DNA from: Gammaproteobacteria bacterium
Lineage (GTDB): Bacteria; Pseudomonadota; Gammaproteobacteria; Steroidobacterales; Steroidobacteraceae
Reading direction: 5' to 3'
Length of the DNA stretch: 64,000 nt
NCBI GenBank assembly: GCA_013289615.1
Contig: JABCZO010000017.1
Coordinates: 1-64,000 of the forward strand
Shown here piece after piece: positions 1 to 64,000 of this stretch (position 1 is the first letter of the stretch; each line of letters opens with the position of its first letter). A program made the translations under genes and the position numbers. A model generated the notes under the pieces. The model saw only the letters and a program-made list of their open reading frames with translations. It was not told the origin of the DNA and did not search any database.

Positions 1-427
1 TACGCGCGGCGATGGCCGCGAGCGTCACGCGCGGCACGCTGTCGGCCAGGCGCTTCACAAAATTGAAGCGTACGCCGCGCACGCCTCCGGCGTGCAGCGC
101 CGCCAGGTCGGTGGAACCGACATCGGGACGCACCGTCGCCACGCCGCGCGCACGGCCATTCGAGCGCTCGATGGCGTCCAGCAACGCGCGGTTGTCGGCG
201 CCGTGACAGGTGGCCTGGACGATGACGTTGCGCTCGAAGCCGAGAATGTCGCGCAGTTCGAACAGCTTCGCGGCCGGTGCGTCGCAGGGTGTGTATTTGC
301 GCTCCGGTGCGTACGGAAATACGTCGCCCGGTCCAAACACATGGCAATGAGCGTCCACTGCGCCGGGCGGCGGCCGGAACGTCGGCTTGGACGGGTTGGG
401 ATGAAATACCAGCCAATCCTTGTCCAT
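1..427 (-). CDS. LigI-like 2-pyrone-4,6-dicarboxylate lactonase, partial
   Basis: N-terminal 142 residues of an amidohydrolase-family (TIM-barrel) protein; the rest lies beyond the left window edge. The start, MDKDWLVFHPNPSKP, is followed by DAHCHVFGP (metal-binding His27 and His29) and then NVIVQATCHGADN and GVRGVRFNFVKRL, which resemble LigI, the 2-pyrone-4,6-dicarboxylate hydrolase of protocatechuate 4,5-cleavage, as I recall it. LigI-like paralogues act on other lactones, so the substrate is inferred. The ATG at 425-427 lies 33 bp after the stop of the upstream cNMP/rhodanese gene on the same strand, so it is probably the last visible member of that leftward operon. No strong Shine-Dalgarno is seen. 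Confidence 0.85.
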   Translation of the reverse strand, partial: MDKDWLVFHPNPSKPTFRPPPGAVDAHCHVFGPGDVFPYAPERKYTPCDAPAAKLFELRDILGFERNVIVQATCHGADNRALLDAIERSNGRARGVATVRPDVGSTDLAALHAGGVRGVRFNFVKRLADSVPRVTLAAIAAR

Positions 428-460
428 CTGAAAGCTGCTCAGGTCAGCGCCACTCCGCTC

Positions 461-1531
461 TTAAGGGCCGCGACGCACGTCGCGCTCGGCGCTGTCGAGC
501 CCGCCGCGCAGCACATAGGCATCGAAGCCGCGTTCCACCAGGATGTAGGCGGCGGCCGAGCTGCGCCGGCCGGTATCGCAGTAGACAATGTATTTGGTGG
601 CGCGATCGAGTGTCGAGACCTTCAGGCGGATGAAATAAAGCGGGATATTGAGCGAGCCCTCGATCGCCAGATTCTGGTGCTCGGACGGCAGTCGCACGTC
701 GAGCCAGCGGCCGCCCTGCGCGATCATCGCCTTCGCCTCGGCATACGAGATCCACTTGACCAGCGGCTCGTTCATCAGGTCGCGGAAGTCCTGCTTGTTC
801 AGCCGCATCAGCACGCCGTCGGTCAGCATGCTCACGGTGGCATTGCGCTTGGCTTCGGAAATCAGCGCTTCCTCGCCGAAGGTGTCGCCGATACCGAGTT
901 CGGCCAGCTTCAGGCCGCCACGATTCATCGGCGTCTCCCGGGTCACCAGGCATTTACCGCTCACGATCGCGTAGAAAAAGTCGCCCTCGGCACCCTGCTG
1001 TATGACGGTCTCGCCGGCGCGGCAGTCGACGCGCTGCATGCGCATGAAAATCGCCTGGATGTTGGCCGGTGGTATGCGGTGAAAGGCCTGGGTCTGCAGC
1101 AGGGTGGTCATCCAGTCGTCACCGCCGCTGCCGGCAAACTGTGCCTGCAGCTCCGCCACCTCGTAGGTGCCGGTCTGGTCCCAGGTGATCATCATGTCGA
1201 GCATCTCGCTGTCCACCGACAGGCACTCGATCGGGTCCACTGCGCGGGCGCTGACCTTGCGCGGTAGCGCAGGCGCGAGCGGGTTGCGCGCCTCGGGACT
1301 GCCGGCGCGAATCATTGCCACCGTGCTGGTGCCCTCACGCAGCTCGATCAGGCCGGCGATCAGCCAGTAGGTGCGCCGGTCCTTGTCGCCCTCCTTGAAC
1401 AGTACGCGGTTGGCCGGAATCTGCGTGATCGACACTTTGCGGGCCAGGGCGACCAGGTTTTCCTTCTTCATGCCCTCGAATGGCGAGAATCTTCGTAGCA
1501 GCGCCACATCGACAGCCCGTTCTTCGCTCAT
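461..1531 (-). CDS. Double cyclic-nucleotide-binding domain plus rhodanese protein
   Basis: A 356-residue soluble protein of three modules. Residues about 15-115 and 140-235 look like two CRP-type cNMP-binding folds; the second has the better phosphate-binding cassette (GDTFGEEALISEAKRNATV), the first is degenerate. Residues about 250-350 form a rhodanese domain with the active-site loop CDTGRRSS, catalytic Cys318. Known rhodaneses of this type move sulfane sulfur or sense thiols; control by a cyclic nucleotide is inference from the fusion. There is no HTH, so it is not a CRP-type transcription factor. It lies between the FadJ-type gene (93 bp upstream) and the LigI-like gene (33 bp downstream) on the minus strand. 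Confidence 0.88.
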   Translation of the reverse strand: MSEERAVDVALLRRFSPFEGMKKENLVALARKVSITQIPANRVLFKEGDKDRRTYWLIAGLIELREGTSTVAMIRAGSPEARNPLAPALPRKVSARAVDPIECLSVDSEMLDMMITWDQTGTYEVAELQAQFAGSGGDDWMTTLLQTQAFHRIPPANIQAIFMRMQRVDCRAGETVIQQGAEGDFFYAIVSGKCLVTRETPMNRGGLKLAELGIGDTFGEEALISEAKRNATVSMLTDGVLMRLNKQDFRDLMNEPLVKWISYAEAKAMIAQGGRWLDVRLPSEHQNLAIEGSLNIPLYFIRLKVSTLDRATKYIVYCDTGRRSSAAAYILVERGFDAYVLRGGLDSAERDVRRGP

Positions 1532-1624
1532 GAGCGCGAGGCCTCAATTCCTCTCATAGGTATTTTCAGAATTTTCACACCCACCCGATGCGATCGATGG
1601 TAGCACAGGCGTTTCCCGGGGCGG

Positions 1625-3667
1625 TCAGGCCGTGTCACGCAGCGTCTGCCAGCCTGTATCGGGGCGAAAACGCACCCCGTAGCGCTTCGCAAGGGCCTCG
1701 AGCCGCGCGATGCAGGCGCCAATGCCGCGCGCGCGCGCGTAGGCGAGCGGGCCGCCGCGAAAGGGTGCGAAACCGGTACCAAAGATCACGCCGGCGTCGA
1801 TCAGGTCGGCGTCCTCGACGATGCCCTCGCGCAGACAGGCGACGCATTCGTTGACCATTGAGAGTATCAGGCGATCGGCCAGATCCTCGGGCACCGGGGT
1901 ATGCCCGGGCGGCCGGCTGACCTTGCCGTCGCGCCACGGATAGAAGCCCTGGCCGCTCTTGCGTCCCAGTTGCTTCGCCTGCACCAGCAGGCGGACCTTA
2001 TGCACGTAGGCGGGCGCCTCCTTGTGCAGCTCGCGCGTCACAATCTCCCCGACGTGCAGCAGCACATCCAGTCCGACTACGTCGGCGAGCTCCATCGGGC
2101 CCATCGGCATGCCGAAATCGACCGCGGCGCGATCGATCGCATTGAAACCGATGCCTTCGCCGGCGGCATGCAGCGCTTCGAACAGGTACGGAAACAGCAC
2201 GCGATTGACCAGGAAACCGGGGCTGCTGCGACACGGCAGCGGCAGCTTGTCGATACGGCGCGTCAGCGCCATCGCGCTCGAGAGCACCGCGGGCCTGGTC
2301 GGCGGGAAGTGCACCACTTCCACCAGCGGCATCTGCGGCACTGGATTGAAGAAATGCAGGCCGACCAGGTGGCCGGGGTCAGCCAGGGTAGTCGCCAACA
2401 GTTCGAGCGTGAGGCTGGAGGTGTTGCTGGCGAGCACTGCACCGGCCGCCATGCGCGGCTCGGCGGCCGCGTACAGCGAGCGCTTGGCGTCGAGATCCTC
2501 GAAGATCGCCTCGATGACGACGTCCGCCGCGGCGACCCCGCTGCCGTCGACATCCGCGCGCAGTCGCTCGCTGGCGGCGGCGCGCTCGGCCGGGGTAGAC
2601 AGGCGTTTGGCGTACAGTGCCGTGGCGCGCGCTATGGCCGGCTCGATCAGTTTCAGCTCCCGGTCCTGCAGCGTGACGCTCAGGCCGCGCAGCGCGCACC
2701 AGGCGGCGATGTCGCCACCCATGACACCAGCGCCGATCACGTGTACCCGCTCCAGGCGCGCGCTGCTCTTGCCGGCCAGCCCCTTGAGCCGATCCTGCAA
2801 CAGGAAAACCCGGATCAGGTTGCGCCCACTATCGCTGGCAAGCAGCGCCGCGAACGAGCGCGCTTCAGCGCTCATGGCCGCATCGCCGCGCGCGCCGAAC
2901 TTCGCCCACAGCGCGACGATCGCATACGGCGCCGGATAGTGCTCGCGCCGGGCCCGCGAGCGCACCTGACGCAGCAACAGCGGGCGCAGCAGCGCGCGCA
3001 GCCCTGGCCAGCTCAAGGCCCGCTCGAGCAGCGGCGGCCGATGCGGCGATGGCGCGGCCTGGATCATCTGGCGCGCGGCCGCGTCGAGCTGGTCGGCGCC
3101 CGCGATCAGGCGATCCACCAGTCCCAGCTTGAGCGCCTGATCGGCGCGCACACTGCGACCGGTCAGCATCAGACTCATCGCCGGTCGCACCCCGAGCAGC
3201 CGCACGCTGCGCACCGTGCCGCCAAAGCCGGGGTGAAGACCGAGCAGTACTTCGGGCAGCCCCAGTGACAGTTTGGAATCGCCGACGGCGATCCGGTAGC
3301 GGCAGGCCAGCGCCAGCTCAAGGCCGCCGCCCAGGGCATAACCATGGATGGCTGCCACGGTCGGATAGGGCAGTGCCTCGAGGCGCGAATAGATTCGCTG
3401 TCCGAGCGTGATCAATTCAAGCGCGTTGGCCTCGGAGCCCAGGGTGTTGATTTCGCGGATATCGGCACCGGCGATGAAGCCCGAGGGCTTGGATGAGCGC
3501 AGCACCAGGCCGCGCAGCGCGCGTCGCTCGAGTGCATCGAGCTGTTGCTGCAGCTCCAGCAGTACCGCGCGGCCGAGCGTATTGGCGGAACTGCCGGGCC
3601 GGTCGAGCGTGAGCCAGCCGATGTTGTCGGCATCGACGTCGAGGGTGAACGCCAGCGCTTCGCTCAT
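1625..3667 (-). CDS. fadJ: Fatty-acid oxidation alpha subunit (enoyl-CoA hydratase/3-hydroxyacyl-CoA dehydrogenase)
   Basis: About 680 residues in the FadB/FadJ order. An N-terminal crotonase domain (1 to about 190) has the oxyanion loops IAGADIR and YALGGGLELALACR and the second catalytic Glu in LGLPE. It is followed by an NAD-binding 3-hydroxyacyl-CoA dehydrogenase domain starting at VHVIGAGVMGGDIA, with the catalytic His in HFFNPV, and a C-terminal dimer domain. Known role: hydration and oxidation of enoyl-CoA in beta-oxidation, with a separate thiolase not seen here. The ATG at 3665-3667 overlaps the TGA of the upstream gene (ATGA), implying translational coupling; the frame stays open further upstream, but that stretch belongs to the neighbour in another frame. 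Confidence 0.93.
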   Translation of the reverse strand: MSEALAFTLDVDADNIGWLTLDRPGSSANTLGRAVLLELQQQLDALERRALRGLVLRSSKPSGFIAGADIREINTLGSEANALELITLGQRIYSRLEALPYPTVAAIHGYALGGGLELALACRYRIAVGDSKLSLGLPEVLLGLHPGFGGTVRSVRLLGVRPAMSLMLTGRSVRADQALKLGLVDRLIAGADQLDAAARQMIQAAPSPHRPPLLERALSWPGLRALLRPLLLRQVRSRARREHYPAPYAIVALWAKFGARGDAAMSAEARSFAALLASDSGRNLIRVFLLQDRLKGLAGKSSARLERVHVIGAGVMGGDIAAWCALRGLSVTLQDRELKLIEPAIARATALYAKRLSTPAERAAASERLRADVDGSGVAAADVVIEAIFEDLDAKRSLYAAAEPRMAAGAVLASNTSSLTLELLATTLADPGHLVGLHFFNPVPQMPLVEVVHFPPTRPAVLSSAMALTRRIDKLPLPCRSSPGFLVNRVLFPYLFEALHAAGEGIGFNAIDRAAVDFGMPMGPMELADVVGLDVLLHVGEIVTRELHKEAPAYVHKVRLLVQAKQLGRKSGQGFYPWRDGKVSRPPGHTPVPEDLADRLILSMVNECVACLREGIVEDADLIDAGVIFGTGFAPFRGGPLAYARARGIGACIARLEALAKRYGVRFRPDTGWQTLRDTA

Positions 3668-4425
3668 GGGAACTCCGGTCCGATCGAGTTGCCGTTGAGC
3701 TCGAAATCGCACACCAGCGGACGATGATCCGACCAAGTGACGGCTGGGATTCGAAACGAGGTTACGTCTATGCCACGGCTGACCAGGATGAAATCCAGCT
3801 CCACTCGCGGGTGGCGCGACGGAAACGATGGCAGCCCCTCGGTATTGGCACTGCGCAGTCCGGCGGCGCGCATGAACAGGTAGATTTCGTGCGTTCCCCA
3901 GAAAGTATTGAAATCGCCGGCTACGATGACCGGTTTGTGCGAGCGCACCACCAGGTCGTGCAGCGTGCGCAGCTGATACTGGCGATGGCGGAACTTGAGC
4001 GACAGGTGCACCAGGAATACGCACAGCTGGTCCAGCTCGAGCTCGATGATCAGCCGCTTGATGCCAGTATCGAAGTAATGGAAGCGCTCGCCGGTCACCC
4101 GCGGCGCCGCCAGCAGCGCGTTGGACTGCTTGCGCACGATCGGCACCAGCTGATTGATCGAGCCGGTGCCGTACTTGCATTGGTGGGCGGTGTAGTGGCC
4201 GAGCGCATCGGCGACATGCGTGGCCTGATTGAGCATGCCGGTACGTACCGATCCGGTATCGACCTCGATCAGGCCGACCAGGTCGGGATCCTCGGCGCGG
4301 ATCAGTTCGGTGATGTGGTCGAGCACGCGCCGGCTGCTGCGCAAGTAGCCGGCCCCAGGAACCGGAAAATGAAAGGCCGGCCCGGTACCGGTCGCATAGC
4401 GGATATTGTAGACCAGCAGTCTCAC
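3664..4425 (-). CDS. Endonuclease/exonuclease/phosphatase (EEP) family hydrolase
   Basis: 253 residues with the EEP fold signature: MRLLVYNIRYATG at the start (metal Asn), a catalytic Glu in LVGLIEVDTGS, GDFNTFWG and the C-terminal SDHRPLV His. Family members cleave phosphodiester or phosphomonoester bonds in nucleic acids, inositol phosphates or sphingolipids; the target here cannot be read from sequence. There is no signal peptide. It is the first gene of the leftward operon, overlaps the FadJ-type gene by 4 nt and is divergent from the TIR-like gene with only 55 bp between their starts. Confidence 0.88.
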   Translation of the reverse strand: MRLLVYNIRYATGTGPAFHFPVPGAGYLRSSRRVLDHITELIRAEDPDLVGLIEVDTGSVRTGMLNQATHVADALGHYTAHQCKYGTGSINQLVPIVRKQSNALLAAPRVTGERFHYFDTGIKRLIIELELDQLCVFLVHLSLKFRHRQYQLRTLHDLVVRSHKPVIVAGDFNTFWGTHEIYLFMRAAGLRSANTEGLPSFPSRHPRVELDFILVSRGIDVTSFRIPAVTWSDHRPLVCDFELNGNSIGPEFP

Positions 4426-4480
4426 AGCAGTTGCAGCACGTCTCTATCCATTCGGCCGGCCGTCACAGTACACTGGGAGC

Positions 4481-4936
4481 ATGTCCCAGCGCGATCCCAT
4501 TCGGGTATTCGTGACCCACTGTTTTGAGGAGGGCGACGACTACCTGCGGGTGTTCGAGTACATCGAGAGTGCGCAGAATTTCTACTACAAGAACTGCAGC
4601 GCCCCGGAAGTGCGGCCGCCGATCGGCGGGCAGGAAGGATTGCGCGAGGAACTGCGCCGGCAGATTGCGCCGGCCGAAGTCGTGATCGCTCTGTCGAGCC
4701 TGTATCCGCAGCAGCAGGACCTGCTGGTGTTTCAGTTGAACTATGCCAAGGCCAGCGACAAGCCGGTGCTGCTGCTGCCGCATTTTGGCCTCGAGCAGCC
4801 GCGCGCCAAGCCGCTCAACGGCCTGTTCGACGAGACCGTGTCCTGGGATGAGCGGGCGCTGGTCGATGCAGTGAAGCGCCAGGCGCGGCACGAGGACACC
4901 ACGCGCTGGGATACGATCGAGTTCAAGCTCGATTAG
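4481..4936 (+). CDS. TIR-like (MTH538/DUF1863-type) domain protein
   Basis: 151 residues forming essentially one TIR-like domain: strand beta1 in PIRVFVTHCF, a loop containing EGDDYLRVFEYIES, a helix LREELRRQI, then AEVVIALSSLYPQQQDLLVFQLNYA and KPVLLLPHFG, typical of the flavodoxin-like MTH538/ThsB-type TIR fold. Homologues are often labelled toll/interleukin receptor. Some relatives (ThsB) make NAD-derived signals in antiphage defence, but no ThsA-like effector is adjacent. The ATG has a GGGAGC Shine-Dalgarno just upstream. The stop overlaps the convergent hypothetical gene by 4 nt. Function here is unknown. Confidence 0.72.
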   Translation: MSQRDPIRVFVTHCFEEGDDYLRVFEYIESAQNFYYKNCSAPEVRPPIGGQEGLREELRRQIAPAEVVIALSSLYPQQQDLLVFQLNYAKASDKPVLLLPHFGLEQPRAKPLNGLFDETVSWDERALVDAVKRQARHEDTTRWDTIEFKLD

Positions 4937-5307
4937 GAATTGCTGCTGGCCTCGGTAGCCAGGTATTTCGCCAGCGGCACCACCGGGCGGGCGTTCCGTA
5001 CGACGCCGTGATGGCTCATGCCTGCGGACATGCCATACAGCCGGATCACCAGCCCGGCATAACGGCAGGCCTGATCGTTGGACAGCTTGCGCACCGAGGC
5101 TTTGACGACATCATCGCCGGGTAGCGCCGGTGCGCGATGCAGGGTGCGAATCATGTCGCCGAATTCATGTGCCAGCTCGCCGGGCACGTCGCACTCTTGA
5201 ATATCTTCCAGGTAGCGGCAGTACGCGTCGAACAACCGATCCTTGATGTGACCGGGACCGGTCAGAGACAGCGCGGCAGCCTCCAGGCGCGCACATAAAT
5301 CCGCCAT
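4933..5307 (-). CDS. Hypothetical protein
   Basis: 124 residues, soluble, helical and acidic in the middle (YLEDIQECDVPGELAHEFGDMI), ending with a more basic segment rich in Ala and Val. No family recognised. The start at 5305-5307 was chosen because AGGGAG lies about 9 nt upstream on this strand; the frame continues open to 5475 but the extra residues look non-coding. It is convergent with, and overlaps by 4 nt, the TIR-like gene, an arrangement that could be a conserved pair or chance. Confidence 0.6.
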   Translation of the reverse strand: MADLCARLEAAALSLTGPGHIKDRLFDAYCRYLEDIQECDVPGELAHEFGDMIRTLHRAPALPGDDVVKASVRKLSNDQACRYAGLVIRLYGMSAGMSHHGVVRNARPVVPLAKYLATEASSNS

Positions 5308-5749
5308 ACCTAAGCTCCCTGCGACACCAGATCTTCGCCCGCACTGATTTGTACTTGTAGCGCGAAGCTCACGTAACGCCTTAATTGTTGTAGCCCGCGG
5401 GAAACCTTGCCCGTTCAATGTTATACGGAGCGAATATAGCGCGACGCCTGCGAAACTCAAGAGCGAATTATCCAACGGTTAAACGCCAAGGCGCCGCCAG
5501 ACCTGATTTTTTTGCCGCACCTTGCGCAATACGAGATGTTATTTATGAAGATAGCCCTGTAACAGTATGATAACAATTAGAAATAAAACGGTAACACTCG
5601 ATCGGAGTGGCGGCATCGGCGCCACCATGCTGCCAAAGCGTTCGCGTGCCGGGCGGATGGAAGGTGAATTAATCCCTCCGTTCGCCGCCGCTGTCCGGTC
5701 GCCACGCTAACATTCGCGACCTGGTGGCCTTAGGCTTTCTCTCGGGGGT
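5308..5749. other. Intergenic region, AT-rich, no gene seen
   Basis: 442 bp. The part at about 5500-5600 is much more AT-rich than its surroundings and contains several short A/T runs, fitting a promoter or regulatory region for the leftward gene ending at 4933 or the rightward gene at 5750. I saw no convincing -35/-10 pair, hairpin or RNA gene. Confidence 0.5.
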
Positions 5750-6259
5750 GTGCCGGTGGCGTTGAAGAAAGCGTCCAGAACACGCAGCGCGCGCGCCCGC
5801 GGCCTGCGCACCCTGCAGCATCAGACATTGCCGCCCAAGACCCGCTACGCCATCGATACCGAAGTCTGGTTCCGCGGGCTGATCGTCGAGCGCCAGCCGC
5901 CGGCGCAGCGCAATCATCGGTGGTCGACCAAGGATCAGGTGCACGACGAGGCACTCGGCTGGTTTCTCGATCGGCACGCCGAGCGGCCGTTCGAGGAGTA
6001 TCCCGCGCGCCGCACCGCCGACGAGGATCTGACCTTCTGGGTCGACTCGAGGCTGATGGAGCGTGCGCGACGCATGGCCGAGCGCGATGGTGTCAAGGTG
6101 GCGCGCCTGATCGATGCCGCGCTGAGCTGCTACGTGCGCGAACAGCTGCCGGAGGAACTGGTGCGCTACCGGCAGCGGGTGCAGGCTGAGGCGAGCAGGC
6201 TGTATGAGGCGAGGCGTCCGCGTGCGCGCCGGCCGCGCAGCGGCAAGGCAAGGGCATAG
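5750..6259 (+). CDS. Hypothetical protein with possible ribbon-helix-helix-like C-terminal half
   Basis: 169 residues from a GTG start. The N-terminus and C-terminus are Arg/Lys rich; the middle (RHAERPFEEYPARRTADEDLTFWVDSRLMERARRMA...) resembles a beta strand followed by two helices as in ribbon-helix-helix proteins (LTFWVDSRLMERARRMAERDG, then KVARLIDAALSCYVREQL). That would suggest nucleic-acid binding, but it is inference. A long antisense open frame covers the same place; this strand is preferred because the predicted protein has sensible secondary structure and lies head-to-tail with dodecin. Confidence 0.5.
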   Translation: MPVALKKASRTRSARARGLRTLQHQTLPPKTRYAIDTEVWFRGLIVERQPPAQRNHRWSTKDQVHDEALGWFLDRHAERPFEEYPARRTADEDLTFWVDSRLMERARRMAERDGVKVARLIDAALSCYVREQLPEELVRYRQRVQAEASRLYEARRPRARRPRSGKARA

Positions 6260-6334
6260 TGCAGTCGCCTGTTGAGCGCCGGAGGGATAAGCTTGCGGGC
6301 GGATCGGGGGTCGAACTAATGCGAGGCGAATACC

Positions 6335-6553
6335 ATGGTTGAGAGTGTTTATAAAATAATCGAGCTCGTCGGCACCAGCACCGAGTCGTGGGAGAAGGCG
6401 GCCGCGGCCGCGGTAGTACGCGCCAGCACGACGCTGCGCGATCTGCGGGTTGCCGAAGTGGTGCAGCTGGATCTGCAGCTCAACAATGGCAAGGTCGAAG
6501 CCTATCGCGCGAAACTGAAAGTCTCGTTCAAGTACGAGGACGGTAAACAGTAG
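6335..6553 (+). CDS. Dodecin flavin-binding protein
   Basis: 72 residues matching the dodecin family over its whole length: MVESVYKIIELVGTSTESWEKAA with the flavin-stacking Trp, then RVAEVVQLDLQLNNGKVEAYRAKLKVSFKYED. Dodecins assemble into 12-mers that store or buffer riboflavin, FMN or FAD in the cytoplasm. The length is normal for the family. The ATG follows GAGGCG. It stands alone between the hypothetical gene and the oppositely oriented CDF-like gene. Confidence 0.95.
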   Translation: MVESVYKIIELVGTSTESWEKAAAAAVVRASTTLRDLRVAEVVQLDLQLNNGKVEAYRAKLKVSFKYEDGKQ

Positions 6554-6573
6554 TACGCCCGCATCGGCTGCGG

Positions 6574-7221
6574 TTATTGCGGCGCGTGGGCCTGCCGCTC
6601 CGCGCGCGCGCGCAGCCAGATCTCGCGCGCAGCGCCCAGGCTCATCGCCAGGATCCCCAGACCCACCCCCAGGTCCGGCCATGCCGAGGGCCAGGCGAGG
6701 GTCAGCCCGGCCGCCGCAAGGATCGCAAGGTTCGCCCACACGTCGTTGCGTGCCGATAGGAATGCGGCACGCGACAGGCTGCCGCCCGCGTGCCGAACAC
6801 GTGCCAGCAGCAGCGCGCAGCTGAAATTCACCGCCAGCGCTCCCAGCGCGGTGAGCGATAACCCAAGCGGCGAGGGCGACAGCGGCAGCAGCCATTTGTG
6901 CCATGCCGTCCAAAGCGTGGCGACGGCCGGCAACAGCAGCACGGCGGCAAGGGCGAAGCCCAACTGCGAGCGCCGCCGCGGCTGCCAACCCAACGCAACC
7001 AGGATCAGCACGTTGAGGGCGGTGTCTTCCAGGAAGTCGATCGAATCGGCGAACAGCGATACCGAGCCGAGGTGACGGGCGATCGCAAATTCGACCGCGA
7101 AGTAGGCCAGATTCAGCATCGCCACCCAGCCGACGGCACGCCGCAGCGCGCCGTCGCCGACGACAGCGGCGGCGCTGGAGGCGAACTGGCGGCCACCACC
7201 CGCGTCATCAGCGCCGTTCAA
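6574..7221 (-). CDS. Cation-diffusion-facilitator-like membrane protein
   Basis: 215 residues with about five or six membrane segments. The helix-2 signature SLFADSIDFLEDTALN corresponds to the CDF metal site ADSxHxxxD, with Asp in place of the usual His, and the helix-5 equivalent is ARNDVWANLAIL. The protein ends soon after the last helix, so the cytoplasmic ferredoxin-like domain of full CDF exporters is absent. Family role: export of divalent cations such as Zn or Co by proton exchange; metal and direction are not readable here. It probably has its own promoter from the 7222-7267 side. Confidence 0.75.
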   Translation of the reverse strand: MNGADDAGGGRQFASSAAAVVGDGALRRAVGWVAMLNLAYFAVEFAIARHLGSVSLFADSIDFLEDTALNVLILVALGWQPRRRSQLGFALAAVLLLPAVATLWTAWHKWLLPLSPSPLGLSLTALGALAVNFSCALLLARVRHAGGSLSRAAFLSARNDVWANLAILAAAGLTLAWPSAWPDLGVGLGILAMSLGAAREIWLRARAERQAHAPQ

Positions 7222-7267
7222 TACCCACCGCCCGCACTGACTCGATCGAGATCAGCCGTCGCCGAGC

Positions 7268-7504
7268 TCAGCCGGGCACGATCTGCACGGAATCGGTGCT
7301 GGGATCGAAAACGATCCGCGCCTCGCCGCGCTCGAGCTGGCGCATCACGTGCCCGACTTTCTCCTCCAGCGAATATTCGCGCTCACCGTAGTCGGTACCT
7401 TCGCGCAGCACGAACGATTCGAGCACCCCGCGCAGCGCGTCGGATGACAGGTCCGTGTGCGGAACCTCGATTCTGTCGACACTTTCCCTTGGCACGCCTT
7501 TCAT
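7268..7504 (-). CDS. YheU family (UPF0270) protein
   Basis: 78 residues with the family core ESFVLREGTDYGEREYSLEEKVGHVMRQLERGEARIVFD, close to E. coli YheU. The function of the family is unknown. It is slightly longer than YheU at the N-terminus (MKGVPRESVDRIEVPHTDLS), where the start is the least certain part. The region immediately upstream on this strand (7505-7560) is very AT-rich and probably holds its promoter. Confidence 0.9.
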   Translation of the reverse strand: MKGVPRESVDRIEVPHTDLSSDALRGVLESFVLREGTDYGEREYSLEEKVGHVMRQLERGEARIVFDPSTDSVQIVPG

Positions 7505-7613
7505 CAGATAAATATATTATAAATCAATATATTATGATATATAATGAATGTAGACTAGCGATAACCTGCCGGCAGCGCCGCCGCGACCGGCGGCAGCCGC
7601 GCGAGCTGCATGC

Positions 7614-7653
7614 TCGAATACCTGCGACAGTCATGATCGAATACCTGCGACAG
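7614..7653. repeat. 17-bp direct repeat upstream of the desaturase
   Basis: TCGAATACCTGCGACAG occurs at 7614-7630 and again at 7637-7653, so the repeat period is 23 bp. It sits in the divergent region between the YheU gene and the desaturase gene. Repeats at about two helical turns can be binding sites for a dimeric regulator; no regulator is adjacent. Confidence 0.7.
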
Positions 7654-7657
7654 CACT

Positions 7658-7677
7658 GGTAAATAGGTTAATTTACC
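7658..7677. promoter_or_regulatory. Inverted repeat GGTAAAT-N6-ATTTACC
   Basis: Perfect 7-bp arms (7658-7664 and 7671-7677) around AGGTTA, 33 bp before the desaturase ATG. This is a plausible operator or short hairpin controlling fatty-acid desaturation; assignment to any regulator is inference. Confidence 0.5.
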
Positions 7678-7709
7678 CAATATAGAACCCATGGGGAGCA
7701 CTCACTAAG

Positions 7710-8855
7710 ATGGCGTTGTCCGCAGTCCGAGCCGGCGTTGCCCCCATCAACTGGGCCGCAGCCCTGATGTTCGTGCTGACCTCCGTGGTCGCGGTCACGG
7801 TGATACCGTGGTATGGGATCACCCACGGCTATCACGCCGCCGCCTGGATCGTCTTTACATTGTTCCTGGGCGCCAATGGCATGGCCATCACCTGCGGCTA
7901 TCATCGCCTGTTCGCTCATTGCACCTATGAGGCGCATCCGATCCTGAAGGTGGCGTACCTGTTTTTCGGTGCCATGGCGCTGCAGAACAGTGCCCTGAAC
8001 TGGGCGGCCGCCCACCGCGTGCATCACCGCTTCATCGACGATCCCGAACGCGATCCGTATTGCGCGCGCCGCGGGTTCTGGTTCTCCCATATCGGCTGGA
8101 TGCTGCGCAGCTATCCGAGCGGCGAGCCGGACTTCAGCACCGTGCGCGATCTGCAGCGCGATCCGCTGGTGATGTGGCAGCACAATCACTACCTGCTGGT
8201 CGCGCTGTCCACCAACTTCGGCCTGCCGCTGCTGGTGGGATATCTGATCGGGGACGTGTGGGGCGTGTTCCTGCTGGCCGGCGTGCTGCGGCTGGTTGCC
8301 AGCCATCATTTCACTTTTTTTATCAACTCTCTGGCACACATGTGGGGATCGCAGCCCTACACCGACGAAAACACCGCCCGCGATAATCCGGTGGTGGCGC
8401 TGCTGACCTACGGCGAGGGCTACCATAATTTCCATCACATGTTCGCGCACGACTACCGCAATGGTCTGCGCTGGTGGCAATGGGATCCGTCAAAGTGGTT
8501 CATCAGCAGCATGCGAGTGTTGGGGCTGACGCGCAACCTGAAGCGGGTTCCATGGTTCAGGATCCAGCGCGCATTGCTGGACAACCAGTTCCAGCGCGCC
8601 GAGCGCAGACTGGCAAGCCTGCCGGGGCGCGCGCAGTTGGAGCAATTGCGCGCCAGGATTGCGGAGGAATATGACGCGTTTTCCAAGGCCGTGGCGGAAT
8701 GGGCGCACCTGCGTGAGCAGTGGCTCGAGGACACCAAGCGGGCCATGGTGGAGCGCTGGGAACAATCGAACCTGCAGTCGCGCCTGCGGGAACTGGAATA
8801 CGGATTGCGATTACAGTATCGTCGGATGCGTGTGCTTCAGGCCCAGCTCGGATAA
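7710..8855 (+). CDS. Membrane acyl-CoA/acyl-lipid desaturase
   Basis: 381 residues. The three histidine boxes of the non-haem di-iron desaturases are present: HRLFAH (about 71-76), HRVHH (about 104-108) and EGYHNFHH (about 237-244), with four hydrophobic helices around them. This matches the stearoyl-CoA delta-9 desaturase type, which puts a cis double bond into a saturated acyl chain using O2 and an electron donor. The C-terminal ~90 residues (after FRIQRALLDNQ) form a charged coiled coil not part of the catalytic core. The ATG follows GGGGAG. It lies upstream of cyclopropane-fatty-acid synthase, which consumes cis-unsaturated chains. Confidence 0.93.
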   Translation: MALSAVRAGVAPINWAAALMFVLTSVVAVTVIPWYGITHGYHAAAWIVFTLFLGANGMAITCGYHRLFAHCTYEAHPILKVAYLFFGAMALQNSALNWAAAHRVHHRFIDDPERDPYCARRGFWFSHIGWMLRSYPSGEPDFSTVRDLQRDPLVMWQHNHYLLVALSTNFGLPLLVGYLIGDVWGVFLLAGVLRLVASHHFTFFINSLAHMWGSQPYTDENTARDNPVVALLTYGEGYHNFHHMFAHDYRNGLRWWQWDPSKWFISSMRVLGLTRNLKRVPWFRIQRALLDNQFQRAERRLASLPGRAQLEQLRARIAEEYDAFSKAVAEWAHLREQWLEDTKRAMVERWEQSNLQSRLRELEYGLRLQYRRMRVLQAQLG

Positions 8856-8965
8856 ATCGCTCGCGGCCCCCGCGGCCCGCGGCGGCACTGCCGAAGAGCA
8901 GAGATGGCAACAGCGCAAAGACCAATTGAGCTGCATTCAGGGTCCCGTATGAACGCAGAGTTCGA

Positions 8966-10225
8966 ATGAACGCCAATCCCGAATCCGAAAGTTTTTCCGA
9001 CTTTCCCGATGCGGCGCCTGCGCCGGGCCGGACGCGCCGCTCCCTGGAAGGTCGCCTGCTGCGTCGCTTGCTGTCGGACCTCGGCGATCCGCCGGTCGAG
9101 TTCGTCCTATGGAGCGGGGAGCGCATAGCGCCGGACGGCGCCGCTCCCGGCATCAAGATCCGCATCGCCGACCGCATCACGCTGTTTCGCGTGCTGCGCG
9201 ATCCACAGGTGCAGTTCCCCGAGGCCTACAGCGCCGGCAAGCTCGAGATTGAAGGCGACCTGGTCGAACTGATCGCGCTGATCTATCGCGGCATGGCGAA
9301 AGACGAGGGCAGGGACTCCTTCGGCAGCCGTCTCGCGCGCTGGTTTCGCAGCACCCGGCGCAATACGCTGGCCGGTTCGCGCAGGAACATTCATCACCAT
9401 TACGACATCGGCAACGAGTTCTACGCGATGTGGCTTGGCGAGACCATGGCCTATACCTGCGCCTACTATCCGACCCTCGCCGCCACGCTGGAACAGGCCC
9501 AGATCGCCAAGATGGACCACGTATGCCGCAAGCTGCAGCTGCAGCCCGGGGATTCGGTGGTCGAGGCCGGTTGCGGCTGGGGCAGCCTGGCGCTGCACAT
9601 GGCCAGCCGCTACGGCGCGCGCGTCAGGGCATTCAATATTTCGCACGAGCAGATTGCGTTCGCGCGCGAGCGAGCCAGGCAGCAGCAGCTGCAGGACCGG
9701 GTGGAGTTCATCCAGGATGACTATCGCAACATATCCGGTCGCTACGATGTGTTCGCGTCGGTCGGCATGCTCGAGCACGTCGGCCACGAAAACTATGCGC
9801 AGCTCGGGCGCGTCATCCGGCGTTCGCTGTGCTCGGCCGGGCGTGGGCTGATTCATTCGATCGGCCGCAACCATCCCGGTCTGCTGCATCCATGGATCAC
9901 GCGGCGGATTTTTCCCGGAGCCTATGCGCCGTCGCTGGGCGAGATGATGCAGATCTTCGAGCCCTCGGGCCTGTCGGTGCTGGATGTGGAGAACATCCGC
10001 CTGCACTACGCATTGACGCTTCGCCACTGGCTGGACCGCTACCGGGCCGCGGAGGATCGGGTGCGCAGGATGTTCGATGAAACCTTTGTCCGGATGTGGC
10101 GCCTGTACCTTGCCGGATCGATCGCCGGCTTCGAGACCGGAACGCTGCAGCTGTTCCAGGTGGTGTTCACCACGCGCGAGAACAACCACATTCCCCTGAC
10201 CCGCCAGCACCTGTATTCCACCTGA
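8966..10225 (+). CDS. cfa: Cyclopropane-fatty-acyl-phospholipid synthase
   Basis: 419 residues. The SAM-binding motif VVEAGCGWGSLALHMA, the HHHYDIGNEFYAMWL block, the active-site Cys in AYTCAYY and the bicarbonate-site element EHVGHENY all match CFA/mycolic-acid synthases. The reaction adds a methylene from SAM across a cis double bond in membrane phospholipids. An N-terminal segment of about 90 residues precedes the catalytic core, as in E. coli Cfa. It lies 110 bp after the desaturase and 14 bp before a flavoprotein on the same strand, so the three likely form one lipid-modifying operon. Confidence 0.94.
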   Translation: MNANPESESFSDFPDAAPAPGRTRRSLEGRLLRRLLSDLGDPPVEFVLWSGERIAPDGAAPGIKIRIADRITLFRVLRDPQVQFPEAYSAGKLEIEGDLVELIALIYRGMAKDEGRDSFGSRLARWFRSTRRNTLAGSRRNIHHHYDIGNEFYAMWLGETMAYTCAYYPTLAATLEQAQIAKMDHVCRKLQLQPGDSVVEAGCGWGSLALHMASRYGARVRAFNISHEQIAFARERARQQQLQDRVEFIQDDYRNISGRYDVFASVGMLEHVGHENYAQLGRVIRRSLCSAGRGLIHSIGRNHPGLLHPWITRRIFPGAYAPSLGEMMQIFEPSGLSVLDVENIRLHYALTLRHWLDRYRAAEDRVRRMFDETFVRMWRLYLAGSIAGFETGTLQLFQVVFTTRENNHIPLTRQHLYST

Positions 10226-10239
10226 GTCGGGCGGCCCGC

Positions 10240-11247
10240 ATGCGTAACTGCGAGGTGATCGTGGTCGGCGGCGGACCGGCCGGCGCATCGGCAGCGCGCC
10301 GCCTGCAACAGGGTGGAGCGCAGGTGCTGGTGCTGGACAAGGAGGTCTTCCCCAGGCCCAAGCTGTGCGCCGGCTGGATCACCCCGGAAGTGGTGCGCGA
10401 CGTGGACCTGGACCCGGCGACCTATCCGCACCGATTCTTGAGTTTCCGCCGCCTGCATTGGCATCTGAAGGGCCTGCACCTGCCGATTCCGTGCGTGCAG
10501 CATTCGATCCGCCGCCTCGAGTTCGACGCCTGGCTGCTGGAGCAGTCCGGCGCGCAGGTTGCCGCGCACACTGTTCGGCAGATCGAACGCGACCGCGGCG
10601 ACTACCTGATCGATGGGCAGTATCGCTGCAAATACCTGATCGGCGCCGCCGGCACCGCCTGTCCGGTACATCGCAATTTATTTCGCCAGGCGCTGCCAAG
10701 GGTGCGCGCGCTGCAGACCGTTACGCTGGAGCTCGAATTTGCCCATGAGTGGCGCGATCCTGATTGTCACCTTTGGTTTTTCGAGGACGGCCTGCCAGGG
10801 TACAGCTGGTACGTACCCAAGGCGCGCGGCTGGCTGAATGTCGGTATCGGCGGCATGGCGCAGCGGCTGAAGCAGCGTGGCGAAGACATCTGGCTGCACT
10901 GGCAGCGATTTAGCCAGCGGCTCGAGCAGCGATTCGGCATCCGCATTGCGCTCGAACCGTCCGGCTACAGCTATTACGTTCGTGGTCCGATCGACGTGGT
11001 GCGCCTCGACAACGCTTTTCTGACCGGCGATGCGGCCGGGCTCGCCACCCGCGACCTGTGCGAAGGCATCGGACCGGCAGTGCGCAGCGGCCTGCGCGCC
11101 GCCGATTCGGTGCTGCACGGCGCCGACTACGATCTGGCGAACGTCACCGGTGCCAGCATGGGCGGGGGTTGGATCAGCCGCATGGTCGACTGGGGCTTTA
11201 CCCGCGGCGTCGGCCGGCCGGCGGTGGGCGCCGCAGCGCCGATCTGA
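10240..11247 (+). CDS. Geranylgeranyl-reductase-like FAD-dependent oxidoreductase
   Basis: 335 residues. FAD-binding start VIVVGGGPAGASAARRLQQGG, the family motif FPRPKLCAGWITPEVV, and GDAAGLATRDLCEGIGPAVRSG near the C-terminus. Relatives reduce isoprenoid double bonds or act as p-hydroxybenzoate-hydroxylase-type oxidases; the substrate here is unknown, but the neighbours suggest a lipid. The ATG at 10240 was chosen because it directly precedes the Rossmann strand; the frame is open further upstream but overlaps the cfa gene. Confidence 0.85.
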   Translation: MRNCEVIVVGGGPAGASAARRLQQGGAQVLVLDKEVFPRPKLCAGWITPEVVRDVDLDPATYPHRFLSFRRLHWHLKGLHLPIPCVQHSIRRLEFDAWLLEQSGAQVAAHTVRQIERDRGDYLIDGQYRCKYLIGAAGTACPVHRNLFRQALPRVRALQTVTLELEFAHEWRDPDCHLWFFEDGLPGYSWYVPKARGWLNVGIGGMAQRLKQRGEDIWLHWQRFSQRLEQRFGIRIALEPSGYSYYVRGPIDVVRLDNAFLTGDAAGLATRDLCEGIGPAVRSGLRAADSVLHGADYDLANVTGASMGGGWISRMVDWGFTRGVGRPAVGAAAPI

Positions 11248-11252
11248 ATCGT

Positions 11253-11783
11253 CTACTGGGTGGTGGACGCCGGCACGCCCATCAGGCGCGCGGCGCGTGC
11301 CAGATGCTTGTGGTAGCAGATGATCACCGCCAACTCGGTCTTGTAGACGTGATCGACGGTGCCATAGAAAGCGTCCAGCGTCAGGCCGTCGTCGAAGCGC
11401 TCGGCCAGCACCTGGAATCGTGACGCGCAGTGCGCGGGACTGGTCTGGTCGAGGTGATACTCGATGTAGTCGCGCAGCAGCGTTGAGGTCAGTTCGGAAT
11501 GAAAGGCGTCCTTGGCGTCCTCCGACAAGGTGTCATAGGCGCTCACCAGACGGCTATCGATGCTTCTCTTCGACAGGACGACCATGCTGCCGGGCCGCGT
11601 CGGCAGCGACAACGCCTCCATGACGTGCTGGCTGGTGGCGGGAAAGTCGAAACGCAGCGACCATCGGAATTTGGGGCTGTCGGTCCTGACGGGCGTGCAT
11701 CCCATGGATCGCAACCAGGATTCGACGGGCTCGATTTCCACGACCGGCTTACTCCGGGCGCCGTGGCGGCGCTTGCGCGCCAT
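11253..11783 (-). CDS. Hypothetical protein
   Basis: 176 residues, soluble, beginning with a basic stretch MARKRRHGARSK and containing two-part alpha/beta structure: EPVESWLRSMGCTP...FRWSLRFDFPATS, then a helical half (LLRDYIEYHLDQTSPAHCASRFQVLAERF, VYKTELAVIICYHKHLARAARLMG). No catalytic motif or family recognised. It ends 5 bp from the stop of the convergent flavoprotein gene and is followed upstream by the MFS gene on the same strand. Confidence 0.6.
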   Translation of the reverse strand: MARKRRHGARSKPVVEIEPVESWLRSMGCTPVRTDSPKFRWSLRFDFPATSQHVMEALSLPTRPGSMVVLSKRSIDSRLVSAYDTLSEDAKDAFHSELTSTLLRDYIEYHLDQTSPAHCASRFQVLAERFDDGLTLDAFYGTVDHVYKTELAVIICYHKHLARAARLMGVPASTTQ

Positions 11784-11870
11784 CGTACAGCCGATCGCAG
11801 GATCGCCACCAGAAGCACAGCAGCTCGGGGGTCGCGACCCGGAAATCGTTCCGCTGTGCGGCTTCGCTCA

Positions 11871-13493
11871 TCATTGCGCCCCGTTGCCGTCGTGACCCGG
11901 CTCGACGGTGATCAGGTGCCTGACCGTCGGCGCATGTGCGAGCAGCCGGTGGATCTGCTCCTGCAGCACGCGGTCGGCGTGTGTCACCCGTTCATGCTGG
12001 CGCAAGTGCTCGATCCAGGACTCTACCCGGAAGGTCTCCAGAAATATCGACTTGTTGGCGGTGTCTTCGAACATGTCCCAGGCATAGGCTCCGTCGCGGC
12101 GACGCTCGTGGGCCAGGTGGCCCATTGCGGCGATGAAGCCCTGACGATCCTTGTCGGCGGCCAGCCGGTATTCGATCGTCACCAGCACCGGCCCGCGATC
12201 GGCGTCGATCTGATGCGCGACCACCGGCACCGGCCAGTGCATCGATGGGGTCAGGTCGACACCGGCGCCGGTCTGCAGCTTCCAGCGTCGCGTCAGCGGG
12301 ATCGCGAGCAGCGCTCCGGCGGCGGCGATCAACTGCGTCAACCGCAATCCGGTGATGTCGGCCACTTCCCCCCAGACCGCGCTGCCGAGCGTCATCGCGC
12401 CGTAGAATACGGTCACGAACAGCGCCAGGCCACGGCCGCGCACCCAGTCCGGCAACGCCAGCTGGGCCGAGACGTTCAGATTCGCGAGCACTGCGATCCA
12501 CGAGGCGCCGGCGAGGATGCTGCCGACAAGGCCGACCAGCGGCACGCGCGCCAGAGCGAATAGCAGCATCGCCAGCGCGGTGCCGATGGTCGCCGCAATG
12601 ACCACGCGGTCCGGCCCGAGCGTGGCCTTGGCCCACGGCAGCAGGAAGGCGCCGCCGACCGCCCCGGCACCGATCGCGCCCAGCAGCAGCCCGTACAGCC
12701 CCGGGCCGCCGCCGATCTGATCGCGCGCCACCAGCGGCAGCAATGCCCAATAGGCGCTGGCGAACAGAAAAAACGCCACCGCGCGGATCAGCGTCGAGCG
12801 CAGATGCGGGTTGTGGCGCGCGTGGCGAAAGCCGGTGCGCATCGCGCTGCCGAATCGCTCCGCGGGCAGGCGATTGGCGGCGCGATGCGGTGCGCGCCAC
12901 CACAGCAGCGCACCGATGACGCCGAGGTTGCTCAGCGCGTTGAGCCAGAATGGCGCGGCAATGCCAGCCAGCCCGATGATGCTGCCGGCCAAGGCAGGTC
13001 CCAGTGCGCGGCTGATGTTGATACCGACGCTGTTGGCTGCCACGGCGGGCGCCAGATCCTGCGGCGGCACCAGCTGCGGCACCACGGCCTGCCAGCCGGG
13101 CGCCGACAATGCACCGCCCACGCCGATCAGAAACATGAACAGCAGCAGTGAGCCGGGTGTGATGGCGCCGAATTGCACCAGTGCGGCGAACAGCGCCGAC
13201 AAAGCAACCGTGGCTACCTCGACCCCGATCAGGAAGCGGCGCTTGTCGAAGATGTCGGCCAGCGCGCCGGCGGCGAGGGCGAACAGGAACATCGGCAGGC
13301 TGGTCGCGACCTGTACCAGTGACACCAGCAGCGCATCGCTGTTCAGGCTCACCATCAGCCAGCCGGATGCCGCGTTGTACATCCAGGTACCGATATTGGA
13401 GACCACCGTCGCGACCCAGATGACGGTGAAGGCCCGATGCCGGAACGCCGCGCGCGGCGGCGATGGCCGCCGTGCGGCGTCCTGCGATGGCAC
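11871..13493 (-). CDS. MFS transporter (MFS_3/EntS-like) with C-terminal soluble domain
   Basis: 540 residues. Twelve hydrophobic helices cover about 20-405, with FRHRAFTVIWVATVVSNIGTWM at the start and the inter-helix loop LADIFDKRRFLIGVE typical of the MFS_3 (enterobactin-exporter-like) group. The last ~130 residues (PVLVTIEYRLAADKDRQGFIAAMGHLAHERRRDGAY...) form an antibiotic-monooxygenase-like ferredoxin fold, a known fusion in this group whose role is unclear. It starts with GTG (complement of 13491-13493) three bases after the cytochrome c stop, so the two are probably co-translated. Substrate unknown. Confidence 0.87.
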   Translation of the reverse strand: MPSQDAARRPSPPRAAFRHRAFTVIWVATVVSNIGTWMYNAASGWLMVSLNSDALLVSLVQVATSLPMFLFALAAGALADIFDKRRFLIGVEVATVALSALFAALVQFGAITPGSLLLFMFLIGVGGALSAPGWQAVVPQLVPPQDLAPAVAANSVGINISRALGPALAGSIIGLAGIAAPFWLNALSNLGVIGALLWWRAPHRAANRLPAERFGSAMRTGFRHARHNPHLRSTLIRAVAFFLFASAYWALLPLVARDQIGGGPGLYGLLLGAIGAGAVGGAFLLPWAKATLGPDRVVIAATIGTALAMLLFALARVPLVGLVGSILAGASWIAVLANLNVSAQLALPDWVRGRGLALFVTVFYGAMTLGSAVWGEVADITGLRLTQLIAAAGALLAIPLTRRWKLQTGAGVDLTPSMHWPVPVVAHQIDADRGPVLVTIEYRLAADKDRQGFIAAMGHLAHERRRDGAYAWDMFEDTANKSIFLETFRVESWIEHLRQHERVTHADRVLQEQIHRLLAHAPTVRHLITVEPGHDGNGAQ

Positions 13494-13495
13494 GA

Positions 13496-13939
13496 CTAAT
13501 GCGCCATCGAGCGCAGCCCCTTGACCTCGTCCGCCGACACCTTGTCCTTATAGAGGTTACCGAAGTGCGTGCGCACGTAGCTCACCACTGCCGCCACCTG
13601 CGCGTCGCTGAGGGCCCCATTGAAGGCAGGCATCGCCTTGCTGCCATGGAGCACCATGATGATCGGATAGGCGCTGGCCGACAGCTTCGGATTACCCGCC
13701 AGCGCCGGATAGCTGGCTGCGCCGCTGCCGCCCTGGCCATTCGGCATGTGACACACCTGGCAGGCTACGTGGTAGAGCGATTCGCCATCGGTTTGCAGGA
13801 AATGCGTCGGGCCCGTCAGGCTGGCGCCAGCCCTGGTCGAGCTCGGACCGCCCTCATCGGCGCGCGCGCCGGGGCTCGGGGCAAGCGCGGCGAGGGCGAC
13901 AAAGGCGGCGATCACAAGGACTGCGAGTATCTGTTTCAT
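13496..13939 (-). CDS. Periplasmic c-type cytochrome
   Basis: 147 residues with a Sec signal peptide (MKQILAVLVIAAFVALAALAPSPGARA) and a single haem motif CQVCH at about 60-64; an axial Met is likely in SKAMPAFNG. It is of the small class I type used as electron acceptor by periplasmic dehydrogenases. The gene lies 26 bp after the amine-oxidase gene on the same strand, which suggests the cytochrome takes electrons from that flavoprotein, an inference. The start was chosen for the signal peptide; the longer open frame upstream overlaps the oxidase. Confidence 0.92.
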   Translation of the reverse strand: MKQILAVLVIAAFVALAALAPSPGARADEGGPSSTRAGASLTGPTHFLQTDGESLYHVACQVCHMPNGQGGSGAASYPALAGNPKLSASAYPIIMVLHGSKAMPAFNGALSDAQVAAVVSYVRTHFGNLYKDKVSADEVKGLRSMAH

Positions 13940-13965
13940 GGCGCTACTCCGGCATGCGCGTGCGA

Positions 13966-15558
13966 TCAGGCAGCCAGCACTCGCCGGTGCAGGCGTGTAA
14001 TGGCATCGAGGGCCGACAGCACCGCTCCTTCCTGCCAGGCGGTGAATTCCGAGATGTGGTCGCCGGCCAGTACGATGCGGCCGTCGATTTCCGCCAGATG
14101 GCGGTAATGCGCCGCACGCAGCTCCGGGGTCCACGCCGCCGCGCAGCCCAGGGCGCCCGGGACCCGGTGCCAGCTCACCGACACACCGTTTTCGAACTCG
14201 CTGCGGTACTGCGGATGGATCTGGGCGCCGTATTCCACCGCTTTGCTGACCCGCAGCTGCGGCGACATGCCTGACAATTCGAACCCCGGCACGCCGATAG
14301 TGAAGGTCCCCAGCAGCACGCCCTTGCCCGGCCGGTTGTAGCCGGTATTGGGATAGGCGATCTGCCTGATCGGCAGATCGGTAAACGTGATACCGCCGTA
14401 GATCGCCTCGTCCTCCTCCCAGAATCGGCGCTTGAACTGCAGGCCGGTTTTCACGGCGCTGGCGTAGGCGATCGCATTGATGCCGGCTGCCATCGGCGCG
14501 CCGACATTAAGATCGATTTGACTCAGGATTGTCAGCGGGATCGTGCAGACGCACCAGTCGGCGCTGGCCTGGCGCGGATCAGCGCCGGTGCGGGCGTCTA
14601 CATAGCTGACCGTAACCCCGGTGTCGCTCTGCCGGATCGCCTTTACCCTGGCTTTCAGGGTGATCAGATCGGCGATCTCGCGGCCGATCGCACGGGGCGT
14701 CATGTCCATGCCGCCCACCGGCTGGAAGATGGTCGATTGCCACTGATGCGTCTGCCCGAACGTCAACGCGCGCCACACGTCGGAGCGCAACAGATCGGCC
14801 AATCCGATCGGCGTCGAGGGCATTGGCGACGGCATCAGCCCACCGCCCCGGTTGACCTCATAGCCGCGCCGCTCGGCGCTGTCGAAGCCGGCCTTGTAGA
14901 GGAAGTTTTCATCCAACGCGCCCCAGCCGCGCAGCGCCTCGAGCAGGATCTGCTGGTCTTCATCGGTCAGCGCCTGGTCGAGCTTGTCCTGGCGCGCACT
15001 CTTGGCGAGCAATTCCGCCACGTGGCCCTGGAAGTCCGCCTGCACCTCGCGAAATCGGCGCGGCTTGCCATCGAAATACTGGCTGCTGTGCACGTAGGCG
15101 TTGTAGTTGACCATCACGAACGGTTCCAGGGCGACGTTGAAGCGCCTGGCGTAGTCCAGATAACCGCGATGATGGTAGGGGATGCGCCACGGCCCTGGGT
15201 TCAGGTACAGCCCCGGATCAAAGTCGCAGTTCTGTGTCTCGCCGCCGATCTCGGTATAGACATCGCCGCCGCGAAGACTCCAGGCGCGGCCGCCGACGCG
15301 ATCGTTGAATTCCAGTACCTGGACGTGATAGCCGGCGTTGCGAAGTTCCAGCGCCGCGACCAGGCCCGCCAAGCCGGCGCCCAGGACGATGACCCTGGTG
15401 CCTTTGGGAGCGCCCTGCAGCTTGATCGGACCTGCATATTGTGAGTCGGCCGCGTATCCGAGGCTGGTCATGGCCTGGTACATCACGGATCCGCCGGCCA
15501 CCATGCCGATCATCCGGAACAGATCGCGCCGATTCAGCTTCGAGTTCCTGTCGTCCAT
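13966..15558 (-). CDS. Tat-exported FAD-dependent amine oxidase
   Basis: 530 residues. The N-terminus carries a twin-arginine-type signal (LNRRDLFRMIGMVAGG) followed by the flavin-binding motif VIVLGAGLAGLVAALELRNAGY and VGGRAWSLRGGDVYTEIGGE, the signature of monoamine-oxidase-like flavoproteins; the C-terminus has ILAGDHISEFTAWQEGAVLSALDA, the second FAD contact. Predicted to act in the periplasm, oxidising an amine or similar, with electrons going to the cytochrome c encoded next rather than to O2 (inference). First gene of the leftward oxidase/cytochrome/MFS unit. Confidence 0.9.
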   Translation of the reverse strand: MDDRNSKLNRRDLFRMIGMVAGGSVMYQAMTSLGYAADSQYAGPIKLQGAPKGTRVIVLGAGLAGLVAALELRNAGYHVQVLEFNDRVGGRAWSLRGGDVYTEIGGETQNCDFDPGLYLNPGPWRIPYHHRGYLDYARRFNVALEPFVMVNYNAYVHSSQYFDGKPRRFREVQADFQGHVAELLAKSARQDKLDQALTDEDQQILLEALRGWGALDENFLYKAGFDSAERRGYEVNRGGGLMPSPMPSTPIGLADLLRSDVWRALTFGQTHQWQSTIFQPVGGMDMTPRAIGREIADLITLKARVKAIRQSDTGVTVSYVDARTGADPRQASADWCVCTIPLTILSQIDLNVGAPMAAGINAIAYASAVKTGLQFKRRFWEEDEAIYGGITFTDLPIRQIAYPNTGYNRPGKGVLLGTFTIGVPGFELSGMSPQLRVSKAVEYGAQIHPQYRSEFENGVSVSWHRVPGALGCAAAWTPELRAAHYRHLAEIDGRIVLAGDHISEFTAWQEGAVLSALDAITRLHRRVLAA

Positions 15559-15624
15559 GTTCCTTCCACTGCGGCGGCCTGTGCCGCGGCTGCGACGGAA
15601 TCATACCTGCAGATTCGGCGCCGA

Positions 15625-16605
15625 TCAGTCGTAGAGGCCTGCCTGCCTGCCGCGCTCGCGCCCCAGCGCCAGCAGAATGTCCACCGCCGGGGTCGGCACC
15701 CGGGTCAATTGTCCCAATTCGTGCACCGCGGTCACCAACGCATCGATTTCGATCGCGCGAGCGCTCTCCAGGTCCTGCAGCATCGACATCTTGTGGCCGG
15801 TCGCCAGTCCTGCGGCCTCAAGCCGGCGCTCGATCATTGCCTCGGGAATGTCGAGCCCCAGCGCCAGCGCGACGTTGCGGCATTCCTGCATCACCGCAAT
15901 GCAGACAGCGCGCAGTCCCGCCTCGCTGGTGATCCGATCGAGCGTGGCGAGCGTCAGCAGGCTGATCGGATTGAAGCAGGCGTTGCCCCAGAGCTTGAGC
16001 CAGATGTTCCAGCGCAGATTGGCGCGTATCGGCGCCTCGAAGCCCGCTTCGACCAGCGTGTGGGCGAGCGCCTGCACCCGGCCGGACATGCTGCCGTCGG
16101 GCTCGCCGATGGTAAAGCGCTTGAATTCATGGTGCTCGATGATGCCGGGAGCTACGACGGCGCAGGCCGGATCCACCACGCAACCGATGGCGCGTCCAGG
16201 CCCGATTGCGTTCCACTGGCGGGCATCGCGATCCACCGAATCCAGGTGTGTGCCCTCGAGCGCGCCGCCCGAGCGATAGAAATACCACCATGGGATGCCG
16301 TTCATTGCGGTGACGACGCAGGTTTCCGGCCCGAGCAGCGGCGCAAAGCGCTCGCACTGCTGCCATGCCTGGTGCGCCTTGAGTGCGCAGATGACCACAT
16401 CCTGCGGGCCGAAGTCGGACGGCTGATCGCTCGCCGCCACGTACGCGGTCTTCTGCCGACCGCCGATCCGCAGTCGCAGGCCGTCGTTGCGGATCGAGCG
16501 CAGGTGCTCGCCGCGGGCAATGACGCAGACCTCGTTGCCCGAGAGTGCGAGCTCAACCGCGAGGTAACCGCCGATGGCTCCGGCACCAAACACGCATAGT
16601 TTCAT
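15625..16605 (-). CDS. PanE/ApbA-family reductase (possible oxalyl-CoA reductase), copy 1
   Basis: 326 residues. Rossmann start MKLCVFGAGAIGGYLAVELALSG, then ALKAHQAW and AMNGIPWWYFYRSGG, and the C-terminal helical domain with KLWGNACFNPISLLT and GHKMSMLQDLES. The family includes ketopantoate reductase, but in Methylobacterium extorquens a member called PanE2 reduces oxalyl-CoA to glyoxylate. Here two paralogues flank an Frc-containing gene set, so the oxalyl-CoA role is favoured over pantothenate synthesis (inference). Its stop is 67 bp from the start of the amine-oxidase gene; the acyl-CoA synthetase gene lies upstream on the same strand. Confidence 0.88.
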   Translation of the reverse strand: MKLCVFGAGAIGGYLAVELALSGNEVCVIARGEHLRSIRNDGLRLRIGGRQKTAYVAASDQPSDFGPQDVVICALKAHQAWQQCERFAPLLGPETCVVTAMNGIPWWYFYRSGGALEGTHLDSVDRDARQWNAIGPGRAIGCVVDPACAVVAPGIIEHHEFKRFTIGEPDGSMSGRVQALAHTLVEAGFEAPIRANLRWNIWLKLWGNACFNPISLLTLATLDRITSEAGLRAVCIAVMQECRNVALALGLDIPEAMIERRLEAAGLATGHKMSMLQDLESARAIEIDALVTAVHELGQLTRVPTPAVDILLALGRERGRQAGLYD

Positions 16606-16710
16606 CGTACAAGGACCGACTCGCGACCGCGACGGAGGGGAAGTCGCCGCCGCCGATCGGTCATCGCTAACTCCGTTTCCAAGCTCCCAAATAATCGGCC
16701 GCGGCCGCCT

Positions 16711-18849
16711 TCAGGGCGCGGGAATCAGGCCGGCGCCGCGCGCCCAGCGATACTTGGCACCCAGTACGGCGACCGGTATCTCGGTCGAATAGGCGTAGGC
16801 AGGAATGCCGTGCTGGTACAGGTACTCCGCCGCCTCCTCGACTTCGACGTCACCGGCGAGCGAGGCGACCACCGGTTTCTCGATCCCCCTGGCGCGCATC
16901 TCGGCGACTACTTCGACCATCAGGCGCGCAAATACCATCGGTGGGGTGATGATCGTGTGCCAGTAACCGAGGATCAGCGCATGAATGCGTGCATCCTCGA
17001 GGCCCAGTCGCACCGTGTTCTGATAGGTGGTCGGCGGCTCGCCCCCGGTGATATCGACCGGATTGCCGGCCGCGCCGAACGGCGGAATGAACTTTCGGAA
17101 CGCCGCGTCGAGGTCCGGCGGCATCGCCATCAGCGTCAGCGCGTTGTCGACGCAGGCATCGGACAGCAGCACGCCGGATCCGCCCGCGCCGGTGATGATG
17201 ACGACGTTGTTGCCCTTCGGAGTCGGCAGCACCGGAATGCCGCGCGCGAACTCGAGCAGATCGCGCAGCGAGCGCGCCCGAATGACGCCGGACTGGCGGA
17301 ACACGTCCTCGTAGATCTTGTCGTTGCCCGCCAGCGCGCCGGTGTGCGAGCTGGCCGCGCGCGCACCCATGCTGGTGCGTCCGGCTTTGAGCACCACGAC
17401 TGGCTTTTTCTTCGAGACACGCTTGGCGACTTCGGCAAAGGCACGGCCGTCCTTCAGGTCCTCGCAGTGCTGGGCGATGATTTGCGTGTTGTCATCCTGT
17501 TCGAAGAACGTCAGCAGATCGTCCTCGTCGATGTCCGACTTGTTGCCGAGGCCGACTATCGCCGACACCCCCATCTTGGCCGAGCGCGAGAACCCGATGA
17601 TCGCCATACCGATGCCGCCCGACTGCGACGACAGGGCGGCCGAGCCCTTGACGTCATAGGCGGTGCAGAACGTGGCACAAAGATTCTTCGGCGTGTAGTA
17701 GAAGCCATAGATGTTCGGCCCCATCAGGCGGACGTCATATTTGCGGGCGATCGCCACCAGTTCATCCTGACCGGCGACATTACCGGTTTCGGCAAAGCCC
17801 GACGGGATCAGCACCGCGCCGGGGATTTTCTTCTCGCCTACCTCTCTGAGCGCCTGGGCGACGAATTTGGCCGGAATGGCGAATACCGCCACGTCGATCA
17901 CGCCCGGCACATCCTTGACGCTCTTGTAGGCCTTCTTGCCCATGATCGAATCGGCACTGGGATGAATCGGATAGATCGCGCCCTGGTAGCCGCCGCTGAT
18001 CAGATTCTTCATCACCGAATTGCCGATCTTGCCGCTCTCGTTCGACGCTCCGATTACGGCCACCGCATCCGGTTTCATGATCCGGTTCATCTGCCGGATG
18101 ATGTCCTCTTTTTTCGGCCGGTAGCGCGGCGCAGGGGGCGTGAAGTCGAGCACAATGCGCACATCGGCGGCGACGGCGCTATCCCTGGTCGCGAACACCG
18201 GGTTCAGATCGAGTTCCGATATCTCCGGAAAGTCGGCGACCAGTCGCGAGACCTTTTCAATCATGGTCGCGAGCGAATCGCGATCCACAGGATCGGTGCC
18301 GCGCACCCCGCGCAGTATTTCTGCGGCCGCGATGCCATCCAGCATCGACAGCGCGTCTTCCCGGGTGGCAGGTGCCAGACGGAAGGTGACGTCCTTTAGC
18401 ACCTCCACCAGGATGCCGCCCAGACCAAACGCCACCAGTTTTCCAAAGGCAGGGTCGGTCACCGCGCCAATGATGACTTCCTGGCCGCCGCCGAGCATCT
18501 GCTGCACCTGCACGCCGTCGATGCTCGCCTTCGGGTCGTAGCGGCGGGCGTTGGCGACGATGCTGGCGAACGCCTCCGCGGCCTGCTGCGCGTTCTTGAC
18601 GCCGACCACGACGCCGCCGGCCTCGGTCTTGTGCAGGATCTGGGGTGATACGATTTTCATCACCACCGGATAGCCGATGGCGCTGGCAAGCGTTGCTGCC
18701 CCGGCGCCGTCGTTCGCTACGCCTTCCTTCGGCACCGCGATGCCGTAGGCGTCGCATATTCCCTTGGCTTCCGGAGCCGTCAGTGCCTTGCGTCCCGCCG
18801 CCTTTGCCTGATCGAGTACTTTTCGAACCGAAGCTTTATCAGGTTCCAT
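16711..18849 (-). CDS. ADP-forming acyl-CoA synthetase (fused alpha/beta)
   Basis: About 712 residues. An N-terminal ATP-grasp half (1 to about 225; YPVVMKIVSPQILHKTEAGGVVVGV) precedes a CoA-binding domain (AVAVIGASNESGKIGNSVMKNL) and the succinyl-CoA-ligase-like domain carrying the phospho-histidine loop SSHTGALAG. Such NDP-forming synthetases interconvert acid + ATP + CoA with acyl-CoA + ADP + Pi. Substrate is inferred to be a small carboxylate because the gene follows frc. ATG at 18847-18849 has GGGAAT upstream on this strand; an alternative ATG lies seven codons upstream. Confidence 0.9.
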   Translation of the reverse strand: MEPDKASVRKVLDQAKAAGRKALTAPEAKGICDAYGIAVPKEGVANDGAGAATLASAIGYPVVMKIVSPQILHKTEAGGVVVGVKNAQQAAEAFASIVANARRYDPKASIDGVQVQQMLGGGQEVIIGAVTDPAFGKLVAFGLGGILVEVLKDVTFRLAPATREDALSMLDGIAAAEILRGVRGTDPVDRDSLATMIEKVSRLVADFPEISELDLNPVFATRDSAVAADVRIVLDFTPPAPRYRPKKEDIIRQMNRIMKPDAVAVIGASNESGKIGNSVMKNLISGGYQGAIYPIHPSADSIMGKKAYKSVKDVPGVIDVAVFAIPAKFVAQALREVGEKKIPGAVLIPSGFAETGNVAGQDELVAIARKYDVRLMGPNIYGFYYTPKNLCATFCTAYDVKGSAALSSQSGGIGMAIIGFSRSAKMGVSAIVGLGNKSDIDEDDLLTFFEQDDNTQIIAQHCEDLKDGRAFAEVAKRVSKKKPVVVLKAGRTSMGARAASSHTGALAGNDKIYEDVFRQSGVIRARSLRDLLEFARGIPVLPTPKGNNVVIITGAGGSGVLLSDACVDNALTLMAMPPDLDAAFRKFIPPFGAAGNPVDITGGEPPTTYQNTVRLGLEDARIHALILGYWHTIITPPMVFARLMVEVVAEMRARGIEKPVVASLAGDVEVEEAAEYLYQHGIPAYAYSTEIPVAVLGAKYRWARGAGLIPAP

Positions 18850-18922
18850 CTTATTCCCGCGGTAATACATACAACTGGGCCACGCGGGGGTGTTCCCCGC
18901 GGCCATTTGAATTACGCTTCGG

Positions 18923-20170
18923 CTAAATTACGTTTTCAGCCCGCAGGGCTTCGATCTCGGTGGCGCTCAGGCCGAGCTCCGCCAGCACCTCATCGGTGTG
19001 TTCGCCGAGCAGCGGTGAGGACCTGACCTCGGTGGGGCTGTCCGAAAGCTTGATCGGGTTACCGACCGACAGATATTTGCCGCGGGTCGGATGGTCCACC
19101 TCGACGATAGTGCCAGTGGCGCGCAGCGAGGGCTCCGCAGCCAGTTCCTCCATCGACAGGATCGGGCCGCAGGGAATATCGTGCTGATTGAACTCGTCCA
19201 TGGCCTCGAACTTGGTCTTGGTCATGGTCCACTTCTCGACCGCGCCGAAAATCTCCATCAGCCGCGGCAAGCGCGCGCCTGGCGTCGCGTAGTCGGGATC
19301 GGTGATCCACTCCGGCTTGCCGATGACGTTGCAGATCTCCTTCCAAACCGGCGCCTGGGTAATGAAATAAAGATAGGCGTTAGGATCGGTCTCCCATCCC
19401 TTGCACTTGATGATCCAGCCGGGCTGGCCGCCGCCGGAGGCGTTACCGGCGCGCGGCACCGCGGAGCCAAACTTGCCTTTGGGATATTGCGGGTATTCCT
19501 TCATGACCTTGGTGCGGGCCAGGCGCTGCTGGTCGCGCAGCTTGACGCGGCACAGGTTCAAGACCCCGTCCTGCATCGCCGCCTGTACCCGCTGGCCACG
19601 GCCGCTGCTCTTGCGCTGGTAGAGCGCGCAGACGATGCCAAGCGCCAGGTGCAGGCCGGTGCCACTGTCGCCGATCTGCGCACCGGTGACCAGCGGCGGC
19701 CCGTCGTCAAAGCCGGTGGTCGATGCTGCGCCACCGGCGCACTGGGCGACGTTTTCGTAGACCTTGCAGTCCTCGTACGGTCCGGGGCCGAAGCCCTTGA
19801 TCGACGCGACGATCATCTTCGGATTGAGCTGCTGGATGCGCTCCCAGGTAAAGCCCATCCGATCGAGGGCGCCAGGCGCAAAATTCTCAACCAGCACATC
19901 GCAATGCCTGACCAGCTTCTCGAGCACCGCCTTGCCATTCTTGCTTTTGGTGTCGAGCGTGATCGAGCGCTTGTTATGGTTCAACATCGTGAAGTACAGG
20001 CTGTCCACGTCCGGAATATCGCGCAGCTGCTCGCGCGTGATATCGCCGGCGCCCGCGCGCTCCACTTTGATGACATCGGCGCCGAACCAGGCCAGCAGCT
20101 GCGTGCAGGTCGGACCCGACTGCACGTGCGTGAAGTCGAGTATGCGCACGCCATCCAATGCCTTCGCCAT
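18923..20170 (-). CDS. frc: Formyl-CoA:oxalate CoA-transferase
   Basis: 415 residues, strongly similar throughout to Oxalobacter Frc as I remember it: [77 protein letters not shown], the catalytic Asp168 in GDSGTG, and the glycine loop SGGGQPGW over the active site. It is a class III CoA-transferase that moves CoA from formyl-CoA to oxalate. An AGGAGA Shine-Dalgarno sits 6-7 nt upstream of the ATG. It lies 20 bp after the ThDP enzyme gene, the position occupied by the partner of oxc in oxalate-degrading operons. Confidence 0.93.
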
Positions 20171-20190
20171 CCGAGAGTCTCCTACTGGCC

Positions 20191-21954
20191 TTATTTGTAC
20201 ATCGTCTGGTTCTTGGTGCCGGGCGCATATTCGCGCGGGTCCACCCAGATGTTGATGACCGCCGAGCGACCCAGGCGATGCACCGATTCGCGCGCGCGCT
20301 GCAGGGCAGGGGCAATCTGCGCCGGGTCGCGGACCTCTTCGCCGTAGCCGCCCAGCATTTCGGCGAACTTGCCGAACGGCACGTCGCCCAGCAGGTTGCC
20401 GACATTGCCGCGTTCCTCGCCGTATTTCGCGAGCTGCCCATAGCGGATCTGATTCATCGCCGAGTTGTTGCCGATGACCGCGATGTAGGGCACGCCGAAT
20501 CGATTCGCGGTCTCCATGTCGAAGCTGGTCATGCCGAAGGAACCGTCGCCGTAGTAACAGAGCACTTCCTTGCTCGGATGGGCGAGCCCGGCGGCGATCG
20601 CGAATCCGGTACCAACGCCGAGCGAGCCGAGGGCACCGGGATCCATCCACTGGCCCGGCGCGCGCGGACGCACGGCCTGCGCCGAGATCGTCACCACATC
20701 GCCGCCGTCACCGATATATATGGTGTTGTCGGCGAGGAATTCGTTGAGCTCATAGGCGACGCGGTACGGGTGGATCGGTACCGAGTTGGACTTGAACAGC
20801 GGCATCAGCTTTTCAGTGGCCGCGGCTTCCGCATCGGTGAGCTTCTTCATCCACTGCCGGCGCGCCTGCCGCTTGTCCTGCTTGAGGCGCCCGGAGGCCG
20901 CCTGCAGCACCGCCCCGAGGATTGCCCCGGGATCACCAACCAGCCCGAGATCGATGTCGCGGTTCTTGCCGACGGTGCGGTAGTCCATGTCGATCTGCAC
21001 CAGCTTGAGCTTGGTGCTGATACGCCGGCCGTAGCCCATGCGAAAATCGAATGGCGTGCCGACGATGACGATGACGTCGGCATCCGAGAACGCGCTGCCG
21101 CGGGTTCGATCGAAGTGGTGCGGGTCGCCCGGAGGCAGCAGCCCGCGGCTGCCGCCATTGAAGTAGCCCGGGATGTCCAGCCCGCGCAGCAGGGCGATCG
21201 CTTCCTCGTGGCCGCGTGCCGACCACACCTGCTGGCCGTAGAGGATCGCGGGTCGTTCGGAATTGACCAGGATGTCGGCCAGCTTTTCGATGTCGCGCGG
21301 ATCCCCGATGGATCGGGTCGAGGCGCGGTAGTGCCCCGGCTTTGGAATGATCGCCTTGGTGAGATCGACCTCGCGATCGAGCACATCGCGCGGTATCTCG
21401 AGATACACCGGACCGGTGGCGCCGTTGAACGCCTCGCGTGCCGCCATCGAGATCATGTCGGCCACGCGTTCGGTGCTGGGCACCGAGGCGGCGAACTTGG
21501 TGATCGGTTGCAGCAGCTCGACATGCGGCAGGTCCTGCAGCGAACCCATCCTGTGCTGCGTCAGTGCCCCCTGGCCGCCGATATGCAATACCGGGCTCTC
21601 GGAGCGAAATGCGGTGGCGATTCCTGTCATCGCATTGGTGCAGCCCGGGCCCGCGGTGGTGACGACGCAGCCGAGCTTGCCGGTTTGCCGGGCATAGCCG
21701 TCGGCGGCATGCGCGGCGACCTGTTCGTGGCGCACGTCGATGATACGGATGCCCTCGTCGATGCAGCCGTCGTAGATGTCGATGATGTGGCCGCCGCACA
21801 GCGTGAAGATGGTGTCGACGCCTTCGTTCTTGAGCGCCTTGGCCACCAGGTGCCCGCCGGAGACAACCGCGGCGTCGCGGCTCTTGGGCTGCAAGGTGTT
21901 GTCCGCGGTCGTGGTGGCGGGCGTAGTCGCTGCTGCCGAGGATGCGGGGGTCAT
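20191..21954 (-). CDS. Thiamine-diphosphate enzyme, 2-hydroxyacyl-CoA lyase/acetolactate-synthase-like
   Basis: 587 residues. The activating Glu (about 77) lies in [16 protein letters not shown]; ThDP binding is [19 protein letters not shown]...NNSAMNQ. The segment [15 protein letters not shown] resembles human HACL1 rather than Oxc, which has a Tyr-Glu pair there, and the active-site GGIYKG of Oxc is absent. The slot beside frc predicts a formyl-CoA-producing enzyme, so it may cleave oxalyl-CoA or another 2-hydroxyacyl-CoA. Glyoxylate carboligase is less likely because that enzyme lacks the conserved Glu. Start at ATG 21952-21954 with GGGAGA upstream; a longer frame exists. Confidence 0.85.
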
Positions 21955-22018
21955 GGTGTCTCCCAGGTGGTCGACCGGTTCAAAGGGACGCCGCGCTTGA
22001 GGGCGCGCGGCGCGACTA

Positions 22019-23341
22019 TCAGTTGCCCGACGCGGGCTGCATCGGCGCGCGCCCGCTCGCGTTCGCTTCGTTCTGCACCTCGGCACGCGTGGCGGCAAAA
22101 TGCCTGATGCGCATCGGTTTCAGCACGAACAGGCCGATTGCGGCGGCCAGCAGGTTGAAGCTCATGGCAATCATGAAGACCGTATGCCAGCCCATGGATA
22201 GGGCGAGCGCGGCGGCAAACGGCACCAGCAGAGAGCCCATGCCCTTGGCGGTGTAGAGCATGCCGGCATTGGCGGCGGCAAACTTGGCGCCGAAGGTGTC
22301 GCCCTGAGTCGCCGGGAACAGGCTGTAGATTTCGCCGAATACGCCGAAATACAGGGCGGTGACCAGCACGAACAGCACCGGGTTGCTGCCGACCTGACTG
22401 AGCGTGAACAAGGCACCTGCGCCGATCACAAACGCGATCGCCATCGTGTTCTCACGGCCGATGTGATCCGATACCCAGCCGAAGAACGGACGGCCGACGC
22501 CGTCGAAGATACGATTGAGGAAAATCGCGAAGGTCAGCGCCGGCATCGCCATTCCCAGCAGCGCCACCGGGATCTTATCGATCTTCAGATCCTTGGCGAT
22601 CGGCGCCATCGACGCGGCCATCATCAGGCCGCCCGACGCCACCAGCACGAACATCAGGTACAACACGTAGAACACCGGCGAGCGCAGCACCTGCGTCGGC
22701 GTAAAGCTGCGTGCGGCCTGGTTGGGTCGCGGGGCTGCCGCTACCAGCTGCGGCGGCGCGGCCAGCAGGCCAAAGGCCATCACGATGACGATGAGGCCCT
22801 GCAGGATGCCGAAGAACAGGAACGCATGCTGGTAGCCGTCGGAGGTGATCATGTTGGAGATCGGAATGATTGTGGCCGCGGCGCCGGCGCCAAAGCCGGC
22901 AGCGGTAATCCCGGCCGCAAGACCGCGACGCCCCGGGAACCATTTCAGTGCGTTGCCGACGCAAGTGCCATAGACCGAACCGCAACCGATGCCGCCGATC
23001 GCCGCGGCGACATACAGCAGCGCCAGCGAATCCGCCACCGAATTGATCATCCAGGCGATTGCCACCAGAATGCCACCGCCTATCACGACCGGACGCGGGC
23101 CAAAGCGGTCGACCAGATAGCCTTCCACCGGTACCAGCCAGGTTTCGATCAGCACGAACATCGTGAAGGCGACCTGGATCGCTGGACGTCCCCAGTGAAA
23201 TTTGGCATCGATAGGATTGACGAACAGCGTCCAGCCATATTGCAGATTGGCAACCGACGCCATGCAGATGACGCCGAGGATGAGCTGGACCCAGGGGTTC
23301 GCAAAAATTGAAGTGGATGGTGATTTCGACACGGCAACCAT
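22019..23341 (-). CDS. OxlT-like MFS oxalate/formate antiporter family protein
   Basis: 440 residues, twelve helices. Similar to Oxalobacter OxlT throughout (LQYGWTLFVNPI, YLVDRFGPRPVVIGGG, GCGSVYGT, KWFPGRRGLAAGITAAGFG). The two charges that bind oxalate in OxlT, Arg272 and Lys355, appear conserved as Arg284 in FDGVGRPFFGWVSD and Lys366 in MLYTAKGMGS. It probably imports oxalate or a related dicarboxylate in exchange for formate. It is the first gene of the leftward OxlT-ThDP-Frc-synthetase unit, with a GGAGAAG Shine-Dalgarno before the ATG at 23339-23341. Confidence 0.9.
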   Translation of the reverse strand: MVAVSKSPSTSIFANPWVQLILGVICMASVANLQYGWTLFVNPIDAKFHWGRPAIQVAFTMFVLIETWLVPVEGYLVDRFGPRPVVIGGGILVAIAWMINSVADSLALLYVAAAIGGIGCGSVYGTCVGNALKWFPGRRGLAAGITAAGFGAGAAATIIPISNMITSDGYQHAFLFFGILQGLIVIVMAFGLLAAPPQLVAAAPRPNQAARSFTPTQVLRSPVFYVLYLMFVLVASGGLMMAASMAPIAKDLKIDKIPVALLGMAMPALTFAIFLNRIFDGVGRPFFGWVSDHIGRENTMAIAFVIGAGALFTLSQVGSNPVLFVLVTALYFGVFGEIYSLFPATQGDTFGAKFAAANAGMLYTAKGMGSLLVPFAAALALSMGWHTVFMIAMSFNLLAAAIGLFVLKPMRIRHFAATRAEVQNEANASGRAPMQPASGN

Positions 23342-23558
23342 GGATGCTTCTCCTGTTTTACTTGATTGGCTGGCGCCTGATGGCCGCCGGCCAGGCGGCA
23401 CGAACTTCCGTGATCGGCAGCAGAATCATGCGTTGAGCTCTTTCATGGGTGCCATAGCGCGGCGGGATCACACCAGCTGGTCTGGATCGATCTCCCGAAT
23501 GACTGCGCAACCCCCCCAAAACGTAAATGTAGTCTCACATTATTTTTGATCGGCGCCG

Positions 23559-23592
23559 ACCATATGTGATATATCTCCAGTTTGTCAACTGG
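23559..23592 (-). promoter_or_regulatory. Promoter and operator of the OxlT-Frc operon
   Basis: On the minus strand TTGACA (complement of 23583-23588) is followed by TATGGT at an 18-bp spacing. The -35 lies inside a perfect inverted repeat, CCAGTT-TGTC-AACTGG (23577-23592), and an 8-bp palindrome GATATATC (23568-23575) lies between -35 and -10. This layout suits repression, possibly by the divergent GntR/FCD regulator. Confidence 0.6.
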
Positions 23593-23721
23593 AAGTTGGA
23601 TGCCGATCTTGCTGCCAGCACGGCACTGTTAGACGCGCCAGCGGCAGAAATCTTCCGCGGCGAAGCAAGGTACACGCGCGTCGAAAGCGTGAGACTTATG
23701 ATATGCAGTGCCTGATATATC

Positions 23722-23751
23722 TTGACACCCTACTGCGGCGCATAATAAATT
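23722..23751 (+). promoter_or_regulatory. Probable sigma70 promoter of the GntR gene
   Basis: A perfect TTGACA at 23722-23727 is followed by the A/T-rich stretch TAATAAATT (23743-23751), giving either TAATAA at 15 bp or TAAATT at 18 bp as the -10. The palindrome GATATATC abuts the -35 on its upstream side. Confidence 0.55.
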
Positions 23752-23790
23752 TCCGCCAACCCCCTGCGCGACTATAACTAAGGTATTCAA

Positions 23791-23941
23791 GATGCTGGAG
23801 TTTTCGATTGACGCCGGCGTGGCCAGCGCCATTTCAATCATTCCACCGTCGATACTCAAACGCGCGGCGCGCCGACGCACGCCGCCGATGCGTAGCATCA
23901 GCGGCCCTGTGTTGCTTGCCAGCGGAGCGCGGGTCGGATGA
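23791..23941 (+). CDS. Possible small leader ORF ahead of the GntR regulator
   Basis: 50-codon-long frame starting MLEFSIDAGVASAIS and ending with a TGA that overlaps the GntR ATG (ATGA, 23938-23941). It lies downstream of the predicted promoter, so it would be in the leader of the regulator mRNA. The hydrophobic N-terminal half gives way to a basic tail; no family recognised. It could be a coupling leader peptide or chance. Confidence 0.3.
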
Positions 23942-24657
23942 ACACGGTGGTAATGGTCGGTCAGAACCGAAGCATGGCGGGACCGCTGGCGCTGGCGCCG
24001 CTGAATTCCGTCAGCCTGCGCGATCAGGCGTATGCGCTGCTCAAGGACGCCATCGCCGCTACCGACATCTACGGCGAACGGCGGCCGTTGCGCCTCGACG
24101 AACGGCAACTGACGCAGGCGCTCGGCGTGAGCCGCACGCCGGTGCGCGAAGCGTTGTCGATCCTGGAGCAGGAAGGGTTTGTCCGGACGGTTCCGCGCCG
24201 TGGGATCTTCATCGTCCGCAAGTCCAAGCGCGAAATCATCGAGATGATCCAGATGTGGGCCGCGCTCGAGGGCATGTCGGCGCGCCTGGCGACGCTGCAT
24301 GCGCTGGACTCCGAGATCGGCAAGCTGCGCCACCTGTTCGACGAGTTCGAGAATTCGCCGCCGTCGGCGCACATTAGCGAATATTCGGACGCCAACATCG
24401 CGTTTCACCAGATGATCATCCGCCTGGGCGGTTCGCAGCTGATCGCCGACGCCACCAAGAACCTGTTCATCCACGTGCGGGCGATCCGCAAGCTCACGAT
24501 CTCGCAGGACAACCGCGCGGCGCGCTCGATCGTTGATCATCTGAACATCATCGAGGCGCTGGAACGGCGCGACACCGAACTGGCCGAGCGGCTCACTCGC
24601 CAGCACACGCTCGGTCTGGCGACGCACGTCGAACGCTATTGCGATTTTCTCGACTAG
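23938..24657 (+). CDS. GntR-family regulator, FCD subfamily
   Basis: 239 residues. N-terminal winged helix (about 25-95; LDERQLTQALGVSRTPVREALSILEQEGFVRTVPRRGIFIV) and a C-terminal FCD ligand domain with metal-ligand candidates in DANIAFHQM, DHLNIIEAL and TRQHTLG. FCD regulators of this type sense small organic acids, often of the pathway they control. Divergent from the OxlT-Frc operon, so oxalate, formate or a 2-hydroxyacid is the likely ligand (inference). The ATG at 23938 is coupled to a small upstream frame; a later Met (MAGPLALAP) is an alternative start. Confidence 0.9.
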   Translation: MNTVVMVGQNRSMAGPLALAPLNSVSLRDQAYALLKDAIAATDIYGERRPLRLDERQLTQALGVSRTPVREALSILEQEGFVRTVPRRGIFIVRKSKREIIEMIQMWAALEGMSARLATLHALDSEIGKLRHLFDEFENSPPSAHISEYSDANIAFHQMIIRLGGSQLIADATKNLFIHVRAIRKLTISQDNRAARSIVDHLNIIEALERRDTELAERLTRQHTLGLATHVERYCDFLD

Positions 24658-24680
24658 AAGGTCTGGCGCGACCTTAAGCT

Positions 24681-25673
24681 CTAGCGCGAACGTCGCGCGC
24701 GCGCGTTTCGATGGCGCGCGCGCGGCGACAGCAGTTGCGGCGGCGCGCCCGATAGCTCGAAGTGCACCAGCCGCTCGATCAGCGCCGCACCTTCGCGCAG
24801 CAGATAGTCCTTGAAGGCCACTGCCACCGGCGGCAGGCGCTTGGTGCGGTTGTGCACCAGATACCAATTGAGCATGGCCGGAAAACCCTGCACGTCGAGC
24901 ACCACCAGGTTACCGGCCAGCAGATCGAGGCCGATCGTGTGGGCGGAAAGAAACGCGATGCCCATGCCGGCCACTACCGCCTGCTTGATGGTTTCGGTAC
25001 TTTGAATCTCCATGCCGATGGTCAGCCGGTTGGTCTGGCGCCCGAACACCTCGCACATCGAATTCCAGGTATCCGATCCCTGCTCGCGTTGCACGAAGCG
25101 CTCGCGGTTCAACGCCGCGCGCGGAATCTGCCGTTTTCCGGCCAGAGGATGGCTGGGGGCGGCCACGATCACGTAGGGATGAGGCGCGAACGCCACGGCG
25201 ATCGTGTCCAGGTCGCTCGGCAGCCGCACCATCACGGCAAGGTCGGTCAGGTTCTCGGCCAGCTGACGCAGCAGCCCTTCGCGATTGTGTACGGTGAGAT
25301 TGAACGCCACGCCGGGATGGCTGGCGCCGAACTCGGCCAGCACGCGCGGAAAGAAATAATCCCCGGCGCTGATGACTGCGACATTGAGGCGGCCACCGGT
25401 CACCCCCTTGAGGCGCGCCAGCGTGTCTTCCGCCTCCTTCAACCGCTGCGTGATCCCTTTAGCACACTGCAGCATCTCTTCGCCGGCCGGCGTCAGGTAG
25501 TTCTTGCGACCGACCCGCTCGAACAACGGCAGGCCGGCACAGGAAGTGAATTGCCTGATCTGGGTCGACACCGCGGGTTGCGATAAATGCAGTTCTTCGG
25601 CCGCGCGCGAGAAGTTCATGTGGCGCGCCGCCGCCGCGAACACCCGCAGATGGCGCAGCGTCAGGTTCTTCAT
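24681..25673 (-). CDS. LysR-family transcriptional regulator
   Basis: 330 residues. The N-terminal HTH MKNLTLRHLRVFAAAARHMNFSRAAEELHLSQPAVSTQIRQF is of the CbbR-like branch, followed by a periplasmic-binding-protein-like effector domain. It ends in a short Arg-rich tail (RHRNARARR). It is divergent from the PanE-FAH-Hyi-GlxR-GckA unit starting at 25925 and probably activates it in response to a C2/C3 acid (inference). The start at ATG 25671-25673 fits the family; the frame is open further upstream but reads through the shared promoter region. Confidence 0.92.
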   Translation of the reverse strand: MKNLTLRHLRVFAAAARHMNFSRAAEELHLSQPAVSTQIRQFTSCAGLPLFERVGRKNYLTPAGEEMLQCAKGITQRLKEAEDTLARLKGVTGGRLNVAVISAGDYFFPRVLAEFGASHPGVAFNLTVHNREGLLRQLAENLTDLAVMVRLPSDLDTIAVAFAPHPYVIVAAPSHPLAGKRQIPRAALNRERFVQREQGSDTWNSMCEVFGRQTNRLTIGMEIQSTETIKQAVVAGMGIAFLSAHTIGLDLLAGNLVVLDVQGFPAMLNWYLVHNRTKRLPPVAVAFKDYLLREGAALIERLVHFELSGAPPQLLSPRARHRNARARRSR

Positions 25674-25924
25674 CGGCGACAGCGTACGCGCGCCTGAGGT
25701 ATATTTAAAATCGTATGGTCGCGATAGATAGCTTTGACTTTTCCTGGGGTAGCGCCGGGCGTAGGCTTGCTGCCAGTTGTCCGCCGCGGGCGGCGCACTG
25801 ACGGGCTTGCCGTAGACTATGCTGCTGTAAGGGGGAGCGCCGCTCGGGCGCCGCGCGATTTCGCGCATGAGGTCATCGCCACTGCTACAACAATAGTAAC
25901 GGCCCGCTGGGCAGGTAGAGAAGA

Positions 25925-26917
25925 ATGAAGATCGCGATCATCGGCGCCGGCGCCATCGGTGGCTACGTCGGCGTGAAACTGGCGCTGGCCGGCGAACACG
26001 TTACCTGCATGGTACGCGGGGCGAACCTGGAGGCAATACGCCGCAGCGGCTTGAAACTGATCATGAGCGACGGCAGCGAGCATGTTGCCGCGGATGTGAA
26101 GGCGAGCGACGATTACACTGCCGTGGGCCCGCAGGACCTCGTGATCCTGGCGGTGAAGGCACACCAGGTCGAGGCGGTTGCCAACGATGTGCCGACACTG
26201 TTTGGCCCCGACACCGTCGTGGTGACGATGCAGAACGGCATTCCCTACTGGTATTTCCACCGGCACGGCGGTGCACTGGCCGGTACCGTGGTGCGCAGCG
26301 TCGATCCCGACGGCGTCATCGGCCGGAAGATTCCCGCCGAGCGCATCATCGGCTGTGTGGTATATCCGGCAGCGGAGCTGATCGCGCCGGGCGTCGTCAG
26401 GCACATCGAAGGCGAGCGATTTCCGCTCGGGGACCTGGACGGTTCGAACAGCGCGCGGGTGACGCGGGTCGCCGAATGCTTTAATCGCGCGGGCTTCAAA
26501 TCCCCGGTGCTCGACAACATTCGGGCCGAGATCTGGCTCAAGGCCTGGGGCAATCTGACCTTCAATCCGATCAGTGCGCTCACGCGCGCAATGCTGGTCG
26601 ATATCTGTCAGTTTCCGCCCACGCGGGCGCTGGCTGAGGCGATGATGACCGAGGCGCAGGCGGTGGCTGGCAAACTGGGTATCAGCTTTCGTGTGCCACT
26701 GGAGAAGCGCATCGCCGGTGCGGAAAAAGTCGGCAAGCACAAGACCTCCATGCTGCAGGACATCGAGGCCGAACGACCGCCGGAAATCGAGGCGCTGGTC
26801 GGATCGGTGGTGGAACTGGGCCGACTGACGCACACCCCGACACCCAACATCGACGCGGTGTACGCACTGGCTGGCCTGCTGGCACGCACGATTGCGGCCA
26901 ACCGTCGCGGGACATGA
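25925..26917 (+). CDS. PanE/ApbA-family reductase (possible oxalyl-CoA reductase), copy 2
   Basis: 330 residues. NADP-binding MKIAIIGAGAIGGYVGVKLALAGEHVTCM, then AVKAHQVEA, TMQNGIPYWYFHRHGG, WLKAWGNLTFNPIS and KHKTSMLQDIEAERPPEIEAL. Clearly paralogous to the reductase at 15625-16605. As the first gene of a unit that ends in glycerate metabolism, a glyoxylate-producing oxalyl-CoA reductase (the PanE2 activity known from Methylobacterium) is the best-fitting role, against true ketopantoate reduction. The ATG is preceded by AGAGAAGA. Confidence 0.9.
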   Translation: MKIAIIGAGAIGGYVGVKLALAGEHVTCMVRGANLEAIRRSGLKLIMSDGSEHVAADVKASDDYTAVGPQDLVILAVKAHQVEAVANDVPTLFGPDTVVVTMQNGIPYWYFHRHGGALAGTVVRSVDPDGVIGRKIPAERIIGCVVYPAAELIAPGVVRHIEGERFPLGDLDGSNSARVTRVAECFNRAGFKSPVLDNIRAEIWLKAWGNLTFNPISALTRAMLVDICQFPPTRALAEAMMTEAQAVAGKLGISFRVPLEKRIAGAEKVGKHKTSMLQDIEAERPPEIEALVGSVVELGRLTHTPTPNIDAVYALAGLLARTIAANRRGT

Positions 26918-26921
26918 GCCG

Positions 26922-27716
26922 GTGACGCACTGGGCGCGTTTCAGGGCCGCGGGCGATCGTGCCGGCTTCGGCGTGCTGGACCAGCACGGAATCATCGAAT
27001 ATCAGGGCAACCTGTTTGAGCACCCGACGCCAACGGGCAGCATCGTCCCCAATGGCGCCTTTACACTGCAGTGTCCCTGCGCACCCTCCAAGATCATCGC
27101 GCTGTGGAATAACTTTCGTGCGCTCGGCTTAAAGCTTGGCAAGCCGGTGCCCTTGCATCCGCTGTTTCTGATCAAGCCGGCGAGCTCGGTTGCCGGTCCG
27201 GGTGAGCCGATACGGCGGCCGCTCGCCTACAGCGGCAAGATTGCGTATGAGGGCGAACTCGGCATCGTGATCGGTAAGCGCTGCAAGGATGTACCGGTGA
27301 GCGGTGCGGGCGATTGCATATTTGGCTACACCTGCGTCAACGACGTTACCGCCGGCGAGGTGCTCAACGAGAATGTCGACTTTGTGCAGTGGTGCAGGGC
27401 CAAGAGCTACGATACCTTCGGCTGCCTTGGACCGGTGATCGCCGCAGACCTGGACTGGAGCAGCGCGCGCGTCGTCACCCGCGTAGACGGTGTTGAGCGT
27501 CAGAACTTCCCGCTTTCCGACATGATCTTTTCGCCGCTGGAGCTGGTGAGCCAGATCTCGCACGACATGTCGCTGCTGCCGGGCGATGTGATCGCCTGCG
27601 GCACGTCGCTGGGCATCGGGTCGATCAAGGACGGCGCCAGCGTCGCGATCACGATCGACGGCATCGGCTCGCTGGTGAACACACTGCAAGCATGCCGAAA
27701 TTCAACGCCAATCTGA
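26922..27716 (+). CDS. Fumarylacetoacetate hydrolase family protein
   Basis: 264 residues with the FAH C-terminal fold: PSKIIALWNNF, HPLFLIKPASSVAGPGEPI, YEGELGIVIGKRC (metal Glu pair), FGYTCVNDVTAGE, CRAKSYDTFGCLGP, and MSLLPGDVIACGTSLGIGSIKDG. Relatives hydrolyse acylpyruvates, isomerise or decarboxylate oxaloacetate-type compounds; the exact reaction is unknown. The GTG at 26922 was chosen because it follows the upstream stop by 4 bp. Its end overlaps the hydroxypyruvate isomerase gene by 25 nt, indicating tight co-translation. Confidence 0.88.
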   Translation: MTHWARFRAAGDRAGFGVLDQHGIIEYQGNLFEHPTPTGSIVPNGAFTLQCPCAPSKIIALWNNFRALGLKLGKPVPLHPLFLIKPASSVAGPGEPIRRPLAYSGKIAYEGELGIVIGKRCKDVPVSGAGDCIFGYTCVNDVTAGEVLNENVDFVQWCRAKSYDTFGCLGPVIAADLDWSSARVVTRVDGVERQNFPLSDMIFSPLELVSQISHDMSLLPGDVIACGTSLGIGSIKDGASVAITIDGIGSLVNTLQACRNSTPI

Positions 27717-28468
27717 CAATGCTGTTCAACGAGCTCGATTTCCTGGAGCGCTTCGGGGCGGCAAGAGACGCGGGCTTTCGGGGCGTGGAGTACCTGTTTC
27801 CATACGCCTATCACAAGCACGATCTGGTCGAGCGGCTGCAGCTCAACGGGCTCACGCAGGTACTGCATAATCTGCCGGCCGGCGACTGGGCCGCCGGCGA
27901 ACGCGGTATCGCCTGCCTGCCCGAGCGCATCGGTGAATTTCAGGACGGGGTCGGCACCGCGATCGAGTATGCGCAGGCGCTGCAATGCACTCAGCTCAAC
28001 TGCCTGGCAGGCATTGCGCCCCGAGGGCTCGACCCAGCGACGCTGCACGACACACTGGTTCGCAACCTGCGCTTCGCCGCGACTGAGCTCGGGCGCGTCG
28101 GCATCCGATTGCTGGTGGAGCCGTGCAATACGCGCGACCTGCCAGGATTTTTTCTGAACCGCTCGCAGCAGGCGCTCGATCTCATCGATGCCGTCGGCTC
28201 GGACAATCTGTTCCTGCAATACGACATCTACCATATGCAGGTGATGGAAGGGAACCTGGCGTCGAGCATAGAGCGTCACCTGAACCGGATCCGTCATCTG
28301 CAGATCGCCGACAATCCCGGCCGCGGGGAACCGGGCACCGGCGAGATCAATTATCCATTCCTGTTCGCATTCATCGACCGGCTTGGCTATGGCGGCTGGA
28401 TCGGTTGCGAATACAAGCCAGTCAAAGGTACCGTGCAGGGACTGGGGTGGATCAAGCCCTATCTGTGA
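27692..28468 (+). CDS. hyi: Hydroxypyruvate isomerase
   Basis: 258 residues, TIM barrel of the AP-endonuclease-2 superfamily. MPKFNANLTMLFNE, LVEPCNTRDLPGFFLN, FLQYDIYHMQ and IGCEYKPVKGT are the E. coli Hyi signatures including the metal-binding Glu residues. It interconverts hydroxypyruvate and tartronate semialdehyde. Found next to tartronate semialdehyde reductase and glycerate kinase, completing the glyoxylate-to-glycerate route except for the carboligase. Confidence 0.94.
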   Translation: MPKFNANLTMLFNELDFLERFGAARDAGFRGVEYLFPYAYHKHDLVERLQLNGLTQVLHNLPAGDWAAGERGIACLPERIGEFQDGVGTAIEYAQALQCTQLNCLAGIAPRGLDPATLHDTLVRNLRFAATELGRVGIRLLVEPCNTRDLPGFFLNRSQQALDLIDAVGSDNLFLQYDIYHMQVMEGNLASSIERHLNRIRHLQIADNPGRGEPGTGEINYPFLFAFIDRLGYGGWIGCEYKPVKGTVQGLGWIKPYL

Positions 28469-28482
28469 CGTCCGGAAGCAGT

Positions 28483-29376
28483 ATGAGCAAAGTCGGTTTC
28501 GTCGGCTTAGGGGTAATGGGCAGACCGATGGCAGCGCATCTGCGCACCGCCTCGCACGAGCTGTATGTTCATGACCATAAGCCCGCTCCGCAATCACTGG
28601 TTGCGCAGGGGGCAGTCGACTGCGCATCGGGCCAAGCGGTGGCCGAGCGCGCCGACATCATCATCACGATGCTGCCCGATACCCCGCACGTGGCGGCGGC
28701 GTTATTCGGCGCCGCCGGCGTCGCCGGGGGCCTGTCGGCCGGCAAGATCGTGGTGGACATGAGTTCCATCTCTCCGATCGAGACCAGGGAATTTGCAAAA
28801 AGGATCAATTCGCTGGGTTGCCAGTACCTGGACGCACCGGTGTCGGGCGGTGAGGTCGGTGCCAAAGCCGCGAGCCTGACTATCATGGTCGGGGGACCGG
28901 AGGATGCCTTTGCGAAGGTGCGGCCGCTGTTCGAACTGATGGGCAAGAACATCACGCGGGTCGGCGGCACCGGCGATGGGCAGACCTGCAAGGTGGCAAA
29001 TCAGATCATCGTCGCGCTGACGATCGAGGCGGTTGGCGAAGCGCTGCTGTTCGCCTCCAGGATGGGCGCGGATGCCAGCAAGGTGCGCCAGGCGCTTATG
29101 GGCGGCTTTGCGTCCTCACGGGTCCTGGAAGTGCATGGCGAGCGGATGATCAAGCGCAGTTTCGATCCGGGCTTCCGCATTGAGCTGCACCAGAAGGATT
29201 TGAATCTGGCGCTGACTGCGGCGCGCGAAGTGGGGCTTTCGCTGCCCAATACCGCGAGTACCCAGCAGCTGTTCAACGCTTGCGCGGCAAACGGCGGCAA
29301 GGCCTGGGATCATTCGGCCATGGTGCGTGCACTCGAGTTGCTGGCGCGATACCAGATTGGAGCAGCGCCGCCGTGA
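28483..29376 (+). CDS. glxR: 2-hydroxy-3-oxopropionate (tartronate semialdehyde) reductase
   Basis: 297 residues of the beta-hydroxyacid dehydrogenase family: NAD(P)-binding GFVGLGVMGRPMAAHL, substrate motif DAPVSGGEVGAKAASLTIMVGG, and catalytic Lys in GDGQTCKVANQIIVA. Context with hyi and glycerate kinase supports tartronate semialdehyde as substrate, giving D-glycerate. The ATG at 28483 is 14 bp after hyi; its TGA overlaps the GTG of the next gene. Confidence 0.92.
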   Translation: MSKVGFVGLGVMGRPMAAHLRTASHELYVHDHKPAPQSLVAQGAVDCASGQAVAERADIIITMLPDTPHVAAALFGAAGVAGGLSAGKIVVDMSSISPIETREFAKRINSLGCQYLDAPVSGGEVGAKAASLTIMVGGPEDAFAKVRPLFELMGKNITRVGGTGDGQTCKVANQIIVALTIEAVGEALLFASRMGADASKVRQALMGGFASSRVLEVHGERMIKRSFDPGFRIELHQKDLNLALTAAREVGLSLPNTASTQQLFNACAANGGKAWDHSAMVRALELLARYQIGAAPP

Positions 29377-30665
29377 ACCCGGACAGCGGGCCGCGCGCGC
29401 TGCTGCGGGCGATGTTTGACGCTGCGATCGACGCCGCGCAACCCGCGCTGTGCGTGCCACGCCACCTGCCTTCGCCTCCGCGCGGCCGGCTGGTGGTGAT
29501 CGGCGCCGGCAAGGCATCGGCGGCAATGGCACGTGCGGTCGAAGACAACTGGCGCGGCGAGCTGTCGGGAGTCGTGGTAACGCGCTATGGCTACAGCGTG
29601 CCCTGCCAGCGCATCGACATCGTCGAGGCAGCGCATCCGGTGCCGGACGCGGCCAGCGTGGCCGCATCGGAACGCATCCTGGCAGCGGTGCGGGACCTGC
29701 GACCGGAGGATCTGGTGCTGTGCCTGATCTCCGGCGGCGCCTCCGCATTGCTGGTGCGTCCGCTTCCAGGCCTGACGCTCGAGGACAAGCAGGCGGTCAA
29801 CCGTGCGCTGCTGAAGTCCGGCGCCACGATCCGCGAGATGAACTGCGTGCGCCGGCATCTGTCCGGGATCAAGGGTGGACGGCTGGGCGCGGCCTGTCAC
29901 CCGGCGAAGCTAATCACCCTGCTGATCTCCGACGTGCCGGGGGACAACCCGGTGGATATCGGTTCCGGCCCGACCGTGGCCGATCCTACCACCTGCGCCG
30001 ACGCACTGGTGATCCTGCGGCGATACGCGATCGAGGTGTCGCCGCAGGTGCGCGAAACTCTGGAAAGCGGCCGCGGCGAGACACCGAAGCCCGGCGATGC
30101 ACGGCTGGCCGGCGCCGAGACGCGGATCATCGCGACCCCGCAGATGGCGCTGGAGGCCGCCGCCGAGGTCGCAAACCGCGCGGGCGTCGCGGCGCTGATC
30201 CTCAGCGACAGCATCGAGGGTGAGGCGCGCGAGGTCGGCAAAGTCATGGCGGCTATCGCGCGCCAGGTGGTAACGCATGGAGAACCGTGCGCCGCTCCCT
30301 GCGTGCTGCTGTCGGGCGGCGAGACCACGGTAACCGTGCACGGAGACGGCCGTGGCGGCCGCAATGTCGAGTTCCTGCTGGCATTGGGGATCGCGCTTGA
30401 TCGACAGGCCGGTGTCTACGCGATTGCCGGGGATACCGATGGCGTCGACGGCACCGAAGAAGTAGCCGGCGCGCATTTGGCTCCCGACAGCCTGGCGCGC
30501 GCCCTGGCCAAGGGCATTAACGCCCGCAATAGCCTAGCTAATAATGACGGGCACAGCTTCTTCGAAGCCATCGGCGATGCCGTGATCACCGGACCGACGC
30601 TCACCAACGTGAACGATTTCAGGGCGATTTTCATTACCGAAAGCGGCGCGCCGGCCGCAGGATGA
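29373..30665 (+). CDS. Glycerate 2-kinase (GckA/TtuD, MOFRL family)
   Basis: 430 residues. VIGAGKASAAMARAVE, LCLISGGASALLVRPLPGLTLEDKQ, REMNCVRRHLSGIKGGRL and the C-terminal MOFRL block VLLSGGETTVTVHGDGRGGRNVEFLLAL with GDTDGVDGTEEVAGA. The family phosphorylates glycerate to 2-phosphoglycerate; older annotations call it hydroxypyruvate reductase TtuD. The GTG start overlaps the glxR stop (GTGA), so translation is coupled. Confidence 0.93.
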   Translation: MNPDSGPRALLRAMFDAAIDAAQPALCVPRHLPSPPRGRLVVIGAGKASAAMARAVEDNWRGELSGVVVTRYGYSVPCQRIDIVEAAHPVPDAASVAASERILAAVRDLRPEDLVLCLISGGASALLVRPLPGLTLEDKQAVNRALLKSGATIREMNCVRRHLSGIKGGRLGAACHPAKLITLLISDVPGDNPVDIGSGPTVADPTTCADALVILRRYAIEVSPQVRETLESGRGETPKPGDARLAGAETRIIATPQMALEAAAEVANRAGVAALILSDSIEGEAREVGKVMAAIARQVVTHGEPCAAPCVLLSGGETTVTVHGDGRGGRNVEFLLALGIALDRQAGVYAIAGDTDGVDGTEEVAGAHLAPDSLARALAKGINARNSLANNDGHSFFEAIGDAVITGPTLTNVNDFRAIFITESGAPAAG

Positions 30666-30672
30666 AGAGTGC

Positions 30673-31452
30673 ATGACGCGAGACGATTCATGGGCGCAGG
30701 GCAGGGTGGCGTTGGTCACCGGTGCCACCGCCGGCATGGGCCGCGGCCTGGCGATCAGACTGCTGAAGGCCGGCGCGCGCGTCATCGCCACCGGTCGGCG
30801 CCTGGAGCGTCTCCGGGCGCTGGAACACGAAGCCGGGTCGCAGCGGCTGCTGACGCGCGTGCTGGACGTGCGATCGGCGCCCTCGCTGCAGGCGTGCCTG
30901 GAGGGCCTTCCGGAGGACTTCAGCGCCATCGACACGCTGATCAATAACGCCGGACTTGCGCTAGGGCTGAGCAAGGCACACGAGGCCGAGATCGCGGACT
31001 GGGAGACCATGATCCAGACCAACGTATTGGGTCTGACCCGGGTGACGCGGGCGATCCTGCCAGGCATGGTGGCGCGAAATCGCGGCGACATTATCAACAT
31101 GTCATCGGTGGCGGCCACCTATCCGTATCCGGGCGGAAATGTCTATGGCGCGACCAAGGCCTATGTGCGCCAGCTGTCGCTGAATCTGAGTGCCGATCTG
31201 CTGGGGACCGCGATTCGCGTGACCTCGGTGGAACTGGGCTTGTGCGAGACGGAGTTCTCGCTGGTGCGCTTCAAGGGTGATGCGGCCGCGGCGCGCGCCC
31301 CGTATGTCGGCATGCGGCCACTGGTGACGCAGGACGTGGTCGACGTTGTCGAGTCGATACTGCGGCTGCCCGCGCACGTGAACGTCAACGCCATCGAAGT
31401 GATGCCGGTGCAGCAGTCGTTTGCGGCGCTGGCGGTGGATCGCAAAGCCTGA
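30673..31452 (+). CDS. Short-chain dehydrogenase, YdfG-like
   Basis: 259 residues. NADP motif ALVTGATAGMGRGLA, NNAG at about 97, catalytic Ser in NMSSVAATYPYPGGNVYGATKAY with Tyr-x-x-x-Lys. The C-terminal LGLCETEFSLVRFKGD segment matches the YdfG/serine-dehydrogenase group, which reduces or oxidises short 3-hydroxy acids such as 3-hydroxypropionate or serine. It follows the glycerate kinase by 7 bp, so a role in the same C3-acid pathway is likely. Confidence 0.9.
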   Translation: MTRDDSWAQGRVALVTGATAGMGRGLAIRLLKAGARVIATGRRLERLRALEHEAGSQRLLTRVLDVRSAPSLQACLEGLPEDFSAIDTLINNAGLALGLSKAHEAEIADWETMIQTNVLGLTRVTRAILPGMVARNRGDIINMSSVAATYPYPGGNVYGATKAYVRQLSLNLSADLLGTAIRVTSVELGLCETEFSLVRFKGDAAAARAPYVGMRPLVTQDVVDVVESILRLPAHVNVNAIEVMPVQQSFAALAVDRKA

Positions 31453-31533
31453 CACGCGCCGCGCGCGTCGATTGCATTGGTGTCTATGGCAATGCGCTCG
31501 GACCCGGCAGGCGCGGGCGCATGGCACTCGCGC

Positions 31534-31576
31534 TTGACAGTAGGTAAGTAATTACTTACCGTAAGTCATGACTTAC
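31534..31576 (+). promoter_or_regulatory. Promoter with two abutting palindromic operators over the ArsR start
   Basis: TTGACA at 31534-31539 is followed by two perfect palindromes end to end: GGTAAGTAATTACTTACC (31543-31560) and GTAAGTCATGACTTAC (31561-31576). Both share the half-site GTAAGT, and the second contains the ArsR ATG (31568-31570). No Shine-Dalgarno precedes the ATG, and a start point about 30 bp after the -35 would fall at the ATG, so the transcript may be leaderless. Very likely autoregulation. Confidence 0.8.
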
Positions 31577-31894
31577 GCACTGGCACTGCAGTGTCTTGGC
31601 GATCCAATGCGGCGCCGGTTATTCGAGAAGCTGCGCGCCGGGTCGGCATCGGTAGGGGTGCTGGCGAAGGGCCTGCCGGTGAGCCGGCCGGCCGTATCCC
31701 AGCACCTGAAGGCGCTGAAGCGAGCCGGACTGGTGAAAGACCGCCCCGAAGGCACCCGCAGGGTCTACTTCATCGATCCTGAGGGGCTCGGCCCGTTGCG
31801 TGTATGGCTCGATCAGTTCTGGGACCGGGCGCTCGAGTCGTTCAAGCAGGAAGTGGGAAAGACGGCTGGCCGCGGACCAAGGAGAACACCCTGA
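31568..31894 (+). CDS. ArsR-family transcriptional regulator
   Basis: 108 residues with a winged helix (LQCLGDPMRRRLFEKL, VSRPAVSQHLKALKRAGLVKDRPEGTRRVYFIDPEGL). It lacks the paired cysteines of metal sensors. It belongs to the group encoded with SRPBCC/AHSA1 proteins, as here. Operators overlap the start codon, so it presumably represses its own transcript. Its TGA overlaps the apparent CTG start of the SRPBCC gene. Confidence 0.92.
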   Translation: MTYALALQCLGDPMRRRLFEKLRAGSASVGVLAKGLPVSRPAVSQHLKALKRAGLVKDRPEGTRRVYFIDPEGLGPLRVWLDQFWDRALESFKQEVGKTAGRGPRRTP

Positions 31895-32394
31895 ATCGCA
31901 CCATCCAGATCGCGCCGGTACGCAAGAGCCTGCTCGTGGACGCCAGTCCACAACAGGCCTTTGAAACCTTCACGCTCGGCATCGATCTCTGGTGGCCGAA
32001 GAACCACGCGATCAGCGCCTCGCCAATGCGTGAATCGGTCATCGAACCGTTCGTCGGCGGTCGCTGGTACTCGAAATGCGAGGACGGTTCGGAGGTAACC
32101 GTCGGTCACGTGCACGTCTGGGAACCGGGTCGTCGACTGGTGTTCAGCTGGGAGATCAACGCGCAGTGGCAGGCCGACGCCCGCCCCGCCTACACCTCGG
32201 AAGTGGAGGTGATGTTCGCAGCGCAAAGCAACGGGCGTACACGGGTTGAACTCGAGCATCGCCGCTTCGAACGCATGGGTGCTGCTGATGGCGGGAAAAT
32301 GCGCGGCGACGTCGATCGGGGCTGGCCTGGACTGCTCGAACTGTTTGCCAAAGTGCTCGCGCAAGGCCGTCAGGCATCGCGCGCGAACGGTTAG
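31891..32394 (+). CDS. SRPBCC/AHSA1-family protein, apparent CTG start
   Basis: About 167 residues with the START-like fold: RKSLLVDASPQQAFETFTLGIDLWWPKNH, EPFVGGRWYSKCEDGSEVTVGHVHVWEPGRRLVFSWEI, and a C-terminal helix GWPGLLELFAKVL. These proteins bind hydrophobic ligands in a deep pocket; ligand unknown. No ATG, GTG or TTG fits the N-terminus, but CTG at 31891-31893 follows AAGGAG by 6 nt and overlaps the ArsR stop (CTGA). An ATG at 31804 is possible but would overlap ArsR by 91 nt. Confidence 0.82.
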   Translation: MNRTIQIAPVRKSLLVDASPQQAFETFTLGIDLWWPKNHAISASPMRESVIEPFVGGRWYSKCEDGSEVTVGHVHVWEPGRRLVFSWEINAQWQADARPAYTSEVEVMFAAQSNGRTRVELEHRRFERMGAADGGKMRGDVDRGWPGLLELFAKVLAQGRQASRANG

Positions 32395-32419
32395 CGAGTT
32401 GCGGTCGCAGCGTCTGACG

Positions 32420-32854
32420 ATGCAGCGTTCGACCTGGTTGCGGATCGCAGCGGTGCTGACCGCCGCGTACGCCATCGCTCACACCGCCGGCATGCCCTGG
32501 ACGCCGTTGACCGGCCCGGATGAACAAGCGGTCGTCGATGCAATGAAGGACGTTCATTTTGCCGCTTTCGGAGTGTCGCGCAGCTACTGGGATTTCTACC
32601 AGGGTTTTGGCGTTGCGATATCCGTGCTGCTGGTGGTGCAGGCGATGCTGCTCTGGCAGAGCGCCGCGCTCGCCCGGGCCGGTGGCGCCAACATTCGGCC
32701 GATGATCGTCACGCAACTCGCCGGTTTCATGGTCAATGCCGCCGTGGCAGCGAAATACATCTTCGCAGCGCCGCTGATTCTGGCGGCGCTGATCGCGTGT
32801 TGCCTTGCCGGCGCGCCGATCGGGCCGCGACCCGATAGCAGGAGGAATTCCTGA
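32420..32854 (+). CDS. Small membrane protein, function unknown
   Basis: 144 residues with four predicted hydrophobic helices (WLRIAAVLTAAYAIAHTAG, YQGFGVAISVLLVVQAMLLW, MIVTQLAGFMVNAAVAAKYIF, AAPLILAALIACCLAG). No enzymatic motif. It lies 25 bp after the SRPBCC gene and probably belongs to the ArsR-controlled transcript. I do not recognise a characterised family. Confidence 0.78.
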   Translation: MQRSTWLRIAAVLTAAYAIAHTAGMPWTPLTGPDEQAVVDAMKDVHFAAFGVSRSYWDFYQGFGVAISVLLVVQAMLLWQSAALARAGGANIRPMIVTQLAGFMVNAAVAAKYIFAAPLILAALIACCLAGAPIGPRPDSRRNS

Positions 32855-32886
32855 CCGCGTCAGGTCCGGAAAGACTGGCCGGCTGA

Positions 32887-33252
32887 TCAATGCCGCGCGA
32901 TGTCCACCAGCAGCGCTATCGCCACGCCGATGGCACCGATCGAAACACACAACACCGCGGCGGCGGCGCAGTCTTTCACGATCCGGATCTCCGGATGCAG
33001 TTCCGGGTGCAGATGATCCGCCAGACGCTCAATCGCAGTATTGAACAGTTCGGCGGCTAGCACCGCGGTGCTGCAGAGGATCACCAGCGCCCACCATACG
33101 GGCGGCGGCCGCAGGAGCAGCAGCCCCAGCGCCACCAGTAGCAGTACCAGTGCCTGTGTGCGCAGGCTGCGTTCGGTGCGCAAGCCATGGGAAATGCCGG
33201 CCATGGCAAAGCGCAGGCGGCCATATAACGATCGGTTCTTGTGACTTTCCAT
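32887..33252 (-). CDS. dgkA: Diacylglycerol kinase
   Basis: 121 residues, three membrane helices, with the DgkA active-site signature AAELFNTAIERLADHLHPELHPEIRIVKDCAAAAVL. It phosphorylates diacylglycerol to phosphatidic acid in the inner membrane, recycling lipid released by periplasmic glucan synthesis. Length and motif spacing are normal. It is monocistronic, convergent with the small membrane-protein gene and divergent from the unit at 33331. Confidence 0.95.
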   Translation of the reverse strand: MESHKNRSLYGRLRFAMAGISHGLRTERSLRTQALVLLLVALGLLLLRPPPVWWALVILCSTAVLAAELFNTAIERLADHLHPELHPEIRIVKDCAAAAVLCVSIGAIGVAIALLVDIARH

Positions 33253-33297
33253 GGGTCATTGCTCGCTTCAGGCTTGTAGGTGCCGTGCAACATGCGG

Positions 33298-33316
33298 TAC
33301 TTTATACTGCAAAGTA
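33298..33316. promoter_or_regulatory. Operator-like site TACTTTATACTGCAAAGTA
   Basis: Interrupted palindrome (TACTTT and AAAGTA arms) 15 bp before the ATG at 33331. Near-identical sequence recurs at 34338-34371 upstream of the PAP2 gene. The winged-helix regulator encoded between the two sites is the obvious candidate binder (inference). Confidence 0.6.
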
Positions 33317-33330
33317 ACAGGGTGCGCCGT

Positions 33331-33954
33331 ATGCAGGACCTGAATCGCGCTTTGACCGACATCAGTTTGATCCGTGAGCAGCTGGCTCGCGACACCGAAT
33401 TTCGCGGCTATGGGCCAGCGGCACTGGCAGGGACCGGAATCCTGGCTCTGGTTGTCGCAGCAACGCAGGCCCTGTGGCTCAAACAGCCCGCAGCCCATAT
33501 GCATCTATATGTGTGGCTGTGGGTCGCGACGGCTGCGGTGTCCCTGGTGCTCATCGGAACGGAAACCTTTCAACGCTCGCTGCGCGCGCACGGCGATCTG
33601 GCAGTGCCGATGCTGCAATCGGCCGTTGAGCAATTCCTGCCCGCAATAGTTGCCGGAGGACTGCTCACGGTGGCGCTGCTGCGGGTCGCACCGCAGAGCC
33701 TGTGGATGCTGCCGGGACTGTGGCAGATCGTGTTCAGTCTGGGCGTCTTCGCTTCCTGCCGCTTCCTGCCGCGGCCGATGTTCCTGGTCGGCGTCTGGTA
33801 TCTGGCGTGCGGGTTGGCCTGCGTGGCGCTGGTACCGACCGAGCAAAGATTTTCACCCTGGGTCATGGGCATCCCGTTCGGTATCGGACAGTTGATGGTG
33901 GCCCGATTTCTGCACCGCAACCGGCTGGAAGTGGATGATGATGAGCAGTTCTAA
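33331..33954 (+). CDS. Integral membrane protein of unknown function
   Basis: 207 residues. A short amphipathic start (MQDLNRALTDISLIREQLARDTEFRGYG) precedes about six hydrophobic helices and a charged tail (HRNRLEVDDDEQF). It overlaps the following winged-helix regulator gene by 20 nt, and such membrane protein/regulator pairs are common in soil bacteria, suggesting the membrane protein modulates or is controlled by the regulator. No family name recognised. Confidence 0.8.
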   Translation: MQDLNRALTDISLIREQLARDTEFRGYGPAALAGTGILALVVAATQALWLKQPAAHMHLYVWLWVATAAVSLVLIGTETFQRSLRAHGDLAVPMLQSAVEQFLPAIVAGGLLTVALLRVAPQSLWMLPGLWQIVFSLGVFASCRFLPRPMFLVGVWYLACGLACVALVPTEQRFSPWVMGIPFGIGQLMVARFLHRNRLEVDDDEQF

Positions 33955-34315
33955 GAAAGACCGGGCGCGCACGTCGCAGTATGCGTACCTGGGTCTGGAT
34001 CGCCTGATCCATGAGCGGGCGCGATTGAGTGTACTGACCTCATTGGCCGCACATCCCAAAGGCCTGCGCTTTGGGGACCTGAAGCAACTATGCGGTTTGA
34101 CCGACGGCAACCTGAGCCGGCACATGCAGGTATTGCAGGCGGCGGGATTTGTCGAGGTCTCCAAGAGCTTCGAGCGCAATCGCCCGCAGACCTTCTGCCG
34201 CCTGACCGCCGAAGGCCGCAAGCGATATGTGGAGTACCTGACGGTGTTGGAACAGGTGGTGCGCGATGCGGCGGCGGCCAAACCGCGCTCGGCGCGCAGC
34301 CTGGCTAGCGACTGA
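33935..34315 (+). CDS. Winged-helix transcriptional regulator (HTH_34 type)
   Basis: 126 residues: LDRLIHERARLSVLTSLAAHPKGLRFGDLKQLCGLTDGNLSRHMQVLQAAGFVEVSKSFERNRPQTFCRLTAEGRKRYVEYLTVLEQVV is the MarR/ArsR-like winged-helix domain found in stand-alone regulators. It has three consecutive Met codons at the start (33935-33943); the first is used here. Matching palindromic sites flank its operon, so self-regulation plus control of the PAP2 gene is likely. Confidence 0.88.
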   Translation: MMMSSSKKDRARTSQYAYLGLDRLIHERARLSVLTSLAAHPKGLRFGDLKQLCGLTDGNLSRHMQVLQAAGFVEVSKSFERNRPQTFCRLTAEGRKRYVEYLTVLEQVVRDAAAAKPRSARSLASD

Positions 34316-34337
34316 TGGCATCTTGCCGCGCACCGGT

Positions 34338-34371
34338 ACTCTATATTGGAAAGTACTTTGCAGTATAGAAT
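34338..34371. promoter_or_regulatory. Paired operator-like sites upstream of the PAP2 gene
   Basis: TACTCTATATTGGAAAGTA (34338-34356) matches the 33298-33316 site at 16 of 19 positions, and the overlapping stretch starting TACTTTGCAGTATA (34353-34366) is its reverse complement. The overlap creates the palindrome AAAGTACTTT (34350-34359). The sites lie 12-45 bp before the ATG at 34383. Confidence 0.65.
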
Positions 34372-34382
34372 TACGGAGGAAA

Positions 34383-35042
34383 ATGCACATCAGCGTTCCG
34401 ACTCCGTGTTCGCGCCAGCACCGGCCCGTTGCCCTCGTGCTGATGCTACTGGCCGCGGGCATCGCACCAGACGCGGCCACCGCAGGCGGAATCCTTGGCC
34501 TTGACCATGTCGTGACGTACGACGACAGCGGCATCTGGGCCCGAAAGTACCAATTGTGGCTGATCGATGCGATGGTGGCGACGGACGTCGCGGCCGGGTT
34601 ATGGGAGGGGGGAGAAAGCCGCCTCGGTCACGCCGTCTGGCAATCCATCGATGCCACCGTGATCGCCAGCGCGGTGACCGAGGTGCTCAAGGTATCGCTG
34701 TCGCGCGAGCGGCCCAGCCAGACCAACGATCCGAACGAATGGTTCAAGGGCCATGGCGCGGAGAGTTTTCCGAGCGGTGAGGTGATGGCTGTCAGTGCGA
34801 TGGTCACGCCATTGGTACTGGAGTACCGATCCGACAATCCGGCCGTCTACGCGTTGGAGGCGCTGCCGATCTACGACGCTATTGCGCGCGTCAAGGTGCA
34901 CGGACACTGGCAATCAGACGTCATCGCCGGCTATGCCATCGGTACTACCGCAGGCTATTTCATGCAGCAGCGGCGCAATACGCCGCTGGTGCTGAGCGTC
35001 ATGCCGCATGGCGTCTATGTCGGCTTGAAGAAAAGCTTCTGA
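34383..35042 (+). CDS. PAP2-family phosphatase variant, exported
   Basis: 219 residues with an N-terminal signal sequence. The three phosphatase motifs are visible: KVSLSRERP (K103-P111, the KX6RP motif), SFPSGEVMAV (130-133, normally PSGH but Glu133 here) and ARVKVHGHWQSD (R169, nucleophile-type His175, Asp179). Relatives remove phosphate from lipids such as undecaprenyl diphosphate, phosphatidate or lipid A. The Glu in motif 2 replaces a conserved His, so activity may differ. GGAGGAAA precedes the ATG; operator-like sites lie just upstream. Confidence 0.88.
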   Translation: MHISVPTPCSRQHRPVALVLMLLAAGIAPDAATAGGILGLDHVVTYDDSGIWARKYQLWLIDAMVATDVAAGLWEGGESRLGHAVWQSIDATVIASAVTEVLKVSLSRERPSQTNDPNEWFKGHGAESFPSGEVMAVSAMVTPLVLEYRSDNPAVYALEALPIYDAIARVKVHGHWQSDVIAGYAIGTTAGYFMQQRRNTPLVLSVMPHGVYVGLKKSF

Positions 35043-35057
35043 AAATCAATCGCTGGC

Positions 35058-35762
35058 GTGTCACAATCACAGCTTGAAAGATCTGCCAAAGAGCACGAGC
35101 GGCGCGCCGGCATCGTGATGGACGCGCCGAGCAATCAATCGCCCGGGCAGGGCGGCCCAATCGTCCGCAATGTGATCTTCGACCTCGGTGGGGTGGTACT
35201 GGAATGGAACCCGGACCAGATCCTGTCCCGCTTCCAGAAGGATCCCGATCTACGAAGCCGCCTCAGGCAGGCGCTGTTCGGTCATGCCGATTGGCATCTG
35301 TTCGATCGGGGCAGCCTCACCGAGGACGAGGTGATCGATCGCATGCATGCGCGCATGGGGCGGCCAAGGGGCGAACTGATCGCCATAGTGGACGCGGTGC
35401 GCGAGTCCCTGATCGAGAAGCCCGACACGCTGAAGCTGATCCGGGAGCTGCACCAGCGCGCCATACCACTGTATTGCCTGTCGAACATGCCGGCTTCGAT
35501 TTACGCCCATCTTCGCATCCGCCATGCCTTCTGGGACCTGTTCCGCGGCATCGTGATATCGGGCCAGGTTCGGATGGTCAAGCCTGAACCGCAAGTCTTC
35601 GCACACCTGCTGCAACGGTTCAATCTGCAGGCAGCCGAATCGATCTTCATCGACGATCTTCCGGTCAATATCGAAGCGGCCAGACGTGCAGGTCTGCACA
35701 CGATATTGTTTCGCGATGCTGCGCAGTGCCGAGACGAGCTCGGCACGGTACTGACGATCTAG
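35058..35762 (+). CDS. HAD-superfamily hydrolase (YihX-like)
   Basis: 234 residues from a GTG; an ATG at 35118 is an equally possible start. Motif I is NVIFDLGGVVLEWNP (nucleophile Asp), motif II LSNMP, motif III VRMVKPEPQVF (Lys) and motif IV SIFIDDLPVNIEAARRAG. A helical cap lies between motifs I and II as in YihX, an alpha-D-glucose-1-phosphatase; the actual substrate is unknown. It is convergent with HdeD, overlapping by 4 nt. Confidence 0.88.
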   Translation: MSQSQLERSAKEHERRAGIVMDAPSNQSPGQGGPIVRNVIFDLGGVVLEWNPDQILSRFQKDPDLRSRLRQALFGHADWHLFDRGSLTEDEVIDRMHARMGRPRGELIAIVDAVRESLIEKPDTLKLIRELHQRAIPLYCLSNMPASIYAHLRIRHAFWDLFRGIVISGQVRMVKPEPQVFAHLLQRFNLQAAESIFIDDLPVNIEAARRAGLHTILFRDAAQCRDELGTVLTI

Positions 35763-36352
35763 GTAGTTGCGGTCCGCTTGGCGGTGTGTGCGAGCAGGGC
35801 CATGGAGATGATTGCCGAGCCGCCGAACACCATGTTGATGCCGACCAGCAGGCCGATGGCCCAAGCCGCCGTTCCGGGGAGCCCAAGAAATATCAATCCG
35901 CCCAGGATCAGGTCCAATGCGCCGCTCACCAGCATCCAGCCCCAGCGCGCCGTGAGTTCACGCTTGTGTTCAAGGCTATAGAAGATAGAAGCGACGCCTT
36001 CAATCACGAAAAACACCGTCAGCAGCACGGTAAGCGACAACGCTCCGCTCAACGGCCAACACAGCAGTAGAACGCCGATCGCGATCCCCAGCACGGCCGA
36101 GAGCAGCGACCAGCCGAAGCCGGGCGCCCGCCGCATTCGGAAGGTGGCGATCAAGCCGACGATCCCGCTCATGAGGAGCAGCCAACCGATAATGATTGCA
36201 ACCGCAACCGTGGCGATCAGCGGCAGTACGATGGCCGCAACTCCCAATGCCAGTAGGATGATTCCCTCGATGAGAAACAGCAGCCAATGCGCGTGCAGGG
36301 ACGTGGACACCGCGACCTTGATTCGATCGATGTCGGATGGATCCGGCGCCAC
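35759..36352 (-). CDS. HdeD-family membrane protein (DUF308)
   Basis: 197 residues with six hydrophobic helices arranged as three DUF308 repeats (IEGIILLALGVAAIVLPL, WPLSGALSLTVLLTVFFVIEGV, SGALDLILGGLIFLGLP). In E. coli HdeD supports acid resistance at high cell density, but most homologues are uncharacterised. Monocistronic. The end overlaps the HAD hydrolase gene. Confidence 0.9.
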   Translation of the reverse strand: MAPDPSDIDRIKVAVSTSLHAHWLLFLIEGIILLALGVAAIVLPLIATVAVAIIIGWLLLMSGIVGLIATFRMRRAPGFGWSLLSAVLGIAIGVLLLCWPLSGALSLTVLLTVFFVIEGVASIFYSLEHKRELTARWGWMLVSGALDLILGGLIFLGLPGTAAWAIGLLVGINMVFGGSAIISMALLAHTAKRTATT

Positions 36353-36434
36353 AGCAGGCCTCCTCGAACGTTAGCGGCAAGAATAGTCCTGACAGCGCAC
36401 CAGTTGCAAAGGCTAAGTTCAGATGGCGCGCCCG

Positions 36435-37100
36435 TCATCCGGCCGGGCTCGCATCAAACCGGTAAACCGTGTGCCGTGCCGACGGGCGCACGGCAAATCC
36501 TTCGCTGAAACGCACCAGCGAGGGGTAGGGTTCGACCGGCAAGGTATCGCGAAACGACATATGCTCGATCAGGCAGAAAAGCGCTACCTCGAACAGGCTG
36601 AAGTCACGCGCCGGCAGCACGCCCAGGATCTGCGCCGCGTGCCGGTCGAGCCAGCGCAGCGAATTGTCGAATCCGGCACGTGCCTTGGCGAAATAAACGT
36701 TGTCGGCGGGCAGCTTTCCGACGATCGTACCGAACACCAGCTGCACTTGTGCGCCCATGGCGTGCCACACGAGCTCGTGCGCATTGCGTGACAGGTCATC
36801 GCGCAGATCCTCGGGCCACGCGATACGCAGCGCTGTGCATGAGAGTTCCGCCAGAGCCCGGCAGATGTTCTGCGACCCGAACAACAGCGACTCGCCGCGC
36901 CTGAGACTGGGCAGCTTGAGTGCCGGGCTGCCGCCATAGGCGTTCGGGTCCGTGGCCGTCATGTCGTAGATCGGCTCGAGCTCGTATCGAATGCCGAGCT
37001 CCTCCGCGAAGATGAGTGGCACTCGCGTAAACAGCGAGCTGCTGCGTCCCAATATCCGTAGCGCCGTGGTTGAATGCCGGCCTGAGTCAATAGAGTTCAC
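36435..37100 (-). CDS. Glutathione S-transferase family protein
   Basis: 221 residues. N-terminal thioredoxin-like domain (ALRILGRSSSLFTRVPLIFAEELGIRYELEPI, then GSPALKLPSLRRGESLLFGSQNICRAL, the cis-Pro and Ser-containing glutathione site) and an all-helical C-terminal domain (LRWLDRHAAQILGVLPARDFSLFEVALFCLIEHM). Substrate unknown. The GTG at 37098-37100 is chosen because AAGGAGG lies a few bases upstream; an ATG further upstream would add a proline/arginine-rich tail. Confidence 0.85.
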   Translation of the reverse strand: MNSIDSGRHSTTALRILGRSSSLFTRVPLIFAEELGIRYELEPIYDMTATDPNAYGGSPALKLPSLRRGESLLFGSQNICRALAELSCTALRIAWPEDLRDDLSRNAHELVWHAMGAQVQLVFGTIVGKLPADNVYFAKARAGFDNSLRWLDRHAAQILGVLPARDFSLFEVALFCLIEHMSFRDTLPVEPYPSLVRFSEGFAVRPSARHTVYRFDASPAG

Positions 37101-37289
37101 GCGACCTCCTTCGGCAACTGCGCGCAACCGATTGCAAGGGCGGTGGGGCGCAGCCGCCATTCGCGACAATATGTCCTTCGTGTGGTGCCGTACAGACCGA
37201 GCGGCGCCGGCATGTAATGTTGGCGGACAAGTCGTCCGTGGATTTGTGAGTTGATGGAACCATCATCGGACCATAACCGGGGTACATTT

Positions 37290-37688
37290 ATGCGTGGTTA
37301 CAAAGTTCTAATGTTGGCTGTGGTTGCCGGGGGCTGTCTGATGGCAACGGTCCCGAAGGCACAGGCGCAGGTCAGCGTCGACATCGGCTTAGCTCCGTCA
37401 TGTCCTTACGGTTACTATGACGCCGCTCCTTACGGCTGTGCTCCTTCCGGCTACTACGGCCCGGAATGGTTTCAAGGGGACGTTTTCGTCGGTGCCGGAC
37501 CGTGGTTTCATGGCCCCAGCAATTTTCGCGGCAACGTCAATCGAGACATGCATCCAGAGCATGGCTACAAGGGCCCGACGCCAAGCCGTGGCGAGAAAGC
37601 CGATCCGGCGAAGCGGGTGGATAAGGACCACTTCACGGGAAATGAGGAGCGCGATGGCCGCGGCCACGCCACCGAGCCCAAACGCTGA
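37290..37688 (+). CDS. Small exported Tyr/Gly/Pro-rich protein
   Basis: 132 residues with a signal peptide (MRGYKVLMLAVVAGGCLMATVPKAQA) and a mature part rich in Tyr, Gly and Pro: CPYGYYDAAPYGCAPSGYYGPEWFQGDVFVGAGPWFHG. The C-terminal part is polar and charged (MHPEHGYKGPTPSRGEKADPAKRVDK). Similar proteins occur in many soil bacteria; no function is established that I know of. An upstream Met would lengthen the N-terminus but spoil the signal peptide. Confidence 0.75.
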   Translation: MRGYKVLMLAVVAGGCLMATVPKAQAQVSVDIGLAPSCPYGYYDAAPYGCAPSGYYGPEWFQGDVFVGAGPWFHGPSNFRGNVNRDMHPEHGYKGPTPSRGEKADPAKRVDKDHFTGNEERDGRGHATEPKR

Positions 37689-37895
37689 CCCACTTCCAGG
37701 TGGACGAAAGGTTCCTGAAAGCCACGCGCCGTAAGCTAGTGCGCTGCACCCACGGTCATGCGATAGCGATGTCGTTGGCGGCCGTGGCATATGAGCCGAG
37801 CGTCGTAGGCCGGCTCCATTCTAAATGCGATCGGATATGGAACGCCCCTGGTCCAGCGTGATGCATGATCTCGGGCCTGCTCGCCTGCGACGTCT

Positions 37896-39353
37896 TCAAT
37901 ACTCCAGGTGCAGACGCAACGACCAGAAGTGCACCGGGCCGCGGTCGCGGTTGTAGCCCGGATCGCGAACCGTCTGGAAATCGGGGCTCAGCTGCCAGCG
38001 CACCGGGCCGGGTTGCTGCGGCCAGACGAGCTGGACACGATAGTATGCTTCAAGTATCTGTTCGTGGCCGTAGTTCAGTCGCCCGTCATCGAGCAGGAAT
38101 CCCGAACCCCCGGCCGCCAGGTAATCGCGATGCGGCCCGGACAGAGCTTCGCTCGCGAATGCCACTGCCAGGCGGTCATCCCTGCGGCCCCAGTGGCTGC
38201 CGGCGAGCTGGCCGCCGAAGCTGGCGACCCGGTCGACCTCGGTAAACGCGAATGTCTCGGTCTTGCCGTCATCCCAGCCCCAGCGCAGGAATAGTCCGGT
38301 GTCGCCATCATCGGCCATGGGCTGCTCGGCATTGAGTCCAAAACCGCGCTTGTGGCGTCCATCCCTATCATCCGCGACGATATTCGGCACCGTGCCGCTG
38401 GCGGCAGCGATCGCGAGCGCGTCGCGGTAGTCACCCATGCGAGCGGTATTGAGGTAGGCGAGCAGCCGCACGATGGTGCCCGAGCGCCAGGGCGAGAGTG
38501 TCAGTTCGAGATTCTGGCCATGCGCGCGGCGAAACGACGACTCTAGCGCCTGATGGTTCGCAAGGATGGGCATCAGATAGGCGCCGTATTTCAGACTCCA
38601 CTCGGGGCTGATGAAACCGATCACGAAGCCGTCAGTGTAACCGCGGGTATCGGCGGCATAGTCCCAGGCGGTGTTGGCCCACAGCGACCAGTTCATGAAG
38701 GCTGTACGCGCAGAGCTGGCATAGCGGTTTTGGTCGAAGTCGTCCGGCAGCGCCATGCGGCCGATTTTCAGTTCCAGGCGCGTGGCGGACTCGCGCCCGG
38801 GAATCTGATCCTGGGCGCGCTCCACGGTCTTGAGTGTATCGCCAAACGGCAACATGAATCGGGCATAGCTGCGGGCAATGTAGAATTGCTTCCTGACCCC
38901 CGAGGCACCCTCGCGCACGACATCCCCGTTGGTCAAGCCGCCAAGACCGGTGGCGCTGCTGACGCCTGAACCCATGAATTTTTCCAGGTCCAGGTCGAGC
39001 TGCCCCCAGCTGACTGGCGCCCAGCCCAGATAAATTCCGATTGTATGAGTCGGCTGCGTGTCGCCGTTCGGATCCAGGCTCAGCGGTCCGGAATAGGGCG
39101 CGTACATCCGGCTCTGATTCTGAAGAATGAAGGTGTACTGAGCGCCCAGCAGCATCGGCCAGGTGCTGGTCGCCCCCGGCAGCGTCGCCTGAGTGCCGCT
39201 CGTGACGGCTGGGGCTGTCACTACCACCGGCTCGCCAGTATCTGCATCGGCGGCCTTTGCATCGGCGGCACACAGGTTGTCGGCCGCCAACACGAGCGCG
39301 CCAAGCAGCCAGTGCGGCCAACGCTGCGACGGCGTTAACCTGTTGTGCTTCAT
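37896..39353 (-). CDS. Carbohydrate porin (OprB-like)
   Basis: 485 residues with a signal peptide and the beta-barrel pattern of alternating aromatic strands (ARSYARFMLPFGDTL, WSLWANTAWDYAADTRGY, GIYLGWAPVSWGQLDLDLEKF, RRDDRLAVAFASEALS). The overall layout, with an N-terminal helical or linker piece and the segment ending in HFWSLRLHLEY, resembles carbohydrate-selective porins of the OprB family. Outer-membrane uptake of sugars or polyols is likely; no direct pathway partner adjoins it. Confidence 0.8.
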   Translation of the reverse strand: MKHNRLTPSQRWPHWLLGALVLAADNLCAADAKAADADTGEPVVVTAPAVTSGTQATLPGATSTWPMLLGAQYTFILQNQSRMYAPYSGPLSLDPNGDTQPTHTIGIYLGWAPVSWGQLDLDLEKFMGSGVSSATGLGGLTNGDVVREGASGVRKQFYIARSYARFMLPFGDTLKTVERAQDQIPGRESATRLELKIGRMALPDDFDQNRYASSARTAFMNWSLWANTAWDYAADTRGYTDGFVIGFISPEWSLKYGAYLMPILANHQALESSFRRAHGQNLELTLSPWRSGTIVRLLAYLNTARMGDYRDALAIAAASGTVPNIVADDRDGRHKRGFGLNAEQPMADDGDTGLFLRWGWDDGKTETFAFTEVDRVASFGGQLAGSHWGRRDDRLAVAFASEALSGPHRDYLAAGGSGFLLDDGRLNYGHEQILEAYYRVQLVWPQQPGPVRWQLSPDFQTVRDPGYNRDRGPVHFWSLRLHLEY

Positions 39354-39356
39354 TAC

Positions 39357-39754
39357 GCCTTTCTCGCCCGTTCCATCGCGCTATAGCTCAACCATTTCAC
39401 TGCGGCTGCGTAACTGGCGATGCAGGTGCCGGCAGCAGTGTCACGTCGTTCACACTATAGGATTTCTCGCGCACCCTTCTGCCCAATACCGGCGGTGGTA
39501 CGGATCACGCCTGGGGCAGCCATCACCTGGTCATAGGAGATGCGGTTCACGGCGGTCGGATGTTTGGCAGCATGCCAACGCTCGCCCTGGGCGGACCTGA
39601 CGACGCGGGTCCGGAGGGACGGTGGATTCCGAGCATTGCCGTTGATCAATATGCCGCGACGCTCGCCGCCTGGTTCGGTGCCGATGCGACCAACCTGGCG
39701 AGCGTCTTGCGAAACCTGGCTGCGTTCACTCCCGGCAACCTGTCCTTCGTTTAG
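39357..39754 (+). pseudogene. Decayed 3' end of a DUF1501-family gene
   Basis: Conceptual translation of the last part reads DFSRTLLPNTGGGTDHAWGS, then HHLVIGDAVHGG and GPEGRWIPSIAVDQYAATLA, ending in LSFV and TAG at 39752-39754; this is the C-terminus of a Tat-exported DUF1501 protein. Directly upstream the frame holds TAG at 39458-39460 where homologues have Ser (VTSFTL*DFSRT). Reading further back needs a frameshift near 39430 and crosses TAA (39411-39413) and TAG (39384-39386). The rest of the gene is missing, cut off by the porin gene. Confidence 0.75.
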
Positions 39755-39807
39755 GGCCGGATCGGTGCTGGCGCGTCGGTTGCCGCCGCAGCTCAACTAC
39801 CGTGATC

Positions 39808-40293
39808 CTAGGTCGCAGCGCCGATGCGCGTCCCGGACCCCAGGCCTGGGTCCTCGAGGATTGCCGCGACTCCCAGCGCCGCCATTTCCATATCCACCGC
39901 CTCCGGAACGCCGCTGACGGCTACCGCACCGACGACGGTGCCACCGATCACAATGGGCATGCCACCGCCCCAGCCGATATACCGTTGATCGCCGAAGTAC
40001 GCGATGTCAAAGCCGGTTTCGGGGTGTCGCACTGCACGGCCGATGTCAACCGATGGCCTTCTTTCGCGCGCGGCGGTCCATGCCTTGTTCGCAGCGATGA
40101 CGATGGACGACAGCGGCGCGCCGTCCATGCGCATAAGGGCGATGAGCTCACCGTGGTCATCGGCAATGGTGACGACCGCGGCAAGCGCGCGGCGTGTGAG
40201 CTCCCTTGAAATTGCGTCGAGCGCCCGGCGGGCATCCTCATAGGTGAGTATCACTGACTTGGTACTCCGCTGCGGTTCAATTGGCCGATTCAT
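39808..40293 (-). CDS. GlcG/HbpS-like heme-degrading-family protein
   Basis: 161 residues: LTYEDARRALDAISRELTRRALAAVVTIADDHGELIALMRMDGAPLSS, ANKAWTAARERRPS, WGGGMPIVIGGTVVGAVAVSGVPEAVDMEMAALGVAAI match the GlcG/HbpS (PF03928) family. Members bind haem or cobalamin or are found with glycolate and diol genes; function here unknown. The start at 40291-40293 overlaps the permease stop by 17 nt, so the two are co-expressed. Confidence 0.88.
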   Translation of the reverse strand: MNRPIEPQRSTKSVILTYEDARRALDAISRELTRRALAAVVTIADDHGELIALMRMDGAPLSSIVIAANKAWTAARERRPSVDIGRAVRHPETGFDIAYFGDQRYIGWGGGMPIVIGGTVVGAVAVSGVPEAVDMEMAALGVAAILEDPGLGSGTRIGAAT

Positions 40294-41752
40294 CGGGCTT
40301 GTCCCAATCTGCTTCGCCCGCTGCGGTGCTGAAGTTGCCAACGAGCATCGTTGCACCCCGCTGAAGCGCTCCGGGTTGGCGCGCTTCAAGCCACTGCATG
40401 TAGGCAAAGCCAAGCAGCAGCGCTCCGAGGAACAGGTACGGAGTGATGTTATACGGCCAGGGGGGTATCGGGTAGACGGTAACGAATAGGACGGGCAGAA
40501 GAGCCAGGGTTGCGGCCCACGGTACCAGAACGTGCTGCCAGACGGTGAAGCGGTCGCGGTGCACCCGGCGCATATAGGACGTCAGCGCCAGGTTGGCCAT
40601 GGCATAGAGGACAATGACGGCCAGCGCCGAAATCGTTTCGAGAAAGCCGAAAATATATTCCGGTTTCAACAGCAGCCCCACGAGGAGCACCGCTGCAATT
40701 CCGACTAGCTGCTGGAATGCGATTGCGAACGTAGGCGTGTGGTGGACGGGATGGATCCGTCCAAAACTGGCCGGGAGCGTGCCCGCCCGGCCCATCGTAT
40801 ACATCACACGTGATGCGGAGTTGGTACAGGCAAGACCGACCGCGATCGCACTGTTGATGAGAGCCAGGACAACGAACCACCAGCCGCCTCCCCACAGCGC
40901 ATGACCAAGGGCGTAGTAGGGATTGGGATTTACGGCGAAGCTGGCCATGTTGCCGGTGCCCCAGCCGACTGCGCTTGCATAGGACGTAAAGATGTAGAAC
41001 ACCCCAATGGCGAGCAGCGACAGGATGACTGCCTGGCCAACCAACTTGCCCGCGCGGCGCGATTCCTGTGCGAGTGGCGCCGGGCCTTCGAAGCCGCTGA
41101 GTGACAGGATAGAAAAGACCATCCCGGCTACCACCCCTTCGAAATGATCTGGTGACGACGATGGGCTCAGCGGTGCGACATACGTAGAACCAGGTCCTGG
41201 ATGGAGCAGCAGGGAAACCGCGAGCGCCAGCATGATCAGGAGTTCGAGACCGCCCAATAGCGCGGTGATCCGCATCGACAGCCGGATACCGTGACGAGTA
41301 AGCACCCAGATCACGGCGAATGTAACCAACGCGAACAGCCACCATGCAATGTCTACGTCGAACTGAGTTCGCAACATGTCTGAGATGAGGTAGCCAAGGA
41401 ACCCGGTAGTGCCTGCAGGGCCAAGGAAATCGTAGATCAGGTAGCTCCAGGTCGCCATGAAGCCAATGCGGGACCCGAGGCCACGGGTCGCAAAGGCGTA
41501 ATAGCCGCCGCTTGACGGCATGTACTTGGAAAACTGCGATACGGTGTTGGCGATGAAAAGGCAGACGACCGTTGCCAGCAAGAACGAGAGCGGCATGGCC
41601 GGTCCCGCCTTGAGGGCGATGATCGGAAACGCGAATATTATGTTGGCGGCTGGCGCAATATGTGTGACGCCCTGGAACACCAGCTCCGGAAGTCCGAGCG
41701 CATTGCGTCGCAACTGTGGCTGCGTGGCAGGGTTGGTCGCATCAGCGGTCAC
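40277..41752 (-). CDS. APC-family amino acid/amine permease
   Basis: 491 residues with twelve hydrophobic helices: LPELVFQGVTHIAPAANIIFAFPIIALKAG at helix 1, SKYMPSSGGYYAFATRGLGSRIGFMATW, SLSGFEGPAPLAQESRRAG in the conserved loop after helix 6. Typical importer of an amino acid or amine by H+ or Na+ symport. GTG at 41750-41752 is used because AAGGAGA lies 7 nt upstream; a TTG ten codons earlier is possible. Overlaps the GlcG-like gene and is transcribed away from the Gfo/Idh gene cluster end. Confidence 0.9.
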   Translation of the reverse strand: MTADATNPATQPQLRRNALGLPELVFQGVTHIAPAANIIFAFPIIALKAGPAMPLSFLLATVVCLFIANTVSQFSKYMPSSGGYYAFATRGLGSRIGFMATWSYLIYDFLGPAGTTGFLGYLISDMLRTQFDVDIAWWLFALVTFAVIWVLTRHGIRLSMRITALLGGLELLIMLALAVSLLLHPGPGSTYVAPLSPSSSPDHFEGVVAGMVFSILSLSGFEGPAPLAQESRRAGKLVGQAVILSLLAIGVFYIFTSYASAVGWGTGNMASFAVNPNPYYALGHALWGGGWWFVVLALINSAIAVGLACTNSASRVMYTMGRAGTLPASFGRIHPVHHTPTFAIAFQQLVGIAAVLLVGLLLKPEYIFGFLETISALAVIVLYAMANLALTSYMRRVHRDRFTVWQHVLVPWAATLALLPVLFVTVYPIPPWPYNITPYLFLGALLLGFAYMQWLEARQPGALQRGATMLVGNFSTAAGEADWDKPDESAN

Positions 41753-41818
41753 AGGCGGTCTCCTTGCTAAAATCGTTGGCAAGAAGCGATGGCCGATTCA
41801 ACGGGTGCGCTGTTGCGC

Positions 41819-42838
41819 TTAGCGTGGTGCAGATGTCGATGCAGCCGATAACTCAACGCAACGACCGGTGCGGGCCGACTCGGCGACAGCCGCCTCCAGA
41901 CGCATGGCCGCGAGGCCGTCCTCGCCGGTGACCGGCGCCGGCTTGCCCTGGTGAAGTGCCTGCACGAATGCCATAACCGAGCGATCGAAGGACTGCGGGT
42001 AGGAGCAGGGCACCAACGACCTGATGCGTGCCGCGATTGGCCCCAGACTCGGCGTACCGGCCAGGTTTGCGCCGGTCGCCGCATCGATCGCCAGCGCGCT
42101 CTGCGTCCCGAACAGCGCAAACGACCAGAAGCATTGCGAATAGGGGACAAGGGCCGAGCCTGACATCGTCGCGATGAAATCCGGATTGCGAAAGCGAAAT
42201 GACGCCGATACGGCAACGGAAGGGTGATAGATCATATCCGCTGCATACATCCATGCCCTGCCCGCATGCGGCGTGGCCAGCGGACGTCGTCCCTGGTCGT
42301 CCACGATCGCCGCTGTTACCTCCACTGGATCGCCAAAGAAGAAACGCAGCAGATCGATCAGGTGCGCCCAGAGGTAGGCGTGCATGCTGGCGGTGTAGAG
42401 CGCCGGCTCGCCGAAGCTACCGCGGACGAGTTCCTCCTTGATCAAACCGTGGGACGGGACACTGCGATAATTGTAGTTGACCCCCAGGGTTCGTCCTGCC
42501 CGCCGAGCGGCAGCCACCATTCTTTCGCCAATTGCAATCGTGTGCGCCATGATTTTTTCGCACAGTACATGGCATCCGGCTTCGAGCGACAGCAGCACCG
42601 GTCTTTCGTGCTCCCACTCCAGTGTTGCCACGGTGACCACATCGGGGCGCTCGTTGTGCAGCATTTCTTCAATAGAAACGTAGCCGCTGACACCGAATTC
42701 CTTGCCGAAGGCGTGAGCCCTGTCGAGGTTGGTGCTGCAGACCGCTGTGACCTGGGTGTGCGGGCACTTGCGATAAGCCTGCAAATGAAACCGCGCAGCC
42801 GCGCCGGTTCCGATAATCGCGGCCTTAATATCCTTCAT
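41819..42838 (-). CDS. Gfo/Idh/MocA-family oxidoreductase
   Basis: 339 residues. Rossmann start MKDIKAAIIGTGAAARFHLQAY, the cofactor loop CEKIMAHTIAIGERM (EK motif; Pro replaced by Ile), and the C-terminal alpha/beta barrel-like domain with HAYLWAHLIDLLRFFFGDP supplying the catalytic Asp-x-x-His area. These NAD(P)-dependent enzymes oxidise sugars, inositols or their derivatives. It begins the inositol island on the minus strand, divergent from the dioxygenase gene. Confidence 0.9.
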   Translation of the reverse strand: MKDIKAAIIGTGAAARFHLQAYRKCPHTQVTAVCSTNLDRAHAFGKEFGVSGYVSIEEMLHNERPDVVTVATLEWEHERPVLLSLEAGCHVLCEKIMAHTIAIGERMVAAARRAGRTLGVNYNYRSVPSHGLIKEELVRGSFGEPALYTASMHAYLWAHLIDLLRFFFGDPVEVTAAIVDDQGRRPLATPHAGRAWMYAADMIYHPSVAVSASFRFRNPDFIATMSGSALVPYSQCFWSFALFGTQSALAIDAATGANLAGTPSLGPIAARIRSLVPCSYPQSFDRSVMAFVQALHQGKPAPVTGEDGLAAMRLEAAVAESARTGRCVELSAASTSAPR

Positions 42839-43184
42839 GTCTGCGGGGCTTCCTATTCACCGATTGCCGTTGCTTTAACGATATAATTTTCTGGAAAACG
42901 CGCGGCCCTGTGAATTCTGGACAGATCTCGCGGTCGCGGTAGGTGGAACTGCGCGGGCTGAACCGCACGTGCAACCGTCCGACGTTCAAGCGCCTGACGT
43001 TCGAAGTAAACCTGATCGGACTTTGTCGGTCAAGCGACATGGGCGGATGTGCCTCTGATTGAAGTGAGCCCACCGACTGCATGTATGATGAGCGGCCGCG
43101 GCTATGGCGGCTGCAAACGGCGTGTGCTACACAAGGCGCCGGCGGAATAGTCCCGTCAATGTCCCACCTACGGGAGGCGACCCG
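42839..43184. promoter_or_regulatory. Divergent promoter region of the oxidoreductase and dioxygenase genes
   Basis: 346 bp. A perfect TATAAT at 42882-42887 (plus strand) lies in an A/T-rich patch, but I find no good -35 at the usual distance. No copy of the TGCAAGCGCTTGCA operator is present here, unlike the other promoters of the island. Confidence 0.35.
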
Positions 43185-44048
43185 ATGCGAGAAACGCTGG
43201 CGCAAACGAGCAGTCTGAGTGCGGATCAAATGGCCCAGTTTCACCGCGACGGCTTCGTGGCCGTGCGGCAGGTGTTCACGCCGGATGAAATTGCCGAGAT
43301 TCGGGACACCTTCATGGAAATGGCCAAGAACGGTCCGGTTGACGGCCTGTCGGAGGCAAAGCAGGCGCAGAATCGCGGTGGTACCGCCCAGTACGCGCCG
43401 AACGATCCGCTGAGGTTCTACCCACGGATGTTGCATCCCCACAATCATTTGGATAAGCCGGTTGGACCGCTGAGCATGAAATATATGCTGCATCCCAGAT
43501 TGGAGCCGATCCTCGCCGCGCTGCTTGCGGAAGAACCGGTGGCGGTGCAAAGCATGTTCTATTTCAAGCCGCCGCAATCCCGCGGCCAGGCCCTGCATCA
43601 GGACAATTTCTACCTGCGGGTCAAGCCGGGCACCTGCCTGGCGGCATGGTTGGCGATCGATGACGCCGATGAAGAGAATGGCGGCATGAAGTGTGTGCCC
43701 AACACGCACAGCTATCCGATTCAGTGTCCCGAGCAATCCAACCCGGCGGAGTCCTTCACCACCGAGCACGTAATCCCGCCTGAAGGATATCGGGTGGAGG
43801 ACGTGCCACTAGGGGCTGGCGACGTGCTTTTCTTCAACGGCAATGTCATTCATGGCAGCAGTCCGAATCGCAGCAAGAATCGGTTTCGGCGCGCCTTCAT
43901 CTTTCACTACGTCTCGCGTAGCACTCTGGAACTCAGTCACTGGTACAGCACACCTTTTCGGTTCAATCGCGAGCTGCTGTCGATTCCCGTGGCAACCGGC
44001 GGCGGCCCGTGCGGCAATTCGGAGGATGGTCAGCAGGCACCGCACTAG
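43185..44048 (+). CDS. Phytanoyl-CoA dioxygenase-family (Fe(II)/2-oxoglutarate) oxygenase
   Basis: 287 residues. The iron ligands are His138 and Asp140 in LHQDNFYLR and His223 in GNVIHGSSPNRS; an Arg near 235 would hold 2-oxoglutarate. SMFYFKPPQSRGQALHQD is typical of the PhyH group, which hydroxylates many small molecules in bacteria. In an inositol island it might remove an O-methyl group or hydroxylate the ring (inference). GGGAGG precedes the ATG. It ends 8 bp before the SemiSWEET gene. Confidence 0.9.
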   Translation: MRETLAQTSSLSADQMAQFHRDGFVAVRQVFTPDEIAEIRDTFMEMAKNGPVDGLSEAKQAQNRGGTAQYAPNDPLRFYPRMLHPHNHLDKPVGPLSMKYMLHPRLEPILAALLAEEPVAVQSMFYFKPPQSRGQALHQDNFYLRVKPGTCLAAWLAIDDADEENGGMKCVPNTHSYPIQCPEQSNPAESFTTEHVIPPEGYRVEDVPLGAGDVLFFNGNVIHGSSPNRSKNRFRRAFIFHYVSRSTLELSHWYSTPFRFNRELLSIPVATGGGPCGNSEDGQQAPH

Positions 44049-44056
44049 ACTGCACC

Positions 44057-44347
44057 ATGTCGAGTCCTGTACCCACTCTCCTCGGGACCACAGCGGCCAT
44101 CCTTACTACCGCATCCTTTTTCCCTCAGCTTCTGCACATCTGGCGGTCGCGTGCCGCGCATGCGATCTCGGCGTCGATGTACACGATTTTCGTGATCGGC
44201 CTGCTGCTGTGGATCGTGTATGGGATCGTGATCGCGGCCTGGCCGATCATCATCGCCAACTCGATTACCGCGCTGCAGGCGATAGCGATTCTGTGGATGA
44301 AAGTGCGCTTTTCCCGCAGTGATGCGCTACCGAAGGACGTCAACTGA
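44057..44347 (+). CDS. SemiSWEET transporter
   Basis: 96 residues, three helices with the PQ-loop signature SFFPQLLHIWRSRAAHAISASMY and the second block IIIANSITALQAIAILWMK. SemiSWEETs dimerise to form passive sugar channels in the inner membrane. Placed between the dioxygenase and iolD genes it may carry the cyclitol or a product; substrate unknown. Confidence 0.92.
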   Translation: MSSPVPTLLGTTAAILTTASFFPQLLHIWRSRAAHAISASMYTIFVIGLLLWIVYGIVIAAWPIIIANSITALQAIAILWMKVRFSRSDALPKDVN

Positions 44348-44367
44348 TGGCGCAGTTACCACCGCAG

Positions 44368-44381
44368 TGCAAGCGCTTGCA
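44368..44381. promoter_or_regulatory. LacI-type operator upstream of iolD
   Basis: Perfect 14-bp palindrome TGCAAGCGCTTGCA with the central CG of LacI/GalR operators, 89 bp before the iolD start. One of four nearly identical sites in the island (others at 51340, 52396 and 55317). Confidence 0.85.
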
Positions 44382-44470
44382 ATCCCACAGTCGCTGGATT
44401 AGAGTTTAAAGCTGGCGGCTGTTTTAGCCTCCGCAATCGGAATTTCAGGGCATGCGGCGGCGAGGGGGAC

Positions 44471-46348
44471 GTGGCCTTGTCGACGGAATCGCATCATTAC
44501 GCTCGACTGACCATGGCTCAGGCGCTCGTGAGGTATCTCGCGGCGCAGAAAATCGTCACCGACGGTTTCGAGCAGCAGTTGTTTGGCGGCGTGTTTGCCA
44601 TCTTTGGCCACGGAAACGTGGTTTGCCTGGGCGAGGCTCTTTACGAAGCGCGGGCGGTGCTGCCGACCTGGCGTGGGCAGAACGAGCAATCGATGGGATT
44701 CGCTGCGGCCGCCTATGCGAAGGCTCATCGCCGGCGGCGGATTTGTGTGGCGACCTCGTCGATTGGCCCAGGTGCCACGAACATGGTGACTGCGGCGGCG
44801 GTGGCGCATGCGAATCGATTGCCGGTATTGTTCTTGTCGGGCGACGTCTATCATCACCGCCTTCCGCATCCGGTTCTCCAGCAAGTCGAGCACTTTGGCG
44901 ACCCTACCGTATCGGTCAACGATGCGTTCAAGCCGGTCACGCGATACTGGGATCGCGTCACTCATCCCGCACAGCTGCTGCAGTCGCTCCCGGCCGCTAT
45001 AGCCACCATGCTCGATCCGGCAGATTGCGGCCCGGCGTTTCTGGGTCTGCCGCAGGACGTTCAAGGGATCGCCTACGATTTTCCCGTTGCTTTTTTTGCG
45101 CCTCACGTTCACCGCATCCGCAGGACGCGTCCCGATCTCCAGGAGGTAGCCGCCGCTGCCGCGCGCATTCAGCGTGCGCAACGCCCGGTCATCATCGCCG
45201 GGGGTGGGGTTCACTATTCCATGGCAACGAATACGCTCGGCGAGCTCGCCGCGCGCCACAACGTTCCCGTGGTGGAGACCATCGCCGGTATGTCGACGCT
45301 GGTGCACGCGCATCCGTGCAACTACGGAATTGTCGGTGTAACCGGCACCGAATGCGCCAATGTCATCTGCGGCGAGGCCGACGTCATCATTGCCGTGGGA
45401 ACTCGCCTGCAGGATTTCACCACCGGCTCCTGGACAGTATTCAGTGAAACTGCCCAGGTCATCGGACTCAATGCGGCGCGCTTCGATGCCACCAAGCACC
45501 TCGCGCTGCCGATCGTCGGCGATGCGCACGAGGGTCTACAGGCACTGGACGCGGCACTTGCGCACTGGCGTGCGGATTCGCTCTGGACGTCGCGCGCGAA
45601 CACGCTGCGAGATCAATGGAATAGCCGACCGGAAACACGCGGCAAGACACCGGACGGGTTTCCCGCCTATGCGCAGATCGTCAACGCCGTGAACCGTCTG
45701 TGCGCGGCAGCTGACCGCGTAGTCACCGCGGCAGGCGGCCTGCCGGGTGAGATTTCGGCAAACTGGCGAGCGCGCTCGGTTGCCTCGGTCGATATCGAAT
45801 ACGGCTATTCGTGCATGGGCTACGAGATCGCGGGAGGATGGGGCGCGCGTATCGCGCAGATGGAAAGCGCCGATGGCGGAGACACCATCGTATTCGTCGG
45901 CGATGGTTCGTATCTGCTGCTCAATTCGGACGTTTATTCGAGCGTATTGTCCGGCCGTAAGCTCATCATCGTGCTGTGCGACAATGGTGGATTTGCCGTC
46001 ATCGACAGACTTCAACGCAACACCGGCAACGTCGCATTCAACAACTTCATCGCCGATTGCCAGTGGGATCGTGCCCCTTTTGCTGTCGACTTCGCGATGC
46101 ATGCCCGCTCGATGGGAGCACACTCCGAATCGGTGGACAGCATTGCGGGGTTCGAGGCGGCATTCATGCGGGCCAAGAGCTCGGATCGTACCTACGTGAT
46201 CGACGTCAAAGTCGACCCATACTCATGGAGCGAGGGCGGCAGTGCCTGGTGGGAAGTTGGCACGCCTGAGGTGAGCAACCGCCCCGAGGTGCTGGCCGCC
46301 GCCTCGGAATGGAACCTCGGGCGCGTGCGGCAGCGCCGAGGCGTTTGA
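44471..46348 (+). CDS. iolD: 3D-(3,5/4)-trihydroxycyclohexane-1,2-dione hydrolase
   Basis: 625 residues, ThDP-dependent. GHGNVVCLGEALYEA, TWRGQNEQSMGFAAAAYAKA with the cofactor-activating Glu, ATSSIGPGATNMVTAAAVAH and the ThDP motif GDGSYLLLNSDVYSSVLSGRKLIIVLCDNGGF are IolD signatures. It opens the six-membered ring dione to 5-deoxy-D-glucuronate, the ring-cleavage step of inositol catabolism. GTG start behind GGGGGAC. First gene of iolDCBJ; a 13-14 bp operator lies upstream. Confidence 0.95.
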   Translation: MALSTESHHYARLTMAQALVRYLAAQKIVTDGFEQQLFGGVFAIFGHGNVVCLGEALYEARAVLPTWRGQNEQSMGFAAAAYAKAHRRRRICVATSSIGPGATNMVTAAAVAHANRLPVLFLSGDVYHHRLPHPVLQQVEHFGDPTVSVNDAFKPVTRYWDRVTHPAQLLQSLPAAIATMLDPADCGPAFLGLPQDVQGIAYDFPVAFFAPHVHRIRRTRPDLQEVAAAAARIQRAQRPVIIAGGGVHYSMATNTLGELAARHNVPVVETIAGMSTLVHAHPCNYGIVGVTGTECANVICGEADVIIAVGTRLQDFTTGSWTVFSETAQVIGLNAARFDATKHLALPIVGDAHEGLQALDAALAHWRADSLWTSRANTLRDQWNSRPETRGKTPDGFPAYAQIVNAVNRLCAAADRVVTAAGGLPGEISANWRARSVASVDIEYGYSCMGYEIAGGWGARIAQMESADGGDTIVFVGDGSYLLLNSDVYSSVLSGRKLIIVLCDNGGFAVIDRLQRNTGNVAFNNFIADCQWDRAPFAVDFAMHARSMGAHSESVDSIAGFEAAFMRAKSSDRTYVIDVKVDPYSWSEGGSAWWEVGTPEVSNRPEVLAAASEWNLGRVRQRRGV

Positions 46349-46349
46349 G

Positions 46350-47324
46350 ATGACCCTCGCATTCGACCTCACGCGGCCGTTGGCCGCGATCGTCGTCGGT
46401 CGTGCGGGCATGGATTTGTACCCCCTACCGGACGGCACCAAGACCGAACAGGCCGGACAGTTCGCCGCCGAGATCGGCGGGTCTGCCGGCAACATTGCCG
46501 TGGCGCTGTCTCGCCAGGGCCATTCCGCAGCGCTGCTCGGACCACTGGCGGACGATTCGGTCGGCCGCTTTGTCCGTGGGCACCTGGTCCGCTTTGGGGT
46601 CGACACCTCGCGCTGTCGGGCGGTTGGCGGCGAGCACCGCACCAGCCTCGCCATCTGCGAGACTCGCAGCGATGACAGCGAGACCGTTTTCTATCGTAAC
46701 AGCGCTGTCGATCTGCAGCTTCGCGCGGACGACTTCGATGCGGCATTCATCGGCAGCGCCGCCGTTCTGATCGTGACCGGCACCGCACTCGCGGCGGAAC
46801 CTTCGCGTAGCGCGGCACTGGAGGCGCTGGCATGTGCCCGAGCGAGCGGCACCTTCGCGATTCTCGACGTGGATCATCGGCCGGTTTCCTGGCGCTCGAA
46901 CGATGAGGCGATGCGCACTTACGCTGACGCTGCAAGCCGATGCGATGCCATTGTCGGCAACGACGAGGAATTTGCGCTGATCGCCGGAGACGCGGCGCAT
47001 GCGTTCGCGGTCGCGACCGGATTCGTCCGGCAAGGTGGCAGATTCGCGGTATTCAAGAAGGGCAGCGCCGGGTCGGTTACGATTACCGCCGACCGCACGT
47101 TTGAAACCGGAACTTTTGTCGTCGACGTCAAGAAACCATTCGGAGCGGGCGACGCATTTCTCGGTAACCTGGTCGGCGCGCTGCTGCGGGGCCAGTTGCT
47201 CGAGCCGGCGGTGCAGCGGGCGTCCGCGGCCGCAGCCTACGTCGTTGCACGCCGTGGCTGCGCCTTCGCCATGCCGACCGAGGCGGAACTCGACTGGTTT
47301 TCTCAAAAGCATTCGATGAAGTGA
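46350..47324 (+). CDS. iolC: 5-dehydro-2-deoxygluconokinase
   Basis: 324 residues, PfkB-family ribokinase fold: IVVGRAGMDLYPLP, GGSAGNIAVALSRQGHSAALLG and the ATP/catalytic loop DVKKPFGAGDAFLGNLVGALL. In the iol pathway it phosphorylates 5-dehydro-2-deoxy-D-gluconate. It begins 1 bp after the iolD stop, and its stop overlaps the iolB GTG. Confidence 0.94.
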   Translation: MTLAFDLTRPLAAIVVGRAGMDLYPLPDGTKTEQAGQFAAEIGGSAGNIAVALSRQGHSAALLGPLADDSVGRFVRGHLVRFGVDTSRCRAVGGEHRTSLAICETRSDDSETVFYRNSAVDLQLRADDFDAAFIGSAAVLIVTGTALAAEPSRSAALEALACARASGTFAILDVDHRPVSWRSNDEAMRTYADAASRCDAIVGNDEEFALIAGDAAHAFAVATGFVRQGGRFAVFKKGSAGSVTITADRTFETGTFVVDVKKPFGAGDAFLGNLVGALLRGQLLEPAVQRASAAAAYVVARRGCAFAMPTEAELDWFSQKHSMK

Positions 47325-48187
47325 GATTACTCATGCACATTCCTCATTACGACAACAACAACGCCCCCATTGTCGGCAGCGACGACCAGAGCGTACCGCT
47401 GGCCTACTTCAACATCGTTCGGTTGAAGAAGGGCGAGAGTTTCGTCTCCGCCGTGCCCGGCTACGAGACCTGCCTGGTGCCTGCCCACGGCACGATCGAC
47501 GTGCAGGTGCAGGGGGAAGGCATCGACAGCAAATCCTTCGAGGCGGTCGGTGAGCGTACGTCGGTCTGGGACGGCCAGCCGTCGGCGGTATACGTACCGG
47601 TGAGCTGCAGCGCGCGCATCGTGTGCCGCTCCGACAGCACCGAGACTTTCGTGGCCGGCGCGCGCTTCGATCAGACGTTCGAGCCGTTCGTGGTGCGGCC
47701 CGAGCATATCGACCCGGTGCAGTACGGCTCGGATGACACCAAGACCCACCGGAAGATCAAGCACATTCTCGGACAGAAGCCGCCCGGTCGGGTGGGCCGG
47801 CTGCTGGTATCGGAACTGTTCACTGTCGGTGCGGGCGGCTGGTCGGGCTATCCGCCGCACAAGCACGACAGCGATCGTATGCCCGATGAGACACGCCACA
47901 ACGAGGTTTATAACTTCCGCTTCCGGCCTGAGAACGGATTCGGATTGCAGCTGTTGCAGACCGAGGGGGACGAGTTTGGCCATGCGTATCACATACGCAA
48001 TGCTTCGACACTGAAAATAGCCGGCGGCTACCACCCGTGCGTCGCCGCTCCCGGCCACGAGATGTATTACTTCACGATCCTCGCCGGACAGAGCCAGCGG
48101 CCGCTGCGGCAGTTCTTCCAGCCCAGCTATGCCTATCAGGTCGAGACAATCCCGGGAATCAAGGACATGATCGCCAAGTTCAGGTAA
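47321..48187 (+). CDS. iolB: 5-deoxy-glucuronate isomerase
   Basis: 288 residues, double-cupin protein. The metal-site region YPPHKHDSDRMPDETRHNEVYNFRF and the later GYHPCVAAPGHEMYYFTILAG are typical IolB. It isomerises 5-deoxy-D-glucuronate to 5-dehydro-2-deoxy-D-gluconate. GTG at 47321 overlaps the iolC TGA (GTGA); an ATG at 47333 is an alternative start. Confidence 0.94.
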   Translation: MRLLMHIPHYDNNNAPIVGSDDQSVPLAYFNIVRLKKGESFVSAVPGYETCLVPAHGTIDVQVQGEGIDSKSFEAVGERTSVWDGQPSAVYVPVSCSARIVCRSDSTETFVAGARFDQTFEPFVVRPEHIDPVQYGSDDTKTHRKIKHILGQKPPGRVGRLLVSELFTVGAGGWSGYPPHKHDSDRMPDETRHNEVYNFRFRPENGFGLQLLQTEGDEFGHAYHIRNASTLKIAGGYHPCVAAPGHEMYYFTILAGQSQRPLRQFFQPSYAYQVETIPGIKDMIAKFR

Positions 48188-48197
48188 GACGCTTCGC

Positions 48198-49061
48198 ATG
48201 CTGGTCAACCTGGCGACGATCCTGTCCCCGGCAGTCGATAGCCACTATAGCGTGGCATGCTTCAATGTCTTCGGTTGGGAGGACGCAATGGCTGTGGTCG
48301 ATGCGGCCGCGCAACTCGGGGCGCCGGTTATTCTTGCGGCGACCCTCGACTTGAGGAAATTCATGCCGGTGGACGTCATCGCCGTGATGCTGCGTTCGCT
48401 GGCGCAGCGCGCACCGGTCCCGGTGTGCGTTCATCTCGATCACACCTACGAGCTGGATGAGGTATTTCGAGCGGTCGACCTGGGCTTCACCTCGGTCATG
48501 TTCGACGGGTCGCAGCTGCCGCTCGAGCAGAACATCGCCGGAACCCGTCGCGTTGTGCAATATGCGCATGCCGCTGCATGCTCGGTCGAGGCGGAGATCG
48601 GCTCGGTCCCGTATGCCGAGGGCCGCGCGCATATCAAGACAGAACTGACCGAGGTCGGCGATGCCGTCCGTCTTGCGGGCGAGACCGGCCTGGACGCGAT
48701 GGCGGTCTCGGTCGGAAACGTTCACCGCCTGACCAGCCCCAGCGCGGTAATCGACTTTGCTCTGCTCGGGCGCATCTGTGCGGCGGTTACCGTGCCGCTG
48801 GTGATCCACGGCACTTCCGGCATTCGCGACCAGGACATCGCCCGGCTCGCGCGCACGCGCGTGGCGAAATTCAACATTGGCACGGTACTGCGCCAGGCCT
48901 TTGGCAGGGGTCTGCGCGAGGGCCTCGGCCGACACGCCGAGCGCTTCGACCGGCTTGAGATCATGCGCGATGTCATGTCAACCGTGTGTTGCGAGGCGAT
49001 GCGCATGATTCGACTGCTAGGTTGGCCCGAGGGTAGCGCGACGCCAAGCGCTCAGTCGTAG
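48198..49061 (+). CDS. iolJ: 6-phospho-5-dehydro-2-deoxy-D-gluconate aldolase
   Basis: 287 residues, class II aldolase: zinc/catalytic VCVHLDHTYELDEVFRAVDLGFTSVMFDGS, EAEIGSVPYAEG, then VPLVIHGTSGIRDQDI and KFNIGTVLRQAF. It cleaves the phosphorylated intermediate into dihydroxyacetone phosphate and malonate semialdehyde. The iolA gene for the next step is not in the window. The end overlaps iolG, encoded on the opposite strand, by 10 nt. Confidence 0.93.
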   Translation: MLVNLATILSPAVDSHYSVACFNVFGWEDAMAVVDAAAQLGAPVILAATLDLRKFMPVDVIAVMLRSLAQRAPVPVCVHLDHTYELDEVFRAVDLGFTSVMFDGSQLPLEQNIAGTRRVVQYAHAAACSVEAEIGSVPYAEGRAHIKTELTEVGDAVRLAGETGLDAMAVSVGNVHRLTSPSAVIDFALLGRICAAVTVPLVIHGTSGIRDQDIARLARTRVAKFNIGTVLRQAFGRGLREGLGRHAERFDRLEIMRDVMSTVCCEAMRMIRLLGWPEGSATPSAQS

Positions 49062-50059
49062 CGCACCCTGACGCTCCTACCGCTGCGCAACGACTCGCAG
49101 GCGGCATTGGCGAGAATCAGCGCGCAGCGCCCGTCCTCGAAGCCAACGGCGGGTTGCCGCTTTCCATCCACGACATCGATGAAGTCGGTCAACTCGTCGA
49201 GATAGGCCTGCCGGTACCGCTCCATGAAGAAATTCAGCAGCGGTTCGCGGGCGTCGGTCGCCGTGGCGCCGGAACGCGTCAGCGTGCTGGCGCGCAGGTT
49301 GCCGGACTGCACCATGCCGTCGGCACCGAAAGCCTCGATGCGTTGATCGTAGCCATAAACCGCGCGGCGCGAATTGTTGATATGTACCAGCGCACCGGAG
49401 GTTGCTCTCATCGCTACCATGGCGGTGTCAACGTCGCCTAATCGATGCAGTTGTTTCTCCACCATGACACTACCGGTTGCAAACACATCTTCAATGCGGT
49501 CGTCGCCGAGTATGAAGCGCGCCATGTCGAAGTCATGGATGGTCATGTCGCGAAAGATTCCGCCCGAAACCTCCAGGTACGCCACCGGCGGCAAACCGGG
49601 GTCGCGGCTGGTGATCACCAGCATCTCCAATGCACCAATCTCCCCGGCGCGAACGGCTTCGCGCACCGCCCGGTGGCTGGGGTCGTAACGACGGTTAAAA
49701 GCGAGCTGCAACGGCACGCCGCTACCGGCGATGTCGCTCTTGCAGCGCTCGACCCGATCAATATCGAGATCGATCGGCTTCTCGCACAGAATCGCCTTGC
49801 CGGCGCGCGCCGATGCTGTGATCAGGTCGACGTGGGTGTTGGTTGACGAGGCGATCAGCACGGCGTCGACGCCCGGATCGCCCAGCACCGCCTCGACGCT
49901 GGATGCTACCTTGGCGTTGTATCTGGCCGCGGTCGACTTGGCCGCCACGGAGTTGGTGTCGAAGACGTATGCAAGATTCGCGCGCGGGTGACTGGCGGCG
50001 ATATTTGCGGCATGCAGCGCCCCAATACGGCCCGCTCCGAACAGTGCAAATTTAACCAT
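49052..50059 (-). CDS. iolG: Inositol 2-dehydrogenase
   Basis: 335 residues, Gfo/Idh/MocA family: MVKFALFGAGRIGALHAANIA, ILCEKPIDLDIDRVE with the EKP motif, FNRRYDPSHRAVREAV and GGIFRDMTIHDFDMARF with the catalytic His/Asp region, then SRRAVYGYDQRIEAFG. This is the canonical IolG pattern: NAD+ oxidation of myo-inositol to scyllo-inosose. Convergent with iolJ; downstream of the lacI gene on the same strand. Confidence 0.93.
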   Translation of the reverse strand: MVKFALFGAGRIGALHAANIAASHPRANLAYVFDTNSVAAKSTAARYNAKVASSVEAVLGDPGVDAVLIASSTNTHVDLITASARAGKAILCEKPIDLDIDRVERCKSDIAGSGVPLQLAFNRRYDPSHRAVREAVRAGEIGALEMLVITSRDPGLPPVAYLEVSGGIFRDMTIHDFDMARFILGDDRIEDVFATGSVMVEKQLHRLGDVDTAMVAMRATSGALVHINNSRRAVYGYDQRIEAFGADGMVQSGNLRASTLTRSGATATDAREPLLNFFMERYRQAYLDELTDFIDVVDGKRQPAVGFEDGRCALILANAACESLRSGRSVRVRYD

Positions 50060-50142
50060 TCCGCCCTCCGAGAAGCAGGCGCTGCGTCGCAGCGCGCGCC
50101 GCCGATCAAGTTCCTGGTGGCGCGTGCGCGATCAGCGTGAAT

Positions 50143-51183
50143 TCAGCGCGACTTCAGCGTGCCGCGCTCGACTGCGCTGCAATCGAACAGGCGCGCGTCG
50201 GTTGACAGTGCCGACTGATCGACGATGCCCAAAAGCAGCTCTACCGCGGTGACGATAATGTCGGCGACTGGCTGGTGGATGGTAGTCAGGTTATAGCCAG
50301 GCCATGCGGCCATTGCCATGTTATTGAAGCCGACAACGCCGATGTCGCGCGGTACGTCTACATTGGCATCCCTGCAGGCGTCAATCGCCCCCATCGCCAG
50401 CACGTCGTCGCCGCAGAACACGGCATCGATACCGCCGTTTCTCAGCAATTGCTTCATCAGCGTAAAGCCGGCCTCATGACAATAAGAGTGACCGTAGACG
50501 ACGGCGCAGGGCGCAAGCCCTGCGATCGCCAGACTGTCCCTGAGACCTCGCAGGCGATCCTCGGTGGAAGTCGCGGCCTGCGGTCCGCCCAGGAAGGCGA
50601 TGTTCCTGTAGCCGCGCTCGCGCAGCATGTCGCCGGCGAGGCGTCCACCCTGGAGGTTGTCGCAACCCACGATATTGCCCGACGCCGAACTGCCTGGCCT
50701 GCCGAAGGCCTGAACCACCGGCATTCCGGCCTCGGCGCATTCCTCGATGAAACGCAGCGGCAGCGTCGAGGAGGCCACGATAACACCGTCTACGCTGTAT
50801 TTGAGCAGCATCTCCAGCGCGAGGTGCGGTCTGGCGCCTCCGGACAGGTTGGCGAGCAATGGTCGACGGCCGCGCTGCTGCAGGCGCCGCGTGAACAGAT
50901 CGAATATCTCCATGAACAGCGGGTTGTCGAAATTGTTCGATATCAACGCGATCAGTTCGGTGCGTCCCGTCATTAGGCTGCGCGCCAACGCGTTCGGTTG
51001 ATAGCCTAGGGATTGGGTCGCGGCAAGCACCTTTTCGCGTGTCCTGGGGGAAACCGAGGCGCCGGCGGTAAAGGTACGCGACACCGCGGAGACCGACACT
51101 CCAGCGAGTTCCGCGACTTCCCTGGCCGTGACCCTGCGATCGGTAACCGGCGAGCTGCGATTCGATCTGGTTGAAGTAACCAT
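50143..51183 (-). CDS. LacI-family repressor, probable controller of the inositol island
   Basis: 346 residues. The N-terminal HTH is VTAREVAELAGVSVSAVSRTFTAGASVSPRTREKVLAATQSLGYQPNALARSL (hinge ARSL), followed by a periplasmic-binding-protein-like core with GNIVGCDNLQGGRLAGDML. The 14-bp TGCAAGCGCTTGCA sites in the surrounding promoters match LacI/GalR operator form, so this is the leading candidate repressor; the inducer may be an inositol intermediate (inference). It is transcribed toward iolG. The start is ATG 51181-51183. Confidence 0.9.
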   Translation of the reverse strand: MVTSTRSNRSSPVTDRRVTAREVAELAGVSVSAVSRTFTAGASVSPRTREKVLAATQSLGYQPNALARSLMTGRTELIALISNNFDNPLFMEIFDLFTRRLQQRGRRPLLANLSGGARPHLALEMLLKYSVDGVIVASSTLPLRFIEECAEAGMPVVQAFGRPGSSASGNIVGCDNLQGGRLAGDMLRERGYRNIAFLGGPQAATSTEDRLRGLRDSLAIAGLAPCAVVYGHSYCHEAGFTLMKQLLRNGGIDAVFCGDDVLAMGAIDACRDANVDVPRDIGVVGFNNMAMAAWPGYNLTTIHQPVADIIVTAVELLLGIVDQSALSTDARLFDCSAVERGTLKSR

Positions 51184-51339
51184 AGTGAGTGTCTTGCAAG
51201 GCCTTCGAGTGCGACCGCCCTGCGCTTGGGTGTAGCGAGACGCCGCGCGCTGCTGGCGCCGGATCTCAAACAATATCGTTACACGGGCCCGAGGGCGCCG
51301 TCCGGCGCGAGCTATTGTAACCGATGTCGTTGCAGGGCT

Positions 51340-51353
51340 TGCAAGCGCTTGCG
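51340..51353. promoter_or_regulatory. LacI-type operator between lacI-type gene and SGNH gene
   Basis: TGCAAGCGCTTGCG, the same palindrome with one end mismatch (51340-51353), in the 306-bp region between the divergent repressor (51183) and SGNH hydrolase (51490) genes. It can serve autoregulation and the hydrolase. Confidence 0.8.
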
Positions 51354-51489
51354 CGCTGGCCGGCGCGGTGCTAAAAGAATTGAACTCGCGGCTGGCGCGA
51401 ACTTGGCACCAGCCTGCAGCGCGGCGGGCCGCCATGCCAATGGTCGGTCAGGGCCGCGATCCTGCCGGGCAGATTAAGGTAGATCAATC

Positions 51490-52353
51490 ATGACGCGGCG
51501 GATGGTCAGGATTCTTTACTGTTTATTTGTCTCCGCAGCCGTATCTACCCAGGCGCAAGCGCGAACCTGGGATGCACTCTACACGTTCGGCGACAGCTAT
51601 ACCGATAGTGGTGCGGGTTACGTCGATGGCAACGGGCCGTCGGCGGTGGTCTACCTGGCGTCGAGCCTAAAAATCCCATTTACCTACGCGGGTGCCGCCA
51701 ATTCCACTGGGAAGAGTCTGAATTTTGCAGTAAGTGATGCTAAGACCGGCAGTAGCGACGGTTATAGAGTCAGGCCGGCGGCCGCAGACTGCGGCAATCG
51801 TGAAGCGCGTTTCGGACTCGGCATGCGTAACCAGGTCCGCGACTTCGCTCAGCGTGTTCGATCCGGAGCGGTTCGATTCAAGCCAGAAACGACGCTGTTC
51901 TTTCTTGCCGGCGGCCTGAATGATAGTGCGTTGCCGACGGCGACAACAGTTGCGAATCTCGAGGACGAGATCCAGCAGCTGTACGAGGCCGGTGGTCGAT
52001 ATTTTCTGGTCGCGCTGCTACCAACAAAAATTCCATCCTTCAGTGCCGTCGGATTGCGCCTCAATCCGGCGCTAGCCAGGATCCCGAACGATTTGCGCAC
52101 CACGCTGCCGCAAGCGCGCGTCGAGCTAAGCAACTGGGGCAGGTTCTATGACATCGTGATGGAAAACCCTGCCCAGTACGGCATTGCAAATACCGCAAAT
52201 CAGTGTGCCGGCAGAGCCGTCTTCGGCGAGGACCCGACACCTTGCGCGGCCCCCGAGACCTATTTCTATTTTCACGATGGACACCCTTCTACGACAGTGC
52301 ACCGGATTGTCGCGCGCGAGCTGGAGCGCGAAGTCAATAATGCATTCGAGTGA
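51490..52353 (+). CDS. Secreted SGNH/GDSL-type hydrolase
   Basis: 287 residues with a signal peptide (LYCLFVSAAVSTQAQA). Block I FGDSYTDSG gives nucleophile Ser36; block III is AGGLND (about 140-145); the last block is FHDGHPSTTVH with Asp263 and His265, a D-x-H spacing where most families have D-x-x-H. It is expected to hydrolyse an ester outside the cytoplasm. Under a LacI-type operator of the inositol island, it may free a cyclitol from an ester (inference). Confidence 0.88.
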   Translation: MTRRMVRILYCLFVSAAVSTQAQARTWDALYTFGDSYTDSGAGYVDGNGPSAVVYLASSLKIPFTYAGAANSTGKSLNFAVSDAKTGSSDGYRVRPAAADCGNREARFGLGMRNQVRDFAQRVRSGAVRFKPETTLFFLAGGLNDSALPTATTVANLEDEIQQLYEAGGRYFLVALLPTKIPSFSAVGLRLNPALARIPNDLRTTLPQARVELSNWGRFYDIVMENPAQYGIANTANQCAGRAVFGEDPTPCAAPETYFYFHDGHPSTTVHRIVARELEREVNNAFE

Positions 52354-52395
52354 ACGATGTCGCGACGCCAGTGTTCGTGCGTACATGGCTGGAGT

Positions 52396-52409
52396 TGCAA
52401 GCGCTTGCA
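52396..52409. promoter_or_regulatory. LacI-type operator upstream of the aminotransferase
   Basis: Perfect TGCAAGCGCTTGCA, 82 bp before the ATG at 52492. Third copy of the island operator. Confidence 0.85.
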
Positions 52410-52491
52410 CATCTAGAATCGTGATGCTATAAGAGCGCAAAAGTCGCGCTCGGCGTTCGCAAGCTGCAACTGTCTAATCGCGGAGGGAAGA

Positions 52492-53745
52492 ATGTACATC
52501 ATCGGTCAAGAGGAAATCGACGCGATGGCGCGCGTCGTCAACTCGAAAGCATTGTTCCGCTACGGACTGGGGCATGAGTGCGAGCGCTTCGAGCAACGCT
52601 ACGCTGCCTACCTCGGCGCCAAGCATTTCTCGCTGGCGGCCAGTGGTTCTTATGCGTTGACGGCGGCGATGATCGGGCTCGGTCTGGGGCCAGGCGATGA
52701 AGTGTTGGTTCCTGCGCACACCTACATGGCCTCGGCCACCTCGGTGCTGGCGGCGGGCGCCATTCCCGTGATCGTCGATATCAACGAATCGATCACGATC
52801 GATCCCGCTGCGATTGAGGCCAGCATCGGTCCGCACACGCGCGCCATCATTGCGGTTCATATGTGGGGCACGACCTGCGACCTGGACGCGATCATGGACA
52901 TCGCACGGCGCCGCAAACTGTTCGTCATCGAAGATGCGTGCCAGGCGGTGGGCGGCAGTTACAAGGGGCGCAAGCTGGGCACGATCGGCGACATCGGTGC
53001 CTTTAGCTTCAACTTCTACAAGAACATGAGCGCCGGGGAGGGCGGTGGTGTCGTCACGAGTGACGACGCAGTCGTGAAGCGGGTCAACTGTGCCATCGAC
53101 CCTTGCCATGCATTCTGGACCGGACGCGACGAGGATTCAAAGCCGTTCGCCGGCAACGGTGCGCGCGCTTCGGAGTTCATGGGCGCGGTTCTCAATGTCC
53201 AACTGGATCGCATCGACGGCATCATCGAGGCGATGCGTCGCGAGCGCGACACGATCCTTGCGGGCATTCAGGATCTGAAGAGCCTGGGTTTGCGCGCAGC
53301 GCCGCTCAACAGCAGAGAATTCGACTGCGCAACGAATGTGTTCCTGACGCTACCGACTACCGAGGCAGCCGACGTGTTCGTCAAGACTTTTCCGAGCGTG
53401 ATCGCGGGTAAGACCGGTCGGCACACCTACACCGAGTGGGACCAGGTATTGATGGGCATGGGCGCAGCCCATCCGCTCATGAATCCGTACAACATGCCGG
53501 CGAACGCCGAGTGCAGGAAGAACTATTCGAAGGATATGTGCGCGCGGTCGCTGGAGATCCTCGACAGGACCATTCTCGTCCCGACACATCCTCTGCACAC
53601 CAAGCAGGAAATCGAGGACATCATTCACAACATCAAGGCCGCGACCCGTGTGGCGCTCGGCCACGTCAAGAGCGGAGAAGTGGACGTGCGCCAAGCGGCG
53701 GCTGTCGACGCGACTAAGTACGATTTGAAGGTGGTAGCCTGGTGA
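52492..53745 (+). CDS. DegT/DnrJ/EryC1/StrS-family aminotransferase
   Basis: 417 residues, PLP fold type I. GDEVLVPAHTYMASATSVLAAGAIPVIVDI, cofactor Asp148 in VIEDACQAVGGSYKGRKLG and Schiff-base Lys177 in SFNFYKNMSAGEGG. Family members transfer amino groups to keto-sugars or cyclitol ketones such as scyllo-inosose (StsC-type). Located in an inositol island under the shared operator, an inosose/inosamine transamination is plausible, either making or removing the amino group. GGAGGGAAGA precedes the ATG. Confidence 0.9.
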   Translation: MYIIGQEEIDAMARVVNSKALFRYGLGHECERFEQRYAAYLGAKHFSLAASGSYALTAAMIGLGLGPGDEVLVPAHTYMASATSVLAAGAIPVIVDINESITIDPAAIEASIGPHTRAIIAVHMWGTTCDLDAIMDIARRRKLFVIEDACQAVGGSYKGRKLGTIGDIGAFSFNFYKNMSAGEGGGVVTSDDAVVKRVNCAIDPCHAFWTGRDEDSKPFAGNGARASEFMGAVLNVQLDRIDGIIEAMRRERDTILAGIQDLKSLGLRAAPLNSREFDCATNVFLTLPTTEAADVFVKTFPSVIAGKTGRHTYTEWDQVLMGMGAAHPLMNPYNMPANAECRKNYSKDMCARSLEILDRTILVPTHPLHTKQEIEDIIHNIKAATRVALGHVKSGEVDVRQAAAVDATKYDLKVVAW

Positions 53746-53850
53746 CAGACCTTGTGCGGTTTAGGCCGACGTAACACCGGCCGGTCCGCCAGAATGGCTT
53801 TTTAGCCGGATATCGACCATTTCAACGACGGCCCAGGACGGCACATCGGG

Positions 53851-53880
53851 GGGCTCGCGCTTACGGCGAGCCCTCTCTCT
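53851..53880 (+). terminator. Hairpin GGGCTCGC-N7-GCGAGCCC
   Basis: Perfect 8-bp stem (53851-53858 with 53866-53873) 106 bp after the aminotransferase stop, followed by TCTCTCTT. The same stem recurs after the TonB receptor (62760-62788), so it is probably a terminator family. It also lies inside the frame that encodes the N-terminus of the next permease. Confidence 0.55.
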
Positions 53881-53929
53881 TCGTGACCTGATTATCTACG
53901 GCGTCATCGTCATATCGCCGACCGCGCCG

Positions 53930-55216
53930 ATGACCTTTTTCGGCATTTTGAGCCAGCGCGGCCATGGCCACGCGGCCAGCACCATTTTCATCGCGATGTT
54001 CGCGATGCTGCTGACGGCAATCAGTTACGGCCGCATGGCGCGTGCCTATCCGAGCGCCGGCTCGGGATTCACCTACGTGGGCCGCGAGATCGGCCCTACC
54101 TGGGGGTATGTGACCGGCTGGAGCATGGTGCTCGACTATCTGATGCAACCGATCATCAACGTGATCTTCTGCAGTCAGCAGGGCCATGTGCTGTTCCCGG
54201 CGGCGCCCTACTGGGAGTGGGCCGTATTCTTCACGCTGCTGTTCACCGGCCTGAACATACAGGGCATCAAGATGTCGGCGCGGGTCAATGCCGTGCTCGC
54301 GGCCGCCATGGGCTTGGTGGTTGCCGTGTTCTTTGGCGCCGCGGCGCACTATATCGGCAGCCACCCGCACGACGGCGCCGCATTCTACACCCGCCCTTTC
54401 TACGATCCTGAAACCTGGGCGCTGCCGGGGATATTGAGCGGCACGTCGCTCGCGGTGCTTGCCTACCTCGGTTTTGACGGCATTTCGACGTTGTCGGAGG
54501 AAGCTAAGAATCCCCGCGATGTGTTGCCGGCGACGGTGCTGACCTGCGTCGCGATCGGCCTGCTGTCGGTACTCGAGGTGTATGCGGCACAACTGATCTG
54601 GCCCGTATCCGAGCACTTTCCCGATATCGATACCGCATTTACCTCGGTGGCGGGGCGCGCCTGGGCTCCGCTTTACTCGGTGGTCGGCTTCACGCTGATC
54701 GTGGCCTGCGTCGGATCGGGGACAGGAATGCAGCTGGCCGCGGCCCGACTGCTGTACCGGATGGGCCTCGGCGGTGCGCTGCCGCGTTCATTCTTCGGCG
54801 CACTCGAGCCAAAGCGGCGCATACCTCGCAACAACGTTCTGTTCGTGGGAGCGATCGCTTTCGCCGGTGCGATCATCCTGCCGGCGATTGCCGGAGCGGC
54901 CACCGGCTTTGATCTGGGGGCAAGCATGCTCAATTTTGGTGCCCTGATTTCCTTCATGGGCGTCAATGCCGCGGCGTTCGTGCACTTTTACCTACGTGCC
55001 GAGAACAAGAAGCTCATCAATCTGGCGCCGCCGATCCTCGGCTTCATCGTTTGCCTGCTGCTGTGGTGGAACCTGAGTTCCGAGGCCTGGATCCTGGGCG
55101 CCGTGTGGATGACGATCGGTGTCGCGGCGGGCGCCTGGAAGACGCGCGGGTTCAGGGACAACCTGGTCAGCTTCGAGCTGCCGCCGGACGTCTTGCCGGA
55201 AACATTGAATACCTAG
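53930..55216 (+). CDS. APC-family permease, start uncertain
   Basis: From the first ATG (53930) it has 428 residues and about eleven helices: YPSAGSGFTYVGREIGPTWGYVTGWSMVLDY, LAYLGFDGISTLSEEAKNPRDVLPATVLT are APC hallmarks. The frame is open back to 53765 and encodes LRRALSLRDLIIYGVIVISP directly before the ATG, which aligns with helix 1 of other APC proteins including the permease at 40277. No ATG, GTG or TTG exists there, so either a rare start codon is used or the N-terminus is damaged. Substrate might be an aminocyclitol (inference). Confidence 0.82.
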   Translation: MTFFGILSQRGHGHAASTIFIAMFAMLLTAISYGRMARAYPSAGSGFTYVGREIGPTWGYVTGWSMVLDYLMQPIINVIFCSQQGHVLFPAAPYWEWAVFFTLLFTGLNIQGIKMSARVNAVLAAAMGLVVAVFFGAAAHYIGSHPHDGAAFYTRPFYDPETWALPGILSGTSLAVLAYLGFDGISTLSEEAKNPRDVLPATVLTCVAIGLLSVLEVYAAQLIWPVSEHFPDIDTAFTSVAGRAWAPLYSVVGFTLIVACVGSGTGMQLAAARLLYRMGLGGALPRSFFGALEPKRRIPRNNVLFVGAIAFAGAIILPAIAGAATGFDLGASMLNFGALISFMGVNAAAFVHFYLRAENKKLINLAPPILGFIVCLLLWWNLSSEAWILGAVWMTIGVAAGAWKTRGFRDNLVSFELPPDVLPETLNT

Positions 55217-55316
55217 GGTCCTGGGTCCACCGATTCGAGCGCGCCGGTGCGCCGACCCCAGTGTTGCAAACGCGCAACAGTCTTGACTAAAAAACGCGGT
55301 TGAGCGAAAGTCATGC

Positions 55317-55330
55317 TGCAAGCGCTTGCA
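55317..55330. promoter_or_regulatory. LacI-type operator upstream of the MocA-IolE-MocA unit
   Basis: Perfect TGCAAGCGCTTGCA, 20 bp before the GTG at 55351, placed to block transcription or initiation. A weaker inverted repeat TGTTGC-N6-GCAACA lies at 55262-55279 and may be an auxiliary site. Fourth copy of the island operator. Confidence 0.85.
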
Positions 55331-55350
55331 ACTGGAGCCGGGGGAACGGT

Positions 55351-56466
55351 GTGACGACAATCGGGATCGGGCTGGTCGGCACCGGATATATGGGCAAGGC
55401 GCATGCGGTCGCTCTGAAATCTGTCGGAGCGGTTTTCAACACCAAACTGCGACCGGTGTGCGAGATCATCTGCAGCACCACTGTGGCCGGTGCCGCACGC
55501 AAGGCGGTCGAATACGGTTTCAATACCTCCACCAGTCACTGGCAGGACCTGATCACCAACCCGCGGGTGGAGGCGATCGTGATTGCCTCGCCGCAGACTA
55601 CACACCGGCAGATTGCCCTCGACGCGATCGCGGCTGGCAAACCGGTGTTCTGCGAGAAACCGCTCGGCGCGTCGCTCGAGGACGCGCGCGCGATGGCGGC
55701 GGCCGCGGCGGCCTCAGATGTCCCCAACATGGTGGGCTTCAATTACATCCGGGCGCCTGCGACGCAGCTGGCACGCGAGATGATTGCCGGTGGTGAGATC
55801 GGTGAACTCATCCACGTGCGCGCCGAGCACACAGAGGATTTTCTTGCCAATCCGGAGGAACCCGCGAGCTGGCGCACGCGCGATGCTTGCGCAGGCAATC
55901 TCGGCGACCTGTCGCCGCACATCATCAACGCGGTGTTGCGCCTGGTCGGACCAATCGAGCGCCTGGTCGCGGATGTTCAGACCGTCTATACGACCCGGCC
56001 CGGTTCTGGCGGGCGCGAAGCGGTCACCAACGATGATCAGGCCAACCTGCTGTGTCGTTTCGAGAGCGGCGCGATGGGCTCGATTCACGTGAGCCGCGTG
56101 GCCACGGGCAGAAAGATGGGTTACGGGTTCGACATCACGGGCACCAAGGGGGCGCTGCGCTTCGATGCGGAGGATCAGAATGCCCTATGGTTTTACGATG
56201 CGCGCCTGCGCCGCGGGCGGCAGGGCTTCGCAAAGCTGCTGACCGGTCCTGAGCATCCGGATTTCCTCGCCTTCTGTGAAGGGGCAGGACACGGCACCGG
56301 CTATGCGGCGCAGATCATCATCGAGGCGCGCGATTTCCTGACGGCGATAGAGACTCGAGAGTCCGTTTTTCCGACCTTTCACGACGGACTCCAGGTCAGT
56401 CGCGTGGTGGCGGCCGCGGCGCGCTCGCACGCGGACGGCGGCTGGGTTCGAATCGCAGAGTTCTGA
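55351..56466 (+). CDS. Gfo/Idh/MocA-family oxidoreductase
   Basis: 371 residues. GIGLVGTGYMGKAHAVALKSVG, VIASPQTTHRQIALDAIAAGKPVFCEKPLGAS (EKP motif), FNYIRAPATQLAREMIAGGEIGEL, and catalytic-domain GNLGDLSPHIINAVLRLVG. Substrate unknown; context suggests an inositol derivative such as an O-methyl or amino form. GTG start with GGGGGAAC upstream. First gene of a four-gene unit. Confidence 0.9.
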   Translation: MTTIGIGLVGTGYMGKAHAVALKSVGAVFNTKLRPVCEIICSTTVAGAARKAVEYGFNTSTSHWQDLITNPRVEAIVIASPQTTHRQIALDAIAAGKPVFCEKPLGASLEDARAMAAAAAASDVPNMVGFNYIRAPATQLAREMIAGGEIGELIHVRAEHTEDFLANPEEPASWRTRDACAGNLGDLSPHIINAVLRLVGPIERLVADVQTVYTTRPGSGGREAVTNDDQANLLCRFESGAMGSIHVSRVATGRKMGYGFDITGTKGALRFDAEDQNALWFYDARLRRGRQGFAKLLTGPEHPDFLAFCEGAGHGTGYAAQIIIEARDFLTAIETRESVFPTFHDGLQVSRVVAAAARSHADGGWVRIAEF

Positions 56467-56493
56467 TCCTTTCGGTAACCAACGGAGTCATTG

Positions 56494-57387
56494 ATGCAGC
56501 TTTCGATCGGGAACGCTCCATGCTCGTGGGGTGTCGAGTTTGCCGACGATGCGCGCAACCCGCCCTGGACGCACGTGCTCGACGAGGCGAAGGCTGCTGG
56601 TTACACGGGCATCGAACTGGGACCGCTGGGTTACATGCCGGAGGATCCATCGATTCTCGGTCCGGCGCTCGCCGAGCGCGAGCTGACGCTGATAGGCGGA
56701 GTGCTGTTCCGACCGTTTCACGACCCGGCACAGTGGGCACAGGTGCAGGACGCGGCAACGCGCACCTGCCGGGCGCTGACGGCGCACCATGCGAAACGAC
56801 TGGTATTGATTGACTCGATTTCGCCGCGGCGCGCACCGACCGCCGGTCGCAGCGGTGAGGCGGAGCGGCTGCGCGGGACCGATCGGGACGGATTTCTCGA
56901 CCGCATCAGATCGGTGGCGAGGCTTGGCGTCGAGGAATTCGGACTCGAGGTGACGATGCACGCCCATGCGGCTGGATTCGTCGAGTTTGAGGACGAGCTC
57001 GAGGACGTCCTCGATGCGATCGAGCCAAAGCTGCTCGGGGTCTGCCTGGATACCGGACACTGCGAATACGCGGGCTTCGATCCGGTGGCGTTTTATCGGC
57101 GCCACAGCCGACGCGTTTCATATCTGCACTTCAAGGACGTCGATCCGGAAGTCAGGCGGCGCGCCATCGAGGAGCGCACCGGCTTCTACGACGCCTGCGC
57201 CGCGGGCCTGTTCTGCAATCTGGGCGACGGTGTCGTCGATTTTCGTGCCCTCAAGGTCGCGCTGGTTTCCGCAGGATTCTCCGGATGGGCGACCGTCGAG
57301 CAGGATCGTGACCCGACCGGTGCGCGCTCGACGCTCGCCGATGCGAAGGCGAACCTTGCTTATCTGAAAACGAGCGGATTGGCCTGA
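56494..57387 (+). CDS. IolE/MocC-like sugar-phosphate isomerase/epimerase family protein
   Basis: 297 residues, AP-endonuclease-2 TIM barrel. GNAPCSWGVEFADDARNPPW near the start is typical of the IolE/MocC branch; metal ligands lie in LEVTMHAHAAGFVE, VCLDTGHCEYAG and YLHFKDVD, with the last Glu in WATVEQDRDP. IolE dehydrates scyllo-inosose and MocC is needed for rhizopine breakdown; either role fits, and it is the only iolE candidate in the window. GGAG precedes the ATG. Confidence 0.9.
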   Translation: MQLSIGNAPCSWGVEFADDARNPPWTHVLDEAKAAGYTGIELGPLGYMPEDPSILGPALAERELTLIGGVLFRPFHDPAQWAQVQDAATRTCRALTAHHAKRLVLIDSISPRRAPTAGRSGEAERLRGTDRDGFLDRIRSVARLGVEEFGLEVTMHAHAAGFVEFEDELEDVLDAIEPKLLGVCLDTGHCEYAGFDPVAFYRRHSRRVSYLHFKDVDPEVRRRAIEERTGFYDACAAGLFCNLGDGVVDFRALKVALVSAGFSGWATVEQDRDPTGARSTLADAKANLAYLKTSGLA

Positions 57388-57391
57388 CGGC

Positions 57392-58567
57392 ATGAGAATG
57401 AACTGGGGATTGATCGGCGGCGGGGAGGGCAGTCAGATCGGCGCGACGCATCGCATTGCCGCGGGTCTTGACGGTGCTTTTCAACTGGCGGCGGGGGCGC
57501 TCGATATCGATGCGAAGCGGGCACGCGAGTTCGCGATCCGTCTCGGGGTGGCGAAGGATCGCGCCTACGGCGATTGGCACGAGATGCTCGACGGGGAACG
57601 ATCACGCCCCGACCGGGTGCAGCTCGTCACGGTGGCAACGCCCAACAGCTCGCATTTCGAGATCACCAGGGCTTTCCTGCGCGCCGGCTTCGACGTGCTG
57701 TGCGAGAAGCCGCTCACCGCGACGCTCGGGGAGGCCGAAGAGATCGTCCGGACCGCGCGGGAAAACGGCCGGATCTGTGCCGTCAACTACGGCTACTCCG
57801 GCTATGCGCTGGTGCGCCATGCGCGCGCGATGGTGGCGCGCGGCGATCTCGGCAGGATTCGCGTGGTCGTGGCCGAGTTCGCTCACGGTCACCACGCGAA
57901 TGCTGCGGACGCGGCCAATCCGCGCGTGCGCTGGCGCTATGAGCCGAAGCTTGCCGGCATATCGTCGATAGTCGCTGACTGCGGCATCCATGCGCTGCAC
58001 ATGGCGACATTCATCACCGGACAGGAGATCGAATCGCTGTCCGCCGATTTCGCATCGACGATTCCGGGCCGCGAACTCGAAGATGATGCGCTGCTCGCGT
58101 TTCGCATGTCAGGCGGCGTGGTCGGCCGGCTGTGGACCAGCGCAATCGCCGTCGGTCGAATGCACGGCCTGACCATCCAGGTCTTTGGCGAGAAGGGTGG
58201 GTTGCGCTGGGCCCAGGAGCAGCCCAACCAGATGTACTGGACGCCGGTCGGGGGGAGCACCTCGATCATCGAGCGGGGTGTTGCGGCGATCTCAGCCGAA
58301 GCGGATCGCGCATCGCGCGTCACGGTAGGTCATGCCGAGGGTTTTTTTGGCGCCTTCGGCAACATCTATGCCGATCTTGCCGAACAGCTGCATGCGAGCA
58401 GGGCGCAGCGAATGCCGAACCCCCTGGCGCTGTCGTGTCCGACCGCCGAGGACGGATTGCGCAGCATTGCCGCCGTGCAGGCCGCGGTCGCCTCGGCAAA
58501 GTCGCGCGGCGCCTGGGTTGACTTTGGATGCTCGATCACTGCCTTGCCGCAAACCAAACAACTATGA
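57392..58567 (+). CDS. Gfo/Idh/MocA-family oxidoreductase
   Basis: 391 residues. MNWGLIGGGEGSQIGATHRIAAGLDG, FDVLCEKPLTATLGEAEEIV (EKP), YGYSGYALVRHARAMVARGDLGR and GISSIVADCGIHALHMATFITG with the catalytic Asp/His region. The GGGxGSQIGxxHR start is characteristic of a branch found in cyclitol operons. It starts 4 bp after the IolE-like gene. Third non-IolG dehydrogenase of the island, implying several oxidisable positions or substrates. Confidence 0.9.
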   Translation: MRMNWGLIGGGEGSQIGATHRIAAGLDGAFQLAAGALDIDAKRAREFAIRLGVAKDRAYGDWHEMLDGERSRPDRVQLVTVATPNSSHFEITRAFLRAGFDVLCEKPLTATLGEAEEIVRTARENGRICAVNYGYSGYALVRHARAMVARGDLGRIRVVVAEFAHGHHANAADAANPRVRWRYEPKLAGISSIVADCGIHALHMATFITGQEIESLSADFASTIPGRELEDDALLAFRMSGGVVGRLWTSAIAVGRMHGLTIQVFGEKGGLRWAQEQPNQMYWTPVGGSTSIIERGVAAISAEADRASRVTVGHAEGFFGAFGNIYADLAEQLHASRAQRMPNPLALSCPTAEDGLRSIAAVQAAVASAKSRGAWVDFGCSITALPQTKQL

Positions 58568-58610
58568 GGGTATCGGTCAATGGTTGCAGGAAATCTGATC
58601 GCTCCGGCCA

Positions 58611-59807
58611 ATGGCTAAAGCGACACCCGTGACGCGCCATAAGTTGACGGGGAGCGAGCGCCGACGCCCGCACGTGGCGCTGATTATCGAGACCTCGCTC
58701 GGTTCGGGCCGCGATATTCTGCGCGGCGTCGTGCGCTACGTGCGCGAGCACGAGCCGTGGGCGCTGTATCATGAGCCTCATGGCCTGGAGGAATCCATCC
58801 CCCAGTGGCTGCGGCGTTGGAACGGCGATGGCGTGATCGCCCGCATTCAGACGCCTCGCATTGCCCAGGAACTCGCGGCCAGCGGCATTCCGGTGGTCGA
58901 CGTCCTGGGCGTCGTCCCCAACCTGCCTTTTCCCCTGGTCCATGTCGATAACGTCGCGATCGCGACCATGGCCGCCGAACACCTGCTGGAGCGTGGTTTC
59001 CGGCACTTCGGGTTTTTCGGAATCGAAGGCGAGAACTGGTCGGAACAGCGCTATACCGGATTTTGCGCCGCCGTGGCAACGGTTGAATCGGCAGTGCCGA
59101 TCTATCGCCTGCCGCGTGATGCAAAACGCCGGCGCTCCTGGGAGCGGGTGGAAAATCACATCGCCCGTTGGATCGCCGCGTTGCCGAAACCCGCCGGCGT
59201 GCTGATCTGCAGTGACCAGCGCGGCTCCCAGTTCCTCGAGGCCTGCCGTCGCGCCCATGTGTCGGTACCGAACGAGCTGGCGGTCGTGAGCGTCGATAAT
59301 GACGAGCCGTTATGCGAGGTGTGTCTGCCGCCACTCTCGAGCATCGAGCCGGGGCACCTGCACGTTGGTTATCAGGCGGCGGCGCTCCTGGATACCATGC
59401 TGCGCGGCGGGTCGCCGCCCGGTAAGGCACTGCAGTTGCAGCCGCTCGAGACCATCACCCGACTATCCTCCGACGTCCTCGCAGTCGCCGATGCGCATAT
59501 CGGCATGGCGTTGCGACTGATCCGCGATCAGGCCCCGGCGGGCGTGCGTATCGATGGCATCGCCCGTCAAGTCGGTCTGTCCCGCAGCGTGCTGCAACGC
59601 CGCTTTCGCTCGCTGCTTCACCGATCGATTCACCAGGAGATCCTCAATGTCAGGATTACGCACGCCCGCGAACTGCTCGCCAAAACCGAGTTGTCGCTCG
59701 CCGCGGTGGCCGAACGCGCCGGCTTCAAACATCAGGAATACCTCGGCGCGGTGTTTCGAGCTCGCGTGGGCAAAACCCCGGCGCAAGTGCGCGAGGAGGC
59801 ACGCTAG
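58611..59807 (+). CDS. XylR-type AraC-family regulator
   Basis: 398 residues: an N-terminal LacI-like ligand-binding domain (PHVALIIETSLGSGRDILRGVVRYVREHEPWALY, VHVDNVAIATMAAEHLLERGFRHFGFFG) and a C-terminal AraC double HTH (IARQVGLSRSVLQRRFRSLLHRSIHQEILNVRITHARELL, GFKHQEYLGAVFRARVGKTPAQ). This is the xylose-activator architecture. It closes the MocA-IolE-MocA unit and probably activates part of the island in response to a cyclitol (inference). Confidence 0.92.
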   Translation: MAKATPVTRHKLTGSERRRPHVALIIETSLGSGRDILRGVVRYVREHEPWALYHEPHGLEESIPQWLRRWNGDGVIARIQTPRIAQELAASGIPVVDVLGVVPNLPFPLVHVDNVAIATMAAEHLLERGFRHFGFFGIEGENWSEQRYTGFCAAVATVESAVPIYRLPRDAKRRRSWERVENHIARWIAALPKPAGVLICSDQRGSQFLEACRRAHVSVPNELAVVSVDNDEPLCEVCLPPLSSIEPGHLHVGYQAAALLDTMLRGGSPPGKALQLQPLETITRLSSDVLAVADAHIGMALRLIRDQAPAGVRIDGIARQVGLSRSVLQRRFRSLLHRSIHQEILNVRITHARELLAKTELSLAAVAERAGFKHQEYLGAVFRARVGKTPAQVREEAR

Positions 59808-60296
59808 AGAGCTGCAGTCCTCGAGCGTGTCGGCTGGGGTTGCGGTGCATCCAGGGGCCTATCGGGGCGCCGGCCATCGCCTTCCCGACGCTGCTGTCAC
59901 GGCCGGACGGATTCCTCTACAGCGTGCAGCTCACGCCACGGCTGCCACGGCTCGAGCGGGCGCACACAGCGGGCGACGCCGCGCAGAACCGCCGCCGCCC
60001 GAAGCCATCGAGGGCCCTATAATCAGCACCATGGGCGGGCGGCGGCGCTCGTCGATCGTCAGTTTACGGTGCAGCACGATATGCGCTATGGCCATTGACC
60101 GCAGCGACCCGAATTCTACAAACATTGACCGATTCTCTCATTGTTGCACTCGCATGATCCGCTACACTTGTTACGACGGGCTCTCACCTCGCGTGCGCAG
60201 GATAGCGGTTACTAATCCAGTAACGGTTGTTTGGTGAACGACAGTCTGGCCACGACGACAATCGTAGCCTCCGCGCAAAAATAAAATGGAGCGACC
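59808..60296. other. Intergenic region before the TonB receptor
   Basis: 489 bp. The left half is GC-rich with no recognisable protein. The right half is less GC-rich and carries a weak promoter candidate, TTGTTG (60141-60146) and TACACT (60163-60168) at 16 bp, plus an inverted repeat GTTACT-AATCC-AGTAAC (60208-60224), about 70 bp before the ATG. Confidence 0.45.
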
Positions 60297-62717
60297 ATGA
60301 ATAGGGACAGAAGATATGCGACACACTCATTCCTGAGTGGCGTCCTGGTTACCTGTGCAGGCATATTTGTTTCAGGCGCCGCGCTTGCCGAGGAGTCCGC
60401 CGGCCCGCCGGTGACACCCAGCGCCAGTCCGACCGCCACATTGGAGGAAGTGATCGTCACCGCGACACGGCGCGCAGAATCCGTTGAAAGTGTACCGATC
60501 AGCATCGAGGCCTTCGGCGCGGATCAACTCGCGATGGGCAATATCAAGGGCATCGAAGATCTCGCGGCGCTGGTCCCCGGCCTGCAGTTTGCGGTTCCGA
60601 ACGGATTCAGTACGGCGTTCACCACCATTGCGATTCGCGGCCTGAATACCAATACCGGACCACCGACAGTGGGTCTGTACCTTGACGACACGGTGATTTC
60701 GAGCCGGCTTTCGGGCACGGCGAATCAAGGCAACGTTTATCCGTTCGTCTTTGACCTGAATCGGGTCGAGGTCGAGCGCGGCCCGCAGGGCACATTGTTT
60801 GGCGCCGGCGCTGAGGCCGGCACCGTGCGTTTCATCACCAACCAGCCGAGCCTGACCGAATTCAGCGGTCTGGCGCGAGCGGAGCTGGCATCGACGGTAG
60901 GCGGCCGCTTGAGTTATGAGGATGGTGTCGCGCTCGGCGGCCCGATCATCCAGGATGAACTCGGCTACCGGTTCAGCATCTGGGATCGCAGTGATGGCGG
61001 CTGGGTCAACCACATCGATGCTCTTCCGGGGCCCGGTCTCGGAACCGTCATCTCTCCCATGGCGAACACCAACGACAAGCTGGTCGCCAAAGGCGCGCTC
61101 GCTTTCAAGCTTGGCGACGCGCTGATCACGCCGGGCATCTACTACCAGCGGGTGCACCAGGATGACGCCCAGAGGTTTTACGCGGCCTTCTCCAACGCTC
61201 AGGATGGCATCTTCGACAATGGCGTGCTGCTGCCCGAAGTCTGGACCGACAAATGGATAATGCCATCGATTAAACTCGAAGATCACCTGCCGTTCGCGGA
61301 CTTGACCGCAAACGCCTCGTATCTGAGCCGCGATGCCACCGAAATTCTCGACGAAAGCGCATTTGTCTGTCCCGGACTGCATACCCCGCCCGGCTCGTTG
61401 ACAGCCGGCTGCGGCAATCCATTGGGGACCGGATATCCGAGCCTGGCGTCGCAGGTGGCGTACACGCCCACCAATCTGAGCATACGAGCCTACACCGCCG
61501 AGGTGCGGCTGGCCTCGAATGTGGCGACCGACACCTGGGTCAGTTGGGTGGCGGGACTCTACTACGAGCATCGTCAGCAAACCGATTTTCAGACCGATTA
61601 CAGCCCGTACGCCTATCCACAATATTTTGGTCACCCTCCGCCGGGCCCCGGTCTTTTCGATGCGATCATTCAGGACCAGCACGAATTGTTCATCGACGCA
61701 CAGACCGCCATCTTTGCACAGGCTGATTTCCACATCACGAAGAAACTGACGCTCACGCTCGGTGAGCGTGTGGCGCATGTGACTGTGAACGGGGCCGACA
61801 TCACCGGCATCACCTACCTCACCGGAGCGCCCCCCTATGCACCGTTCAGTTCCTCGAACAATCCGTCGACGCCGCACGTCGGGCTCTCCTACCAGCTGAC
61901 TCACGACAACCTGGTGTACGCGACGTTCGGCGAGGGCTATCGACCCGGCGGCGGCAATGGGGCGATTCCCAACACCTCGGGTCCGTGCGGTGGCCAGCCG
62001 CAGGTGCCGCTGACCTACTCGCCCGATACCGTTCATGCGTTTGAGGTCGGTGCCAAGAATACCGCCCTGGACGGACGCCTGCAGGTCAATACCAGCGTGT
62101 TCTACAACCAGTGGAAAAACATTCAGCAGTACGTGAGCTTATCTTGCGGCCCCTATGCCTACGGTACCAATGCGGGCGACGCGGTCAGCCAAGGCTTCGA
62201 TCTGGAATTGCGTGCGCTGCTGACCCAGCAACTGCGCTTCGATGTCAATGTCGGCTATGTCAATGCCTATTACAGCAAGAGCGGCTACATCCCGGGGCAA
62301 CCGCCCTCGCTGGCGACCATCCTCGTTGCAGAAGGCGACAAGGTCGGAATCCTGCCGCAGGTCAATCCGCCGTGGAACGTGAATGGCACACTTAATTATG
62401 AGACGGCGCTGAGTAATGGCGATAAATTCCATGCGCAGCTCGTGACCCTTTACACCAGCCAGAATCCCGGTCCGTTCATCACGCAGAATACGCTGGTGAA
62501 TGGCTACCCGCTGGCGGTGCCGGATCCGGCAACGCACCTGTACAACGCGCGCGCGGGTGTCACGCTCAACAAACTCGATCTGACGTTCTTCATGAACAAC
62601 ATATTCAACGACACACCGGCGTTGAGTAAGTATCAGGCGAATGGCAGCTCGAACTTGATCAGTTTTACGACGTTTCGCCCACGAACCGTTGGCCTGACCG
62701 CCAACCTGGCATTCTGA
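60297..62717 (+). CDS. TonB-dependent outer-membrane receptor
   Basis: 806 residues with a signal peptide (FLSGVLVTCAGIFVSGAALA), TonB box region EEVIVTATRRAESV, plug domain (IKGIEDLAALVPGLQF, TIAIRGLNTNTGPPTVGLYLDDTVI, VEVERGPQGTLFGAGAEAGTVRFITNQP) and a 22-strand-type barrel ending in a terminal Phe (VGLTANLAF). The YLDD and ERGPQGTLFG forms are usual in sphingomonad and Steroidobacter-like receptors for complex substrates. The ligand is unknown; the gene may serve the nearby island or the following peptidase-like gene. Confidence 0.94.
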   Translation: MNRDRRYATHSFLSGVLVTCAGIFVSGAALAEESAGPPVTPSASPTATLEEVIVTATRRAESVESVPISIEAFGADQLAMGNIKGIEDLAALVPGLQFAVPNGFSTAFTTIAIRGLNTNTGPPTVGLYLDDTVISSRLSGTANQGNVYPFVFDLNRVEVERGPQGTLFGAGAEAGTVRFITNQPSLTEFSGLARAELASTVGGRLSYEDGVALGGPIIQDELGYRFSIWDRSDGGWVNHIDALPGPGLGTVISPMANTNDKLVAKGALAFKLGDALITPGIYYQRVHQDDAQRFYAAFSNAQDGIFDNGVLLPEVWTDKWIMPSIKLEDHLPFADLTANASYLSRDATEILDESAFVCPGLHTPPGSLTAGCGNPLGTGYPSLASQVAYTPTNLSIRAYTAEVRLASNVATDTWVSWVAGLYYEHRQQTDFQTDYSPYAYPQYFGHPPPGPGLFDAIIQDQHELFIDAQTAIFAQADFHITKKLTLTLGERVAHVTVNGADITGITYLTGAPPYAPFSSSNNPSTPHVGLSYQLTHDNLVYATFGEGYRPGGGNGAIPNTSGPCGGQPQVPLTYSPDTVHAFEVGAKNTALDGRLQVNTSVFYNQWKNIQQYVSLSCGPYAYGTNAGDAVSQGFDLELRALLTQQLRFDVNVGYVNAYYSKSGYIPGQPPSLATILVAEGDKVGILPQVNPPWNVNGTLNYETALSNGDKFHAQLVTLYTSQNPGPFITQNTLVNGYPLAVPDPATHLYNARAGVTLNKLDLTFFMNNIFNDTPALSKYQANGSSNLISFTTFRPRTVGLTANLAF

Positions 62718-62747
62718 TCGGAGACTGATTGCGGCATTGGCCCGGGG

Positions 62748-62800
62748 GGGCACGTCCGGGGGCTCGCGGCCGCAGTCGCGGCGAGCCCTCGGTCCTTCGA
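62748..62800 (+). terminator. Hairpin GGGCTCGC-N13-GCGAGCCC after the TonB receptor
   Basis: The same 8-bp stem as at 53851-53873 (here 62760-62767 with 62781-62788), flanked by related sequence on both sides (a cacgtccggg-like lead-in and a ccttcg tail). Placed 43 bp after the receptor stop, it fits a terminator, though the T-run is weak. Confidence 0.6.
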
Positions 62801-62939
62801 AAGACCTGAACGTCATGCTGGTCGCGAAGCTGCGGACCGCGGTCGGCCTTTTTTACGTTGAGATTGCAAAGGGCGTCCGAGGTATTTCCGCTGCGCCAGA
62901 GCCCAGCCCTTAACCGGGTCACTTCAGAAGGTATACGTC

Positions 62940-64000
62940 ATGAGCGCTGCAACCAAGACCCATCAACTGATCGAAATCGAGTGGCCCGAGTTCGGGTGGG
63001 CCGAGCGGCCGCCTGCGGTTGAGGCCTCGGAGCTGGAGGGGCGGCTCAAAGCGCTGCGGGCGGCAATGGTCTCGGAAGGGCTCACTCACGTCGTCGTCTA
63101 CGCGGATCGCGAACACTTCGCGAACCTGGCATACCTCACCAATTTCGATCCCCGTTTTGAAGAAGCGATTCTTATCCTCGCGGAGGACGGAAAGCCGCTT
63201 ATCGTCGTTGGGAACGAATGCGAAGGCTACCTGGGCGTGAGCCCGCTGCATGCCGAGGATAAGCTTCGGGTCGAGCGCTTCCAGCCGTTCTCCCTCCTCA
63301 ACCAGCCGCGCAGTTCAAGCCGTAAGATGCGGGATATCTTCGCCAGCGAAGGAATCGACCAGGGCTCCAGGGTAGGGTGCATCGGCTGGAAGTATTTCGC
63401 CGACTCGGAGCACCCCGATGGCGCCCATGCGATCGACCTTCCATCCTATCTCGTCGATACGCTCCGGGATCTTTGCGGTCGTGTAGCGGTTGTCAATGCC
63501 ACCGCCCTCATGATGCATCCCGGCTATGGGCTGCGTGCGCAATGCTCGGCGTCGGAGATCGCCTACTTTGAGTACACCAACGTGCTGGCCTCCGAGGGGA
63601 TGAAACACATGCTCTTCGGCCTTCGCCCTGGCATGACTGACAACGAGCTGGCCGGGCTCTGCGGCTACAGCGGGGAGCCGCTGTCCTGTCACATGACCCT
63701 CGTGACCGAGGCCAATCGGGATCTCGGCCTGTCCGGACCGGTCGGCGCCCACATCCCGCTGGGATCGCCATTGGCAACGAACATTGCCTATTGGGGCAGC
63801 AATATCTGCCGCGCAGGCTGGGTCGCCAGGTCGGCGCAGGATCTGGTGCCGGCTGCACGTGACTACGTTGAGGCTTTTGCGGGCCCCTATTTCGAGGTGA
63901 TGGCCGAATGGTTCGGGCTCCTAAAGATCGGCACCCCGGGAGGAAAACTCGCCGCACTCATCGCGGAGAAACTGCCGTTCGAGCGCTTCCGCATCTTCCT
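62940..64000 (+). CDS. M24-family (Xaa-Pro dipeptidase/creatinase-like) protein, partial
   Basis: First 353 codons of a gene running off the right edge. The N-terminal creatinase-type domain is seen in LEGRLKALRAAMVSEGLTHVVVYADREHFANLAYLTNFDPRFEEAILIL, followed by linker SEIAYFEYTNVLASEGMKHMLFGLRPGMTDNELAGLCG, the start of the pita-bread domain. The metal-ligand part visible so far (SPLATNIAYWGSNICRAGW) is not the usual Asp-Asp pattern, so activity may be altered. AGAAGG precedes the ATG. Confidence 0.8.
   Translation, partial: MSAATKTHQLIEIEWPEFGWAERPPAVEASELEGRLKALRAAMVSEGLTHVVVYADREHFANLAYLTNFDPRFEEAILILAEDGKPLIVVGNECEGYLGVSPLHAEDKLRVERFQPFSLLNQPRSSSRKMRDIFASEGIDQGSRVGCIGWKYFADSEHPDGAHAIDLPSYLVDTLRDLCGRVAVVNATALMMHPGYGLRAQCSASEIAYFEYTNVLASEGMKHMLFGLRPGMTDNELAGLCGYSGEPLSCHMTLVTEANRDLGLSGPVGAHIPLGSPLATNIAYWGSNICRAGWVARSAQDLVPAARDYVEAFAGPYFEVMAEWFGLLKIGTPGGKLAALIAEKLPFERFRIF

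Follow-up and report, generated by a model that had tools for sequence, protein, structure and literature searches.

The window, a 64,000-nucleotide stretch of a Steroidobacteraceae contig, contains three minus-strand genes at positions 18923 to 23341 that encode an OxlT-like antiporter, a ThDP enzyme, and a formyl-CoA:oxalate CoA-transferase (Frc). Their positions were confirmed, with an intergenic gap of 64 bases between the antiporter and ThDP genes and one of 20 bases between the ThDP stop codon and the start of Frc. The gene unit reaches beyond position 18923, adding an NDP-forming CoA ligase and a ketopantoate-reductase-like gene. The features of the region are as follows:

15625 to 16605, minus strand: ketopantoate-reductase-like protein (NF005089, 410 bits; cut-off 223)
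16711 to 18849, minus strand: NDP-forming acyl-CoA ligase (Pfam ATP-grasp_5, Succ_CoA_lig, CoA_binding_2, and Ligase_CoA_2; best-hit match in 39/80 loci)
18923 to 20170, minus strand: Frc, 415 aa (TIGR03253, 728.6 bits; above the cut-off of 504.2)
20191 to 21954, minus strand: ThDP enzyme of 587 aa, proposed as an oxalyl-CoA decarboxylase not orthologous to Oxc (Pfam TPP_enzyme N/M/C)
22019 to 23341, minus strand: oxalate/formate MFS antiporter, OxlT (TIGR04259, 585.5 bits; above the cut-off of 335)
23938 to 24657, plus strand: GntR/FCD regulator, divergent from the operon (Pfam GntR and FCD; best-hit match in 65/80 loci)
24681 to 25868, minus strand: LysR regulator, start codon uncertain (Pfam HTH_1 and LysR_substrate; best-hit match in 50/80 loci)
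25925 to 26917, plus strand: second ketopantoate-reductase-like protein, candidate oxalyl-CoA reductase (NF005089, 463 bits; cut-off 223)
26892 to 27716, plus strand: fumarylacetoacetate hydrolase family protein (PF01557; best-hit match in 46/80 loci)
27692 to 28468, plus strand: hydroxypyruvate isomerase, Hyi (TIGR03234, 385 bits; cut-off 353)
28486 to 29376, plus strand: tartronate semialdehyde reductase, GlxR (TIGR01505, 393.5 bits; cut-off 341)
29280 to 30665, plus strand: glycerate 2-kinase-like protein, start uncertain (NF041176, 239 bits; below the cut-off of 550)

The TIGR03253 score bears out the sequence-only reading that the CoA-transferase is a true Frc. That reading had also described the ThDP enzyme as non-canonical, with a QDLPHVE motif and no GGIYKG, and both observations held: QDLPHVE was found, and the Oxc motif NNGGIYKG was replaced by a different 12-residue stretch. 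Its scores against the two Oxc models fell well short of their cut-offs (TIGR03254, 218.3 vs. 739.4 bits; PRK09259, 235.1 vs. 557 bits). Phylogenetic analysis with FastTree, the check that had been suggested for this protein, placed it outside the Oxc clade (support 1.0), as a member of a discrete family with its own separate clade (support 0.99). Oxc proteins (TIGR03254; E. coli YfdU, 2q27; O. formigenes, 2c31; M. extorquens, 7ayg) share with the enzyme the ThDP fold, Frc and OxlT neighbours, and the cofactor Glu (E77 in the ThDP enzyme), but identity was 24–26% and the oxalyl-contacting residues of O. formigenes Oxc, Y120, E121, Y483, and S553, were replaced by L139, Q140, I503, and N582, the alignment being uncertain near position 483 and in the tail.

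Across 80 fetched genome loci, Frc was located directly downstream of the ThDP-family gene in 74. Four of the six loci without the pair were contig ends, and two loci (L078 and L099) had the ThDP-family gene with no adjoining Frc. Because the pairing was kept in 74 of 80 loci and most of the misses were contig ends, it is not a product of chance. Frc requires a source of formyl-CoA, although another CoA donor, such as succinyl-CoA, might serve. Canonical Oxc exceeded its cut-off in only 10 of the 80 distinct genomes bearing the ThDP family (10/48, 0/31, and 0/1 in the three sets).

The ThDP family and canonical Oxc largely replaced each other in Paraburkholderia and Cupriavidus. Among 144 Paraburkholderia genomes, in most of which eight candidates per genome were scored, the family was found in 24 of the 26 genomes with Frc and no Oxc, in 13 of the 105 with both Frc and Oxc, which thus carried both ThDP genes, and in none of the 13 without Frc (Fisher p = 8e-15 for family against Oxc in the 131 Frc-positive genomes, kinship ignored). 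All 24 family-positive, Oxc-negative genomes had exactly one Frc. Genome G157 retained the locus with the ThDP gene missing and no Oxc seen, and G170 contained Frc with neither Oxc nor a ThDP-family gene. Among 60 Cupriavidus genomes, the family was present in 13 of 20 Oxc-negative and 1 of 40 Oxc-positive genomes (p = 2e-7), and two of the seven Oxc-negative genomes without the family contained broken Oxc genes.

In all 31 Oxc-positive Paraburkholderia genomes examined, which were chosen rather than drawn at random, the GntR–Frc locus persisted without an intact ThDP gene between its two members. ThDP fragments (E ≤ 1e-3) covering different parts of the gene were left in six of the 32 loci read, from which the canonical Oxc locus of G113 (L145) was left out, and two more loci retained a short tail remnant. 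A locus tree comprising 23 of the 25 ThDP-positive loci of the Paraburkholderia group (L043 and L068 left out) and the 32 ThDP-negative loci, with all 55 kept, provided five independent contrasts. ThDP changed in the direction opposite to Oxc in approximately two of these and in the same direction in none, and in approximately three ThDP itself showed no difference; the phylogeny-corrected test was not significant (sign test p = 0.25–0.5).

Breakdown of calcium oxalate supplied as the sole carbon source is recorded for B. kururiensis LMG19447, B. phenoliruptrix LMG22037, and B. tuberum LMG21444 (PMC3886118, Table 1), a phenotype assigned by strain and not by gene. The loci titled with these strain numbers (L044, L077, and L067, respectively) contained a ThDP-family gene, with one Frc per genome, and searches of the three genomes found no Oxc over the cut-off and no OxdC. 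OxdC, which occurred in 3 of 48 genomes bearing the family, was therefore rejected as the cause of oxalate growth in the matching strains. Oxc is required for growth on oxalate where it is present, as growth was abolished by oxc disruption in B. phytofirmans (PMC3886118) and by frc-oxc deletion in C. necator (PMC7486775). We also rejected the idea that the oxc gene that Kost et al. studied in PsJN belongs to the ThDP family, because the primers for B. phytofirmans fit canonical oxc: the two primers showed 1–3 and 0–3 mismatches to eight canonical Paraburkholderia oxc loci (L103–L110) and 5–7 mismatches to the six ThDP loci tried. Their fit to the two other canonical loci was poorer (3 and 6 mismatches to L102; 4 and 7 to L111).

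Judging from sequence and distribution, the ThDP enzyme probably represents a second, non-orthologous family of oxalyl-CoA decarboxylases that fills the role of Oxc. An alternative oxalyl-CoA decarboxylase was one of two possibilities raised by the sequence-only reading, and it is the one favoured by the complementary distribution in two genera, which suggests the same role as Oxc, by the in-place loss in Oxc-positive genomes, and by the oxalate-growing strains without Oxc over the cut-off. In the proposed cycle, OxlT would exchange external oxalate for formate, Frc would transfer CoA from formyl-CoA onto oxalate to give oxalyl-CoA and formate, and the ThDP enzyme would convert oxalyl-CoA to formyl-CoA and CO2, closing the cycle. 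The CoA ligase may prime the cycle or supply oxalyl-CoA, and the ketopantoate-reductase-like enzymes could direct part of the oxalyl-CoA to glyoxylate for biomass. The protein encoded at 15625 to 16605 is a candidate oxalyl-CoA reductase of the PanE2/ApbA2 type by analogy with C. necator ApbA2, whose gene lies near frc-oxc (PMC7486775). In the C. necator Frc-Oxc and ApbA2 route of Claassens et al. 2020 (PMC7486775), too, Frc is accompanied by a ThDP decarboxylase, and an oxalyl-CoA reductase resembling ketopantoate reductase is encoded nearby, but the ThDP enzyme of that route is annotated as oxc, whereas that of the window belongs to a different family. Among the open-licence papers that literature searches brought up, none assigned oxalyl-CoA decarboxylation to this family in its title or the opening of its abstract.

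The other possibility raised was a cycle driven by formyl-CoA, in which a 2-hydroxyacyl-CoA lyase would cleave its substrate, releasing a carbonyl compound together with formyl-CoA, whose CoA Frc would hand on to the next 2-hydroxyacid. The nearest solved relative by sequence is indeed the actinobacterial lyase AcHACL (34.5% identity), which also came first in a Foldseek ranking, with the first Oxc at rank 38, when a predicted model of moderate quality was used (pLDDT 69.8, active-site segments below 50; used for fold ranking only). The two enzymes share the LQDxPH motif, and AcHACL H44, T88, and Q128 are conserved as H56, T100, and Q140, as is L127. Of the CoA contacts of AcHACL, R273 is retained as Arg, whereas IlvB and Gcl of E. 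coli have another residue there; the counterparts of R362 and R417 are Ala, so CoA-ester binding by the ThDP enzyme is partly supported only. However, the acid/base Glu of the lyase (E493, on the active-site helix) corresponds to I503 and was Ile in 20/20 aligned family members, and the +3 position, the candidate Glu of human HACL2, was Gly in 20/20, whereas the AcHACL-like relatives compared (Methylibium, Azoarcus, and Natrinema) retained Glu at the E493 position in 3/3. Because human HACL2 likewise has Ile at that place (PMC8760513, section 11; PMC13327070), loss of E493 alone would be compatible with lyase activity. The score against the AcHACL-type lyase model (NF058623) was 349.5 bits, below the cut-off of 600, and in place of the large C-terminal lid of AcHACL (PMC8760513) the ThDP enzyme has a short tail, YAPGTxxQTMYK, identical in 20/20 aligned members. 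The neighbouring transporter is of the oxalate/formate type, the partner genes are oxalate genes, and a 2-hydroxyacid cycle does not predict replacement of Oxc by the ThDP gene. We thus regard the lyase cycle as highly unlikely.

An enzyme of the glyoxylate carboligase (Gcl) or acetolactate synthase type would instead turn glyoxylate, made by the reductase from oxalyl-CoA, into tartronate semialdehyde for the Hyi–GlxR–glycerate kinase neighbours. No Gcl over the cut-off was found in the window's own genome or in G004, G019, and G055, and the top NCBIfam score was to a family named acetolactate synthase (NF004516, PRK05858; 444.9 bits). That score was below the cut-off of 587, as was that for TIGR00118 (294.5 vs. 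538 bits), and the annotated neighbouring genes inspected relate to oxalate. Moreover, Gcl has Val at the position of E77, Hyi/GlxR was close to the ThDP-family gene in only 1 of 80 loci, and the distribution of the gene follows Oxc. Gcl replacement was dropped as the main role because Gcl over the cut-off was already present in the four Oxc-negative Paraburkholderia genomes checked that carry the ThDP gene (G067, G082, G088, and G090; three of the four being oxalate-growing strains), and a carboligase or synthase role seems very improbable. The listed strains might also use oxalate by the ligase and oxalyl-CoA reductase alone, with the ThDP enzyme serving another purpose; a CoA ligase occurred in 43/80 loci and a ketopantoate-reductase-like gene in 38/80, and the oxalate phenotypes are not gene-specific. 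Yet C. necator has the reductase and still failed to grow on oxalate after frc-oxc deletion (PMC7486775), and loss of the ThDP gene in Oxc-positive genomes with its neighbours retained would require a separate cause, making this explanation very unlikely. Within the oxalyl-CoA decarboxylase reading, the enzyme may also add the formyl-CoA carbanion made from oxalyl-CoA to glyoxylate, besides protonating it. Such an Oxc with a C–C-forming step would feed tartronate semialdehyde reductase in Gcl-less genomes such as the window's, amounting to single-enzyme oxalate assimilation, but we consider this a long shot.

If the ThDP family has Oxc function, it would explain the oxalate-based life of many soil bacteria without the textbook Oxc. 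The oxc gene is regarded as the key gene of the oxalate route (PMC10192776), and surveys that count it would overlook degraders with the ThDP family only, which would comprise 24/144 Paraburkholderia genomes, 13/60 Cupriavidus genomes, and 70/80 of the distinct family-bearing genomes searched. Oxalyl-CoA decarboxylation would then have arisen a second time, with a lyase-like enzyme as its scaffold, and the family would offer a fresh entry point to formyl-CoA C1 chemistry. It would also provide a clear example of enzyme displacement in which remnants of the displaced gene are still detectable.

The window carries an operon-like row on the minus strand in the order OxlT (oxalate/formate antiporter), ThDP enzyme, Frc (formyl-CoA:oxalate CoA-transferase), CoA ligase, and ketopantoate-reductase-like protein, with gaps of 64, 20, 73, and 105 bases. 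The genes of the row and its surroundings are as follows.

22019-23341 (-): OxlT, over the TIGR04259 curated cut-off
20191-21954 (-): ThDP enzyme
18923-20170 (-): Frc, over the TIGR03253 curated cut-off
16711-18849 (-): NDP-forming CoA ligase
15625-16605 (-): ketopantoate-reductase-like protein
upstream of the row (divergent): GntR/FCD regulator
upstream of the row (-): LysR regulator
25925-26917, upstream of the row (+): second ketopantoate-reductase-like gene
upstream of the row (+): FAH-family gene
27692-30665 (+): hydroxypyruvate isomerase (Hyi), tartronate semialdehyde reductase, and glycerate-kinase-like genes

Its score above the TIGR03253 cut-off bears out the proposal, made in the sequence-only reading, that the CoA-transferase is a true Frc. 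Both ketopantoate-reductase-like genes flanking the operon are candidates for oxalyl-CoA reductases of the PanE2/ApbA2 type. Despite the Hyi, tartronate semialdehyde reductase, and glycerate-kinase-like genes, no glyoxylate carboligase (Gcl) over cut-off was found in the window's own genome, G004 (97% complete), G019, or G055. Separately, an inositol-type set at 44471-49061 (+) includes a ThDP enzyme that scores 818.7 against the IolD cut-off of 715 (TIGR04377), with sugar-kinase-like, IolB-like, and aldolase-like genes recognised by eye.

Profile searches revealed that the ThDP enzyme scored over 500 bits short of the curated cut-off for canonical oxalyl-CoA decarboxylase (Oxc) and fell below the cut-offs of all NCBIfam models among the matches listed (25 of 50); no Oxc over cut-off was found in its own genome (83% complete). 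The top PDB match by phmmer was the actinobacterial 2-hydroxyacyl-CoA lyase AcHACL (271 bits), which also ranked first in Foldseek with a moderate predicted model (pLDDT 69.8). Identity to the ThDP enzyme was 34.5% for AcHACL, 24–26% for Oxc, 26% for E. coli IlvB, 25% for Gcl, and 35.4% for a Bosea plasmid protein. On that plasmid (L150) the gene of this protein directly follows a CoA-transferase gene, the two forming another CoA-transferase/ThDP pair (1696-4644), with MmgE/PrpD and isocitrate dehydrogenase genes beside it. Placed in a tree together with references for Oxc, HACS, AcHACL and its relatives, ALS, Gcl, PoxB, and IolD, the ThDP family formed one clade of its own (support 0.99), apart from a joint group of Oxc and HACS (support 1.0), which confirms the earlier view of a non-canonical enzyme distinct from Oxc. 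Within the family, identity was 76–97% among Proteobacteria members, 83% for one MAG titled Acidobacteria, and 65–66% for Streptomyces and Nonomuraea. All 20 of 20 aligned members share the C-terminal tail YAPGTxxQTMYK. Database annotation of the Phyllobacterium and Streptomyces members reads only 'thiamine pyrophosphate-binding protein'. The Rhodopila MAG G308 (the genome of locus L100) encodes, besides its family member, a ThDP protein with 517 bits to the Oxc model (cut-off 739), scoring between Oxc and the other matches of that search.

The sequence-only reading had considered a 2-hydroxyacyl-CoA lyase or an alternative oxalyl-CoA decarboxylase. Likeness to the lyases is seen in the nearest matches. 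In the active site the cofactor Glu is kept (E77), AcHACL H44, T88, L127, and Q128 align with H56, T100, L139, and Q140, and the CoA-contacting R273 corresponds to R285; R362 and R417 align with Ala. Lyase activity itself is disfavoured by the predicted active site, because AcHACL E493 is replaced by Ile and the position three residues further is Gly. In PMC8760513 and PMC13327070, E493 is described as the proton mover in the lyase reaction, with no such transfer required for decarboxylation by Oxc; human HACL2 has Ile at this place with Glu three residues further, which weakens the argument against a lyase. The oxalyl-contacting residues of Oxc are also missing, and an oxalyl-CoA decarboxylase of this family would therefore have to hold the carboxylate another way.

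One scan of GTDB genome contigs yielded 327 stretches with a relative. The best 80 of these 327 were taken, and in 74 of them the next gene downstream, in the same orientation, is Frc; four of the six others end at contig ends (L026, L027, L050, L052) and two are real misses (L078, L099). Neighbours within the fetched stretches of the same 80, many of which end at contig ends, were GntR (65), OxlT (58), LysR (50), FAH (46), either kind of CoA ligase (43), and a ketopantoate-reductase-like gene (38), scored on the top BLAST hit (E≤1e-15, covering half of the query or more) with distant paralogs counted. L099, a member from a MAG titled Acidobacteria, had no panel neighbours in 21.7 kb. A Streptomyces plasmid carries ThDP, Frc, ligase, and OFA transporter genes together, and a Phyllobacterium plasmid OxlT, ThDP, Frc, SucCD, a regulator annotated BhcR, and ketopantoate reductase. 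An Frc tree with E. coli as its root separated the ThDP-locus Frcs from the five Oxc-locus Frcs in the sample (topology only).

Oxc over cut-off occurred in 10/48 family-bearing genomes and in none of a further 33 (31 distinct genomes, since G004 appears again as G283 and G019 as G295). Across 144 genomes of the genus of P. graminis (Paraburkholderia), Oxc was present in 105, the ThDP family in 37, and Frc in 131; the family occurred in 24/26 Frc+Oxc-, 13/105 Frc+Oxc+, and 0/13 Frc- genomes. The two exceptions, G157 (L140) and G170, have Frc with neither Oxc over cut-off nor the family, which may reflect gaps in the assemblies or a past use of oxalate. Among 60 genomes of the genus of C. pauculus (Cupriavidus), the family occurred in 1/40 Oxc+ vs 13/20 Oxc- genomes; the seven Oxc- genomes that lack the family include two with broken Oxc genes. 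Fisher p values, with kinship ignored, were 8e-15 (Frc+ Paraburkholderia) and 2e-7 (Cupriavidus).

The Frc locus not adjoining Oxc was read in 32 Paraburkholderia-genus genomes without the family (12 + 20), a non-random sample picked from listed Frc hits; 31 are Oxc+, the exception being G157. GntR, Frc, and LysR were kept in all 32 loci and FAH in 31; the stretch from GntR to Frc lacked an intact ThDP gene in every one. ThDP fragments (E≤1e-3) covering different parts remained in six loci (L138, L160, L164, L167, L171, L173), and short tail remnants in L133 and L134. A locus tree of 55 rows requires a minimum of 8 changes of state for ThDP and of 7 for Oxc. Supported branches offered 5 independent contrasts in Oxc: ThDP changed the opposite way in about 2, the same way in 0, and showed no difference in about 3; this direction fits replacement, although a sign test on only 5 contrasts (p 0.25–0.5) is without power to confirm it.

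Strains that degraded calcium oxalate as sole carbon source in Kost et al. 2014 (PMC3886118) include B. kururiensis LMG19447, B. phenoliruptrix LMG22037, and B. tuberum LMG21444. These strain numbers recur in the titles of the L044, L077, and L067 records, whose genomes contain no Oxc over cut-off, no OxdC, and a single Frc adjoining the ThDP gene by coordinates. B. graminis LMG18924, which we take to be C4D1M (L074), would be a fourth such strain. The canonical gene is needed where present: growth on oxalate was abolished by oxc disruption in PsJN (PMC3886118) and by frc-oxc deletion in C. necator (PMC7486775). PsJN is reported to have extra antiporter and frc copies but one oxc (PMC3886118), which would fit the class that lost the ThDP gene.

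Within open-licence full-text literature, no assignment of oxalyl-CoA decarboxylation to the ThDP family was found. The alternative decarboxylase of the sequence-only reading gains from the complementary distribution, the loss in place, and the oxalate-using strains without Oxc, while the reaction itself is what we infer. The most economical reading is that of a non-orthologous oxalyl-CoA decarboxylase. It explains the source of formyl-CoA for Frc, the tendency of the ThDP gene to disappear from genomes with Oxc, and the use of oxalate by the listed strains.
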